In this document: positions 1 to 64,000 of the stretch, piece by piece
Layout: the number at the start of each line of letters is the position of its first letter
How positions within the stretch are numbered: the first letter of the stretch is position 1
NCBI GenBank assembly: GCA_015039465.1
Contig: MU130662.1
Span: forward strand, 282,058-346,057
Reading direction: 5' to 3'
DNA: 64,000 nucleotides
Origin: Phlegmacium glaucopus
Taxonomy: Eukaryota; Basidiomycota; Agaricomycetes; Agaricales; Cortinariaceae
The notes under the pieces: generated by a model
The model's input: only the letters and a program-made list of their open reading frames with translations
The model's database searches: none
Told to the model about the DNA's origin: nothing
Translations under genes and position numbers: made by a program

Positions 1-1556
1 TAGACACCTTTATAACGATACTACTATCTTTCGTGTATAAACTTCTTAATCCTAACGACGGAACCGACGAACACGTAAAGGATGTCACCTAACAGGTGGT
101 CGGGAGGAAAGTTAAAGAAACTTTCTATTTAGGGTTCAGGGTATATGACAAACTAGTATTAGACTACGAGGAGACTTACAACGTAGACTGTACTCTCAGA
201 CTACTACGTTCCTCTTTACAAAGTCTATAGATAACTATAGTGTTAAGGGTCGAAGTTATATTCGTGGTCGTACTAATTGTCGGTCTCCTTACGTCGGTTC
301 GAGTCAGTGTTAGTAAGATCGTTGAAGATGTACGAGTCGACGTAGGTTTGTCGATCGGAAGTCTTCATCTCAATATCGTAGACGAAGGAGGTAAAGTTAC
401 TAGAGTTACGACAAGACTTTACTATACTAGGAAGGGTACCTAGACAAGGATGATCATTACTCTTATAATGGAGAGAATGGACTCCCTTTCTTGAACCGTT
501 GTAGGAGTCCTTCTCCTAGTAGTCGTAATAGTTTGTGGTAGTTGGTAAGGAGAACTTACAATCTATAGGTGACCTCCTGTCTGACTTGACTCGGTAGGTA
601 TGTTCTTCGAACTCGTCGTCCTTATGACCTATAGGGGAACTCTCTGTAACAGTATGAGAGTAGTCTCCTCCGTAGTTGGGTCTTGTGTACACTTTTGGAT
701 CTCGTTCTTTACTTCGGTCAGCAACACTTACCCACTTCTATGAATGAACAGTCTGTAAAGAAGATACTTAAACTCTGTCTAGACCCAGAAAGGTTAAGGA
801 GGGTAAGGGGTCTCCTCTGTTCTCACAGAGTTGTAGTCAGGTGATAGTCGTGGTACTTGTTTTTATAAAGGCTCGACCAGGTCGTGCAGAAAGGCAGGTC
901 ATTTATTACCTGACCTCAAACCAAAGACTGCATGTCCCTAGAAACCGGGAAGGGGTTCTAACCGTCCCTCTTGCAATTGGATGTTATGTGCATTACGATT
1001 TAGTAAATGTGTCATGTGCTTTTTCTGAATGTTTTCACGGCGGTCGCTACTGCTTTAAGACTCGTAAGCGTTTCTTTGGGCTCGATCTTACGACTCAGAC
1101 AACTAGTAGTCCTTATTGACTCTCCTCACCCACACACTCGCTGAGTGTCTTCCTATAAAAAGACTAAGGTATCTAGAGTTCAACCGAACCTAGTACCGTA
1201 GTCCACCCCTCAGAAGATGTGCACGATGTCCGCGTGCCAGTAACTAACGGTTTCACCTTTGGCTTCGCCTCTCAACCGCAAGTACCGGTCAGACTAGCTG
1301 CTATTACTGACATTTATACGGTTGCACGAACCGGTTCAACTTTTGAGTGTCATTTTAATTGTGGTCACCGAGCTTATTGAAGTTCTGAGCGTCAGCGTCA
1401 ACGCCGTGATCACCCCTGCCTACCGTACCCTAATCGCCACAATCAATACTAACGGTAGCTACAGCTTCAACCATCAAGTCGCGAACTTAGTTCTCGTAGC
1501 CACTGCAAGTCTCTACCTATAAAACCAAAGAACTTAAAGAACTTTTCCGCCAAGTA
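1..1556. CDS. NB-ARC NLR protein, N-terminal half (string-reversed part)
   Basis: Exons in window coordinates, read high to low: 1556-1350, 1291-1148, 1097-1032, 979-747 and 697-1; all phases agree. The protein starts MNRLFKKFKKPKYPSLNV, a basic N-terminus. A region with the motif GFFANAQNFVIAGGTF, common before NB-ARC in agaric NLRs, follows at residues ~120-139. Then come Walker A (GMGGIGKT) at ~190, FWVDAS, Walker B (MVFDNAD) at ~255, a sensor-like LITSRNRS and the GxP-type LGCIPLAV, ending ICAFYHHSNISTD. Joined to 2381-3808 the product is about 924 residues without stops, so the gene looks intact once orientation is corrected. NLR ATPases are cytosolic oligomerising sensors; in fungi they are linked to non-self recognition and regulated cell death. 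The ligand is unknown. Confidence 0.9.
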
Positions 1557-2127
1557 CCACGAGCTACGTGTCGCCAGTTTCACTCACTACTCTCCGTTCT
1601 TGTTTCTGCGAGAACTAATATATTCGCGCCCGACACAAATGAGGTCAAGGTGAGGCCAGAAGGAATCCAAAGAGGTAGGTAAGGAGGTTAGTACTTAGTT
1701 TGGTAACGTGGGTTTTGCGTAAAACCTTTCGTCAGTTTCGTTCTTCTTGATCATGTCTGCCTCAGGTCGTTTTCCATGTCCATGGCATCGATTTACTAGA
1801 AGGCTGTCTTACCATGGTCAACCGGTCAGGCTGTAAGTAGGTCGAGTTTAGAACCTTCCGCCGAGATGCATGATGGAAGATTAAGTACTACCTGAACAGA
1901 AGCTCTTTGTAGTGGCTCTGAACAAGAGTAACAAGAAATCTTTCCAAACTCTATTTATCTGTTTCCAAGACGTGCCCGGACGGCACCAACTTCTTATGTT
2001 TTTTCTACGCAATCTTCGTTCTAGATTTTGTACCTTTTACATGCAGCGTCCTTTTCATGTCTTTCGTTCATGACACGGAGAAATGCGGTCTGGCACCAGT
2101 TTTCTACTCTTTGTTCCTATGCTTTGA
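1557..2127. other. Intergenic spacer within the reversed block
   Basis: After reversal this ~570-base stretch lies between the stop codon of the upstream gene and the NLR start codon. It is T-rich just after the stop, consistent with a 3' UTR, and no ORF of note was seen. It would hold the upstream gene's terminator and the NLR promoter, but no individual signal could be pinned down. Confidence 0.5.
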
Positions 2128-2380
2128 AGTTGAGGAAAACCCTTCGAGTTGTAGTCGAAGTTGTGGTTGAAGGAAGAAACCGAATCCAAAGCCAGCTCCA
2201 GATAGGACTAGCAGTTGCAGGTAGTATAGCAGCAGTAGCTGGAAGTGGAAGAACCCGCAACTAAAGCCAAAAAACTTCTTGATCGTCGACTTCGTCTTCG
2301 GAACTCAAACCCAAAGCCAGAACCGAATCCGAATAGACAAAACCGCGATAGAAGTAGGTGTAAGTACTACAGCTGTTGGC
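2128..2380. CDS. 3' end of an unidentified gene, legible only after string reversal
   Basis: Reading 2380 down to 2128 gives the C-terminus of a charged, low-complexity protein. It begins VVDIMNVDEDSAKTDKPKP, passes Ala/Ser- and Lys/Pro-rich stretches, an acidic patch (DDDDMMDVDD), a second KPKPKK stretch, and ends VELPKRS followed by TGA (2130-2128). Alternating basic Lys/Pro and acidic patches suggest a nuclear protein, which is inference only. The two halves are in different frames at a run of six A (2274-2269 region), so one base may be missing or an intron may be hidden there. In the restored orientation this gene lies upstream of the NLR and on the same strand. Its body lies outside the window and no family can be assigned. 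Confidence 0.6.
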
Positions 2381-3808
2381 ATATTCAGATCTGCTGCTGA
2401 GGAGTCCAGGAAACATGTTGATAGTGAGGTAGCTAAAAGGTTACCCCAGGCAATCACTTTTCTGGATCATACTCTGCTTCCCTTGGACAGTGATGGTCAC
2501 TGGGATGACTTTATGTTTGGACAAGGAATTGGTGTCCTTCTCTCATTCTCCTTGATGAAAAGAGGACAAACATCTGAAATGTTGTCTGTTCACCCTTTGG
2601 TGCACTGCTGGAGTCGTGAGAGAATGATTAAATCTGAGCAGCAAAGAATGTGTGAGGTGGGAAGCATAATTTTATCCTGTGCAATTCCTAGGGGATTTAC
2701 AAGTCATGATTATGCATTGCGACGGATGATTTTTCCACATATTAAGGCAAATGGGGTATATGGAAAGCAGATAGGACTGATTGAATATTATGATGATAAA
2801 TGGAGCAATTTTTCACTGGTAATGAATGAGAATGGAGATTGGAAGAATTCAGAGCAACTGGAGGTTCAAGTGATGGCCATGAGGAAGAAAGTGCTTGGTG
2901 CAGATCATCCACATACCCTCATAAGCATGGGAAGTCTAGCAGACACATACCGTAATCAAGGAAGATGGAATGAAGCAGAGCAGCTAGAGGTTCAAGTCAT
3001 GGACATGAGGAAGAAAGTGCTTGGTGAAGATCATCCACACACCCTCATAACCATGGGAAATCTAGCAGGCACATACTGTAATCAAGGAAGATGGAATGAA
3101 GCAGAGCAGCTGGAGGTTCAAGTGATGGACATGAGGAACAAAGTGCTCGGTGCAGATCATCCACACACCCTCACAAGCATGGGAAATCTAGCAAGGACAT
3201 ACCATAAGCAAGGAAGATGGAATGAAGCAGAGCAGCTGGCGGTTCAAGTGATGGACATGAGAAAGACAGTGCTTGGTGCAGATCATCCACACACCCTCAT
3301 GAGCATGGGAAATCTAGCAAGCACATACTGTAATCAAGGAAGATGGAATGAAGCAGAGCAACTGGAGGTTCAAGTGATGGACATGAGGAAGAAAGTGCTT
3401 GGTGCAGAACATCCACACACCCTCATAAGCATGGGAAATCTGGCAGGCACATACCATAATCAAGGAAGATGGAATGAAGCAGAGCAGCTGGCGGTTCAAG
3501 TGATGGACATGAGGAAGAAAGTGCTTGGTGCAGAACATCCAGACACCCTCATGAGCATGGGAAATCTAGCAAACATATACCATAATCAAGGAAGATGGAA
3601 TGAAGCAGAGCAGCTGGAGGTTCAAGTGATGGGCATGAGGAAGAATGTGCTTGGTGCAGATCATCCAGACACCCTCAGAAGCATAGAAAATATAGCATAC
3701 ATATACCATAATCAAGGAAGATGGAATGAGGCAGAGTCCCTGGAGCTTGAAGTCACAAATATAAGGAGCTTGGTTGCAGAGACACATCAACAGGCATGTG
3801 AAATCTAG
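2381..3808 (+). CDS. NB-ARC NLR protein, C-terminal half with kinesin-light-chain-type TPRs
   Basis: This is the correctly oriented remainder of the NLR whose first half lies in the reversed block. Coding begins with IFRSAAEES at 2381. The 34 codons an ORF caller adds upstream (from 2279) belong to the reversed block and are not real. It carries the winged-helix region of NB-ARC proteins (RLPQAIT...LLSFSL...MLSVHPLVHCWSRERM, residues ~15-90 of this part), a linker, then 7.5 TPR units of 42 residues. Stop TAG is at 3806-3808. No intron is visible. The TPRs are the presumed ligand-sensing part. In the usual model the ATPase is held off until the repeats sense a target. Confidence 0.9.
   Translation: MFRSAAEESRKHVDSEVAKRLPQAITFLDHTLLPLDSDGHWDDFMFGQGIGVLLSFSLMKRGQTSEMLSVHPLVHCWSRERMIKSEQQRMCEVGSIILSCAIPRGFTSHDYALRRMIFPHIKANGVYGKQIGLIEYYDDKWSNFSLVMNENGDWKNSEQLEVQVMAMRKKVLGADHPHTLISMGSLADTYRNQGRWNEAEQLEVQVMDMRKKVLGEDHPHTLITMGNLAGTYCNQGRWNEAEQLEVQVMDMRNKVLGADHPHTLTSMGNLARTYHKQGRWNEAEQLAVQVMDMRKTVLGADHPHTLMSMGNLASTYCNQGRWNEAEQLEVQVMDMRKKVLGAEHPHTLISMGNLAGTYHNQGRWNEAEQLAVQVMDMRKKVLGAEHPDTLMSMGNLANIYHNQGRWNEAEQLEVQVMGMRKNVLGADHPDTLRSIENIAYIYHNQGRWNEAESLELEVTNIRSLVAETHQQACEI
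2852..3805 (+). repeat. Seven and a half near-identical 126-bp TPR units
   Basis: Units start at 2852, 2978, 3104, 3230, 3356, 3482 and 3608, each exactly 126 bp (42 codons), with a diverged partial unit from 3734. The consensus unit opens EQLEVQVMDMRKKVLG and closes NQGRWNEA. Differences cluster at a few residues: E/A after EQL; K/N and K/T/N before VLG; A/E then D/E before HP; H/D before TL; I/T/M/R after TL; and the residue pair before Y. Such high identity between units implies recent duplication or gene conversion, typical of fungal NLR repeat arrays with variable copy number. Confidence 0.92.
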
Positions 3809-3875
3809 TAATTATATACCAAATTCAGGGAAGGTTGACTGAGGCAGAGTAGTTGGAGCTTCCATATCTCATAAA
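3809..3875 (+). pseudogene. Decayed TPR unit beyond the stop codon
   Basis: After the stop at 3806-3808 the sequence still resembles a TPR unit in another frame: ...NLVIIYQIQGRLTEAE, a stop, then LEL. The array was probably longer and lost its end to a frameshift. The present C-terminus (ETHQQACEI) is the shifted reading of the eighth unit. Confidence 0.6.
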
Positions 3876-4011
3876 ATAGTGGTCCCATTGTCAAAGTAGG
3901 AACACATTTGTATTTTATTCTAAGTGAACACGAGAATTGAGTGAGAACATAGAATTTAGTCTATGAGAAAGGTTTGGGTTGTGACGTGACCATCTCTTCC
4001 TTTCTTCATGG

Positions 4012-4591
4012 TGTTAAGTTTGAGAACTCTGTTCCGGAGTTTCGGATGGAGTAACGGACAGAGTCACGGAACGGAGTCACGAAAAGGATAGGACTTAGCC
4101 TCAGCTTATGTGCTGTGCTACCCAGAACCTTTGTGTCCTAGATTTCGGAGTAAGACGGAGCAGAGCGGAACTGGAAGTTGCAAAGAACTTAGAGGAAGCC
4201 CAAGAGTGGGAAACTAAGTCGATATTCAAACTGAGGAAAACATACAAGTTTCGAGTACTTAAATATAAAAGGAATAGCATCCAAAATATAAAATATAAAT
4301 ATAAATGCTGCGTTCTGCTCCCGGAAGGTCCTGCATTCTTGGGGTGAATAATCCATAGCTGGTGTGCTGACTGATAGTGGGAAAGTGATGACAAAGAAAT
4401 AGTTGTTATGGTGAAGGTGTGGTAATGGGTTTGGAGTATCGTCGGAAGAGTCGGAATGATATGGAGAAGTCTCGGAGTTGGATGTAGGAGGAGTGGGACC
4501 GGAAACGAGGGAAAGTACTGGAACGGAGTACGGACTTCCGGAAACAACTCCGACGGAGTCGGACCGGAGTAACATATGACGGAATGTAACA
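4012..4591 (+). mobile_element. Solo LTR, family A, copy 1
   Basis: The block starts TGTTAAGTTTGAG and ends GGAATGTAACA, flanked by a perfect 5-bp duplication catgg (4007-4011 and 4592-4596). Related copies lie at 21587, 36507, 42534, 46987 and 49143. A TATAAAAG box sits near 4263. There is no internal coding region, so this is a solo LTR left by recombination between paired LTRs. Minus-strand ORFs across it recur in other copies only because the DNA is repeated. The strand assigned follows the end that reads TGTTAAG. Confidence 0.9.
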
Positions 4592-4616
4592 CATGGCCAC
4601 AACCCCAACCTCGCGT

Positions 4617-5976
4617 TGATAGGACTGAAAATTGAATACCTATGGATTATTCATTTTTCATAATATTATTCTTCAATTGAATCAAAAAGATCAATAAACC
4701 AACCATGAATTAATCTACAAATTGGTAGTGTAAGGGTCAAAAGTGTTGACTACACTTGTTGATTAAACTGGAAATTGCAAAGTTTTGAATGTTAACTCAG
4801 CAGATAACTATGATCTGAATTGATCTATTTATCATACTGTAAAATAACACTACAAAAAGTTCAGACTATAACCATACAAAAATCCATAATGGTCAAATGA
4901 ACAACTTGCAATCTAAAGTAACTATCAAGTCTACAACTGTGAAGAAATTTGTCATACAAGTCCTAGGACGATATCAGTAAACATCAATAAAGTTCCTGAA
5001 ACAGTGAAACACTTTGTGACATTTTGTGACATCATGTGACATTTGTGACATTATGACGTCATGAGACATATGATATCATAAAACAAGGCATGATATCATA
5101 AAACAAGGCATGATATCATAAAACAAGGCATGATATCATAAAACAAGGCATGATATCATAAAACAAGGATTTATCATCTAAAAACAAGGCATGACATCAT
5201 AAAACAGCATAATCATCATAACATAGACATGACATCACAGACTCTTACCTAATTTTGTTTCTCATTTATGTATATAAGTAACTAGAAAGCACCAGTAACA
5301 TTAGTGAATTTGCACTCATTCTTTCTTTCCCAAGTTTCACAAACAGTGAATTGGCACAAGTTAGAAAGAACTTACAAGTGGACTTGTCCTACTTCACTCA
5401 GTTCAAAGAATATTAAATCCTAAAGGGACTTGTCTTTGTTCTGTTTAAACAAAGAATATTAAATCCTAAAGGGACTTGTCTTTGGAGTTGGAATATTAAA
5501 GCCTTTGTCAGAGTCTGAGGAGAAATCCTTGTACTATAAAGCTGTTTCACAGTCTGCCTCAGGGACTTTAAATCATTTGTTTTTGGAACTGTTCATAGAA
5601 TATTAAATCCTAAAGGGACTTGTCTATGTTCATCCAAATTGGGTTATCATATAAACAAAGAATATTGAACCCCAAAAAGGGAATAATCTTTGTCTATCAA
5701 ATCACCATCTCATATAGTCTGAGAAATTGGACTTTAAACACTGGTCAAATTAGGAAAGAAGAGAGAAAAGAGAAAAGACAAGTTGTGAAAGATAGTCTAA
5801 AAAGGATTGGACTTTAAACCTGTATTTGGAAGTTCTATTCAAGAGTATACTGGTTATACTTTCAAGGAAACCCCAACTTGCTTAATACAGAAATTTGTTA
5901 TTGGTTGCTGGTTGTTGGATTTGTTTTGAACATTTCCTTAAACAGTAATCTTAGAAATACAAATTAAACCATATCA
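4617..5976 (+). mobile_element. Solo LTR-like insertion with TGAT...ATCA ends (copy L)
   Basis: Starts TGATAGGACTG and ends AACCATATCA, flanked by gcgt on both sides (4613-4616 and 5977-5980). It is homologous, in inverted orientation, to 9404-11803. It is AT-rich with short direct repeats (5067-5240) and several copies of a TAAATCCTAAAGGGACTTG word (5400-5640). It carries no protein-coding capacity. Length (1360 bp), TG...CA ends and a 4-bp duplication fit a solo LTR; the autonomous parent is not in the window. It sits in the 5' leader of the DIRS element, whose flanks rejoin cleanly when it is removed. Confidence 0.8.
5067..5240 (+). repeat. Tandem repeat, ~20-bp unit, inside LTR copy L
   Basis: About five perfect copies of CATGATATCATAAAACAAGG run from 5067 to 5170, followed by decayed copies. 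The unit contains the palindrome TGATATCA. The inverted copy at 11090-11400 has its own expansion of related words (ATGATGTCATG, CACATGGTATCA), so the same part of the LTR has expanded independently. Confidence 0.85.
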
Positions 5977-6116
5977 GCGTTACACCTCCCTGCTCCCCAT
6001 AAGAGCAGCTCTACTATTAATTTCATCTTATAAAATAAAAAAAAACAGAAGAAGGCCTTTTATAGGCAACCTAAGGAGGTTTTTATATAATACAAACTAA
6101 AATTATTTCGAGAGCT

Positions 6117-7807
6117 ATGCCTAGAATCCAGTCTGACCCCAGCTTCTTAGAATGCCCTGACTTTGCATCTCCTGTTTACGCGGCAGCTCGGGCTCCTCTT
6201 ATAAATTTAACCACCACTGAAGACCAAGCAATCCAGTTCTTAAAAGATATATGGGATGTGGGCAATCAGGCAGATAGGATCAGGTGGCATCAGCAGATCG
6301 ACGATGACAATGATGCACTAGCTGAACATAACCAGATCCAATCAGAGGCAGAACTCCTAAGAGTTCAGACCAAAATAGCAGATGCAGAGGCGCTTCACAA
6401 GGAGGAGATGAAGAAAAACAAGGTCAAATATACCCCAATTTCAGACAGAGACGTTCCCACTATAGCCCCGGTTATCGCTTCTAATTACGCGATCAGAAAA
6501 ATGGAAAAGGGTCTTTACATTGAGTTGTGGTACTACACTAACGCTGATTTAGACGACGCTTTACGGAGCTCGAGCACTATTGATGATGAAGTGATGGTTA
6601 TGCTTCATCGTCCTGATGGCTCCTCTTCTTGGGTTCCCTCGGCATCCACTAGGGATGCTATTGGAGTTTTAGACGATAAACATATTTCCTGGGAAGATTT
6701 TTGTCAAGCAGTGCCGAGGATGATTGTTGCCATGGAAGAGGCTGATTGGCCACAGGACCGAGTCACAATGCTTGCCAAGTTCTGGGGAAATCTTCAAGTT
6801 CATGAGCTCCACTCTTCCAGGGACCCACTTGATCAGAAGACCTTAATTCTCTACCAAGCTGAACAACGAAGACTCTGGCACCTTGCCATTGCTTCCCCCT
6901 GTGGTGCCTACAATCTTTCTCAAATTAATGAAGAGATAATCAGAAAGACTCGTGAACAGGTGTATTGGGATGACCACAAACTCAAGGATAATGAGAGGGA
7001 TTATCGTGTTCGTGCTTTCCTTCTCTCCTCTTCAAATCCTCATCTAATAAAAAAATTTCCTTTTTCCTTTTTTCCTCTCTCTTGTTACTCTTTCCTTGCT
7101 ACAATCCTTGCCCGTCCGTCTCCCTTGCTACAAATGCATGCCCGTCCTTCTCTCTTGCTCCGTGCATGCCCGTCCTTCTCTTGCTACAATGCATGCCCAT
7201 CCTTCTCTCTTGCTACAATTCATGCCCATCCTTCTCTCTTGCTCCATGCATGCCCATCCTCCTCACTTGCTCCATGCATGCCCATTCCTCTCTCTTGCTC
7301 TATGCATGCCCATCCTCCTCCTCTTTCATTGCTCCATGCATGCCCATCCATCAGTCTGATCAACAATCAATGATCCCCCCTCCCCTTCTGCAATGGAGAG
7401 CCCCAGTCCAATCCATTCCCCATCAGCCTCATTGCCGTTCTGTTTCCCCAGACCAACATGCTTCTTCCTCAAGGCAGTTCCCTCCTGAGAGATCCTTTGG
7501 TCCAAAGAAACCAGATTTTCATACAGGCACATCCGGAAGGGTCTTCTCCGTGTGTGCCGTATGTCTCAGCCATCATCCCCACAAAGTCATTGACTGCAAC
7601 ACTTCGACGCTATGGGACAAGATCACTCCCACGCTCGCAGTTCAAATGAACAAGTCCCTTTCTATGCAGGATGGCAGAGCTCTCTGTGCAGACTGGCAAC
7701 AAGCCTCAGGCTGTTCCAGCCCTCACCACGACCCTCATCACATTTGCTCTGGTTGCGCTTCCCCAGCTCATGGCGCTCAGGGCTGTCCTCAAATGGAGAG
7801 GGTCTGA
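6117..7807 (+). pseudogene. DIRS gag-like protein with C-terminal zinc-binding region, frameshifted
   Basis: The first part (MPRIQSDPSFLECPDF...) runs open from 6117 for about 300 codons, with a coiled-coil-like segment at ~60-115 (EAELLRVQTKIADAEALHKE). A cysteine-rich minisatellite then changes the frame (7085-7350). The frame that resumes at ~7370 holds a Cys/His-rich region (CAVCLSHHPHKVIDC and later CSGCASPAHGAQGC) and ends with TGA at 7805-7807. Fungal DIRS gag proteins carry such a zinc-binding end, presumably for RNA packaging. The likely start is ATG 6117, after an AT-rich leader. Assignment rests on position and the zinc region, since the N-terminal part has no motif I can name. Confidence 0.7.
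7085..7350 (+). repeat. Minisatellite inside the gag gene
   Basis: About nine imperfect copies of a 26-30-bp unit with core TTGCTCCATGCATGCCCATCC (written here across unit borders) encode runs of HACPS or CMPIL depending on frame. Unit length is not always a multiple of three, so the array shifts frame and splits gag. It lies between the two gag parts and looks like a later expansion. Confidence 0.8.
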
Positions 7808-7864
7808 GCTCTCACTCCATATAACCCAGAGGCTTGGCAGGACCTCTTATTCCAAGCTGGGCTT

Positions 7865-8967
7865 TTGGCCAAGTACCCCCATCTTCCTCAAAGTATGCGA
7901 ACAGGATTCCATCTCAACTTCCCTAAAATCTCTGTCACTCAAGCTCCACCTAACAAAGTTGCCATCGTTGAATTTGCTGAGCAATTCAACAAAATCATTT
8001 CCCTCAAAATCCAAAAACAACGCTACCTCAGTCTGCTTTCTCGGGAAGATGTCGAGTCTCTTATTGGTCCCTTTCAGTCTTCCCCTTTCTCCATTATACT
8101 GAAACCAGGAAGACTGGGCCCTTTTCGGGTATTGCAAAATTACTCTTTCCCCCACAATACCTCTCCTGAATTCCCCAACCCCTCTATCAACTCATTCATC
8201 GACTCAGACGATTTCCCAACCACATGGGGTACTTTCACCATCATCTCCCTTCTCATTTGTCAGCTACCTCCAGGGTCACAAGTTGCTACGCATGATGTTG
8301 CTGAAGCCTACCAAACTATTCCTTTACACCCCTCTCAGTGGCCTGGAGCCATTGTCCATATTGGAGAGAAGGTCTTTGGCATTGACTTGTATACCTGCTT
8401 CGGAGTCGCTCCCTCTGCTGGGGTATACGGTGTCGTTGCTGATGCTGGCACAGATGTACTCAGGTTCTGTGGAATTGGCCTATTGGCAAAATGGGTCGAT
8501 GACCACATATTCTTCTGGATCCTTATCAGACACCTCGACGAATATAACCGCCAGTGTCTCGCACATCACGCAGACCTCTCAGCTCGAGGTCAACAATGTG
8601 ATGGAGGTTGTCTATGGTACGGCGGCAGTCCTTTCCCAGATGGCATGCTTGATGAGCATGTTGAAGATTGTCAGTTCCCTTGCATCAATCTGTCCAGGAG
8701 TTCCCCCCATTCCATTGAAGATCAACAATATTCATACAACTTTGATGACATCGACCGCGTTTCTGGCCCTCTCAGAATTCCTTGGGAGCTCTCCAAAGAC
8801 TCCCCTTTTTCCTCATCCACTTCGTACATTGGCTTCCACTGGGACCTGGAAATGCTCACAGTTTCACTCAGCATTGAGAAAAGGAAGAAATATCTTGCAG
8901 GCATCGAAGAATGGTCACTTCGGTCATTGCACGTCCTCAATGATGTTCAGAAATTATATGGAAGATT
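7865..8967 (+). pseudogene. DIRS reverse transcriptase, N-terminal and catalytic part
   Basis: One long frame reads LNFPKISVTQAPPN, SLIGPFQSSPFSIILKPGR, NPSINSFIDSDDFPTTWG, DVAEAYQTIPLHPSQWPG and the catalytic KWVDDHIFF, where DIRS elements have V-DD in place of YxDD. The frame reaches DVQKLYGR at ~8965 and is cut there by the LINE poly-T; the gene resumes at 16660. Several positions usually Arg in this family read His or Gln here, each a G-to-A change in a CGN codon (family comparison is from memory). A stretch around 8575-8760 reads poorly in this frame (ARGQQCDGGCLWYGG), suggesting a compensated frameshift. Confidence 0.85.
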
Positions 8968-9403
8968 TTTTTTGTCAATTTAGGTCTTCGGAACCTAGGT
9001 TCCATGCAGACTTTACAAACTTATTTAACGAACTAAACTACAAAGGCCCCTAGTGCCTGTCTCCCTCCCCTGCAACCCCACACTGCACGGCTGAGGTGCG
9101 TCTAAACGCACCCATCCCCAGTCAGCCCAGCACGGAAACACTGTTTGTGTGGGCGTTGCTAAACATGGTGGGGTAGTGGTCCGGGTTTCTTTTGTTTGGT
9201 TACGCATTGAGTTTGGCAGAAACGCCCTCCATCTTTTAAGTACCCGACTGCTATGCAGTAGGTACGATGGGTGGATCCAGGGAGTGGTGGTGGTGGCCCG
9301 ACATGTTGCGGGCAGATATAAAGTTTTCTTTTTGAGTCCATCTTACGTTCGATTTCTTGCACATGTCGGTAGGGTTCCTAAAATATTTCTAAATATCATG
9401 CAT

Positions 9404-11803
9404 TGATATGATTGAATTTGCTTTATATGGTAATCAAAGGATTACTATTTTAGGAATTGTCTACAACAAATCCAGAAACCAGTAACTTTTAATGACCAAC
9501 AAACTCTGTTTTTGTGCAAGTTGGGGCTGCCTTGGAAGTATAACCAGTACACTCTTGAATAAAACAGCAATACACTTTTAAAGTCCAAATTGTTCTAGAC
9601 TATGATTCAAGTTTAAAGTCCAAATGTCTCTACATCAGGAAAAATGACTTGTGCCCTAGGCCGTCCTGAAATGTCCTGGGGTGCCCCAGGCAGCTCAGGG
9701 CGCTCAGGTCAAGAGGTCGCCCTGGGGTGCAAGTTACCTATGTATGAAAAGTCTTAGGCTGTCCTGGGGCAACCTGAGGCAACCTGAGAGCGTCCTGAGG
9801 CAACCTGAGAGCGTCCTGAGGCAACCTGAGGCAACCTGAGAGCAATCCTGAGGCAACCTGAGAGCATCCTGAGGCAGCCTTAGTCCCTTTGGATCTGATG
9901 CTAGAAAACATATATAAACCAGATATTTGAGTGGTCTCACACAACAGAATAATAATAATAACAATAAAATTATATTCAATTATTCTAAACATCATATATA
10001 CTAGTAATAAAATAATAATAAAATAGTGATACATAAATATACTAGTATAATACTGGGGAAGTAGGAAATAAGAAAACAAAATTGTGGGTGGTTTATATAT
10101 CTTTTGGATGGCGCACAGACCATTGGTCACATGATCACAGATAAGCATGATTTCAAGCATATGGTGCTGGGTCAGGGTAGATTACATAAATTCCAAAAAA
10201 GGAAATTTTTTAAAGATGGTAGAGAATTGTTTTAGGACCCTGAATATGTTTAAATTATATTAATAGCAGCTCTCCTTATTGAGAAAACTGCAAAATACTT
10301 TCCTGGACGCGGTGGTTAAAGATTTTCTAGCAAAATTCATAAATTCTAAGGGACTCCCAGGGCCTCCTGATGTGATTTGGTCCAGATGGTCAATGCACCA
10401 GGATACACTAAAGGTGTCCTGAGAAAATGGGTGACACTCAAAATTTTACCTGTGCTGCTCTAGGATGTCCTGAGGTGTCCTGGGGTGTCCTGGGGTGTCC
10501 TGGGATGTCCTGAGTAGTGATGTGATACTAACAAATTACCCAAGGCTACCTAGGGCCAAAATCATTTTTCCTGATGTAGACTATGATTCTGATAACAAGT
10601 TTATAGTCCAATTTCTTAGACTATTATATAGTGCTTTTTGATAGAACAAAGGCAAGTCCCTATAGGATTTAATATCCTTTGTCTATATGATAACCAATTT
10701 TGGTAATTCAAAGACAAGCCCCTTTAGGGTTTAATATTCTTTGACTATCCACAACAAATGATTTAAAGTCCCAAAGGCAGACTATGAAACAGCTTTATAG
10801 TACAAGGATTTCTCCTCAGACTCTGACAAAGGATTTAATATCCTTGCTTCCAAGACAAGTCCCTAAAGGATTTAATATTCTTGGTTTACACAGAACAAAG
10901 GTAAGCCCCTTTAGGATTTAATACCCTTTGAACTGAGTGAAGCAAAGCAAGTCCACTTGTAATTCCAATTCTAACTTGTGCCAATTCAGAGCGCTGAAAC
11001 TTGGGAAAGAAAGGAAGAGTGCAAATTCACTAATTTTACTGGTGCTTTCTAGTTACTTTTATACATAAATGAGAAACAAAATTAGGTAAGAGTCTGTGAT
11101 GTCATGTCTATGTTTTATGATTACTGATGATTTTATGATGTCATGTCTTGTTTTTAGATGATAAATCATTGTTTTATGATGTCATGTCTTGTTTCTAGAT
11201 GACTGATCATTGTTTTATGATGTCAGGTCTTGCTTCTAGATGATAAATCATTGTTTTATGAGGTCATATGTTTCATAATGTCACATTGTCACAATTGTGA
11301 CAAAAATGTTACAAAATGTTACAAAATGTCACATATGTCACATGATGTCACATGATGTCACATGGTATCACATGGTATCACATGGTATCACATGATATCA
11401 CATGCTTCATTATTGTAGGACCTTTTATTGATATTTTACTTACTGATGTTATCCTTAGGACTTGTATAACAATCCTTCATAGTTGTAGACTTGATAGTTA
11501 CTTTAGATTGCAAGTAGTTCATTTGACCATTATGGATTTTTGTATGGTTAGAGTCTGAACTTTTTGTAGTGTTATTTAACAGTATGATAAATAGATCAAT
11601 TCAGATCATAGTTATCTGCTGCTTTAACATTTAATACTATGCAATTTCCAGTTTAATCAACAAGTGTAGTCACCACTTTTGACCCTTACAGTATCAATTT
11701 GTAGATTAATTCATGGTTTTATCATTGATCTTTTTGATTCAATTGAAGAATAATATTATGAAAAATTGAATAATCCATAGGTATTCAACTTTCAGTCCTA
11801 TCA
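9404..11803 (-). mobile_element. Solo LTR-like insertion with TGAT...ATCA ends (copy R)
   Basis: This is an inverted homologue of 4617-5976. On the plus strand it starts TGATATGATTG and ends GTCCTATCA. Flanks are gcat (9400-9403) and gtgt (11804-11807), both one CpG change from gcgt, the duplication of copy L. After removing the nested TIR element (9633-10576 plus TA) it is ~1.45 kb. It sits in the LINE 3' UTR. It contains expanded ATGATGTCATG and CACATGGTATCA words (11090-11400). Confidence 0.78.
9633..10576. mobile_element. Non-autonomous TIR element with GTCCTG-word arms, copy 1
   Basis: Terminal inverted repeats CATCAGGAAAAATGAC / ATCATTTTTCCTGATG, flanked by TA on both sides (9631-9632, 10577-10578), fit a TA-target DNA transposon such as Tc1/mariner. 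Length is 944 bp. The left arm (9660-9890) is a tandem of GTCCTGAGGCAACCTGAG words; the right arm (10455-10515) repeats GTCCTGGGGT. The AT-rich core has no convincing protein. It lies within LTR copy R. The second copy at 17327 is nearly identical, so both moved recently. Confidence 0.85.
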
Positions 11804-11881
11804 GTGTTATCCGTCCTGGTCGTCATCTATGGTTATTCAGAACTTAGACACGTCACCTAGCGTTGAGCGAAGCCATCCCGT

Positions 11882-12386
11882 TCATCCCACAAACCTGAGT
11901 AGCTCGCTCATACCGTCCTTGTTGGACAGTATCGCTCGAAGGTCTCTTGATTGACGCCCCAATTTGGTGTCCAGCGAGTGTCTCTCGTAGTCGTAGCTGG
12001 GACATTCGAATAGAAAGTGGGTTACTGTCTCGGCAATGTCGACATGCCTGATGTTCTTGCAACTAGTGCAGTACTTGGTGTTGGCTTTCCCAATGCGGTT
12101 GAGGTAGGCCTTAAGCGGCAAGTGGTTTGATCGTATCTGGAATAGGAGGCTGCACTGGGCCTGTGTGAGCCCATGCTGCATCGACCGGAACTTGTCATAG
12201 GGAAATCCAGGGTCTATCACCTCCATCCTACCCCTTCTCGGCGACGCTGCCCATTTCTCCTTCCAGTCCGTCCTGAACTTAGATGCCATCTGCTCCTTTA
12301 ACAGCTCCGCGTTTAGAGGCAGGCATCGTCTGAGTGTCTTTGGGAGATGCGTGGTCAGTGAGGTCAATCCATTAGCAGCTAGCCGT
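11882..12386 (-). pseudogene. LINE ORF2, C-terminal region with CCHC-type motif
   Basis: Read on the minus strand from 12386: YQRLAANGLTSLTTHLPKTL, a basic segment, then KYCTSCKN...HFLFECPSY, the zinc-binding end typical of fungal and insect LINE RT proteins, and the stop near 11882. The N-terminal residues that an ORF call adds upstream of 12386 come from the LTR fragment, not the LINE. Minus-strand 3' UTR follows to 11808. Confidence 0.8.
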
Positions 12387-13175
12387 TGATACACTGTCAG
12401 TACGCTAGGTGCTGTACTAACTGAGGTGTGATGCGGCTCGGGGCTTCGGTGGCCTAAACACTGAGTCAAGTGTATGCAGAAAGGTTCCAACTAAGGTAGG
12501 GCGACGGGATATGAGATGAGCGAAATGAGGAGCGATGTAATGACAAAAGGGCGACGAAGTAACGAAGTGGCGACGCAGTGACGAAGGGGAGATGCAGTGA
12601 CGAAGGGGGCGACGCAGTGACGAAGTATAGTCGCTGTATGGGCGACTCGCAGTAAAACGCAATGAAACAAAGGTGAACGACGAGAGAGAGACAATGACAA
12701 GACTTAATTCTATACTCTGGGGAGAGGGGCGAATACTTTCTTATTATCCTTTGTAACTAAATTACAGGAGGTTTTTATAGTAGGTAGAGGAGATCACATG
12801 GCTAAGTTGCACATGTGTATCTATAAAACAAATCAAAACGATGAAACAGGAGTCCAAGAGGGACTAGGCAAAATGGGGAGACAAAACATCAGGGATAGTG
12901 GGCGATAAATGAAAGAGGACCGGTCGTCGCTCCGAGGGCCGGCAGGAGACATGTGGTATAGAGAGGCGATCAAGGAGCGATGGTAGATGTATCAAAAATA
13001 AAGGAAACAAAGTGTTTGAGGTAACCGAAGAGAAATAAAAGAATATAAATGATCAGCGACCCAAAATACCCAATGGTGTTAAGGAACTTCTCGATCCGGT
13101 GATTGTCGCTGGATAGGGGTGACTGGTAGGGTAGCAACGACGATTCGACACAGAACGATTTGGTGTAGCGTAAGG
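12387..13175 (-). mobile_element. Fragment of LTR-like family E inside the LINE
   Basis: This block is the inverse of 40693-41478 with high identity. Its end at 12387 (TGATACACTGTCAG) is a true element terminus, flanked by ccgt (12383-12386). The other end at 13175 is a break, where LINE RT sequence resumes. On the minus strand a TATAAAAACCTCC box lies near 12779-12767, followed by a region of GTCACTGCGTCGCC-type repeats (12530-12630). Confidence 0.8.
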
Positions 13176-14040
13176 ATCAGGCAGAAGTCTACCTTTTTCG
13201 ACCATCCACATGATGTTTTCCACCAATATGGCTGTAAAGACTTTACCCATTGTGCAAAGCAGCGCAATTGGCCTATGAGCCTTTGGGATTTCGTAGTTGG
13301 GTTTCCCCAGTTTCCGTAGTACAATAGTCGTGAACTCCTTCTAGGAGTCGACATATGTTCCCAATCTAAGCGCACCCTGGTAGATTTGCATAAGATATTC
13401 CTCTATGATGTCGACCGTCTTTTGAAGAACAATGTTTGGTATGCCGTCCGGGCCGCTAGCTTTGAACGGGGAAAGCCTGTTTATCTGCTGATGTAGCTGA
13501 TGTTCGGAGATGGGAGGTGGGTCTGGTAATGGGAGCGGGTAGTCAAAACCTTCTGGTACCGACGATTGCTCAGGCTTGGGAGGAAAGAATAGCGATGTTA
13601 GAGCTTTCACCTTATCTTCGTTTGAGCTGGCCTCCTTGATGGAGCCATTGTCAGTTCTGACTTTGAGCGTCGGTATGTGGGACTTTCCACCATCGCCTAC
13701 CGGTTCTCTGAGGTATCCATTGGCCGTCCAGAGATTGTGGTCCACTGCTTCTTCTAAGAAGTTGGTCCAGTGCTGTCTCTTCGCTTCAATGATGGCTTCA
13801 CCATACTCTCTTGCCAAAGTTTTTCGTTCCTCGTGGCAAGGGTGGTCAGGCACTGCTCTATGCTTCATACATGATCTACTTAGCTGGTTCACCCGTCTTT
13901 TGAGCCGCTGTAGGTCACCATTCCACCATCTTTTTGAGTAAGGACATGGCTTGTTGACCCTGATCTTCTCCTGTATTGTCTTCTGTAGGACTAGGGTGAG
14001 ATCTGTTGCCGCCTGCTGTAGCTCGTTATCCGATACTAAG
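13176..14040 (-). pseudogene. LINE ORF2, N-terminal part of the reverse transcriptase
   Basis: After the frameshift the frame reads PYSKRWWNGDLQRLKRRVN, then the RT opening FKASGPDGIPNIVLQK, LGTYVDS, a TAG stop where Trp is expected, and FTTIVLRKLGKPNYEIPKAHRPIALLCTMGK (spread over 13220-13345). It breaks off after EKGRLLPD at 13176. Everything from there to the C-terminal zinc region is missing, including the catalytic FxDD motif, and is replaced by part of an LTR. Deletion must have taken both LINE and LTR sequence. Confidence 0.85.
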
Positions 14041-14973
14041 AAAGAAGGTGGGGGGGATTCCTGTTAGGTTTTCTTGGAGCTGCTCTCGAAACACTTCCCA
14101 GTCAGCTATTCTAAAGTTATAAGAGGGCTGTACCACCGTTCGTTCCTGTGGAATGTCAATGATCATGACTATCGGAAGATGATCAGTGCATGGTGGTTGA
14201 AGGAACGCGTCAATGTCACAGCGCCTGACATGGTTTATCAAGCCCTCACTGCACCAGACGTTGTCCGGTCTTGTGTAGCGGTTCGTTACCATATGCTTCA
14301 ATGTTGACAAACCTTTTGGCAGGGCCATCACCATGCCTTTGTCAGCGACCAGACGGATCAGTACCTCTGCATCCCTCAGAGCCTGGGGAGTGAACAGCCG
14401 GTCGTCCTCATTGTTATCCCATAGCGGGTGATGTTGGTTGAAGTCTCCTCCCCATAGAAGCATGTCGCCGTCATTGCTCAGTAACTGTTGTCGCTCCTCG
14501 TGAATAAACCGCTTCAACCGCGAGAGCGATCTTGAGTGGTTACAATCGTTATAAATGTTGAAAATTGTGAGTCGGCCGTCTGAGGTTTTAATTTGGATTG
14601 CTGTAATGTTGTTATTGCCGGAGATGTTTAGGGCCTTCCAGGAGTTCATAGATAGTTTGCTGTTAACCCAAATAACTGATTGCAGCTGTTCCGTGTTTTC
14701 GAGGTATCTGTCCTGGGGTGAAATGTTTGAGAATCCGTTTGGCGTCCTCATGTGGCCTAGAGCTGTAATATAAGGTTCTTGAATTAGTAGAATGTCCCAG
14801 TGGTCGCCCAGAGGTCCATTTATTAGGTCGAGGTGGGCTTTCTGCGAGTTGTTTAAATTAAGTTGAAAAATCCGTAGTCTATTCAGCGGCTGTTCCTGTA
14901 CTCTGTTCATGTAAAGGATGGGGGGGGGAGAGACATTTTTGTCAGCGAACATGGGGAATGCAACAGGGGACAT
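14026..14973 (-). pseudogene. LINE ORF2, apurinic-endonuclease-like domain
   Basis: The frame starts MSPVAFPMFADK and shows the exonuclease-endonuclease-phosphatase motifs in order: FQLNLNN (Asn), LLIQEPY (Glu), WGGDFNQHHPLWD (Asp and Asn) and CTDHLPIVM (Asp-His). The domain nicks target DNA for target-primed reverse transcription. It is uninterrupted to about 14040, where a frameshift in a C-rich run (GGAATCCCCCCACC on the coding strand) separates it from the RT part. The shift makes ORF2 a pseudogene. Confidence 0.88.
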
Positions 14974-14990
14974 GTAAGATAACGCATTGC

Positions 14991-16611
14991 TTAGCTGAGT
15001 TCCGACGGGCGCAAACCAACTTGGTGGAGTTCTGCCTGTGCGTTCGGGTCCTGGGTGGAACCTCCGTCTTGCTGAGGTCTTCCTTCCATGGGTTGTGCCT
15101 TTTCAAATCTTAGCTGTTGCTGCCTGAGTTGCTGTGAGCCCGTCTTGGTGATTAGCGGAGTCTGCTCCCTTGGGTCCGGGAGAGCCCATCGCTCCTGCCT
15201 GGGTGGTTCTGAGGCCCAGGTCCAGGGCTCCTGCGAGGGGTAGAATGGGAGGCCGTTCTCTGGATGCTTGAGATCGAACTCCCTGCATTTCCTTGCGAAA
15301 GTGGGGCAGCTTCTCGCCCAGCTTGGATGGCCATTGACGCCGCATGAAACACAGTGCTGCTTATCCGGGTCTAGGCAGTTACTGGTTCTATGGCCTTCCT
15401 TACCGCAGGTGCCGCAGATGTCTGTTTTCTTAACACATTCCGCCGCAACATGATTCCAACCCTGGCACTTGAGGCAGCATATAGGCTCCTTTTTGTACTT
15501 GGCGACCAATACCCGTTTGCTGCATATTATGAGTCCACCTGCTTTTGCCCTGTTAGCTGCGTCTGGGTTAGAAAAGGTCAGCACCAGGTGTCCGCATGTC
15601 TGCGTAGCCCTCCGTCTATTTGGCGGCTTGGCCCATCAGATTTTAGTCAGGTCTCCATCCTGCATCCCATTTACCTCCTCAATTTCCGTGACGTGATCTG
15701 AATTTGCTGTGTTGAGGTGTAACAGGACGTAGTATGCAATAACGGGGTGGCTCCGCTTCTTGATGCAGGCACCTCGACCCAGGGTACCTAGAGCTGTAAT
15801 GAAGTCGTCAAACTTGTTCTGTTGGGCAAACCACTTAGCCCCTTCATCCGTGAGGAATTCGCCTAGTAAGCCTTTATTTGCCAGCTGTTCCACAGACTGG
15901 ATCCTGTGGACTGTAGCGCTGCCTCCAGCCCCAACAATAGCCTCGTTGAACCTTTTGACGATATCAGCTTGGCTGAGCTCTCTCGTATCCGAATCCACAG
16001 GAAAGTCCAGGAGGAACTGTCGAGCCTGCTAGAATCCTTGGGTCAGCGTTGACCGGGGCCGGATTGTTGCTGAGGAGGGCTTCTTTGTACGTCTTGGACG
16101 TGGTGGAGGCGAGTCCCTTCATAGCTTCAGTGACTGTGGCTAGATGCTTACCCATTTCATTCTCCATTGTAGTGAGGAAATGACCTGTTAACGTTTTAAG
16201 TTCATCGTTCATGTATGCCAATTGGTCGTTCACCGCGTCTCTAGCCTTTGCGGCTATTGCTTCCTCCTCCATTTCGTCTAACATGTAAGCTGCTGCTTGT
16301 ATGGCCTCGACCGCCTCTCTTGGTATCTTATCGATCGCTGCTATCTGGTGTAGAGTAGCTGCCAAGGTCGTGGTGGTCACCGGATGACCCTCTGGTACGA
16401 AGAGGAGCCTTTTTTCCAAGAATCTTCTAGCAGCTGCAGCGTTGTCAACCACATTAGGCTGGGAGTAGTCGATGATGGGGGAGGGAGTCCGTATGTTTGC
16501 CTCGCTACCGTCCCTTGCATTTGTGAGGGCGCTTCTATTATGTGTCACTGGTATTTTTACTTTTTTCTGTATGGTTTTGCCCGACATCAGTGTTTTGGGT
16601 GCGAAGTTCAT
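14991..16611 (-). pseudogene. LINE ORF1: gag-like protein with three zinc knuckles, frameshifted
   Basis: From ATG at 16611 (MNFAPKTLMSGKTIQKK) the frame runs to ~16025, where one base change shifts it to the frame of 15998-15636 (DSDTRELSQADIVKRF) and again to the frame ending at 14991. The final part has three CCHC knuckles: CLKCQGWNHVAAEC, CGTCGKEGHRTSNC and CVSCGVNGHPSWARSC, followed by a Gln/Pro-rich tail. LINE ORF1 proteins bind element RNA and act as chaperones in the RNP. Two frameshifts make this copy non-functional. Confidence 0.85.
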
Positions 16612-16659
16612 CTTTAATGACGAAGATTAAGGGGGGTATTTGAGTAAAGATAAGCTACC

Positions 16660-17324
16660 ATATGGAAGATTACTACACGCTCTCTTGTTGTCCCAGCAGG
16701 ACGCGCTTACCTTACCAGTTTGGAATCCATGCTCGGTCTATGTAACGACTGTCCTTTCATTCCATACTCACCAGTTAAGGGCATCACTTACGAGCTCGCT
16801 TGGTGGTCCTCAAGACTTTCCCAACCTGTCGTCTCCAGACCAATTCCTGAGCTAGTCTCCCTCATCAACCTCAATGCCTTCTCAGATGCAAGTTCTGGCA
16901 TCGGCATTAGCATCGTCATCCAAGGAAAATGGAGAGCTTGGCGCCTCATTCTGGGCTGGCAGACCCTTGATGGCTCATGAGATATTGGATGGGCCAAAGC
17001 AGTCAGTTTTGAACTTCTCATCAGGACCATTGCACGGTTTGTTGGTGTTAGCGGACACTTTAGGGCATACAGTGACAACAAGGGAGTCGTCGAGGGGTGG
17101 CAAAATAATAGAAGCAAGAGCAAAACTATCAATGGAGTATTCCATCGCATCCACTTATTCCTCGAAGACTTTGGATATGCTTTCTCTGTTCACACAGCCT
17201 ACGTACCCAGTAAGTCCAACCCAGCAGATCCTCCTTCAAGAGGTATCTACCCCCCCCGGCCGAATTGCTCCTACCCAAGATCCATCTCCCATCTGATCTC
17301 AACAGGTTCATTATTGACTCTACC
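16660..17324 (+). pseudogene. DIRS RT C-terminus and RNase H
   Basis: Joined to 8967 the coding frame continues KLYGR-LLHALL, shifts by one base just after, and gives VVPAGRAYLTSLE, then INLNAFSDASSGIGISIVI (RNase H first Asp), FELLIRTIARFVG, AYSDNKGVVEGW (DNK, second Asp), and AYVPSKSNPADPPSRG. The order fits the RNase H domain of DIRS elements. A stop near 16978 (GS, stop, DIGWAK) breaks the domain. The gene is then interrupted by the TIR element at 17325. Confidence 0.85.
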
Positions 17325-17326
17325 TA

Positions 17327-18272
17327 CATCAGGAAAAATGACTTCTGCCCTAGGCTGTCCTGAAATGTCCTGGGGTGCCCCAGGCAGCTCAGGGTGCTCA
17401 GGTCAAGAGGTCGCCCTGGGGTGCAAGTTACCTATGTATGAAAAGTCTTAGGCTGTCCTGGGGCAACCTGAGGCAACCTGAGAGCGTCCTGAGGCAACCT
17501 GAGAGCGTCCTGAGGCAACCTGAGGCAACCTGAGAGCATCCTGAGGCAACCTGAGAGCAACCTGAGGCAGCCTTAGTCCCTTTGGATCTGATGCTAGAAA
17601 ACATATATAAACCAGATATTTGAGTGGTCTCACACAACAGAATAATAATAATAACAATAAAATTATATTCAATTATTCTAAACATCATATATAGTACTAG
17701 TAATAAAATAATAATAAAATAGTGATACATAAATATACTAGTATAATACTGGGGAAGTAGGAAATAAGAAAACAAAATTGTGGGTGGTTTATATATCTTT
17801 TGGATGGCGCACAGACCATTGGTCACATGATCACAGATAAGCATGATTTCAAGCATATGGTGCTGGGTCAGGGTAGATTACATAAATTCCAAAAAAGGAA
17901 ATTTTTTAAAGATGGTAGAGAATTGTTTTAGGACCCTGAATATGTTTAAATTATATTAATAGCAGCTCTCCTTATTGAGAAAACTGCAAAATACTTTTTT
18001 GGACGCAGCGGTTAAAGATTTTCTAGCAAAATTCATAAATTCTAAGGGACTCCCAGGGCCTCCTGATGTGATTTGGTCCAGATGGTCAATGCACCAGGAT
18101 ACACTAAAGGTGTCCTGAGAAAATGGGTGACACTCAAAATTTTACCTGTGCTGCTCTAGGATGTCCTGAGGTGTCCTGAGGTGCCCTGGGGTGTCCTGGG
18201 GTGTCCTGAGTAGTGATGTGATACTAACAAATTACCCAAGGCTACCTAGGGCCAAAATCATTTTTCCTGATG
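17327..18272. mobile_element. Non-autonomous TIR element with GTCCTG-word arms, copy 2
   Basis: Near-identical to 9633-10576, with the same CATCAGGAAAAATGA ends and TA duplication (17325-17326, 18273-18274). It is inserted in DIRS coding sequence: removing it and one TA joins LLTLPT to PTVLQNS in frame, which proves the borders. The word arrays differ from copy 1 by a few units. Confidence 0.88.
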
Positions 18273-18802
18273 TACCCCTACAGTTCTACAGAACTCCATC
18301 TCCTCCGTGAGGGCCGCTACCCCCCTGCCGTTGCACAACGCATTGTCGACTCTTTCAGGAGTGCTGATGCCCACAACTAGCCAGCTTATACTACCGGTGA
18401 TGAATCCCCCCTTTTCATTCCCCACCCCTTTCCCTTGTCCTCCTGACATCGCTAATTCACGCTTTTCAGCCACTATCGATGTCACCCTGTCTTCCACATC
18501 CTCGAGACACATTAGATATCGCTCTGACCTTACCCCTTCACTCTCGGACTTATGCCCACACTGCCCAGCTCGTGACTGTCTTTGTCTCTGGAAACCACTC
18601 TTTTCTCAATCGGCACCGGTAGATGGCCATTCGCTTGAAATCACTGAGGCCGACTTAGACCGTGTCATAACGGTCATCAACACTTCATGGCAGCCCTCCA
18701 CTTGTGAAGCTTATGGTGCCGGTCTCCTTGTTTTCCATGTGTTTTGTGATCTGCGGAGCATTCCAGAGGCTCAGCACTGTCCTGCCCTTCCCTTACTTAT
18801 GT

Positions 18803-19796
18803 CAAGACTTTACACTCACCCACCAGTCCGATCGGACTCCGAGTAATCCGATCGGAATCCGAGTAGTCCGAGTAAAAACATCAAAAGTCCGAGTTCAGTC
18901 CGAGTCAGTCCGAGTTCAGTCCGAGTTCAGTCCGAGCTGAGTCCGAGCTGAGTCCGAGTCCAAGTAAAAATTACTTGGACTCGGACTCAGCTTGGACTCA
19001 GCTCGGACTGAACTCGGACTGCATCAGAAAAAATGATTTTGACACCTTTAGTGCATCCTGGTGCATTGACCATCTGGATCAAATCACATCAGATCTGAGA
19101 AAATAGAGACCTACTAGCTACTTCTGTTAAGGTTTGGTTAAGGTTTGGTTAAGGTTTGGGTTAAGGTTTGGTTAGGGTTTTATTAAGGTTAGGGAGGTAT
19201 ATAGTTTCCATTCTGCTCAGATCTGCTCAGAATGCCTGCCAAATCTGCTCAGATCTGATCAGATCTGGTGGATCACAGCAAAGACCTCAAATTTTCATAT
19301 AGAATGTTTAACTGCCGCGTCCAGGAAAGTATTTTGCAATTTTCTCAATAAGGAGAGCTGCTATTAATAGAATTTAAACATATTCAGGGTCCTAAAACAA
19401 TTCTCTACCATTTTTAAAAATTTTCCTTTTTTGGAATCTTATGTAATCTACTCTGACCCACCATATGCTTGAAATCATGCTTATCTGTGATCATGTGACC
19501 AATGGTCTGTGTGGGAAGAGGACAAACATGGGTACAAACATGGGTACAAACAAGTAGTCTAAGCAATTTACTTGGACTAAGTCTGTGTAAGTCCAATCAG
19601 AATCCGATCGGAATCCGATGACACACAGTCCGATCAGATTCCGAGTAGTCCGAGCAATTTACTCGGACTGAACTCGGACTGGGCTTGGACTCAAAATTTG
19701 AAAATGGCTGGTGCTCCAGCCAAATTTGAGTCCGATCGGACTCCGATTAGTCTGATCGGAATCCGATCGGAATTAGTGGCTTAGTGTAAAGACCTC
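18803..19796. mobile_element. hAT-like non-autonomous element with TCCGAG-word arms
   Basis: An 8-bp duplication acttatgt (18795-18802 and 19797-19804) flanks imperfect TIRs containing GACTTTACACTCA / TTAGTGTAAAGAC. Excision joins LPLLM to LTFISSC in the recombinase frame, confirming the borders. Both arms are built of GTCCGAG and CCGATCGGA words (18825-19020 and 19580-19770). The core holds GGTTTGGTTAA repeats (19130-19190) and a diverged inverted piece of the GTCCTG element (19020-19520, with GCATCAGAAAAAATGA at its edge). Confidence 0.85.
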
Positions 19797-20028
19797 ACTT
19801 ATGTTGACCTTCATTTCCAGCTGCGCTGGTTCGTACTCTGGAAAAACTCTTGCAAACTATTTTTATGCTATCCGAGCATGGCATGTGTTACATGGTGCTC
19901 CATGGTTAATGAATACAGCTGAAATGAAAGCAGCCCTCGATGGGGCTACTCTCCTGGCCCCACCTACATTGAAGAGGCCAAAACGAGTCCCATTCACTAC
20001 CCACATCATCATCTCAATCATATCGTGT

Positions 20029-21330
20029 TGATAGGATCCATATGACCTTTAGGTTCGTAAACAGGTTATTTTTGCAGTTTAACAACTTCGCAGTATATGC
20101 GGATACCTCGCGGGTACCAGTTTCGTTCGCATCATCATTTGCAATTCTCGCACATCCTTCGCATCTTGCACAACATACTATAATCCTCGCATAACCTTTG
20201 CACATCACTTCTACAACCTTCGTGACTATCCAACGCACCCTCATTCCTCTTCGCACTTCATACTGTGATGTCGTAGTATGTACTACGGTAGAAATGATAT
20301 TTTTAAAGTGCGAGAGTTTTAAGAGGGATCGGCCTGTCTCTAGTTCAAGCAAGGGGTTTCGGGTGATTTGTGTTTTAGATAGCACAAGCCTTCCTCGGTA
20401 ACGGACTTTCGTTACTCCGAGTAGCTTACTTGTGTTTTCTTTATAGAAATTGAGGTAGGACTCGTAATATGAATCCTTTGAGAATGAAATTGAGGGGAGG
20501 TAATCAACTAATTTATTACGGTACAAAAGTCCAGTATTTAAGCAAAATAGGACAATGAGAGAAATTGTGTGTGGCATACACTAAATACAACGTGTTTCGT
20601 TGGGCCGTCTGGTGGCCCTATCCCATTCCGGTAATATCTTATGGGTCCATTGTTCAACAGTAAAGGAATTACTTTCCTTACAATACTTTGACATATCTTC
20701 AACTCTCTCTATCAATACTGGACTTAGCCATTTCTTTCCTTCGCAACCACACCTTCGCACAGCTTCTCTTTAATCTCGCGGTCTTTCACGGCTTGCATAC
20801 ACATCCCTTTCACTGGTTTGATCATGGTCTGTGTTGTTTTCAACTTACTTTCTTTTAACTTTCTATATATATTATTATTTTATCATCTCCTTCAAAACAG
20901 GAGGTCATTCAACTGACCTCCTTACTCATCACTTCTATTATTATTCTATCTCCTATTTCTTTGTTACCAAACTACTGGGCCCATGTGACTTCGCATTAGC
21001 TCAATTTTTACATTACTGTTTCGCATATCCGCACCTGGCTAGCTTGTTGCTCTTGTATTAAGTACCTGTAGCAAGTAGGAGGGAAGGTGAACAAGAGACA
21101 GCCAGAGTTTTGATCCCATAAGCTTTGCAGCAACATTCTAAGTCAATAGTCTCATCCTTTAAGCTACTTCGCGTACTGCGTTATCATTCGCGAGCTTCGC
21201 TATCTTCGCGGTCTACTCATCTTGTGTATTTCAATACCGCAAACTTCTCTTTAATTCTATCGAGGAAATCTACATTAACCCCTCCAAACTATGTTACTAC
21301 TTGCGGTCTGATCCCACCGCAGGTACATCA
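20029..21330 (+). mobile_element. Solo LTR-like insertion with TGAT...ATCA ends (family D)
   Basis: Starts TGATAGGATCC and ends AGGTACATCA, flanked by gtgt (20025-20028) and gcgt (21331-21334). Excision restores ISIIS-RLDLTKP in the DIRS recombinase. It is 1302 bp, AT-rich and T-rich on the plus strand, with no coding potential. It shares only end structure and length with copy L, so it is a separate family with the same terminal rule. Confidence 0.82.
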
Positions 21331-21586
21331 GCGTCTCGACTTAACCAAGCCCTTGGATGCAGCAGTGCTTGCTTGCCTCACCACCACATTTTATTCAGCA
21401 GCACAACTTGGTGAATTCACAGTCACATCTCTAAAAGCCTTCAACCCGGCCCATCATGTCAAGCCTTCTGATATTAGGAATGACCAAGATAGGCACGGCT
21501 TTTGAGTCACCGTTTTCGCTCTTCCTTGGACCAAGACCTCTCCTAATGGAGAGGATGTCTACTGGTCCACTCAAGAAGGCACTTCT

Positions 21587-22147
21587 TGTTACATTCCGTC
21601 TTATGTTACTCTGGTCCAGCTCCGTCGGAGCTGTCTCCGGTACTCCGTACTCCGTACAGTGCCTTCCCTTATATCCGGAACTACTCTTCCTATGTTCAAC
21701 TCCGAGACTTCTCCGTGTCATTCCGGTTCCTCCGTCTATACTCCAAACCCGTTACCACTTCTTCACCACCACCACTATTCTTTGTCATCATCCTTCCCAC
21801 CATCAGTCATCATACCCGCCATGGATTATTCACCCAAGAATGCAGGACCTTTCCGGGAGCAGAACGCAGCACTTATATTTATCTTTTATATTTCGGTTGC
21901 TATTCTCTTATTTATTTAAGTACTCGAAACTTATATGTTTTCCCTTAGTTCAAATATCAACTTAGTTTCCTCTTCTTTTTTTTCCTCTAAGTCACTGAGG
22001 TCTTCCGACTTGTTACTTTCTTCTTCTGTTCCGAAATCAGGACACCTTAGGAGCTGGGCGGCACAGCACACACACTGAGGCCAATGTCCTTTCCAGGTTA
22101 CTATTCCGGAGTAACTCCGACGTGACTTCCTTGTTTCAAACATAACA
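21587..22147 (-). mobile_element. Solo LTR, family A, copy 2
   Basis: Starts TGTTACATTCCG and ends ACATAACA, with 5-bp duplication cttct (21582-21586, 22148-22152). Removing it joins STQEGT to SDPQLALANHL in the recombinase frame. Orientation is opposite to copy 1 at 4012. Confidence 0.9.
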
Positions 22148-22530
22148 CTTCTGATCCACAGCTCGCCCTGGCAAACCATCTTCTTGTCAACAACCCGCCT
22201 ATCGACAAGGCCCTTTTTTCATGGATGCACCCCCAGGGTCTCCGCCCTCTCACCTGTGGCGAGTTTCTCAAACAAATTAACGCAGTGGCAGCTGAGTTGG
22301 GCATTGAATCCCTCAAGGGTCATGGCATTCAAATTGGGGTGACACTAGAGTACCTTTCACGAGGTATTCCTTTTGACGTGGTCAAATCCATTGGCAGGTG
22401 TTCAAGTGAGGCCTTCTTGCTTTACCTACACCAGCACGCGGTGATTATTGCCCCTTATATGCAAGGTACTCCAGTTATGGAAGCCTTTACACGCTACACT
22501 ATGCCCTCCTCGTTAATTATCACTTGGTGA

Positions 22531-22952
22531 GTTTTTTCCTTCAAAGCCCATTTCCTAGATTAGGGGTGTCTAAGACTTCGCTTGTTGCGTCTCTGGGCTC
22601 CTTATACCCGGGAATCACAGCTCATCTTAGATTGTCTTTTTTCATAGTTCTGGGCCCTTGTTTCAGTCGAAAAACCCTTCGGGTTTTTGCCCCAACTTAA
22701 ATCTACTCTCGTCTATTTACACTATCATTTAGTCTACTCTCATTGATCTCACAGATCAGTTTTCTCCTTTAAAATAACACACCCTTCGCTCGCATAGATT
22801 GTACTTCAGTGGAAACTTTAGATACATTTGGAAAGAAGAAATTACCTTTCAAGTTTCTATGGAAAATGTACACCTAGTCATTTTCAGTAAGTGTCAGCAT
22901 CATACAGACCATATATAAGGTTGCTGTGGAATATGTCATTACAATACAGGCT
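22531..22952 (+). other. DIRS 3' region with a perfect hairpin
   Basis: No gene. The stretch after the recombinase stop contains AAAAACCC-TTC-GGGTTTTT (22670-22688), an 8-bp perfect stem with a three-base loop. It may be an RNA or replication signal of the element; this is inference. The remainder to 22952 is AT-rich unique-looking sequence up to the next insertion. Confidence 0.5.
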
Positions 22953-22960
22953 CTCAGGCT

Positions 22961-23420
22961 TAGTGATGTTACGGCTCGGCTCGGCTCGGCTTAGGCTTGA
23001 CACGGCCTCTAAAAAGCCAGGCCCGAGCCGTAGGCCAAAACTTTGCACGGCTTGGGCTCGGCCTGGGGCTCAGGCCGCGGCTTTTTCCCACACGGTTAGA
23101 AGGTAAGGGAGAACATGAGGGCAACAAAATTTGTATGAAATCAAACTAAAAAATGACCATAAATGACTATCAATGGTAATATTATCAATTACACTCTGTT
23201 ACAGTGCTGTTTTAAGTCATCAAAAGTTCAAATTCCCCCCTTAAGACTGCCAAAAATGCGAATTTCGAGGCTCAGACCCAGGCCGTGCTTAAGCCGCGGC
23301 TCACGGCCTGAAAAATCTGAAGCCCAAGCCGTAGGCCGTCAAAGCCGTTGGTACGGCTTTCCCACGGCTCGGCTCGGCTCGACGGCTTGCGGCTTTGAAG
23401 CCGAGCCTTTCACATCACTA
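22961..23420. mobile_element. hAT-like non-autonomous element with GGCTCGG-word arms
   Basis: TIRs TAGTGATG / CATCACTA and perfect 8-bp duplication ctcaggct (22953-22960, 23421-23428). TAGTG fits the YARNG start of hAT TIRs. The left arm repeats CGGCTCGGCT, GGCCTGGGGCTC and similar words; the right arm carries the complement (AAGCCGCGGC, GGCTCGGCTC). The 460-bp element could fold into a long imperfect hairpin. It has no ORF of note. Confidence 0.9.
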
Positions 23421-23539
23421 CTCAGGCTATTTTTCATTCCTCTGTGCACACTGAAAGTCAGTTATTTAGTACACTGAGCCTAGTCTCTCCTAGCCAGACT
23501 TCGATATATGTGATGTGCCCTACGGATCACGATATATGA

Positions 23540-24005
23540 AGTCTGTTGTTTACCGCGCCCTCCGAACCGTGTCAGAAAGTTGTTATGTAATCTTCGGACT
23601 TTGAAAATATGGTCGCAGGCGTTTTTCTCAACGAGGAAGAGGTTGTTGGATAAAATTTAGAGAACAAGACTTTTAAGATATCACAATAATCATTGTTGTA
23701 AAAAATTAGGGGCTTATGAGCTGATGTGGAAGAGTTAGGCAAATGGGTGAGCAGTTCGAGGCAATCTCAATGATTATGTAAGGTACTTTCTCTCGTCTGA
23801 CCCACAGGAACGAAATCGACAACGAGAACTCAGCCGCTCAGGACGAAATTTTCACCCGATATTCTTTAAACTAATTCCATATCCCTTGCATATAAAACGT
23901 CGCAAAATATCCACCCCGTCGCGTCCACTCGACGCGACGATAATTGAAGCTCCGAAGATTACATAAGAAGTTTCTGACACGGTTTTAGGGGCGCGGTAGA
24001 AACAG
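23540..24005. mobile_element. MITE-like element with ~60-bp terminal inverted repeats
   Basis: TACCGCGCCCTCCGAACCG (from 23553) and its continuation GTGTCAGAAAGTTGTTATGTAA are matched in inverted form by the end at 23945-24000 (TTACATAAGAAGTTTCTGACAC, then GGGGCGCGGTA). The core is unique and non-coding. No clear target duplication was found, so the superfamily is not assigned. The remaining DNA from 24006 to 24745 holds no recognisable gene. Confidence 0.7.
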
Positions 24006-24745
24006 GACTACACTGAGCCTATACTAGTAACAGAGGCTGAGACTGGTCCTAACCTTTCCTTTTTGTTTCATGGTCAAGTCAACAGTAAGTATAGTATCCC
24101 AAACTAATGCAAAAAGGTTCTAAGGCAGAAAGTGCATGTGTCACCAGAGAAAAATGTGATTTTCAAATTTCAATCTCTAGGTCATCTTCAACATTGATGC
24201 ACATGATGCTAATAATATATGGCCGTAAATACACTGTACAGCGTGATGGCAATGCCTTATACAGTACGACACGAGTTCACCATACTGGCAACTGCTCTAC
24301 CATCAGAAGTACACTTCACTACAGTATGGGATACCATAAAAATACGGTCGGCAGTTCCACAAAGAACGGGGTATACTAATAATTAGATAGTTACAACTGT
24401 TTTTACACTGATAAAGGCGCAAAGTACATACAAAACAAAAAAGAAAGAAAAGGTCCGAAAAAAGAGTCGAAGACAGATATGAATAATGTTTAACGAGAGA
24501 GAGAGTGAGTGTTTGGAAAAAAAAAGGTGTTATGTATGTACAAGTTGATGCGACGGGCTGCGTTAAAAGGAATGGAAGGTCGTCTAGAAAATGCATGTAT
24601 GTACTAGACCAAAGATTTGTCAGAAAAATGTTTAAAGAGAGTGAAGGCGAGTGAGTGTGAGTGTGCAACGAGAAGAAAAGAGGGAAAAAGAAAAATTTAG
24701 TCCAAGAAGTTATAAATCCAAGGTGGGCCGGGTCTCAAGTCTTTT

Positions 24746-26890
24746 TTAGATCGCCAGTTTAACTTGATTGGAAAATACCGATCCTTGCTCCCGAAGCGCG
24801 GTCTCTATCACTTGCATCCCTTCCAGCACCTTTTCTTCTTCAAGTCTCCTGCCGACTACCTGTACACCAAGTGGTAGGCCATGCATCTTTTCGACGTTAT
24901 ATACTGAAAAAGCGGTCTTGGCAACGGCGTTGTAAGACTTGTAAACTTCGGAGTGGATAAAGTCTTGTGGGAGGTCGTCAACTGTTTTGTCGACAAAGGT
25001 GACTGGGAGTACGCCGGCAGTGTAATCGAGCTATTTTTCAAATGGTCAGCGATCAGTTGGTCGAAACAAAAATACACCACAAAGAATAGACAAAAAAACT
25101 TACCAAATTGAAAAGGAGCGTATAACTGGCGCTCGTGAGAGTCGTTTGTTCAGAGGTACCATTTTCCAACGCTGGGAATGAATGAGGCACCGTCAACACA
25201 AAGTCTAAACCTTCCTCCGTCCATTTCCTATGCCATTCTTCCCTATATAAATCTCTTGCTACAATCGATTCGCGATCTTGGGCAGCAGTTTTTGTATGCA
25301 TTATACCATAGAGTTGACTAGCCATAGGGTCGCTCGAACGAACGAAGAAAGCGAGGATCTTCTTGATGAGTCTAGGTAGTTGGAGAAGATCTAGGATTGA
25401 CTGGGCGGCTGGAGAGATCGTTTCGTTGGGACTTAGAGCGTTTATAATTTGCTGGCCTGGATGAGAATAAAAAAGATAAATTTCAAATTCATGGAAATAC
25501 ATCGGAAATCGGCACGTACCCCCATCAGAGAAGAGAAGCTGATATCCGATTTTCAACCCTTCCCAGATATTAGGAGGTTGGCTAAGTGAAATTGATATGA
25601 ATACCAGGAGAATGACGCAGTTAGACTGCCAACATACAAATCGACGACTTCATGGCCTTGCTTTTTCAGAGCCGAAACCACTTGCTTTAAGGCACGTTTA
25701 CAAGCAGGTGTGGGAGGGATCGTGCCTAGTACCGATGATTAGCGAACCATTTTAGAAATACAGTCACGTAAATCGATTACCATCTTCCCAAATAACCCCC
25801 CATTTCAGTTTGCGACCTTCGTCTCGAAGGTTGACATGTTGCCAAGGTAAAGGAACACACTGTCGGAAGTTTGTTTTCAAAAGGGAAAATGCAAAGACCA
25901 AAAATGTGAGAAGACTTACGGTATGATCGTATTGCCATGGCTTTGCCAAAATGACGCGCTTCGAAAATTCATGCAAGTCCTCAAGATTACCTGCCAATGG
26001 GGATGTCACAATCGGTAAACCTTCCAATCCCATCATGGACGACCCGCTGCCCCACATTGGAAATCGTCCAGCGCTAGCTCTTAAACTCCACACTCCACAG
26101 AAATGTGCAGGAATCCTGACACTACCACCTATATCTGTTCCAATCTCGATTTTACTTCCACCACATGCTACCAGCGCGCCGCCTCCTCCTGTAGAGGCGC
26201 CGGCGGTATGGTTTGGGTTGTAAGGGTTGGTAGTGCGGCCAAAGATATCCGAGACCGTCTCGATGGCGAGCAGACCGGTGGGGACGGTAGTTTTTACGTG
26301 AATTAAGGCACCTGCGTCTTGAAGTAGGCGTACTATTGACGACGAGGTCGCCGATGGACGTCCAATATTACGAGAGTAACCAATTGTGGAATCATAACCT
26401 TTGATGTCTACCGTGTCTGGATGGATAGGGTTTAGTTTACACATATAGTTTTGAGTAATCTCGGCACCTTTGATGCTGACGGGTACACCCATTAGAGAAC
26501 GTTCGCAAGTAGGATCGTTCATGGAGTCGATTCCTGGTCCCCAGTTCGCAACTGGAGGAATGACGAGCGATTCTTCAAACATGATTTCTGTAACGCAGTT
26601 GGTAGCTTTTTGAGCAACGAGAGTTTTCTTTGCGTAAGCCATCATGATAGCTGTAGGTGAAATGGCGCCCGAGCGACATTGAGATACGAGTTGAGAAATG
26701 GAAAGAGCGTGGATTTTTTCTTCTGAAAAGGAGAGTGGTGTGGAATAAACGGCGGGGAGGGAGTCAATTTTTGACTGGCGCTCCCTTTGCTTCCAGGCGC
26801 TAATTCAACTGTTCAGAGCATGATATAAATCGAATTGTAAAGAGCTCACCATGCACGCTGATGAGCAGAAGGTGAAAAAGAGAAAATCAT
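24746..26890 (-). CDS. Amidase-signature hydrolase (fungal acetamidase type), seven exons
   Basis: Exons: 26890-26850, 26799-25920, 25859-25781, 25725-25638, 25581-25520, 25456-25104, 25030-24746. All introns are GT-AG and the frame closes at 595 residues, TAA at 24748-24746. The start MIFSFSPSAHQR lies in a short first exon; its choice is the weakest point. The triad is intact: Lys in GVPVSIKG, cis-Ser in AGASTGGGGAL and nucleophile Ser in GTDIGGSVRIP. The GYDSTIG motif is present, and the C-terminus has TFVDKTVDDLP and MHGLPLGVQVVGRRLEEEKV. Such enzymes hydrolyse carboxamides to acid and ammonia, often as cytosolic nitrogen scavengers. The substrate cannot be read from sequence. It is one of three apparently intact host genes in the window outside repeats, and no regulatory site is evident. 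Confidence 0.93.
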
Positions 26891-29800
26891 GATTCAAGGC
26901 GAAAAGATAAGTCAAACGAGGTTGTAAAGGCAAGGTCGACCCCTTATAGCCCTCGACTCTATCCGAGGAGTTACGTAGGCCAAAAAGAATCCCTGTGAAG
27001 CGGGATATCCCATGATCCTTTTAAATCTTCGCCTGGACTCTGGTTCGGTCAAGTAGAATATCCAAAAACTCTATCTGAAAAGAAGGGAGTCATTAGAACT
27101 GCATCAAACAGCCATACTTCTGACACGACATAGTCCAGATGTCCTCCTGGTTGTCTGATTCCCTGACTGATATTAAAACGTTAGGACTTGTACATCGAGC
27201 TCAGCGCATGCGCATTTCTGGCACTGAAAGATCCGATAGGATGCCCTCCTGCCCATCTCAATGATATCCTAAAAAAAAAAAGGGTGACTGACTCCCTACG
27301 AAGGGTTTAGTCACGCTTTCGTCGCTGGGTAGATGTCACGGCAACTGGAGGTGACAGCAAAGTAATGATCTGCGGCGCAGAGGTTCTGGAAGAAAAGTTA
27401 AAACTTAGGCGAATCCTACTAAGGCAGTTTTGATTCGTGAAGGGGCCGTCAGACCATTGGCACAAGGTCTTTTTGTTACCGTGTGCTTGTGGAGTAACCA
27501 ACCGTTCGTTTGGATAGGCGTCAAATCTTGATCTTCATGAAGCTTTTGAGAGAAAACCGGATCGATGGAGTTCAATAGATGAGTACAGATGAGTACCAAG
27601 TGCCAGCTGACACCTGACACCTGTAGCGCTAGTAGTAGTGGCTATCATAGCTATAGCTTGGACGGGTGCGATTCCAAAAGCCATGTAAATAAAAGCCCTG
27701 AAACTAGGCCATTTTGGGCCTTTATGCATATGTCCGGTAGTAGAAAGGGGAAGGTTAAATAATCGACGGAGTTTGGACCTCAGGACCCTGATGTCGGCTT
27801 TCCGGTGTCGCTTGTCTAGAAATCTCTTGTGAACACTCCTTGCACAACTATATACATCGTCATTCCGGCATTTTAAGGGCCCACCGCTCCAGTGAAAATG
27901 AAGAAAAATAAAATTAAGAGCACAACTGGTGAAGAACATCGACTTGATTGCCTTGAAAACGTCTTTCAGAGGTGCGGTAATGACCTAGGAGATTCTTCAA
28001 ATTAATATCCTATATGTAGTAGTATTGGTCAGTGGAGGCAAGACAAGATAAGGTACATCAAGGCCGACCTTTATGGTATCCTCACTTCAGGTAAGTTGAT
28101 CGGGGGGTAACCAAATGGCATAATGCGATTTCCATTCAGACGAAATCCTACGAAATCCCGAAAAAGTAACCTTGTGACTAACATATGTCGCGAGCCAAAT
28201 ATGTTTCATAATCCCGAACAAAACTACTAGCCTTGTTAGTATAATGAACAGATTTGATTATATTAATAATGAAAAAAGTATATATCAACTGACCCCCCAG
28301 GTGATAAAAATCTCTAAACACCGTAGATCTGGGGTGCCTGGGCAGATGAATCCACAAATTGATCCCTGTGATATTCTATGGTCCAATGATTGAGCCAAAA
28401 AAAAAAGGTAATTGTTTAATTGGGAGACAACAAAGTTCATCGTGCACCATACACACGGTTAACTCGCTGATAAATTTTTATCCATTTGCGTCACTTGTAA
28501 TAAGAAAAAAAGTCAATCAGACGAGCAACACCCAACCCTACAAATGAATCATACGACTCATACGCCACTCACCGTACTCCTCGAAGCTCGCTGAAGCTTG
28601 TACCTTCCCTGCATCCACGAACATAGATATAGATTTCACAGATGCCTTTGTCTTCGGGCGTTTGAAGCGCAAGAATCCAACTCCTCGTGACCCTTCTTGT
28701 CGAGGATTCTTGACACAATAAGTGTGTACGTGTGACCATAGGCTCCGTCTATATTCTGGCCCTTAGGAGGACCCAATGAGTGCGACGAGTTCATCTCAGT
28801 TCAGAAACATATTCTGCAACGACGACGTGCGCTTGGTTGTTCCACAAATCAATTATATGGCACAGGAACATCGCTCATACTAGTCACGTCAAACCACCGA
28901 GTTACTGAGGAGCTATAGCGGTCAAAGAATGACAAAGCCCTAGTGTAAAGTAAAACCGACGTCGCACAGAGCCTGATGGCGTGGAAGCACTTCCCGATTA
29001 AAGACATACATAGCACACGTTCAGAGCCGACTGTCGCACTGGGGACTTTCCCGATCGATGTCTGAGGAAAGCATAAGTTGTGGGTTAAGTTATCTCCATG
29101 CAAACCTGTCAACTACCTAAATAAATGGAGAAGTTAAAGTGTGAGGATGAAGGTGACATACAGGGAGGACGAACTCACGAGACTACTGACAAAGCACCAC
29201 AAAAGTATTATTGCCTTCTTGACTGAGCTTCGAGTAGATCCGCCATATACTCCTAGGCCATATAACTTCTTCCCCCCGCCAGTTGTAGGTAGAAGTTCTG
29301 CACGGAACGGTGAAATGAAAAATGAACCATTTGTAACAATTTTTAATATCCCAGAGCCACCCACGTTCATCGGTGCAGAAGAGTTCGTATACCATGACAG
29401 AAATTCCAGCGATCCGGATGGTACCTGTCCTCCTAGAACCTCCGTTCTCTTTGAAATTTCCAAATACAGGGGGATCCAGGTACTTAATCGTGAATTCTGT
29501 CAGCAAGGGGGGAAGCGGGCTGCCAGGGTGTTTTTTTTTTTACAACACTGAGTTACAAGAGGTTACAAGTCAGTACCTCCTCCTTGGATCAGCCGGTAGA
29601 CCCATCAATTCAGAAGCATCCGACGAATAGGATCGGTAGGGAACACATCTGTCGATAACGTGTCGGCGGTGCCTTGCATCGTATTTACCTGGTGTCAAGA
29701 TGGTCCATAAATAAATCCGGCTTCAGCTTTGGCCTAACCCGGTCAGACCAATCCACCCATTGGCAGAGACAGATCGTCTAGATGCGGTTGAACATATTGC

Positions 29801-30089
29801 GAATGAGAAAAACGAAGGCGGGGGGGGGAGTCAGACAGAACCCGGTGTCATCCAGTGGCCGGGTATTTTTTGTCACATACGCCTCTATTAAATTCAAAGG
29901 TAGTCGGTAGTTGGTATACTTGCAGCAATGACAAGAAGTCTAGGTTGTATTGGATTGGGTCAGTGTATAGTACAATTACAAACGTTTTGAAGTTGCCACG
30001 CATAACCTAAATAAGTGCACTGTTCACATATGTTTTTAGCGTTTGTTTGAAATGTTGAGGAGAAAAGGAATTCACATTAAAATAATATA
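26891..30089. other. Long spacer with no confident gene
   Basis: Amidase promoter side (26891 onward), then 3 kb with only weak ORFs. The longest is minus 27535-27939 (134 codons, starts MFFTSCALNF). A few residues (PSFRAFIYMAFGIAPVQAI) recall a membrane segment of PAQR proteins, but too little matches to claim it. Minus 28577-28790 contains an exon-like stretch (GVGFLRFKRPKTKASVKSI followed by a GTGAGT donor) that I cannot place in a family. Overlapping ORFs at 29134-29551 on both strands lack codon-like features. A G-run (29819-29828) and T-run (29531-29542) occur. No repeat borders were seen. Confidence 0.5.
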
Positions 30090-31061
30090 TCACGCAATAT
30101 CCATATCGTACGCTGATTTGATCTGATGCTCCGAGTGCAAAGTCCGCTCGTCAGGCTCTTCGAAATCACTCCAGCTAAATATTTCTGCTTCCGGAATATC
30201 ATCAAAGTCAGCTAATGCAGCTCGCTGCGCACATTCTTCAGCATACGCTTCAAGTTCTTCGTCATCGAGATCAACGGGAGTGAGTTCTTCCTCTGGCCGA
30301 GGTTGCTTCGTAGTAGAGGTAGATGCACGAGGGGGGCTGGCTGAGTCCGAAACTATATAACAAAAACGATCAGCTTGGTACTTCTAACAAGTACGAAGCT
30401 TCAGAAGAGAACAACATTATACACACCTGTTAGTTCTTGTTCCCATGTAGCGACGTCTTCCAAGTCCGGGTCAAAAGAAGAACCGACTTCTTGAGCATAA
30501 GATATTCTGTATGAATGGTGCTCTTTCCTAGTAGCATTGGCCATGATTCTTCGAAAAAGCTAGAGAAAAAACAACTAAGATGTGATGATAACCCGAAAGT
30601 ACTGCAAAACAGACCTCATCCTGCATGATATCCTCATCATCCTCTTCTTCATCATAATCCATATAACAATCATCACTGCTAGACTGATTTGAATATCTTC
30701 TTTCTTTGAAAGCTTTCGCTCTTGCTTTTGCTGCTCTTTCGAAACAGCGAGCCTTAAACCGGTCTCTCAGGAACACTTTCTGAGGATCGGGACCAGCGGG
30801 GCTCGCGAGATTATTCCCATCGGAAAAAAGTCTTCCACTAGAGCGTCGCGGGTTTGAGAAAATTCGTGTTGGTGCTGGTGTATTAGGCGCAAGAGCTTTG
30901 TACTGAGACCGTCGACGTGCCTGTGCGGCGACCACAGGAGATGATTTGGACCTATCTGGTGAGCGTGCCAAAGGTGAAGGATTGAGGGGTTTATATGTGA
31001 GCGGGTTTCTAAGAGCTAACGGCGTCGAAGGACATTCATAAGCAGGACTTGAGGAATGCAT
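30090..31061 (-). CDS. Uncharacterised charged fungal protein, three exons
   Basis: Exons 31061-30615, 30559-30427 and 30352-30090; phases close at 280 residues with TGA at 30092-30090. The N-terminal third is Ser/Pro/Arg-rich and disordered-looking (LARSPDRSKSSPVV). A basic segment (FKARCFERAAKARAKAFKERR) runs into an acidic stretch (DYDEEEDDEDIMQDE). A better-ordered part has HHSYRISYAQEVGSSFDPDLEDV, and the acidic C-terminal half ends SAYDMDIA. The basic and acidic blocks suggest a nuclear or nucleic-acid-linked protein; this is inference and no family is recognised. The first donor is GTCTGT, less usual than GTRAGT. It is co-oriented with the membrane-protein gene 322 bp upstream. Confidence 0.75.
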
Positions 31062-31383
31062 CGCCTAATGGTGGTCAGAGTGAGTCCGAGAATGGGTGAC
31101 AATAATCGCGTTTGGTCACAGTGTGACCGATCGTGCTCCCGTTCAACACAGGTCACGTTGGTAATCGAAGCATGCACATCATATGATGCAGAGGCAGGCG
31201 TTAGTGAATCTTCGGTTATACTCATTGACAATAAATAAGATCTGGGGCTTTCAATTCTTTTTTGATTACAAATTTTTGTAAGTGCTACAAATAACGTATA
31301 GTTTAAAGGGGTAGATATTGACTATTTCATACAAAATGATGATACGCGCTCAATAGGAATAGTAGAGTCGAGGTCTGGCAAAG

Positions 31384-33284
31384 TCAAACACCGATCCTAT
31401 GAAGTTCTATAACAGTGCCTAGACAAATTTGAGGGGGATGAAAAGTAAGTAGAAACAATGAAAGACAAGGGAGCCAGGCTATGCTTACCGCTAGACCGTG
31501 ATTGATCAGAATCCACGGCTTCTAAACCTCGAATAGAGTAATCGTCCTCAAATCCACCTCCAGATATCTCAGTCGGATAATGCGATTCAACCAAAGTAAG
31601 GTTTGGAAAGGTCACGGTTTCCGTCGCCGTCCGTATTGTTGCAGGGACAAGGGAGGGATCACGTATATTGAGCATCATCCGTGTCATCATCACGGAAGAT
31701 ATTCTGCAGCAATGGTTTGGCACAGTTAAAAAAGGTGATTTAGTGGGGGGTTACTAAAACATACGTGTTTGTGAAAGACATCCCTATATCTCTCGTCAAT
31801 GGCTTTATTTAGATTAGAAGGATTGAGAGTCAGTCAGAACGGTTTGGTGGCCCAGAGAGACGAAGTGATATAAAGAATGAATACTCACGTCGCTAAGCTA
31901 GAGAAGGTCAGAGATTGATGGTGACGACGACGATGGCACGCTTACCAGGAGGAGCAGAATATTCATCAGAGTAGAGATTGTCATTACACTATCACAAGAA
32001 CAACATTAGATAACAACAATCACGAAGCAGAAGAAACTCTGCATACCCGAAATACATTGCTCCTGTGAGATGTAAGGGTTCAGATCAGTTTCGTTGAAGC
32101 TAAGTCAGCGATTCTCTCTTACCATCCCACATAAATATAGTCAACAAATTGGAATGAGTCATTCGTGGAAGCGTTAGAATCCTATACAGCGTCATGCCAA
32201 AAACTAGAAGATCAAAAGCAAGCTGTGCTGTCCATGATATAGCCATTCCTGCCAACAGGTGAATATCAATACCAAGGGGGGAAAGGGGACTGAATCTTAC
32301 GCAATGCTCTAAAATGTATGGCAGTCAAGGTTGGACACTGAACAGGGAGTAAGGAGACATTTGAAAGGGAGGACCGTACCGATAATGGCTTGTAGAAACG
32401 CCACAACCAGTTTCAAACAGGACGTCTTCGAGGGGTTCGCTCTTCCCTCCGAAACCAGCCCACTGAGATCGAGCCAAAATTGGGGAGACGTTAAATCAGA
32501 TCTGCAAAATTAAATGGCAAAACAGGGTACTCACACAGGCAACGGCAAGTAATGCAGCCGCAATGACGACAAAAAAAATAAGGATCCGAATATTGCGTCT
32601 ATACAATGCATAGATACGCATGATCAACATGGCTATTACACAAAGAGAATCGATATAATCAGAAGATCGGCAACGAGAGAGAGAGGTAAGATCAGGACAC
32701 ACCCGCAATGACAGCTTGGATCAATGTTGAAATATACTGATGATATGCCTTAAGTTGCCGACAGCTGTAAAAAGTTGACAACGGGGAAGCAGAAATGGGT
32801 TAATGATTACACTGCAAGATAAGTCATCCGGTACAAACATCTAAGAAGACGCCAACAAGCGTATGTCAAAATGGAAGATGAATTTCGAGATGAAAGACGG
32901 CGCACTTGTAATTTTGAGGGGTCATGAGTCACCCAGAAACTCTCCATCAGTATTGGAATGTAGGCCAAGAGAACCCCGTAGCGATTGAGGTAGAATAGAC
33001 ATGAAGCGCAATTCAGTCGTCCAATGATCCAATATCGTTCCACCTCGGAAGGAAAAGTCAGAAGGAAGTCGTAGCACAGGATAGCTACGCGGATATGAGA
33101 GAGTGGTTGAGAACTGGTCCAAGCAGTGGGTGGAATTTTAAATTGTTGACCTACTTATGGATACGAGGGTAACATAGTAGCTGTACTTTCTATTTTCACA
33201 GAATTTTTAATATCGATAGGAGGTTCATGACGCTGTGACTCACATGTTCCCTGGGTCAGTAATAGTATCACCTGCGTCTGCCAT
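31384..33284 (-). CDS. DUF6533-family membrane protein, multi-exon
   Basis: Exons on the minus strand assemble MADAGDTITDPGN..., KYSYYVTLVS, ILCYDFLLTFPSEVERYW, LFYLNRYGVLLAYIPILMESFW, AYHQYISTLIQAVIA, MLIMRIYALYRRNIRILIFF, WAGFGGKSEPLEDVLFETGC, MAISWTAQLAFDLLVFGMTL, DGAMYFGVMTISTLMNILLLL and ISSVMMTRMMLNIRDP, then a Ser/Asp-rich tail ending ELHRIGV and TGA at 31386-31384. The DFLLTFPSEV, LFYLNRY and RIYALY motifs identify the basidiomycete DUF6533 family, integral membrane proteins of unknown function with about seven helices. About ten introns are short with GT-AG borders; some borders in the middle (near 32905 and 32765) are uncertain because no choice gives a perfect phase. The gene looks otherwise intact. 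It lies directly upstream of, and co-oriented with, the gene at 30090-31061. Confidence 0.82.
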
Positions 33285-34439
33285 CTTCGCAAGCAACGGT
33301 CTCGCCTCAAATGGGCGACGTCACGGTGTTTTTCAAGGCGGAGTGGGTCAAGATTTCCCTGCGCTCAGAAAGGTTTTGAATACATCAACTGATAAGATGT
33401 TTAAATGAACAATTGGTGGGATAACTTGGGAAGATATATCCAAAAGGTGCTTGGGGTTCCGCGGTTTACGGGTTTCTGAAAAAACAAGGCCCTACAAGGC
33501 CTTACAAGGCCTCCGGGCATTTCATTCCGTGGTGTGGGGTCTTTGGGTAATACTGACCTACTAAGCAATAAGTTTTTGATGTGACATATGGGTAAATATA
33601 AGGAGTCACCGCCACATATGTTGGCAAAAAAATCGATAATATTTCGATAATGTTCCACGTTTTCCAAAAGAAATTTCTTTCTGTAGGCATAAAATAAGAA
33701 AGTCATTTTACACACCCATTAGTAAGTAATAGTTTTCCAACAGAAGACCAAAAGTCCTGCCGACTGCTGGAGCCCGATCCGGAGATTTTCGCACCAAATT
33801 GAACTATGATTTCCTATGTTTTCGACCAAAGAAAGAATTGTTCATCATACCGTATATTGATGGAATCAGAGCATCTCAGAGCATCCATCCCCGGGTGTTT
33901 TGGTCCGACCAAGGGTAACTCTGGGTAGCCGCGTTTCATCCCCCATAAGTAGTAGGAAGAGTGCGTATACTCGGTACCGAAACAAATGGCACTTGGAATG
34001 TTATGTACGAAACGCTGGGCGCATATTCCGCGAAAGCATACTTCGACGATTGAATGGCTTCAGAAGTCCGAATTTCGAAAGAGAATCGAGAAATAACATA
34101 CATAAGTAATACTAGTGCCGCTGCTTCCCATAGTTCTTGTTTGTTGTCACAAGCCGTGCACCTACATAGGGGAATTCTGAAAATGACTTGGAGTTGAACA
34201 GAGCCTTGGAGGACGAAAAGGTCGTATGAGTCTGTGTTTTACCAGTGGTCCAGAAGACGGACTTGAAGCGTCGACTCAAAAGCTTAATCTAAGGGAGCTT
34301 ACAGCTTTGTGAGGAAATAGGATTGTGAATATAAACATGTCCTCATCAGGAAGATTTCCCATTATGCAAGGATGATCGGTGATCATGTTTTAAACGTAAG
34401 TTCATCAAAACACTCACGTGAAACGTACTTGTCCACCAA
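33285..34439. other. Spacer with no confident gene
   Basis: Upstream region of the DUF6533 gene followed by ~1 kb of unique-looking DNA. Short ORFs (33401-33715 minus, 33900-34109 plus) have no motif and no splice context that I can support. No repeat borders were recognised. Confidence 0.5.
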
Positions 34440-34925
34440 ATAGTGGGGCATAACCAGCCTCCTTCCCAGGCCCTACTTCGAGGTTGATACTTATGTAGGA
34501 ATATGAGATTCTGGGGATGGGAACTGATTACTAATGATGATCCGACTTTTATCCGACAAACTTTAATTCTTTCAACCTCTCCGTAGGGCCTGGTAGAAAA
34601 CATTTGTAAACAAAGCCGGCCGCAAAGCCGAAGATCAGCGGGCTCTGAATATCATTCACTGAGACACTTTTGGAGGCTGATAACAAAAGGCTACACAAGA
34701 TGCTTGCAGTCATACAAGGGCTCCAGTCCGATGGATTATCTATCACTGAATTCTTGAGCCAGATTCTGTAAGACTGCTTCTACAGAAACCATCCTCTCGT
34801 GACAGATATTCACTCAAATGGAGTGAAAATCTGTAATCTAAATCTGTAATCTAATCCTCGATGCAATACCCTTGCTCCAAAGTTTAGCATGAGACAACGT
34901 AGAAAAGTCATGTACTCACCCGAAA

Positions 34926-35706
34926 ATTGTCCCCTGTTGCACTCTCTGCACTGATGAAAACTCCTTTCAAACCAGCCCTATCCAAGCATGCTACATTCTG
35001 CTTTCCCAAGATATTTAGAGGGGTAATGACAACCTGAATGCTACCCAAAGGACAAAACAAAAGTGGCATCCAAAAAGTGAGGGTTTTCCTGTTAGGGCAA
35101 CTGCGACGCTGACTTAGTCAAGCTAGCAGGGGATCCAAAGTTAATAATATTTCAGAAAAGATATCTACAAGTGACTTACCTAGCAGGGGATCCAAAGAGG
35201 AAAGGATGGGGATCCCTGCTAGGCTGGGGGTATTTAAGTACTAATATGGACATAACAGAGATATAAAATAAATAAAGGAATGATACAATAATAATTAATT
35301 AATTAAATAAGAAGTGGTATGATGTGAAAAATAGAAATAAAAGATGGAGTGAAATGGAGGATTGGAGTTGGAGTGGAACTATGGGGTTCTGGAGTCAACT
35401 GGTGATGGAAGTGGAGTTGGACGGAAGGTTGGAGGTTGTTGGAAAGGCGGGGTGTATGGTTCTAAGGTTGAGGTTTGGGTTAAAGTCGGGTGTCCCCTAA
35501 CATTTCCCCATACCTGTACCTGCAATCGAGATGACATTCCTTTCACCTTTGAGGACAGCTTGAACCACTTGTATTTGCCAGAGGCACAGGTGAACTCCAA
35601 AAGCCTCGATTGTATGATTCCATATTTTGGAGAGTGTTGGGACATCGGGCCTAACATTGGAGGACTTAGGCACATTGCAAAGGTGATGTGATGCATTCAT
35701 AAACAC
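34926..35706 (-). pseudogene. RecQ-like DEAD-box helicase fragment split by a solo LTR
   Basis: Minus-strand reading 35706-35508 gives FGVHLCLWQIQVVQAVLKG and the Walker A region NVISIAGTGMGK. Excising the LTR at 35090-35502 with one tttcc copy continues it in frame as TLTFWMPLLFCPLG, VVITPLNILGKQN and FISAESATGDNFR, stopping near 34926. This is the N-terminal lobe of the RecQ-like helicases that are multicopy in basidiomycete genomes, often subtelomeric. Only motifs I to Ib remain; the rest of the helicase core is absent, so it is a relic. Confidence 0.82.
35090..35502 (-). mobile_element. Solo LTR, family F, copy a
   Basis: Plus-strand ends TGTTAGGGCAAC / GTGTCCCCTAACA with 5-bp duplication tttcc (35085-35089, 35503-35507). 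Excision restores the helicase P-loop GTGMGKT, confirming the borders. Copies b and c are at 37114 and 51893. Confidence 0.92.
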
Positions 35707-35930
35707 GTCTCAGTGAATGATATCCAGAGCCTGCTGATCTTTGGCTTTGCAGCCGGCTTTGTTTACAAATGTTTTCTACCAGGCCCTACGGAGAGGTTGA
35801 AAGAATTAAAGTTTGTCGGTGGAATCTCGGATCAGTATCATGTAATCACTTTCCCATCCCTTAATCTACCTGCAAGTAAATATCAACCTCGAAGTAGGGC
35901 CTGGGAAGGAGGCTGGGGCATAACACAGTT

Positions 35931-36506
35931 TTGCTTCTGGCTGTTTGTACATGATTGTATCAGAAGCTTCTCTGCCAATGTGCAGATGCAAAACGCTGGT
36001 ACATTTTTTAAAGCCAACTTGCCAGATATCAACAAATTTATTACACAAAATCAATTTTGATCCAAATGCCTTGAATTTGTTCATGGTAGATTTGAAATCA
36101 AAGGCACATGAGAAAAGATGTTTTACATATTCTATCCTCAAAAAGGGAGATTTAAAAATCTGTCATGAACAATTTGTAGATTTACAGTACTATATATGGT
36201 TGGGACATGCAAAACTTTGATGGATCATTTATACTGAGCCACAAAAGTCATATTATCCTTAGGCTCAACTAAGCCACCTCTCAAAATGTGAGAGGGGCTT
36301 ATAACAAAGTCTGCATTTCATCAGGGCAGTGCATAGTCTTGGGTAAATGAATTTATAGTGTCATGTGAAGTAACTTTTGAGGTCAACATTATAGACAGAA
36401 TATGTTTAAAGGCATCCTAGGAATATAACTCTCAATTTTTTGTATTTCTCAAGTTCACACAGGTGGGACAAGCCCTCATTCAAAATGATGGCTCATTTTT
36501 TATTCC
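35931..36506. other. AT-rich spacer
   Basis: No supported gene. Short overlapping ORFs (35866-36220, both strands) lack motifs. The stretch is AT-rich and ends at the family-A LTR at 36507. Confidence 0.5.
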
Positions 36507-37092
36507 TGTTAAGTTTAGACAAAGGGGTAACATCAGAGTAACTCTGGATCAGACAGAATGGACAGAACAGAACCGGAACAAGTAACAGAAAGGACTTTGG
36601 CCTCAGCATATGTGCTGTGCCGCCCAGCTCCTATAATGTCCTGATTTCAGAACTGGAAGAGAACAGAAAGACGGAAGACCTCAGTGACTCAGAGGATGAA
36701 CAAGAGGAGGAAACTAAGATGATATTTGAACTGAGGAAAACATACAAGTTTCAAGTACTTAAATAATAAAAGGAATAGCAACCAAGATATAAAGGATAAA
36801 TATAAAGTGCTGCATTCTGCTCCCAGAAGGTCCTGCATTCTTGGGTGAATAATCCATAGCAGGTGTGCTGACTGATAGTGGGAGAGTGATGACAAAGAAA
36901 TAGTGGTTGGGGCAAAGATGTGGTATTGGGCTTGGAGTATTGTTGGAAGAGCTGGAATGATATGGAGAAGTCTCAGAGGTGGACATAGGAGGAGTAGAAC
37001 TGGAAACAGAGGAGAGTACTGGAACAGAGTATGGACTACTGGAGACAACTCCGATGGAGCTGGACTGGAGTAATGTATAACGGAATGTAACA
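36507..37092 (+). mobile_element. Solo LTR, family A, copy 3 (CpG-depleted)
   Basis: Ends TGTTAAGTTTAG / GGAATGTAACA. The flanking pentamers attcc and atcct do not match, so the duplication is lost or mutated. Compared with copy 1 it has TG or CA at most former CG positions (for example CAGAACAGAACC where copy 1 has CGGAACGGAG-type text), making it an older or more heavily mutated copy. Confidence 0.82.
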
Positions 37093-37113
37093 ATCCTTGT
37101 CATGCTATCATAG

Positions 37114-37609
37114 TGTTAGGGCAACTGTGGTACTGACTTAGTCAGACTAACAGGGGATCCAAAGTTAATAATATTTATAAGTAATAGGTTACATCAACTC
37201 ACCTAGCAGGGGATCCAAAGAGGAAAGGATAAGGATCCCTGCTAGGATGGTGGGGTATTTAAGTACTAATATGGACATAATGGAGATATGTAAATAAATA
37301 AAGAAATGATGTGATAATAAAGATAATAAAAATGGTGTCATGTAAAGATAAAATAAAATAGTAAAATGAGAATCTGATTGGGAGTTGGACTGGGACCAAT
37401 CATGATTTGGGAGTTGAATTGGTTGGTTTGGGTTTGGGTCAATTTTGTTGGTGAGGTGGAATGTACCAAGTCATGGTAGGGTGTAGATTTGGGAGTAGAA
37501 TCAGGAGTTGGTTCGGAGTCAGGACTGGAGTCACATCAGCAAACTCTGATGTGGGTTCAGGCCCAATTGGGAGTCAGTAGTTTGGTCAAAAATTGGGTGT
37601 CCCCTAACA
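37114..37609 (-). mobile_element. Solo LTR, family F, copy b
   Basis: Plus-strand ends TGTTAGGGCAAC / GTGTCCCCTAACA, duplication catag on both sides (37109-37113, 37610-37614). It is longer than copy a because a run of GGGAGTTGG-like words (37375-37560) is expanded. Confidence 0.9.
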
Positions 37610-39903
37610 CATAGTCTGGCAATAAAAAATTGTAATCATTTCCATCAAAGACTACCTTTTTTAATGGTTGTGACCCTGGGTGCACTGCCCTGTCATGTGA
37701 TGGACTTTCAGACAAGACCGTCCACACATGGATGATCTTGGTATGAGACTAATATTATCCTGTGATTTTTTACAGAGCCATTTTTAGATGCCATTGGCAC
37801 CTTCAGTGAAAATATCAAATTTTTTGAATAAGAAATGGCAACGTCAGGCAATGACTGATTTTTTATGCAAAAAACTAGTCATGCAAAATGTCATTGCAGG
37901 TAGGTCATGGAGGCATTCAGGCTCCAAAAGTGGGGTTCAAAGGAATATGTATTCTATATTGTCATGCCAAGAACCAACATTTTTGAAGTGTGTACAGTCA
38001 TGTTCCTGAGGACCTGAATGGGATCAATGTTTACACCAAGCAAAAAAACTGTGTATTTGACAGTTTGTAGTTCATCTGCTCAGTGTAGGGCTCAAATTTC
38101 TTTGCTGATTGATTTCTTTAGTACATATGCTTGGTGAAGTGGGGAAGTATTCAAATATTATATAATTTTGCCCACAGAAATATATTTTGTTTGCAAAAAT
38201 ATTATATTGTAAATTCCTTCAACATTATGAAGGCCCTGAATATTTTAAGTGCTCACAGAACATTTAAATATGTGCCTAAATGTTCATTTCACTGCCTCAA
38301 TTTTTTTTTGTTACTGCCCCCATATTATTACACTGCCCCAAAAACATTTTGGTATCCCCACAAACTTATTCACTGCTCCAAAAATATTTTATTTGTACCT
38401 GGAATTTATTGTGTTATATGTGTGATTTTTTTGTTTTCAGCCATTTTGGGAATGCCATGATGCTGTGATGATGTAAATGATCCAGAGTTGCCAGCTTCAG
38501 CACTGCAGGCAGAGTCTAAAATAGCTTGGCAACACTTTTGCCACAAGATCACGCTGTGTGGTAAGTCAGCAACGACACTGGCATGTGTTCATTGCATATG
38601 TATGCCAGGCAAGGGCATTCTGATCCATGCATTGCAACACAATAACAAGTCTAATAATTTAGTAATAAATCCTCACATTGCTGTGAGATTGGCCCTGAAG
38701 CCTTCTGCAGAATCTTCTCTCTGGATTTTCATCCTGACTCCAATCACATTTCTTAAGACCCAAGCCTTTGTTCAATCAGGCAGTGAGCCTTTGTGTCCCG
38801 GTGCCTGGGACTTTTCCCTGTGTAATGGTTCACTCAGGTCTTAGGGCAGCACCTTCAAATTTTTCTTTTACAACACTGGGGGGGTTGTGCTGCCAAAATT
38901 CTAATGTATGCAAATGAGCGCCACTTAGGGGTTTATGCTTAGGATTCTCAAGATCTTGTCAAGATCCTGATTTTCAATTTCTATCAAAACTCAACCAAAT
39001 CATATATTTTAAGGTGGGGAATACATCCATCAGCAAACTGGGGGTCTGCTTACCAGCACCAGACAGCACCAGACAGTGCCATAGTGCCATAGCAAAGGGT
39101 CCTTTGGTTACAGCACTGTCAAGCATCATGGTCACACTATGGAATGCTATATATTTACTAGACAGTACTATCTAGGATGGGGTTAATATTACAATATACT
39201 GTTCAATCTGAGGCTAGAAAGCTAATGTTCTGAGTTCATGCAAGGATAAGGAAAATTAATATATATATAAATCATATTCAACTATCTACACAGAGTCTGA
39301 GTCATATGTACTACTCATACTATCAATAAGTTTGTGAATGAGGTGTTGGGTGCTGTGGTATATCAAAAACAGGCAGAGGTGGTTGGAGTGTTGAAATTGC
39401 CTGAAACAAACCCCTCACATCCCATTTGGATGGGGAGGAGGGGCTGGATAGTTGAGGTTGTTGAAATTGTAGCTAAAAGTAGAAATTTGTTAGTTTTTTA
39501 AAAAAATGGTAAGAAATTCAAAGAACTCCTCACCTTGGCGCTCATTGTTGCCTCATATCTTCTGGGGCTAGGGGGTGGGTATGTGACTCATCATTTGTTG
39601 CTGTCAGTGTTAGCAGTTGTGGTAGTGTGCCAGGGGTGGGTGGGTATCAGATGTACCAAAGCAAACCTATTTAAATGAGGAGGAGGTGAGTAAATGACAA
39701 AGCTGTAGCTAAGAGTGAGCATCTAGTGTTGTCAGTGGTAGAACCTAAGCAGTAGTATTAATTAGTTAAAAAAACAATTTAAAAAAAATAAAACAAGCTC
39801 AACACACAACACCAGAGTGTACATGGTGGTTGAGAGCAAGATAGATGAGGGTAGACATGGCAACAGATGCGTGGTGACAAAGTTGGAGTGACAAAAAAAT
39901 TCC
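37610..39903. other. Repeat-derived spacer, no gene
   Basis: 38131-38410 recurs inverted at 53222-53530 (shared words GTACAAATAAAATATTTTTGG and CTTCATAATGTTGAAGGAA). 38398-38500 recurs inverted at 41945-42046. So this is a patchwork of old dispersed repeats. 39050-39100 has short CACCAGACAG direct repeats. ORFs such as 38131-38460 and 38488-38844 fall in these repeats and have no motif. Confidence 0.6.
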
Positions 39904-39911
39904 CATATATG

Positions 39912-41508
39912 GAGGACTTTACACTCCCCCACATTGTCCGGCCGGAATTCCGCCGGACTCCAGAAAAGTCCGGTCAGAGTCCAGTCAGAGTCCGGTCAGA
40001 GTCCGGTCAGAGTCCGGTCAGAGTCCGGTCAGAGTCCAGTGGAAGTCCGGTAGAAGTACAAAACATGCCTGTATCCCCTCCTAACCTAAGAACGCGCTAC
40101 TGTGCGGACAGAAAATATCCCCATCCCTAAATATTAATCCTAAGCCCTAAATCTAAATATAACCCTAAGCCTAACCTCTAAATCTAAATATAACCCTAAA
40201 TTCTATCAAAAGTCCGGCGGACTGTGACCAGACATACAGTCCAGGCATTTTTCTACTTTCACCGGACTCTGACCAGACTCTGACCGGACTCTGACCGGAC
40301 TTTTACCGGAATTTTAGTGGAGTCTGCCAGACTTCCACCAGACTCCGGCCGGTGATGAACATGCTGGTTCCCTGCCTTCGTTTTTCGCATTTTTGGCAGC
40401 GACGTCGCTCTATGTCGCCCCCTACACTGACTATTTGCTGTTTTATTGCATAGATAAGTCTCTGGCTATGCGGTCGTCGCCCCTACTGTCCCAGAAGCTT
40501 CCTAAATGCCTTGGCTATATTTCGCTCATATGATCGCCCCCTTTTCCGGCAGTACCCAGACGACATTAGGTGTTCTGCCTCCCTTTTGCTCCCTTTCACC
40601 AGCGGTCACGTGTATAGTCATGCTTTTTCCATATTTGGTAATGCTCACTCGTCTAAGAGTTATAGGCATGTCCACTGCCCAGACCGACGTCCCCTTATGC
40701 TACACCAAATCATTCTGTGTCGAATCGTCGTTGCTACCCTACCAGTTGCTTCTATCCAGCGACAATCACCGGATCGAGAAGTTCCTTAACACCATTGGGT
40801 ATTTTGGGTCGCTGATCATTTATATTCTTTTATTTCTCTTCGGTTACCTCAAACACTTTGTTTCCTTTATTTTTGATACATTTACCATCGCTCCTTGATC
40901 ACCTCTCTATACCACATGTCTCCTGCCGGTCCTCGGAGCGATGACCGGTCCTCTTTCATTTATTGCCCACTATCCCTGATGTTTTGTCTCCCCATTTTGC
41001 CTAGTCCTTCTTGGACTCCTGTTTCATCATTTTGATTTGTTTTATAGATACCCATGTGCAACTTAGCCATGTGATCTCCTCTACCTACTATAAAAACATC
41101 CTGTAATTTAGTTACAAAGGACAATAAGAAAGTATTCGCCTCTCTCCCCAGAGTATAGAATTAAGTCTTGTCATCGTCTCTCTCGTCGTTCGCCTTTGTT
41201 TCATTGCGTTTTACTGCGAGTCGCCCATACAGCGACTATACTTTGTCACTGCATCACCCCTTTGTCACTGCGTCTCCCCTTTGTCACTGCATCGCCACTT
41301 CGTTACGTCGTCGCCCTTTCGTTATTACATCGCTCCTCGTTTTGCTCGTGTCAAATCTCGTTGCCCTACCTTAGTTGGAACCTTTCTGCATATACTTGAC
41401 TCAGTGTTTAGGCCACTGAAGCCCCGAGCCGCATCACACCTCAGTTAGTACAGCACCTAGCGTACTGATAGTGTATCACTGGACAACATGGGGGACTGTA
41501 AAGTACAC
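39912..41508. mobile_element. hAT-like non-autonomous element with GTCCGG-word arms, carrying LTR-E
   Basis: An 8-bp duplication catatatg (39904-39911, 41509-41516) flanks imperfect TIRs GAGGACTTTACACTCCCCC / GGGGGACTGTAAAGTACAC. The terminal word ACTTTACA is shared with the element at 18803. The left arm repeats AGTCCGGTCAG; the second arm (40210-40352) has the complement CTGACCGGACT. The core has telomere-like CCCTAAATCTAAATATAA repeats (40076-40200). A family-E insertion splits it 30 bp before its right end. Confidence 0.8.
40353..41478 (+). mobile_element. Solo LTR-like insertion with TGAT...ATCA ends (family E), complete copy
   Basis: Starts TGATGAACATG and ends AGTGTATCA, flanked by ccgg (40349-40352) and ctgg (41479-41482), one CpG step apart. 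A TATAAAAACATCC box (41088) and a T/C-rich downstream region with GTCACTGCRTCGCC repeats (41240-41310) give the plus orientation. 40693-41478 is the inverse of 12387-13175. There is no coding capacity; ORFs such as 40506-40898 are not conserved as proteins. Confidence 0.8.
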
Positions 41509-41516
41509 CATATATG

Positions 41517-42037
41517 TAAAGATCAACTTTGTGCACAGACTTTGTTTAGGGTTGGTTTATTTAACTTAAATGAAAAATGTGTGGCTCTAATGTGACATGG
41601 TGACAAAGCTATGCCAGCATGATAGAGTGATGACACACTGCTGGGTGTGTGTCACATGGATGATATGGAACTATAAGTATGGTGGATGTGACTATATGAT
41701 ACTATGGGAAATTATAACTTTGTGTGATGTGACTATGACAAACTATGGGGAAATTCTGAATTTGCTGATGTCTACTCCTCAAGGTGGTTCTAACACACCC
41801 AAAATCATTGTTGTAGGCCTAGCAGATCCTGAGATAATTCATTCAGAACTTTGACATCAGGATTTGGCCACATGCGACATGATGTGACCCACACACAACC
41901 TGTTGCCATAACAGGCACCAAGCCACTTGAAACTCCATTTACAATGCCAAAGCTGTCACCTCTGGATCATTTACATCATCATGGCATCATGACATTCCCA
42001 AAATGGCTGAAAACAAAAAATTCACACATATAACACA
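41517..42037. other. Repeat-derived spacer
   Basis: No gene. The right part (41945-42046) is the inverse of 38398-38500. The left part carries ATGTGACATGGTGAC and ATGTGACTATG words, without clear borders. Confidence 0.5.
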
Positions 42038-42533
42038 ATAAATTCCAGATAATTCTATTTGGAAACCCGGTTAACTTGAGAAACCCCCATTTTTTGATTA
42101 TTTCTTATTTGGAAACCTGGTGTGGGATACTTTTGATGCCCAAACTTTTGGCCAGGGAGTTGGTAGTAGGAGTTTTAATGCATCTCAGACTTAAAGCATT
42201 GTAGAGCATTTTCAAAGGCATCTGTGCCATTCAATCAGCGTAATAGTAGTGAAGCTAGGGTAAGTATTAACAGAGCCAGCCAGTATAACCAATCTGCAAT
42301 ACAATAAATTTATGACTGAGAACTGTTAGTTATAATCCTTTCTATGGGCATTGTGTGTGATTGTGGCCTGCAGCACTGCCAGCACCACACAATCCTCAAT
42401 GGTAGGCATGTGAATTTTTCTGCTGAGGGGCCTGGCTCAATTCCACATCCTCATCCATGTCCTCTTCCAAAATTTCTGCAGGTCTCAGTCATAAATTCAT
42501 TGTATTGCAGATTAGTTATACTGGCTGGCTCCA

Positions 42534-44469
42534 TGTTACATTCCATTATACATTACTCTGGTCTGACTCTGTTGGAGTTGTTTCCGGTAGTCTGTACTCC
42601 ATTCCAGTACTTTCCCTTGTTTCTGGTTCTACTCCTCCTATGTCCAACTCCGAGACTACTCTGTATCATTCCAACTCTTCCGACAATACTCCCCCATTAC
42701 CACACCTTCACCATAACAACTATTTCTTTGTCATCACTTTCCAACTATCAGTCAGCACACCAGCTATGGATTATTCACCCCAAGAATGCAGGACTTTCTG
42801 GGAGCAGAATGCAGCACTTATATTTATCTTTTATATTTCAGATGCTATTCCTTTTATTATTTAAGTACTTGAAACTTGTATGTTTTCCTCAGTTCAAATA
42901 TCAACATAGTTTCCTCTTCGTGTTCTTCCTCTAAGTCACTGAGGTCTTCCATCTTTCCATTCTCTTCCGGTTCCAAAATCAGGACATCGTAGGAGCTGGG
43001 CGGCACAGGCACAGCACATACACTGAGGCCAAAGTCCTTTCTGTTACTTGTTCCGGTATAAATTGTTGTTTGTGTTGTTATAAAACACCAACCAGAGAGC
43101 AATGGACTAGTCTTTAAGTCAAAAGCCTCCCTGTTGTTTGTTTAGGGAAGGTGTAACCTTGACTTGTATCACACAGAGGTAGGGAGCAAGAGTAGAGGTG
43201 AGGAGGATGAGGATGAAGGTCTTGGAAGATGAATGAGGTAGAAGATGAGGATGAGGATGGGTAAGAAAGAGTCTTCAGTAAGACTATAGCAGTTGACAGT
43301 AGAGGACAGTGACAGTAAGGGACTGAAAAAGTGAACTTAAGGAAGGAATTCACTGGAATTCCACTGAGATGATGAAAGTGGGGGGTAAGAATGAATTGAG
43401 ATTAACTACCTATCCTGGTACAAAAGAGCAGTATTTATACCCTAAGGATGAGGCTATGTAGAACAATAAAAAGAAAGAAGTATGCACTGTCAAAGGAAGA
43501 AAGATAAAGAGAGGACAGCTGTGAGAAGAAAAGAACAATGGAAAAGAAGAAGGAACAATAAAAAAATCTGTAAAGTGTCAAAGTGCGAGAGAAAAGAAGA
43601 GAAGGCAGTGTACATAGTCCAATAGCAAAAATATATCAACTCCATAGGCATGTAGTCATGTCAAAAATGTGAAAGGTCCTGAGTCAACACTTGAAAGGCG
43701 CAGCCTTGTTCCCGAGAAAACACTACTTGCCCATGATCCCATGTCGCGCAGCCTTGATAACACTTGACACACTGCAAGAATAATCCTCTGCTGCTGATTC
43801 ATCTGCAATTCCTGCTTAGTCGTGATCCTCCTGGACTTTCTAAATTGTTATAAAGAGGGTGGGAAGGCTTCATGTACCGCGTGAATGATGGTTTTGGCAG
43901 TGAATGATAAGATAAGAGGTAGATAATTGAGGATAGGGGACTGAGTGAGATCCAGGAGCGAGGGATGGCAAGATAGATGGCTGAGGGGAAGACTTGTGGG
44001 TCCATAGCCACAACAACGATGACAAAGCCTTGTACATAATGGGAGATGTAGTTGATGCATCTATAAAGGGGCCGTTCTTGAAATGATGGACCAAAGATAT
44101 GATCAAATGCGAGCCGATGACCAATGCAAATAGTAGATTGATCGTTTTGTTGGATCACTAACCAAGGAACAAATGGATGGTAGATACTTAGGAGCATGTT
44201 GATAGTGAAAACGATGGAGAGCATAGTGTGAGACATTGAGAGTATGATGAGCGATGAGGGTGATAACATTGAACAAATGATTTGTTGACCAGGAACGCGA
44301 TTTAGGGCCACTTCCAAAATAGGTAAGCAAATTCAAAGTCCACTTATTTTCATGATGGCGACTTTTAAGCTTTCTTCTAACGCTACCAATCAGTATTGGT
44401 GTGCGATACCGGTTCTGTTCTGTCCGGTCTGGAGTTACTCCAATGTTTTCCCTTTGTCTAAACTTAACA
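42534..44469 (-). mobile_element. Solo LTR, family A, copy 4, split by LTR-B
   Basis: Ends TGTTACATTCC / GTCTAAACTTAACA with 5-bp duplication ctcca (42529-42533, 44470-44474). The LTR is divided at a CCGG site by LTR-B copy 1 (43057-44408); the pieces are 42534-43056 and 44413-44469. Confidence 0.9.
43057..44408 (-). mobile_element. LTR-like element family B, copy 1
   Basis: Plus-strand text starts TATAAATTGTTG and ends GTGTGCGATA; ccgg lies on both sides (43053-43056, 44409-44412). Minus-strand GTATAAATAC (43440-43431) looks like a TATA box. A ~140-codon minus-strand ORF (within 43799-44317) is largely kept in copy 3 (within 50385-50822) but may simply reflect repeat identity. It probably represents a solo LTR; TG is at its 5' end only in copy 3 (TGTCGCGCACC). 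Confidence 0.75.
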
Positions 44470-44709
44470 CTCCATAAGATGTATCCTAGCTTCACTACTA
44501 TTACACTGAGCACTTAAATGGCATGGATGCCTTCAAAAATGCTCTACAACACTTGAAATCTGGGATGCATTAAAACTCCTACTACCAACTCCCTGGCCAA
44601 AAGTTTGGGCATCAAAAGTATCCCACACCAGGTTTCCAAATAAGAAATAATCAAAAAATGGGGGTTTCTCAAGTTAACCGGGTTTCCAAATAGAATTATC
44701 CATAAATTC

Positions 44710-45568
44710 AGCCTGACACTGATGTTGGGGGAGGAAATAAAAATAAATAAATAAAATAAAAATAATTGTGGAAACAAGAAGTTCATGTGTCCTCTCTCGC
44801 TGTGAGGAATAGTTTCCAGGTGTGTAAGTATATAGGGGGGGAGTTGACTCCATCAACTCTAGTGCTCTAAATTTGTGATGTGATAATAGAGAGGGGCTGT
44901 TCCTAGTACTGTCAGAAATGACAGCACACTAAGAATAGACCTTAGTCATTGAGTTGTTATACACATTGGTTGGTTGTATGATTTAGTTCTGTTATGTTAT
45001 TCTATGTTATTCTACTACAATATAACTACAGGTACTATGTTTTGAAAATGGATAAAAGGGAATCTAAGATCTGAGAGTAAAAACAGAGAGGTAACAAATT
45101 TGTATGTAAGAATGGAATGTAATTTTGGAGTAATTTCCAAAAGGGGAATGGATTTGAAATTGATAAAATAAGAAATGTACAAACTTGGAACATTGTAATG
45201 TGGTACAAATTCCATGTATGTAACATGTGATATAAGAATTTGAAATTGTTAAAATAGGTAATTTTTGAGGTAGGGAGAATCCCTCCTCACATCACAGCAT
45301 TTGCAACAGGAAATGAGCACAATATGTATTTTCTCAGTGCGAATACAATCTAATTCAAGAGCTCAGCCATCCCAGCTAGCATCCCATTAAGGCTATTCCT
45401 TCCCTGACAGGAATGACCAGTTGGAAGATGACCCTGGTATGTATAAAGGAAGTACCAAAAGAGCCAAACTTAGCTGATGATTTCATCAGATATTCATGCT
45501 TGTCTCATTGCCACTTTTAACTGTATTCATTAATTCCCTTCCCCCCCTTTATCACTCATGCCACAAAA
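44710..45568. other. AT-rich spacer
   Basis: No supported gene. Short minus-strand ORFs (45015-45226) in AT-rich DNA show no motif. It ends at the 8-bp duplication of the next element. Confidence 0.5.
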
Positions 45569-45968
45569 TTCACAACTAGTGATGTTAAATGCTTGGCCTG
45601 AGCCCTGAAGCCAAGCTGAGCTGAGCTGAGCCAAGGTAGCCCAAGCTGTCACAGGCTCGGTAAGGCTTGAACGGCCCATGGCTTGGGCTTGAGTATTTTC
45701 AGGCCATGAGCTGCGGCTCAGGCCTTGGCTTGGGTGGGGTCTGTATTCCTTACTTTTATTTCTACTGCTCATCAACTTACCATGTCAAGTTATCAACACA
45801 GTAATGTCAACTCGAGAGCTGAGACTCGTAGTGTTACCAAAGTTCAGTTCAGTTTGGTTCTTCAACTATTTTTGGAGAACCAAGAACTGAACTGAACCAG
45901 AACTGGAACTGGAACTGAAAGAACCAGTTCTGTTGGTTCTGTTCAGTTCTAGAACCGGTTCAAACCAT

Positions 45969-47897
45969 TATAAATCATTGTTTGTGTTGTTATAAAACAC
46001 CAACCAGAGGGAACTGGACCAGACTTTAGGTCAGAATATCCCCCTGTGTTCATTTAGGGAAGGTATAACCAGAGACTAGTAAGCACACTTGGTTAGAAGA
46101 GAGTAGAGGAGGATGAGAATGAAGATCTTGGAAGGTGACTGAGGTAGAGGACGAGGATGAGGATGGGTAAGAAAGAGTCTTCAGTAAGACTATAGCAGTA
46201 GACAGTATAGGACAGTAACAGATAAAAGGCTGAAAAAGCGAACTTGAGGGAGGAATTCACTGGAACTCCACTGAGATGATGACTGTAGGGGACTAAGAAT
46301 GAATTGGGAGAAACTACCTATCCTGGTACAAAAGAGCAGTATTTATACCCTAAGGATGAGGCTATGTAGAACAATAAAAAGAAAGAAGTATGCGCTGTCA
46401 AAGGAAGAAAGATGAAGAGAGGACAGCTGTGAGAAGAAAAGAACAATGGAAAAGAAGAAGGAACAATAAAAAATCTGTAAAGTGTCAAAGTGCAAGAGAA
46501 AAGAAAAGAAGGCAGTGTACATAGTCCAATAGCAAAAATATATCAACTCCATAATAGGTGTGTGGTCATGTCAAAAATGTGAAAGGTCCTGAGTCAACAC
46601 TTGAAAGGTGCAGCCTTGTTCCCGAGAAAACACTACTTGCCCATGATCCCATGTTGCGCAGCCTTGATAACACTTGACACACTGTGAGAATAATCCTCTG
46701 CTGCTGATTCATCTGAAATTCCCGCCTAGTCATGATCCTCCTGGACTTCCTAAGTTATCATAAAGAGGGTGGGAAGGCTTCATGTACCATGTGAATGATG
46801 GTTTTGGCAGTGAATGATAAGATAAGAGGTAGATAATCAAGGATAGGGGACTGAGTGTGATCCAAGGGTGAGGGATGGCAAGATAGATGGCTGAAGCAAA
46901 AACTTGTGGGTCCATAGCCACAACAACAATGACAAAGCCTCTGACATAATGGGAGATGTGGATGATGCATCCATAAAGGGGCCGTTTGTTAAGTTTGAGA
47001 ACTCTATTCCGGAGTATCGGAGGGAGTTTGACCGGAACGGAACCATGGAACGGGAAAGGACCATAGCCTCAGTGTATGTGCTGTGCTACCCTAAACCTTC
47101 GTGTCCTAATTTCAGAGTAAGAACGGAACAGAGTGGAACCGGAAGTTGCAGTAACTTAGAGGAAGACAAGGAGGAGGAAACTATGTTGATATTCGAACTG
47201 AGGGAAAACATACAAGTTCGAGTACTTAAATAATAAAAGGAATTGCAACTGAAATATAAAGTATAAATATAATGTGCTGTGTTCTGCTCCTGAAAGGTCC
47301 TGCATTCTTGAGGTGAATAATCCATGGCTGGTGTGCTGACTGATAGTGGGAATGTGATGACAAAGAAATAGTGGTAGTGGCAAAGAAGTGGTAATGAGTG
47401 CGGAGTTTAGACGGAGGAGCCGGAATGACACGGAGTGGTCTTGGAGTTGAACGTAGAAGGAGTAGTTCGGGATGTGAGGGAAAGCACTGTACGGAGTACG
47501 GACTACCAGAGACAACTCTGACGGAGCTGGACTGGAGTAATGTATGACGGAATGTAACACCGTTCTTGAAATGATGGACCAAAGATATGATCAAATGTGA
47601 GCTGATGACCGATGTGAATAGTAGATTGATCGCTTTGCTGGATTGCTAGCCAAGGAACAAGTGGATGGTAGATGCTTAGGAGCATGTCAATAGTGTAAAC
47701 GATAGAGAGCATAGTGTGAGACATTGAGAATATGATGAGTGATGAGGATGATAATGTTGAACGAATGTTTTTATTGACCAGGAACATGATTCAGGGCCGC
47801 TTCCAAAATAGGTAAGTGAATTCAAAGTCCGCTTATTTTCATGATGGCAACTTTTAAGCTTTCTTCTCATGCTACCAATCAGTATTGGTGCACAATA
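45969..47897 (-). mobile_element. LTR-like element family B, copy 2, split by LTR-A
   Basis: Starts TATAAATCATTG and ends GTGCACAATA, with ccat on both sides (45965-45968, 47898-47901). The TATA-like GTATAAATAC is on minus at 46348-46339. LTR-A copy 5 interrupts it at 46987; copies 1 and 3 show the uninterrupted text GGGCCGTTCTTGAAATGATGG. Confidence 0.78.
46987..47559 (+). mobile_element. Solo LTR, family A, copy 5
   Basis: Ends TGTTAAGTTTGAG / GGAATGTAACA and 5-bp duplication ccgtt (46982-46986, 47560-47564). The empty sites in LTR-B copies 1 and 3 contain a single ccgtt, confirming the duplication. Confidence 0.93.
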
Positions 47898-47901
47898 CCA
47901 T

Positions 47902-49142
47902 TGAACCAATGCAAAAACCCTGGTAATTTGTATCTATAATTATCACATTACCCTAATAAACTAAACTACTAACTACTACTATGTAGAAAATTGAAGTGTT
48001 GGTTTGAAGTATACAATCTAGATGAGAGCGCTAATGAAGTGGAACTTAAGCTAGAGGTGGAATCCGCAGTATGTTGGTTCAAACCGATGGGGTATTCCAT
48101 CTCCAAAGGCTTAGTACTTATACATATGAGTTGTGGCTATGTTGATATGAGTACATATTGCTATTCACTACTAATTCCAGCTATCTACTCTGGTCCATAT
48201 CAATATGATCAGCTCGCACTGTAACTGATAATTTCAACATACTAACTAGTACTAAGTCCAAACTGGTGGTTGGTGGGTTGTTTGTCCATTGTACTCATTG
48301 TCATGTGTCTGTCATAGTTCAAGTACATTAGAATTAATTTAAATTTTAAAAAATACCTTCCAAAAGTGTAAGCAAGCTATGTATGTCAGGGATTACTCTG
48401 ATGGTTCCAAAAATGCAGGTCAGGCTGTCAACTTGAAGATAATGAATCATAAAGTATTTCATGAGCCATAGCTGGCATACCTTGGCCCATGATGTCGCTT
48501 ATGACACTCTTAAGTCATCATCTGTTTGTTTGTCATCCATTCATCTGTTCATCATCTGCTCATCTGTCCATTTGTTTGTCGTCCATCCATTCATCATCCA
48601 TCTGTTTGTCATCATTTGCTTGTTGTTTGGTCATCATTGTTTGTTTGTCATTTATTCATTGTTGTCATTTATTTGACATTGTTGTTTGTTTGTTGTTCAT
48701 TTGACATTGTTGCTTGGCATTATTTGTTAGTTGTCACTGTTGTAGTTTACATTAGAATTAAGTTAGGATTAGAAAACATACCTCTGGGGGGGGTAGTGGT
48801 CATCATTGTGATGTGGTGAGATGGTGTTGTCTCACATCTCAACAACTCACCCTTTGACTCAGAGTGATTATCGAGTCTTGATGCATAGAATACATATATG
48901 ACCTGTCAAGATCATCATCCAAGCTCTGGTATTGACAGTAGCAGCTGCAGCACTCGTGAACATGCTAATCAATGCTCACAGTAATGCCAGTGACCCCAAA
49001 TAACTTGTGCGCTTGCAGCTGCACCAGAAACAGGAATGGATAGCATGGGATCAATGGTGTTTGTGTCGCCGATCAATGTCGAAGTTCAGAGCTTGAAACC
49101 AGAGCATCATTGATGGTCTGCAGCTGCACCAGAAATGGGAAC
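47902..49142. other. Spacer with simple repeats
   Basis: No gene. 48500-48730 is a T-rich array of TCATCTGTTTG, CATTCATC and GTTTGTTGTC words. 49021-49140 shares a ~100-bp unit (CACCAGAAA...GGATAGCATGGGATCA) with 51024-51120, a tandem repeat now separated by LTR-A copy 6. ORFs here (48461-48819) are products of the repeats. Confidence 0.65.
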
Positions 49143-51023
49143 TGTTAAGTTTAAAACAAGGAAGTCACGTCGGAGTTACTCCGGAACAGTAAGCGGAAAG
49201 GACATTGGCCTCAGTGTGTGTGCTGTGCCGCCCAGCTCCTAAGGTGTCCTGATTTCGGAACGGAAGAAGAAGTAATAAGACGGAAGACCTCAGTGACTTA
49301 GAGGACAAACAAGAGGAGGAAACAAAGTTGATATTTGAACTGAGGGAAAACATACAAGTTCGAGTACTTTAAATATAAAAGGAATTGCAACCGAAATATA
49401 GAATATAAATATAAGTGCTGCGTTCTGCTCCCGGAAAAGGTCCTGCATTCTTGGGTGAATAATCCATGGCTGGTGTGCTGACTGATAGTGGGAAAGTGAT
49501 GACAAAGGAATAGTTGTTATGACAAAGGTGTGGTAAGGTGTTTGGGATATCGTCGGAAGAGTCGGAGTGATACGGAGAAGTCTCGGAGTCGGACGTAGGA
49601 GGAGTAGAGTCGGAGACAAGGGAAAGTACTGGAACGGAGTACGGACTACTGGAAACAACTCCGTCGGAGTCGGACCGGTATAAATCGTTGTTGTTGTTGT
49701 ATATAAACACCAACCAGAGAGCAGTGGACCAGACCTTAGGTCAAGAGACTCCCTGTTGTTCGTTTAGGGAAGGTATAACCTTGACTTGTAACACACAGAG
49801 GTAAGGGGAAAGAATAGAGATGAGAAGGAGGAGGATGAGGATGAATGAGGAAGAGTCTTCAGTAAGACTATAGTAATTGACAGTGGGGATAGATTGACAG
49901 TTAAAGGCAGAAAAAGCGAACTTGAGGAAGGAATTCACTGGAATTCCACTGAGATGATGAAAGTGGGGGGTAAGAATGAATTGAACTTAACTACCTATCC
50001 TGGTACAAAAGAGCAGTATTTATACCCTAAGGATGAGGCTATGTAAAACAATAAAAAGAAACAAAGTACGCGCTGTCAAAGGAAGAAAGATAAAGAGAGG
50101 ACAGCTGCGAGAAGAAAAGAACAATGGAAAAGAAGAAGGAACAATAAAAAAATCTGTAAAGTGTCAAAGTGCGAGAGAAAAGAAAAGAAGGCAGTGTACA
50201 TAGTCCAATAGCAAAAATATATCGACTCCAAAGGCGTGTGGTCATGTCAAAAATGTGAAAGGTCCTGAGTCAACACTTGAAAGGCGCAGCCTTGTTCCCG
50301 AGAAAATACTACTTGCCCATGATCCCATGTCGCGCAGCCTTGATAACACTTGACACACTGCGAGAATAAACCTCTGCTGCTGATTCATCTGCAATTCCTG
50401 CTTAGTCGTGATCCTCCTGGACTTCCTAAATTGTCATAAAGAGGGTGGGAAGGCTTCAGGTACCGCGTGAATGATGGTTTTGGCAGTGAATGATAAGATA
50501 AGAGGTAGATGAGTGAGGATAGGGGACTGAGTGAGATCCAGGAGCGAGGTATGGCAAGATAGATAGCTGAGGAGAAGACTTGTGGGTCCATAGCCACAAC
50601 AACGATGACAAAGCCTTTGACATAATGGGAGATGTAGCTGATGCGTCCATAAACGGGCCGTTCTTGAAATGATGGGCCATAGATGCGATCAAATGCGAGC
50701 CGATGACCGATGCGAATAGTAGAGTGATCGCTTTGTTGAATCGCTAGCCAAGGAACGAATGGATGGTAGATGTTAAGGAGCATGTCAATGGTGTAAATGA
50801 TGGATAGCATAGTGGAAGACATTGAGGATATGATGAGCGATGAGGATGTTATCGTTGAACGAATGGTTTTGTTGACCAGGAACGCGATTCAGGGCCGCTT
50901 CCAAAATAGGTAAGCAAATTCAAAGTCCGCTTATTTTCATGATGGCGACTTTTAAGCTTTCTTCTCACGCTACCAATCAGTATTGGTGCGCGACACCGGA
51001 GTAACGTGTGACGGAATGTAACA
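49143..51023 (+). mobile_element. Solo LTR, family A, copy 6, split by LTR-B
   Basis: Starts TGTTAAGTTTAAAAC (49143) and ends GGAATGTAACA (51023); pieces 49143-49678 and 51000-51023 are joined when LTR-B copy 3 and one ccgg are removed. Flanking pentamers do not match. It lies in a ~100-bp tandem repeat, so the duplication may have been altered by recombination. Confidence 0.85.
49679..50995 (-). mobile_element. LTR-like element family B, copy 3
   Basis: Starts TATAAATCGTTG and ends GTGCGCGACA; ccgg on both sides (49675-49678, 50996-50999). Minus-strand TATA-like GTATAAATAC at 50025-50016. Minus-strand ends are TGTCGC... and ...CGATTTATA. It is the CpG-richest copy, so probably closest to the active sequence. 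Confidence 0.78.
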
Positions 51024-51892
51024 CCAGAAATGGGAACAGATAGCATGGGATCAGCGGTGTTTGTGTTGCCGATTGATGTCAAAGTTGCTGGTTCAGAGCT
51101 AGAAACCAGGGCATTGTTGATGGTCAGAGATGAATATTTTAATTTCTTGTATTTGTTAATTTTCTTGAGAGTGTGTAGTTGAACAGAGTTGTGGTGAGAA
51201 ATCAAGGTGGGTGGTGGAGTCAAAGAAGATCTGTCATTGTAAAACTGTTGTTGTCATCATCATAGTGCATTAAAATGAGAAACTTACTAAAACTAAGTAC
51301 CCCCAGTGGTTGTTGGTGTTGTTGGCATTGTTGTTAGCATTGTTGTTAGCATTTTTGACATTGTCACTGTTGACATTGCTAAGTGGCTGAGATTTTTCAA
51401 ACTCCAACTCCCAAAGCTTCAGTTCTTTCGGTTCTCGGTTCTTGTGTTGGTTTGGAACTGAACTTTGGCATCACTAGCTGAGAGTGTTGCTAGTGTGATG
51501 AACTACATACCTAAGTGTGGGAATTCACTGATGTTGTTGCCAACTGCTTGCCATTTGTTCAAAATCAAAATTTGGGCAAGCCAAGTGGGTAGTATTAGTA
51601 CCTATTGGTACTGTGAGTGTGTAATCCTTGGTCCTACCACCAAATGGTCCATCACTGGTCATTGTATAAGATACCTACCCAAAAGCCTTGGCCTGAGCCT
51701 GAGCCAAGCCCAAGCCTTACTGTTATTTGGCCTATGGCTTGGGCCTGGCTTTTCCTCAAGCCCAAGCCCTTGAAAGCCAGGCCTAAGCCACAGTATCCAG
51801 GCTGAGCCAAGCCATAACATCACTATTCACAACACCATCCCATTGGCCGCCCTCATTTCCCATCACACATATCACCCCTTTTAAGCCGCATC

Positions 51893-52701
51893 TGTTAGGG
51901 GACACCCAATTTCAAGCCCAACTCCCAACTCCCAATTGGGCCTGGACCCAATCTCACTCCCAAACCCAATCTCACTCCCAAACCCAATCTCACTCCCAAA
52001 CCCAACTCAACTCCCAAATATCTACATTTCACCTCAGCAAATTTGATTGCTCGTCTGTTAGGGGATACCTTATTGTATCTTTCTCTATGCATGCTTAGTA
52101 TGTATTTACCTTCACTTACTCTATGATCGTATCCTATACCACATCCCTCATCCTACTCCTTGTGTGCATCCCCTTATTGTTGTAGTAGTAGTCCCTTTGC
52201 CAATGACATCATAACTGATGTCATGTGTATATTTGGTTTTACCTTGCCCTACCTTCTATCACATCCTAGCCGCATATAGTTGAATTAGCTCTCATGCTTG
52301 TAGTATATAGGCATAAGGTGGTTATCTTCAATAACCACCTTTGTATTAAACTTGATTCCTGGGTTACACATCCTCTAACATTGTCCAAACCAATTGGGCC
52401 CGACTCTACCACAACTCCCAATTGAACCCAACCCAAACCAAACTTACGACTTTGTAATTATTATTTCATTATTTTACATGACACCACTTTTATTATTTTA
52501 TTCTTGTATCATTTACTTATTTATTTTCATATGTCCATTATGTCCATATCTGTACTTAAATAGCTCCTCACCTTAGCAGGGATCCCTATCTTTTCCTTTT
52601 AGGATCCCCTGCTAGGTGAGTTAGTTATAGTCACATTTATAATATATTAATTTAGGATCCCCTGCTAGCTTGACTAAGTCAGCATCACAGTTGCCCTAAC
52701 A
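51893..52701 (+). mobile_element. Solo LTR, family F, copy c, carrying LTR-G
   Basis: Ends TGTTAGGGGACACCC / GTTGCCCTAACA and duplication gcatc (51888-51892, 52702-52706). The internal CCCAATCTCACTCCCAAAC repeat (51948-52010) matches the expanded words of copy b. LTR-G is nested at 52056-52380. Confidence 0.9.
52056..52380 (+). mobile_element. Solo LTR, family G (copia-like ends), nested in family F
   Basis: Starts TGTTAGGGGATACC and ends ACATCCTCTAACA, 325 bp, flanked by tcgtc (52051-52055) and ttgtc (52381-52385), a CpG-to-TpG difference. Near its end an inverted repeat AAGGTGGTTAT / ATAACCACCTT (52315-52343) can form a stem. Superfamily is inferred only from TGTTAG...CTAACA ends. Confidence 0.8.
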
Positions 52702-52706
52702 GCATC

Positions 52707-53978
52707 ACCTTAGCAGTCAGGGTCCACCAGCACCTACATTTAGTTGGGTTTATCAGTCTGCCCAAGATTTTGAATTGCTGAGTCGACACTAACAAGAAGA
52801 CAACATCTTGATGGAGGGGATGATAAAATCAAATAGGTGGGGGGGAACCCCAAATTCTTCCCTTAATCTAGCTTCTCAGAACATAACAACATATCTATAG
52901 GTATCCTACATTGTTTTCATTTACTCAATTCTCAATGATTACCAAATGCATGTGTAGTACTCTTTGTCACATTTTTAAAGTGTCTTCCATTGAATTTGAG
53001 TCCAAGGTTGACTGAGTGGAGCTCATCAGTAGTGAAGCTGTTAAAGAGATGTTGATATATGTTGTTGGATGAGTTAAAGTCCATTCACTGCATTCATGAG
53101 TTGGTTTTGCAGTGAACCATGGTTAGAGACAAGATATTTCTTTTCTTATGTAATATTACCTCAGTCGTGTCAGTATCAGTATCAGTATCCACCCCCAGCA
53201 TTAGTAATGAGCCATAAATTCCGTGTACAAATAAAATATTTTTGGAGCAGTGAATAAGTTTGTGGGGATACCAAAATGTTTTTGGGGCAGCCTAATAATA
53301 TGTGGGCAGTAACAAAAAAAAATTGAGGCAGTGAAATAAACATTTAGGCACATATTTAAATGTTCTGGGAGCACCTAAAATATTTGGGGCCTTCATAATG
53401 TTGAAGGAATTTACAATATAATATTTTGGGGGAGTTAAAATATTTTCGCAAACAAAATATATTTCTGTGGGCAAAATTATATAATGTTTGAATACTTCCC
53501 CACTTTACCAAGCATAACTAAAGCATGGCTTTCTTTTTTTTTGAGCCTGGGAGGTGGTGGGAAGTGGTAGATATCAACAATTTTGCATGTCTGGTCCTGT
53601 TGCATGTCCCAACCATATATAGTAGATACACGGAACTCAAAAAAAAATCTCAGGCATTGCAAGTGTTATCGTCTCAAAAAATGTTCCTTACTTTTGACAC
53701 TACCAGATCTCACTGGCAATTACACATTCCTCACAAGTGTGACAATGTGCATTTTCATGGTGGCTGTGTTCTTATTGATGGGCCATCAATGGTAATGTCC
53801 TAGACTCATGACCAGTTGGAGAATGAGGATGGGTGGAGAGAATCCTTAATTCTCCAACTGGTACAGCTGAGTTTAAAATGGGGGGGGTAGCAACTATGAT
53901 CAAACACCTGTCAGGAATTGTTAAGAGTCTCCTTATATAGTATTGTAAGGAACGGAGTTTGTTCACACGAGCAAGCAC
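52707..53978. other. Repeat-derived spacer
   Basis: 53222-53530 is the inverse of 38131-38410, a dispersed repeat. 53165-53190 has (CAGTAT) repeats. No protein motif was found; ORF 53525-53803 has a poly-Phe start from a T run and is not credible. Confidence 0.55.
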
Positions 53979-53986
53979 ATCAAGCA

Positions 53987-54504
53987 TAGTGATGGGCAGG
54001 GGTTTGGGAAACCCCTGGGGTACAAGGGTAAGGGTAAGGGTAAGGAGGGTCAGGGTCAGGGTACAGATTTTTTGACCCTTGAAAAACCCTTACCCTTCTG
54101 GAGGGGTCAGGGTATTTTTTGGGAATTTTTATTTCTCTGATATCAGAGTGATCTAACTGCTGTGTATCTATAAAATTGACTTTAAATCAGAGAAAAAGCA
54201 ATCTAAAGAGGCCTCACTGCTATCACAACAATCAGTAGCTTAAAATACTAGTCAAACCCTCTCTATTTCATTTAAAATCTATTGCTAAACACCTTTAACA
54301 CCCTGAACATGTTTTAAATAATAGCTACTTTGAAGGCTCCTTTGCTTGCACTAAACCCTGCTGGGGTTTCTTACCCTCCAACCCCTCAGAAACCCTTACC
54401 CTTACCCTCCAAAACCCTTACCCTCAGCCAAGGGTAAGGGTTTTTGGAGGGTAAGGGTAAGGGTCAGCCTGATTCCACCCCGGGGTTACCCTTGACCATC
54501 ACTA
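53987..54504. mobile_element. hAT-like non-autonomous element with GGGTAAG-word arms
   Basis: TIRs TAGTGATGGGCAGGGG / CATCACTA and perfect 8-bp duplication atcaagca (53979-53986, 54505-54512). The left arm has tandem GGGTAAGGGTAAGG and GGGTCAGGGTCAGG; the right arm has CCCTTACCCTTACC and, nearer the end, GGGTAAGGGTAAGGG. The words resemble degenerate telomere repeats, but the TIRs and duplication show a transposon. Confidence 0.9.
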
Positions 54505-54512
54505 ATCAAGCA

Positions 54513-55659
54513 TACACACAAAAGACTGCCTGCCTTGGGAATTGTCATGTGTGACTATTCCTGTTCTGGAAAAGGAACACACAGGAGAAAGGGGGCATGG
54601 GCAGGACTGGGCTTGCACAAGAGAAAATGAAAATGAAGGCAACCAAAAAGAGCTAGCATGCTCTCAAAATTAATTAAAGCAGAACAAATTTTCTTAAAGA
54701 TCAGTAGTGCTAAAAAAATTCATTTTAAAACTTCCTGTTCCTCTACATATAAAAGTAGCTTGTATTTACTGTAGAAAGGCAGTGGAAAAGTCCCCCTCAT
54801 AGATAGACTCAGACTCAGAACTCATTCTCAAAAAGGGCTTCAAAAACTCTTTACTGCATTACTCTTATAATAACAAACACATTGCTCATATAACTTTGCA
54901 ATTGTTAGTGTAATTGCACATCACCTGACTTAAGTGCCTGCACCATCAGATATTATTCCTGACTTACCCTCACAAATATCCTATGACTACCCTTTTGGGT
55001 GTTCAATGTATTCTACTATTACAGTATGATACCAATTGAAGTAATTGATATTCTGGAATCTCTGGCCTAAAAATAAAGTTGTGTTGCTTTGCGTACCATT
55101 CAATAAGTCTTTTCCAAAACTGCTGGGCATGTGGATTGAAAAATTGTATAGTACAGTACTTGAAGTTACTCTCAGGACTAAAATGTATTGGGATATGACG
55201 AGCAAATATGCTATGAAACCCATAAGCACCCAATATGGAAACACTGTTGTCTCCATAAATATGTATGGATTTCACCTTTATGATTACCGTTTGTTTATTC
55301 ACAATGGCCTGTGGTGCATTCCCCACTGCCACCAATATACTTTTGATTTCACGAGCATTGTGCTCTTATTTTCCTTACCTTTTATGTCTTGTTTTATTGT
55401 CTATGCATAGTCTAACCATTATCAGGCACAAATGGAATGTGCCTGCTTGATTTGTATATAAATCTTGTAGTTAATACAAGCTCACTTAGTCATTTGGCAG
55501 CAAACAACTGAGGTGAGCATTACTTCATCTTCATCATTACATCTTCTTATTACTTCTTTACCTAGCTTTGTACTCTAGGTGTGTAGTGAATAAATACTTA
55601 GTCATTTGCACAGCAAACAATGAGCTTCATACTCTAGGAAATCCAACAAAATGATGACC
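54513..55659. other. Spacer with one unassigned minus-strand ORF (55003-55335)
   Basis: Minus-strand 55335-55003 encodes 110 residues including FARHIPIHFSPESNFKYC and FFNPHAQQFWKRLIEWYAK, with protein-like composition (Trp, Tyr, His) unlike the surrounding ORFs. I recognise no family. It could be an exon remnant of a lost gene. The rest of the stretch is AT-rich with no feature. Confidence 0.4.
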
Positions 55660-56025
55660 AACAGACCTAGTGATGCTGAAGTTCAGTTCAGTCTGGTTCT
55701 CCCAGGATTTTGGTGAACTGTGAACTGGACCTATGGTTCAGTTCAGCCAAAGGCCTGAACTTTGAACTGGACCATCAGTTCAGGTTCAAACAGGTTTGAA
55801 CCTATGAAATTTCCCATGCATTTTAGTGCCCAAAAGCAGCTGAAATTAGGTTCTTGAAAATTTGAAGGCAATTCTAATAACAATCCAACTCTTTTCAAAG
55901 GCATTTTACATAGTCTAGGATCAGGTTTATGGTATGATTATTGGTGTGTCATCACTGTAACAGCCATAAATAGATAAGAATGGAGACCAAGAGTCCTCAG
56001 AGATTGTCATACATTTACCAACAAC

Positions 56026-56427
56026 TGTTACGAACTTTCTTTTCCTTTTTCTTATCTCCACCAAACACATGCCTGTTTCACATACACACACACTATGCTC
56101 TCTTTTCATCCCCGCTCCACATGCTTTCCTTTCTCTTTTCATATGTTTCATCTATTCTTACACATGCATACCCTCTTACATGTGGACGTTTCACCTATCC
56201 ACAACTCTCTTCTTTTCACTATAAATACATTATTTACTACTCAATGTAATGGTAGCTAATTCTTGAGAATCTACTGCTGGTTGCTCTACTCTCGAACTTC
56301 CTCAAACTCCTAAGACTCTGCTTCGAGAACTATCTCTTAGTACTCTTTTGAGCTCATTGAACAAATGAACAATCTCTTATATGACTGTTTACAGCCAGAA
56401 GCCTCTGAACCGTTCGAAGTTGTAACA
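56026..56427 (+). repeat. 5' LTR of the Ty3 element
   Basis: TGTTACGAACTTTC...GTTGTAACA, 402 bp. TATAAATACATTATTTACT at 56220-56238 is a probable TATA box and transcription start region. It differs from the 3' LTR at about 15 positions, nearly all C/T or G/A and many at CpG, so age estimates from it would be inflated. Confidence 0.92.
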
Positions 56428-56622
56428 AAAGAATTAGCTACAGTATTCCTACATGCTCTCTTCTTAGAAGCGTTGGTTATAACTAGCCAAATCCAAAACC
56501 GAAACACCAACAAACCAACCTGAACGAATACTGTGAAAAGTTAAATACTTGATCCAGTATAAGAAGATAGAGCAAGGACTTCTACACTTCTAAAAACAGA
56601 CGAATTGAAACCGAACAAAACA

Positions 56623-57633
56623 ATGGCTGGAGAATCATCTACCGCTCCCCATATTCCGAAAGAGTTAAACATCAACAAGCCGATGCCCTTTTCTGGCGAC
56701 AGATGCAAAGTCAAAACATTTCTCTAAGAATGCAAAATTTACCTGTCTGTCAACGACAAAGTCTACTTCACCGATGGCCCGAAAATTGCATTCATCCTGT
56801 CCTTCATGAACGATGGAGAAGCAGGTCAATGGAAAGAAACCTGGATCGACAGCATTACAAATGCAGAAGGAGACATCGTCCTCCCAACTCTTGCCACCTT
56901 CTATGAAATCATCGCTGAACAATTCAAAGAAGCAAACCGAACCCAAGATGCGATGCACAAACTGACCCTCCTGAGACAAGGAAAGAAGTCAGCTGAACAA
57001 ATTTCCACCAAATTCTCCCTGTTAACAAGACAAGCTGGACTTGAAGAGAAAACCAAATCAGACAACCTCCACTTAATCCACATGTTCCGAAAAATTCTGA
57101 ATCCATCCCTGACACGAAAAATCTTGCTATCCCTTGACGTCCCCATGACTATCAAAGGCTGGAAAAACAGAGCGATTCAATACAATTCACAATACCAATT
57201 CGCGATGGCAATTTTGTCATCAGAACAACTGAACAAGAAACCCTATGACCCAGTATACAGAGAAGAGAAACCAAAATACGAAGGAAGAAATTGGTCCTCC
57301 AACAACAGACAAAACAACCCAGACGCTATGGACGTCGACGCAATGAGTTACGAGAAGCGAGGAGAATACATGCGAAAAGGCCTGTGCTTCAAATGTGATG
57401 GGCCCGGTCACATTTCCAGAGACTGCAAAGAGAAGAAGGGAGGATACCAAGGGAACAAAAGCCAAGGATCCTCGAACTACCGAAACAACCAGAAGAAACT
57501 CTCAGTCAAAGACATCCATTCCTTGATCAAAGGATTATCTCGAGACAAACATGAAAAACTCGCCAACCTTCAACTCAGCATCAACGAAGATGAAAAGATA
57601 GTAGAAGTTGATGACCATGAGGATTTTCAATGA
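56623..57633 (+). pseudogene. Ty3 gag (capsid and nucleocapsid) with one in-frame stop
   Basis: Starts MAGESSTAPHIPKELNINKP at ATG 56623 and ends at TGA 57631-57633. A single TAA at 56725-56727 interrupts an otherwise open frame where Gln would fit (CAA to TAA). The capsid-like part contains KETWIDSITNAEGD and a helical segment; the nucleocapsid knuckle CFKCDGPGHISRDC (57385-57426) is a CX2CX4HX4C motif. Gag forms the particle and binds element RNA. The pol ATG lies in ATGA overlapping the gag stop. Confidence 0.9.
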
Positions 57634-60600
57634 GGAGAACTGAATCAATGTCAGTTTCTCCCACGCTATCCATATCTAATTGCTTAGTACCTCGTTTAAA
57701 TATTCACCGAATGAAAATACCTATTTCTATAACGAGTGAAACGCAAGAAGACCCGGAAATCATCGAACAAGCCTTTATCGACTCTGGTGCAGACGGAAAA
57801 TTCATCGACCAGAATTTTGTGTGAACACAAAAGTTTACGATCAAAACCTTAAATGTTCCCATCAAAGTTTTTAATGTTGACGGTACCCTGAACAAACGAG
57901 GCACGATCAAACATTATGTAAACCTCGAGATCAATGTACTTGGATGAAAGAAGATGAACCGACTTTTAGTCACTGGATTAGGGAAACACAAGATTATTCT
58001 TGGAGCAACTTGGCTCAAAGAAAACAACCCTGAAATAAACTGGAAGAAAGAAACTCTTACATGGCGCAAACCCGAACAAACAAAAGAAGAACAACCACGG
58101 AAACCGATTTTTAGGACACCCTCTACATCTACTACTGTTGAAGACGAAGACGATATTGAAGAATATCTTAATCGAACACAGAACCCCACCGACGATGATG
58201 AAATATCAGTACTCGTCGCTTTTATCACTGGCGAAATGGACAACAAATATTGGATCAATGCGAAAACATCTGCTTCACAAAATCTGGCTATGAAATATGA
58301 CATCAAGCCTGATATTCCTGTCGAAGAAATTGTACCACCCGAGTATCATGAATACTTAGATGTATTTGATGAGAAGAAGGCGGACAGATTCCCCGAACCA
58401 CAAACCTGGGATCACAAGATCAAAATGAAACCTGATTTTGAACCGAAATCTTTCAAAATGTACAACCTTACACTGGCAGAACAAATCGAACTGGACAAAT
58501 TCCTTAAAGAAAACCTCGACCATGGTTATATTCGGAAATCACGATCTCTGATGGCCTCACCCTTCTTCTTTGTATCCAAGAAAGATGGAAAACTTTGACC
58601 TGTCAAGACTATCGATATTTGAACAATCACACGATCAAAAACACTTATCCACTCCCACTTATCACCGAGATCATGGACAAACTCAAAGGCGCAACTTGTT
58701 TCACAAAGTTTGACGTCCTAAGAGGTTACAATAACATCCGGATTGCCAAAGGAGACGAATGGAAAGCTGCTTTCAAGACCAATCAAGGATTATTTGAACC
58801 GACAGTAATGTTCTTTGGAATGTGTAATTCACTGGCAACATTTCAAGCAATGATGGACTCCATTTTCGAAGACCTTATCAAAGGCAACTATATCATTGTA
58901 TACATGGATGACATCTTAATCTTTGCAAAGAATGAAAAAGATCTCGAAGAAATTACGAAGAAAGTCTTACAACGTCTACAGGAAAACGATCTCTATTTGA
59001 AACCAAAGAAATGCAAATTCAATAAGAAGAAAGTTGAATATTTAGGAATGATCATTGAAGAAGGCAAGATCTCCATGGACCCAACCAAACTTAAGGGTAT
59101 CCGAGACTGGCCGACCCCTACATCTGTGAAAGAAGTACGATCCTTTTTAGGATTCAGAAACTTTTATCGACGATTCATCTGACATTTCTCTGACCTATGT
59201 CAACCGTTGAATAATCTTTTGAAGAAAGACACACCCTTCGAATGGACCAACAAATGCCAAGAAACATTCGAACTCCTGAAACGACGCTTTACTGAAGAAC
59301 CAGTTTTGCGAATGCCTGATCCAACCCGACCTTTCCAAATCGAATCTGATGCTTCGAAATATGCATCAGGCGCAGTCCTTACACAAACAGACATGAATGG
59401 AGACCGACACCCTGTAGCTTTTCTATCAAAAAGTGTTTCCCCTACTGAACAAAACTACAAAATCTATGACCGTGAACTTTTAGCAATCATACGAGCTTTA
59501 ACCAATTGGAGACATTATATCCTTGGATCTGAACACACAATGACAGTCTATTCTGATCACAAGAATCTGACTTACTACAGAACTGCACAGAAATTGAACA
59601 GACGACAAGCTCGATGGTCACTATTCCTTTCAGAATTCAATGTCAATCTCATCCATTTACCCAGAAACAAAATGATTCAATCTGACACTCTATCCCGACG
59701 AGCTGATCTTTGTCCCAAAGATGACAACAACAACGAAGACATCACGATGTTACCTGATTCCTTATTTGTCAATCTAGTCGACCTTGATTTACAGGAACAG
59801 ATCGCCAACTCCACTGACATAGACACCGACGCCGCCGATGCCTTACGCTCTTTACTCGAAAAGGGACCTTCTAATTAACAAAGTGACCTTGAGGACTGCT
59901 CAACCGAAGAATTTATGGGAAAACCTATTTTATTCCACAAAGGGAAGAACTACATTCCACAGAATCGAGAACTTCGTCAAAAATTAGTCAAACAATTCCA
60001 CGATGCACCAACCGCAGGACACCCAGGGGAATTAGAAACATACAATTCAATCTCTCAACATTATTGGTGGCCTGGGCTTCGCACTTTTGTGAAGAACTAT
60101 GTGAAGGGATGCTCTGATTGTCAACAATTCAAGATCAACAGGAACCCATCGAAACCATTGTTTTTACCAATAGAAGGACCAAAAGATTCTAGACCTTTTG
60201 CGAACTGTTCAATGGACTTGATCACAGATCTACCACCTATCGACAGAAAAGACGCTGTACTGGTCGTGGTCGACCATGGGCTTACAAAGGGGGTGATTCT
60301 TATCCCTTGTGCAAAAACCTGTACTTCCGAAGACATTGCTCAATTTTTGCTCGAAAACCTCTACAAACAGTTCAGACTCCCTGACAAGATGATCTCCAAT
60401 AGAGACCCTCGATTCACCGCCAAAGCCTTCGAGAACCTTTTCAAATTGCTCGGAATCGAACACGCGAAAACAACGGCCTTTCACCCTCAATCCGACGGAA
60501 CAACTGAACGTTTCAACCAAGAAATTGAAGCATACCTCTCGATCTATTGCTTTGACAACCCAACGAACTGGTTATCTGCTCTACCCACACTCAAATTCAC

Positions 60601-62553
60601 TCACAATAACCGAAGACACTCTGGAAGAACACAAACTCCTTTCAAATTGATCATGGGATCATCCCCAATCTCCATCCCTCTTTCATTTGAAAACACACAA
60701 TTCCCTGCCGTTGAAGAACAAACACGGAAATTAATCAAAGACCGAGAAGAAGCTCTGGCAGCACATGAACTAGCAAGACACCGAATGGAAAACAGGATCA
60801 AATCGAACTTCAAACCATTTTGTGAAGGACAACTAGTCTGGTTAGACTCCAGAAACTTAAAAACGAATTACAACAAAAATATCGCACCACGAAGAGAAGG
60901 ACCATTCCTTATCAAAAAAGTCCTTGGACCCCTCACTTACCGATTGAAACTCCCTGAAACATGGAAGATTCACAATGTCTTTCACACATACCTCCTCATG
61001 CCCTACATTGAAAACAAAGTACATGGACCGAACTTTCTGAAACCTCCTGCTGAAATCATCGACGGAGAAGAAGAATATGAAGTCGAAGCCATTATCAGAC
61101 ATAGAAAACGAGGATGCTGATATGATTTAAATCTGCATAAGCATGGTTTTTGCAATTTTTATCTATTATTTCAGCATAAATATTAATTAATGCACCAATA
61201 ACTGGTTAATACAACTGATAATAAACAAGGGAATCAGAGTTGTCTACCCTACAACTGCTGATTAGACCTATTACTGTGTGACTTAAATGCATATAGTTAA
61301 TAAGTGTGGTCAATAGACTATCATTTGTTACACTACAAATTGCATGTCTGGATTAAAACCAATAAATCCATGAATATCCTTATAGACTTGGCACAGGAAA
61401 AGTTAAATAAACAATATTGGGTTAGCAAATGTCATGGGGTGTGATTTTGGAGCAACAGAATATTATTAATAAATATTCAGGGGAAGTTGGTGCCCTAGCA
61501 ACAGTGGAAGCAGAATAACCAAGATAGTGGAACCATGTGATTGTGTGGGAATCATGATGATTAAGGATAGGGGGAGTGCTGAACAATCATAAAGATTGTT
61601 TCCAGGCACAATAGGCACAGTTCCCACCAAGAGGGGTGGAAACTACCTAAAATTAGGAACATGGGGCTAAAAATAGAACAACCCCTATGTTTCCAGGAAC
61701 AATGAGTGCACATGGTGCCAGAACCAAAGTAAGGGTACCAGGAACCAGTATATCTATTTTTGGACATTATCTATTTTTAAATATCTCAAATGTATAAAAT
61801 ACCTCCCAGGGTTTGTAAATAGTCAGAAAATTGGATTCTTTCTTTCCCCCCCTCATTTGCAACCTAGTACAGCTCACTGTCTTAGACATTGAGCAAGAAC
61901 ACTTGTCTTTGAGTAGTGGACTTGAAAATAAATCAGTTTCTCAGAGTTGTTTGACTTGTTGCAATAATTGTTGAATTGTTGTAAAAGTTGTTGTTGTGTT
62001 AAAGTCATAGCAGAAGCAAGAGGGCTTCTTGTGTATGCAATTGTGTTAAAGTCATAGCAGAAGTTTGAGTCTTCTTGTGTATGCAATTGTGTTGAAGTTG
62101 TAACAAAGTCTTGGACTTTTGTGTACACAAATTGTAAATCAATCAGTAAAGTCTTAGGAATTCTTTGACTGATTGTTGGTGCAAGCCATAAATTGCAAAA
62201 CCACTTAAAAGTTTGATCATCCTTCAATTGATCCAAATTATTGTTGTTGTTGTGTGTATTAGTTGAAGTGAATTTCAAAGTCTTGGAAAGGTTATACTTT
62301 CTAGAAAACCCAACTTGCATTATTAAGATTGTATAAAGTATTGATTGAGTTATTGTTTTGAGTAGAGATTTTTATAATCTTGAAAATGCACCTTTTCTCA
62401 ACAACCTCTGTGCAGTTACATCAACGCGGATACCAATTCAAAATCCGATGGAAAGATTACCCGATCTCCGAAGCAACGTGGGAACCGGAGTCACACATCA
62501 AAAATGCGGATGACACGTTGACACTTTATAAACAAACCCATCACCTCAATTAG
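57630..62553 (+). pseudogene. Ty3 pol: protease, RT, RNase H, integrase, split chromodomain
   Basis: Protease motif FIDSGADGKFI (~57775); RT with PFFFVSKKDGKL, then after a 1-base deletion near 58598 TCQDYRYLNNHTIKNTYPLP and catalytic YMDD (58901-58912); RNase H FQIESDASKYASGAVLTQ; integrase zinc region (H...H, CSDCQQFK) and DDE-like core SMDLITDLPP, ISNRDPRF and DGTTERFNQE. In the second catalytic motif Asp reads Asn (AAT 60398-60400). The chromodomain starts EVEAIIRHRKRG (to 61113), is cut by an insertion (61118-62423) and resumes GYQFQIRWKDYPISEATWEPE, stop TAG 62551-62553. In-frame stops: TGA 57822, 57945, 59180; TAA 59876. Integration targeting through a chromodomain is typical of chromoviruses. 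Confidence 0.9.
61118..62423 (+). mobile_element. Solo LTR-like insertion with TGAT...ATCA ends (family N)
   Basis: Starts TGATATGATTT and ends GCAGTTACATCA, flanked by atgc (61114-61117) and acgc (62424-62427). Excision restores the Ty3 chromodomain frame KRG-RGYQFQIRW. It shares patches with copy L (GGTTATACTTT, CCAACTTGC near the right end), so N and L are related families. AT-rich, no coding capacity; it contains (TTGTTG) runs near 61975 and 62235. Confidence 0.83.
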
Positions 62554-62568
62554 AACAGCTTCGAAAAC

Positions 62569-63435
62569 ATGCACAACACTTCTTATCAACATCAATGCGT
62601 CGATGAAGACTTCCTAAAGCTCATTGACGTCATCGCTGAAATTGCTGATGAATTTGAGGATATAAAACTAGCCCTCGAGAAACAAAAAGACGACAACTTC
62701 ACACTCCCCAAGTTTGACTTCGAAATTGCATATTCTCGAATCAATACAATTTCTCCCTCTGAAACCATGCCTCGAACCCCATCATCATCCTCTTCCTCTC
62801 GTTCTGTTCACATCCGACCCCCGATTTTCAACTTCACCCACAATGAATTTTCCTCCTATGTACAAACCAGACACAACATCAATAATCTCATGCCCTTCCT
62901 TCGACCGAACGCTGTCCTTTATACCAAATTTCTTTATTTCCACCACGTCGACCAAAGCATTATACGAGCCAAACGAGAACTTGAATACCTACAGACACAA
63001 GCCGACACGTTATACAACAACATGGCTGGTTGCGGACTGGTCCAGCACATCGAACCGTTTATTAGACTCAAACGACGAAATCCCATTGGGTCCCGGCGAT
63101 CCTCTCCTTATCCTCTTCGACAGACATTTTCCCCCCTTCCTCTTCCTGACTCAACCTCGCCTGGTTCTCGACTCAACCCCATTGTCATCGACGACGACGA
63201 TGAGGTTCTTGTACCACGCCACTGTTCTACTTGCGATATCGACGGTCATACTTCCTGACAATGTTTTCTATCAGTTACTGGAGAACCTATTGTCTTATCG
63301 AACGAACGACCACCGAACAAATATTGATTATGCAACAACTGCTTTGAAGAAGGACACGGCTGGCAACATTGCCCACTCGAACAACAAGAAGGACTGTTCT
63401 TAGAGTCAGAGTTGAATTCAGAGTCTTCGACGTAA
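62569..63435 (+). pseudogene. Ty3 third ORF with two C-terminal zinc knuckles
   Basis: After pol, ATG 62569 opens a frame (MHNTSYQHQCVDEDFLKLID) to TAA 63433-63435, 288 codons, with TGA at 63256-63258 and 63325-63327, both explainable as CGA-to-TGA. The N-terminal half has an acidic helix-like region; the middle is Ser/Pro-rich (TPSSSSSSRSVHIRPP). The end has CSTCDIDGHTS and CNNCFEEGHGWQHC, a CX2CX4HX4C knuckle. Extra ORFs after pol are uncommon in Ty3 elements. A role in RNA binding is inference from the knuckles. Confidence 0.75.
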
Positions 63436-63446
63436 AACGGGGGCAA

Positions 63447-63848
63447 TGTTACAAACTTTCTTTTCCTTTTTCTTATCTCCACCAAACACATGCCTGTTTC
63501 ACATACACACACACTATGCTCTCTTTTCATCCCCGCTCCACATGCTTTCCTTTCTCTTTTCATATGTTTCATCTATTCTTACACATGCATACCCTCTTAC
63601 ATGTGGACATTTCACCTATGCACGACTCTCTTCTTTTCACTATAAATACATTATTTACTACTCAATGTAACGGTAGCTAATTCTTGAGAATCTACCACTG
63701 GTTGCTCTACTCTCAAACTTCCTCAAACTCCTAAGACTCTGCTTCAAGAACTATCTCTTAGTACTCTTTTGAGCTCATCAAACAAACAAACAATCTCTTA
63801 TACGACTGTTTACAGCCAGAAGCCTCTGAACCGTTCAAAGTTGTAACA
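63447..63848 (+). repeat. 3' LTR of the Ty3 element
   Basis: TGTTACAAACTTTC...GTTGTAACA, also 402 bp, no length change against the 5' LTR. TATAAATACATT at 63642-63653. Confidence 0.92.
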
Positions 63849-64000
63849 GGTTCAGGTTCAAACTTTGGTTCAGAACCGAACTGTGGCATCACTAAACAGA
63901 CCCATTTGTCACAATATCCTCATAGCCCAATGACCTCTTCATCCCTCTACCCATATCTAATGGTGTCCGTGTTGTGAACCATTGGGAACTGGTAGTGGTT

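Follow-up and report, generated by a model that had tools for sequence, protein, structure and literature searches.

A block of sequence reversed without complementing at the edge of an N run in the Phlegmacium glaucopus genome assembly

Ordinary inverted mis-assemblies are reverse-complemented, and reading the other strand undoes them; inversions are common near repeats. Like such assembly inversions, the block described here is a piece near a gap whose order is wrong; unlike them, it is not restored by reading the other strand. A second point of comparison is the patching of gaps with long reads. According to the available part of its description, PBJelly closes gaps or, where a gap cannot be closed, extends the neighbouring contigs into it, and the reads average 2-3 kb (PMC3504050). 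Excerpts of PMC7550596 describe hybrid assemblies made with ALLPATHS-LG and patched with PBJelly, and the paper names the present species, as Cortinarius glaucopus; an excerpt of PMC12923307 reports PBJelly patching in another JGI-annotated fungal project. The blocks reported below lie at or near runs of N, as would sequence that PBJelly adds at the edges of open gaps or uses to fill closed ones, although its description, in the part available, reports no reversal, and the error is ascribed to PBJelly by us. The third comparison is with fungal NLR-type receptors (background in the accessible part of PMC10197012). Once un-reversed, the gene at this locus shares with them numerous TPR repeats and an NB-ARC domain that clears the Pfam cut-off; Pfam found no N-terminal effector domain here.

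We analyzed a stretch of 64,000 nucleotides (the window; C228:282058-346057) from a genome that spans 60.5 Mb and 259 contigs. Residues 1-155 of a protein labelled Phlegmacium glaucopus match C228 at 99%, and the adjacent pieces match at 78-96% in a search that ignored introns. An earlier note, made from these letters alone, had claimed that bases 1-2380 are reversed without being complemented. We fused each of the four transforms of the block to native 2381-2900 and aligned the products to seven paralogous loci from this genome (the top matches after the window itself, among 94 matches listed), using the plus strand and the best alignment per paralog. We found that the bare reversal, together with the native DNA downstream, aligned to all seven paralogs in a single best alignment running through 2380/2381, with identities of 84.8-92.5% over 2,184-2,238 columns (L011 and L013 92.5%, L014 91.2%, L012 89.2%, L015 88.9%, L016 88.3%, and L017 84.8%). 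The remaining three transforms gave best plus-strand alignments that began at 2380 or 2381 in every paralog, and the block as given, read on both strands, produced no alignment to the seven paralogs starting left of 2380. A breakpoint scan of 22 positions (2370-2391) favored 2380 by far (725 of 840 letters summed over the seven paralogs, with 571 for the runner-up). Among the four transforms, bare reversal alone restores homology in place, the un-reversed block continues the contig where it stands, and the claimed interval proved exact to the base. Because reversal leaves base composition and simple repeats intact, weak matches to genes can arise by chance; identities in the range seen here, over more than 2,100 columns and in seven of seven paralogs, make chance resemblance virtually inconceivable. 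Searched genome-wide as given, the block had nine short matches, of which one was itself, two lay on the same contig, and six lay on other contigs; we read these eight non-self matches as further reversed pieces. Rfam and tRNA scans of the window found nothing.

How such a block could have arisen was in part foreseen in the earlier note, which had excluded an inversion in the living genome and had left an artefact or a deliberate edit. Despite the frequency of inversions near repeats, its exclusion of a real inversion holds: the reverse complement gives no match across the block and, to our knowledge, the joining of antiparallel strands cannot, as a matter of established chemistry, yield a reversal without complement. 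We regard a real inversion as extremely unlikely. An edit made deliberately after extraction, as a planted test, would account for a block that begins at window base 1 and looks arranged. However, when we compared the window with the whole-genome contig, the letters were identical wherever compared (282058-287000), and N directly precedes the window (all 8,058 bases fetched to the left of its start are N). Because the genome contig has identical letters directly after N, the reversal is present in the assembly and was not added to the window. Further blocks of this kind, both on other contigs and beside or close to other N runs, also speak against an edit, which we consider very improbable. 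Thus, of the two origins that had been proposed, the artefact stands, since the reversal recurs beside or close to other gaps of the contig and in other parts of the genome, and the edit falls. On the identity of the genome contig and the four-transform alignments, we rejected all three alternatives: chance resemblance, inversion in vivo, and intentional editing. We conclude that window 1-2380 is a data error and not a biological feature.

Table 1. Positions of the reversed block and its gene in the window, and of the flanks on contig C228 that score for reversal
Feature	Position	Strand	Length	Composition score	Remark
Block reversed without complementing	window 1..2380	.			directly right of N run on contig
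Junction of reversed and correctly stored DNA	window 2380..2381	.			breakpoint scan
5′ half of predicted NB-ARC/TPR gene	window 1..1556	.			readable only as reversed string
Predicted exons	window 1556-1350, 1291-1148, 1097-1032, 979-747, 697-1				reversed string; start codon at 1556
Stretch coding for presumed Walker A (GMGGIGKT)	window 785..808	.			reversed string
DNA upstream of gene, reversed too	window 1557..2380	.			read backwards, matches DNA upstream of paralogs
3′ half of same gene, correctly stored	window 2381..3808	+			TPR repeats, stop codon
High-copy repeat piece, correctly stored	window 4182..4591	+			genome-wide probe for reversed blocks
Reversed flank	left of C228:80520		837 nt	68.9 bits	
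Reversed flank	right of C228:84882		675 nt	30.9 bits	
Reversed block	left of C228:153587 (151784-153166)		1,383 nt	149.7 bits	
Reversed flank	right of C228:191767		2,403 nt	68.8 bits	
Reversed flank	left of C228:252751		717 nt	65.0 bits	
Reversed flank	window		2,377 nt	165.7 bits	

Read backwards, the block supplies the part of a predicted gene that the correctly stored DNA lacks (Table 1). The longest of six in-frame models runs from the ATG to the stop codon at 3808 and comprises 924 residues with four introns, each with a GTRAGT donor and a YAG acceptor, in a single frame across the junction. The model bears out both the start codon, donors, and acceptors that had been described as in phase and the in-frame join at 2381. 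On the un-reversed gene, Pfam scored NB-ARC at 33.8 bits (cut-off 23.5) and TPR_10 at 357.5 bits (cut-off 27.5); the TPR repeats in the 3′ half are 42 residues each, with a spacing of 126 nt. The NB-ARC score confirms the NLR similarity claimed for the reversed string, and the Walker A reported there could be located (GMGGIGKT, which we take to be this motif). The description of the whole reversed string as the 5′ half of an NLR gene was right in part: an NB-ARC/TPR gene is present, but its 5′ half takes up window 1-1556, and the remaining letters (1557-2380) are upstream DNA, likewise reversed (read backwards, they match, for example, paralog-upstream DNA at C228:77035-77717 with 86% identity). 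Pfam gave no match at E 0.01 before residue 165, where an N-terminal effector domain would lie, and none on the three frames searched among those open in the block as stored. We saw nothing unusual in the gene itself, which in its true form is likely an ordinary receptor-like gene of the NB-ARC/TPR type and a member of a large family.

The window also holds sequences of other kinds. Direct repeats at window 9630-10298 and 17324-17994 (97-100% identity, about 7.7 kb apart) resemble the termini of a young mobile element. At window 56026-63746, repeats 7.4 kb apart (97%) flank frames that, by eye, resemble gag-pol of an LTR retrotransposon, and minus-strand frames at 11885-16626 resemble, again by eye, a LINE-type element with zinc knuckles. 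An amidase-like sequence lies at window 24962-26804 (minus strand), and further amidase-like copies occur on the same contig at C228:61060-61736, 107880-109279, 228011-229474, and 247259-248875.

Homology was not used in a second line of evidence, a fifth-order composition model of the contig. The model sets the switch in the window at 2375-2377, near the homology breakpoint, and its score for the window block (165.7 bits) compares with at most 14.6 bits in 60 random 3-kb stretches. Base composition is an independent sign of reversal in the window block. We scored 18 flanks with this model, namely the 16 flanks of the eight N runs in C228:1-200000 and either end of the N stretch that precedes the window. 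Six scored for reversal, at 30.9-165.7 bits, and the other 12 reached at most 6.6 bits (block lengths in Table 1 are those at the score maximum, except left of 153587). Five of the 18 flanks, the window included, are reversed right up to N; in the sixth, left of 153587, 420 correctly stored letters (153167-153586) separate the block from N. We infer that the N runs are assembly gaps, because they are linked with reversed blocks.

Alignments within the genome gave a similar picture for several of these blocks. The reversed reading matches correctly stored DNA at 92-93% left of 80520, at about 84% left of 153587, and at 85-89% right of 191767. As stored, the block left of 80520 has a sole non-self match, which is the reversed block of the window; for that left of 153587, the best four of 119 matches cover the 420 correct letters; and the block right of 191767 has no match outside itself. 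Un-reversing these three blocks in place gave longer alignments, which run through the junction over 1,318 columns at 95.1% (left of 80520), over 902 columns at 81.4% (right of 191767), and, in one paralog, over 1,705 columns at 79.9% (left of 153587). The flank right of 84882 has no non-self match in either reading, and its assignment comes from composition (30.9 bits). Segmentation of 264 kb by composition, with an input that excluded the flank left of 252751, recovered four of the six blocks, including that of the window; the one right of 191767 came out shorter, the flank right of 84882 was missed, and none of the reversed segments that it detected lay apart from N runs. For C228:1-200000, we estimate that 5,298 of 160,449 called bases (3.3%) lie in reversed blocks.

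The flank left of 252751 lies at the other end of the N stretch that precedes the window. There, 716 of 719 letters, ending at the first N, equal window 408-1126 as stored; the 134 letters preceding them match the reversed block at 95.5% in correct orientation, and C228:250780-251559 matches it at 99%. Overall, C228:250780-252750 (L038 being 251900-252800) and window 1-2380 are near-same sequence, at 95.5-99.6% in the pieces compared. The two sides of the N stretch, as seen at its two ends (outside 252801-273999), are nearly the same sequence, each with a reversed edge. They may overlap in reality or may be near-identical copies; the N stretch may accordingly be a spurious gap or may hide near-identical copies.

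Reversed blocks occur on other contigs as well. With the repeat piece listed in Table 1 as probe, the reversed string gave 59 first-look candidate places and the forward string 1,145; with the gene piece 2381-2850, the counts were 8 and 231. The resulting reversed-to-forward ratios of 3-5% are rough, as at most 40 candidates were scored per search. We inspected 40 letters at each of seven block ends, from six places on other contigs. Two of these, on C141 and C227, coincide with the first N; the other five, on C151, C209, C49, and C41 (two ends), do not. At C49:125674-125713 (L043), a reversed block gives way, with no N in between, to sequence judged by eye to be correctly stored TPR repeat. 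A reversed stretch of conserved 16S rRNA had no match in prokaryote genomes, a search that had no forward control, included no fungi, and says little about how general the error is.

We postulate that, when a gap-patching program added a piece at the edge of N, it very probably completed only half of the reverse-complementing, and we infer that the program was PBJelly. Either a piece placed on the plus strand would have been reversed and left uncomplemented, or a piece for the minus strand would have been complemented and left unreversed; the stored letters would be identical. Blocks that touch N would be extensions into gaps left open; those bordered by correct sequence toward the gap too, such as the block left of 153587 and perhaps that on C49, would stem from gaps that patching closed. 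Choosing PBJelly presumes that this genome is one of the hybrid assemblies. No reversal error in PBJelly is described among the literature matches listed, and the available parts of two comparisons of gap fillers (PMC6733440 and PMC8848313) report no such reversal. The stored letters do not reveal a program, and a step other than patching could also have caused the error, for instance scaffolding, polishing, or a custom script that cut the sequence up and joined it again; the five block ends on other contigs that are not at N, and the C228 block that lies 420 letters from its N run, would fit such a step. Against it stand the contact with N of five of the six scored C228 blocks, the finding of none far from N in the 264 kb segmented, and the block sizes of about 0.7-2.4 kb, which fit pieces from early long reads. 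We judge a non-patching step unlikely and retain a half reverse-complement during gap patching as the explanation.

The interest of the locus lies in the data error, its extent, and the ease with which it escapes ordinary searches; the gene beneath is likely ordinary. It is conceivable, although we hold it to be somewhat doubtful, that a once widely used gap-patching step left half reverse-complemented pieces across a whole class of public genomes. Such pieces stay unseen because ordinary searches read only the two real strands. Reversed letters break genes and put sequence that belongs to no organism into k-mer and language-model data. A simple test is to reverse the letters of a common repeat and use them to search an assembly, and, if the same is true of other genomes patched alike, many records would need repair.
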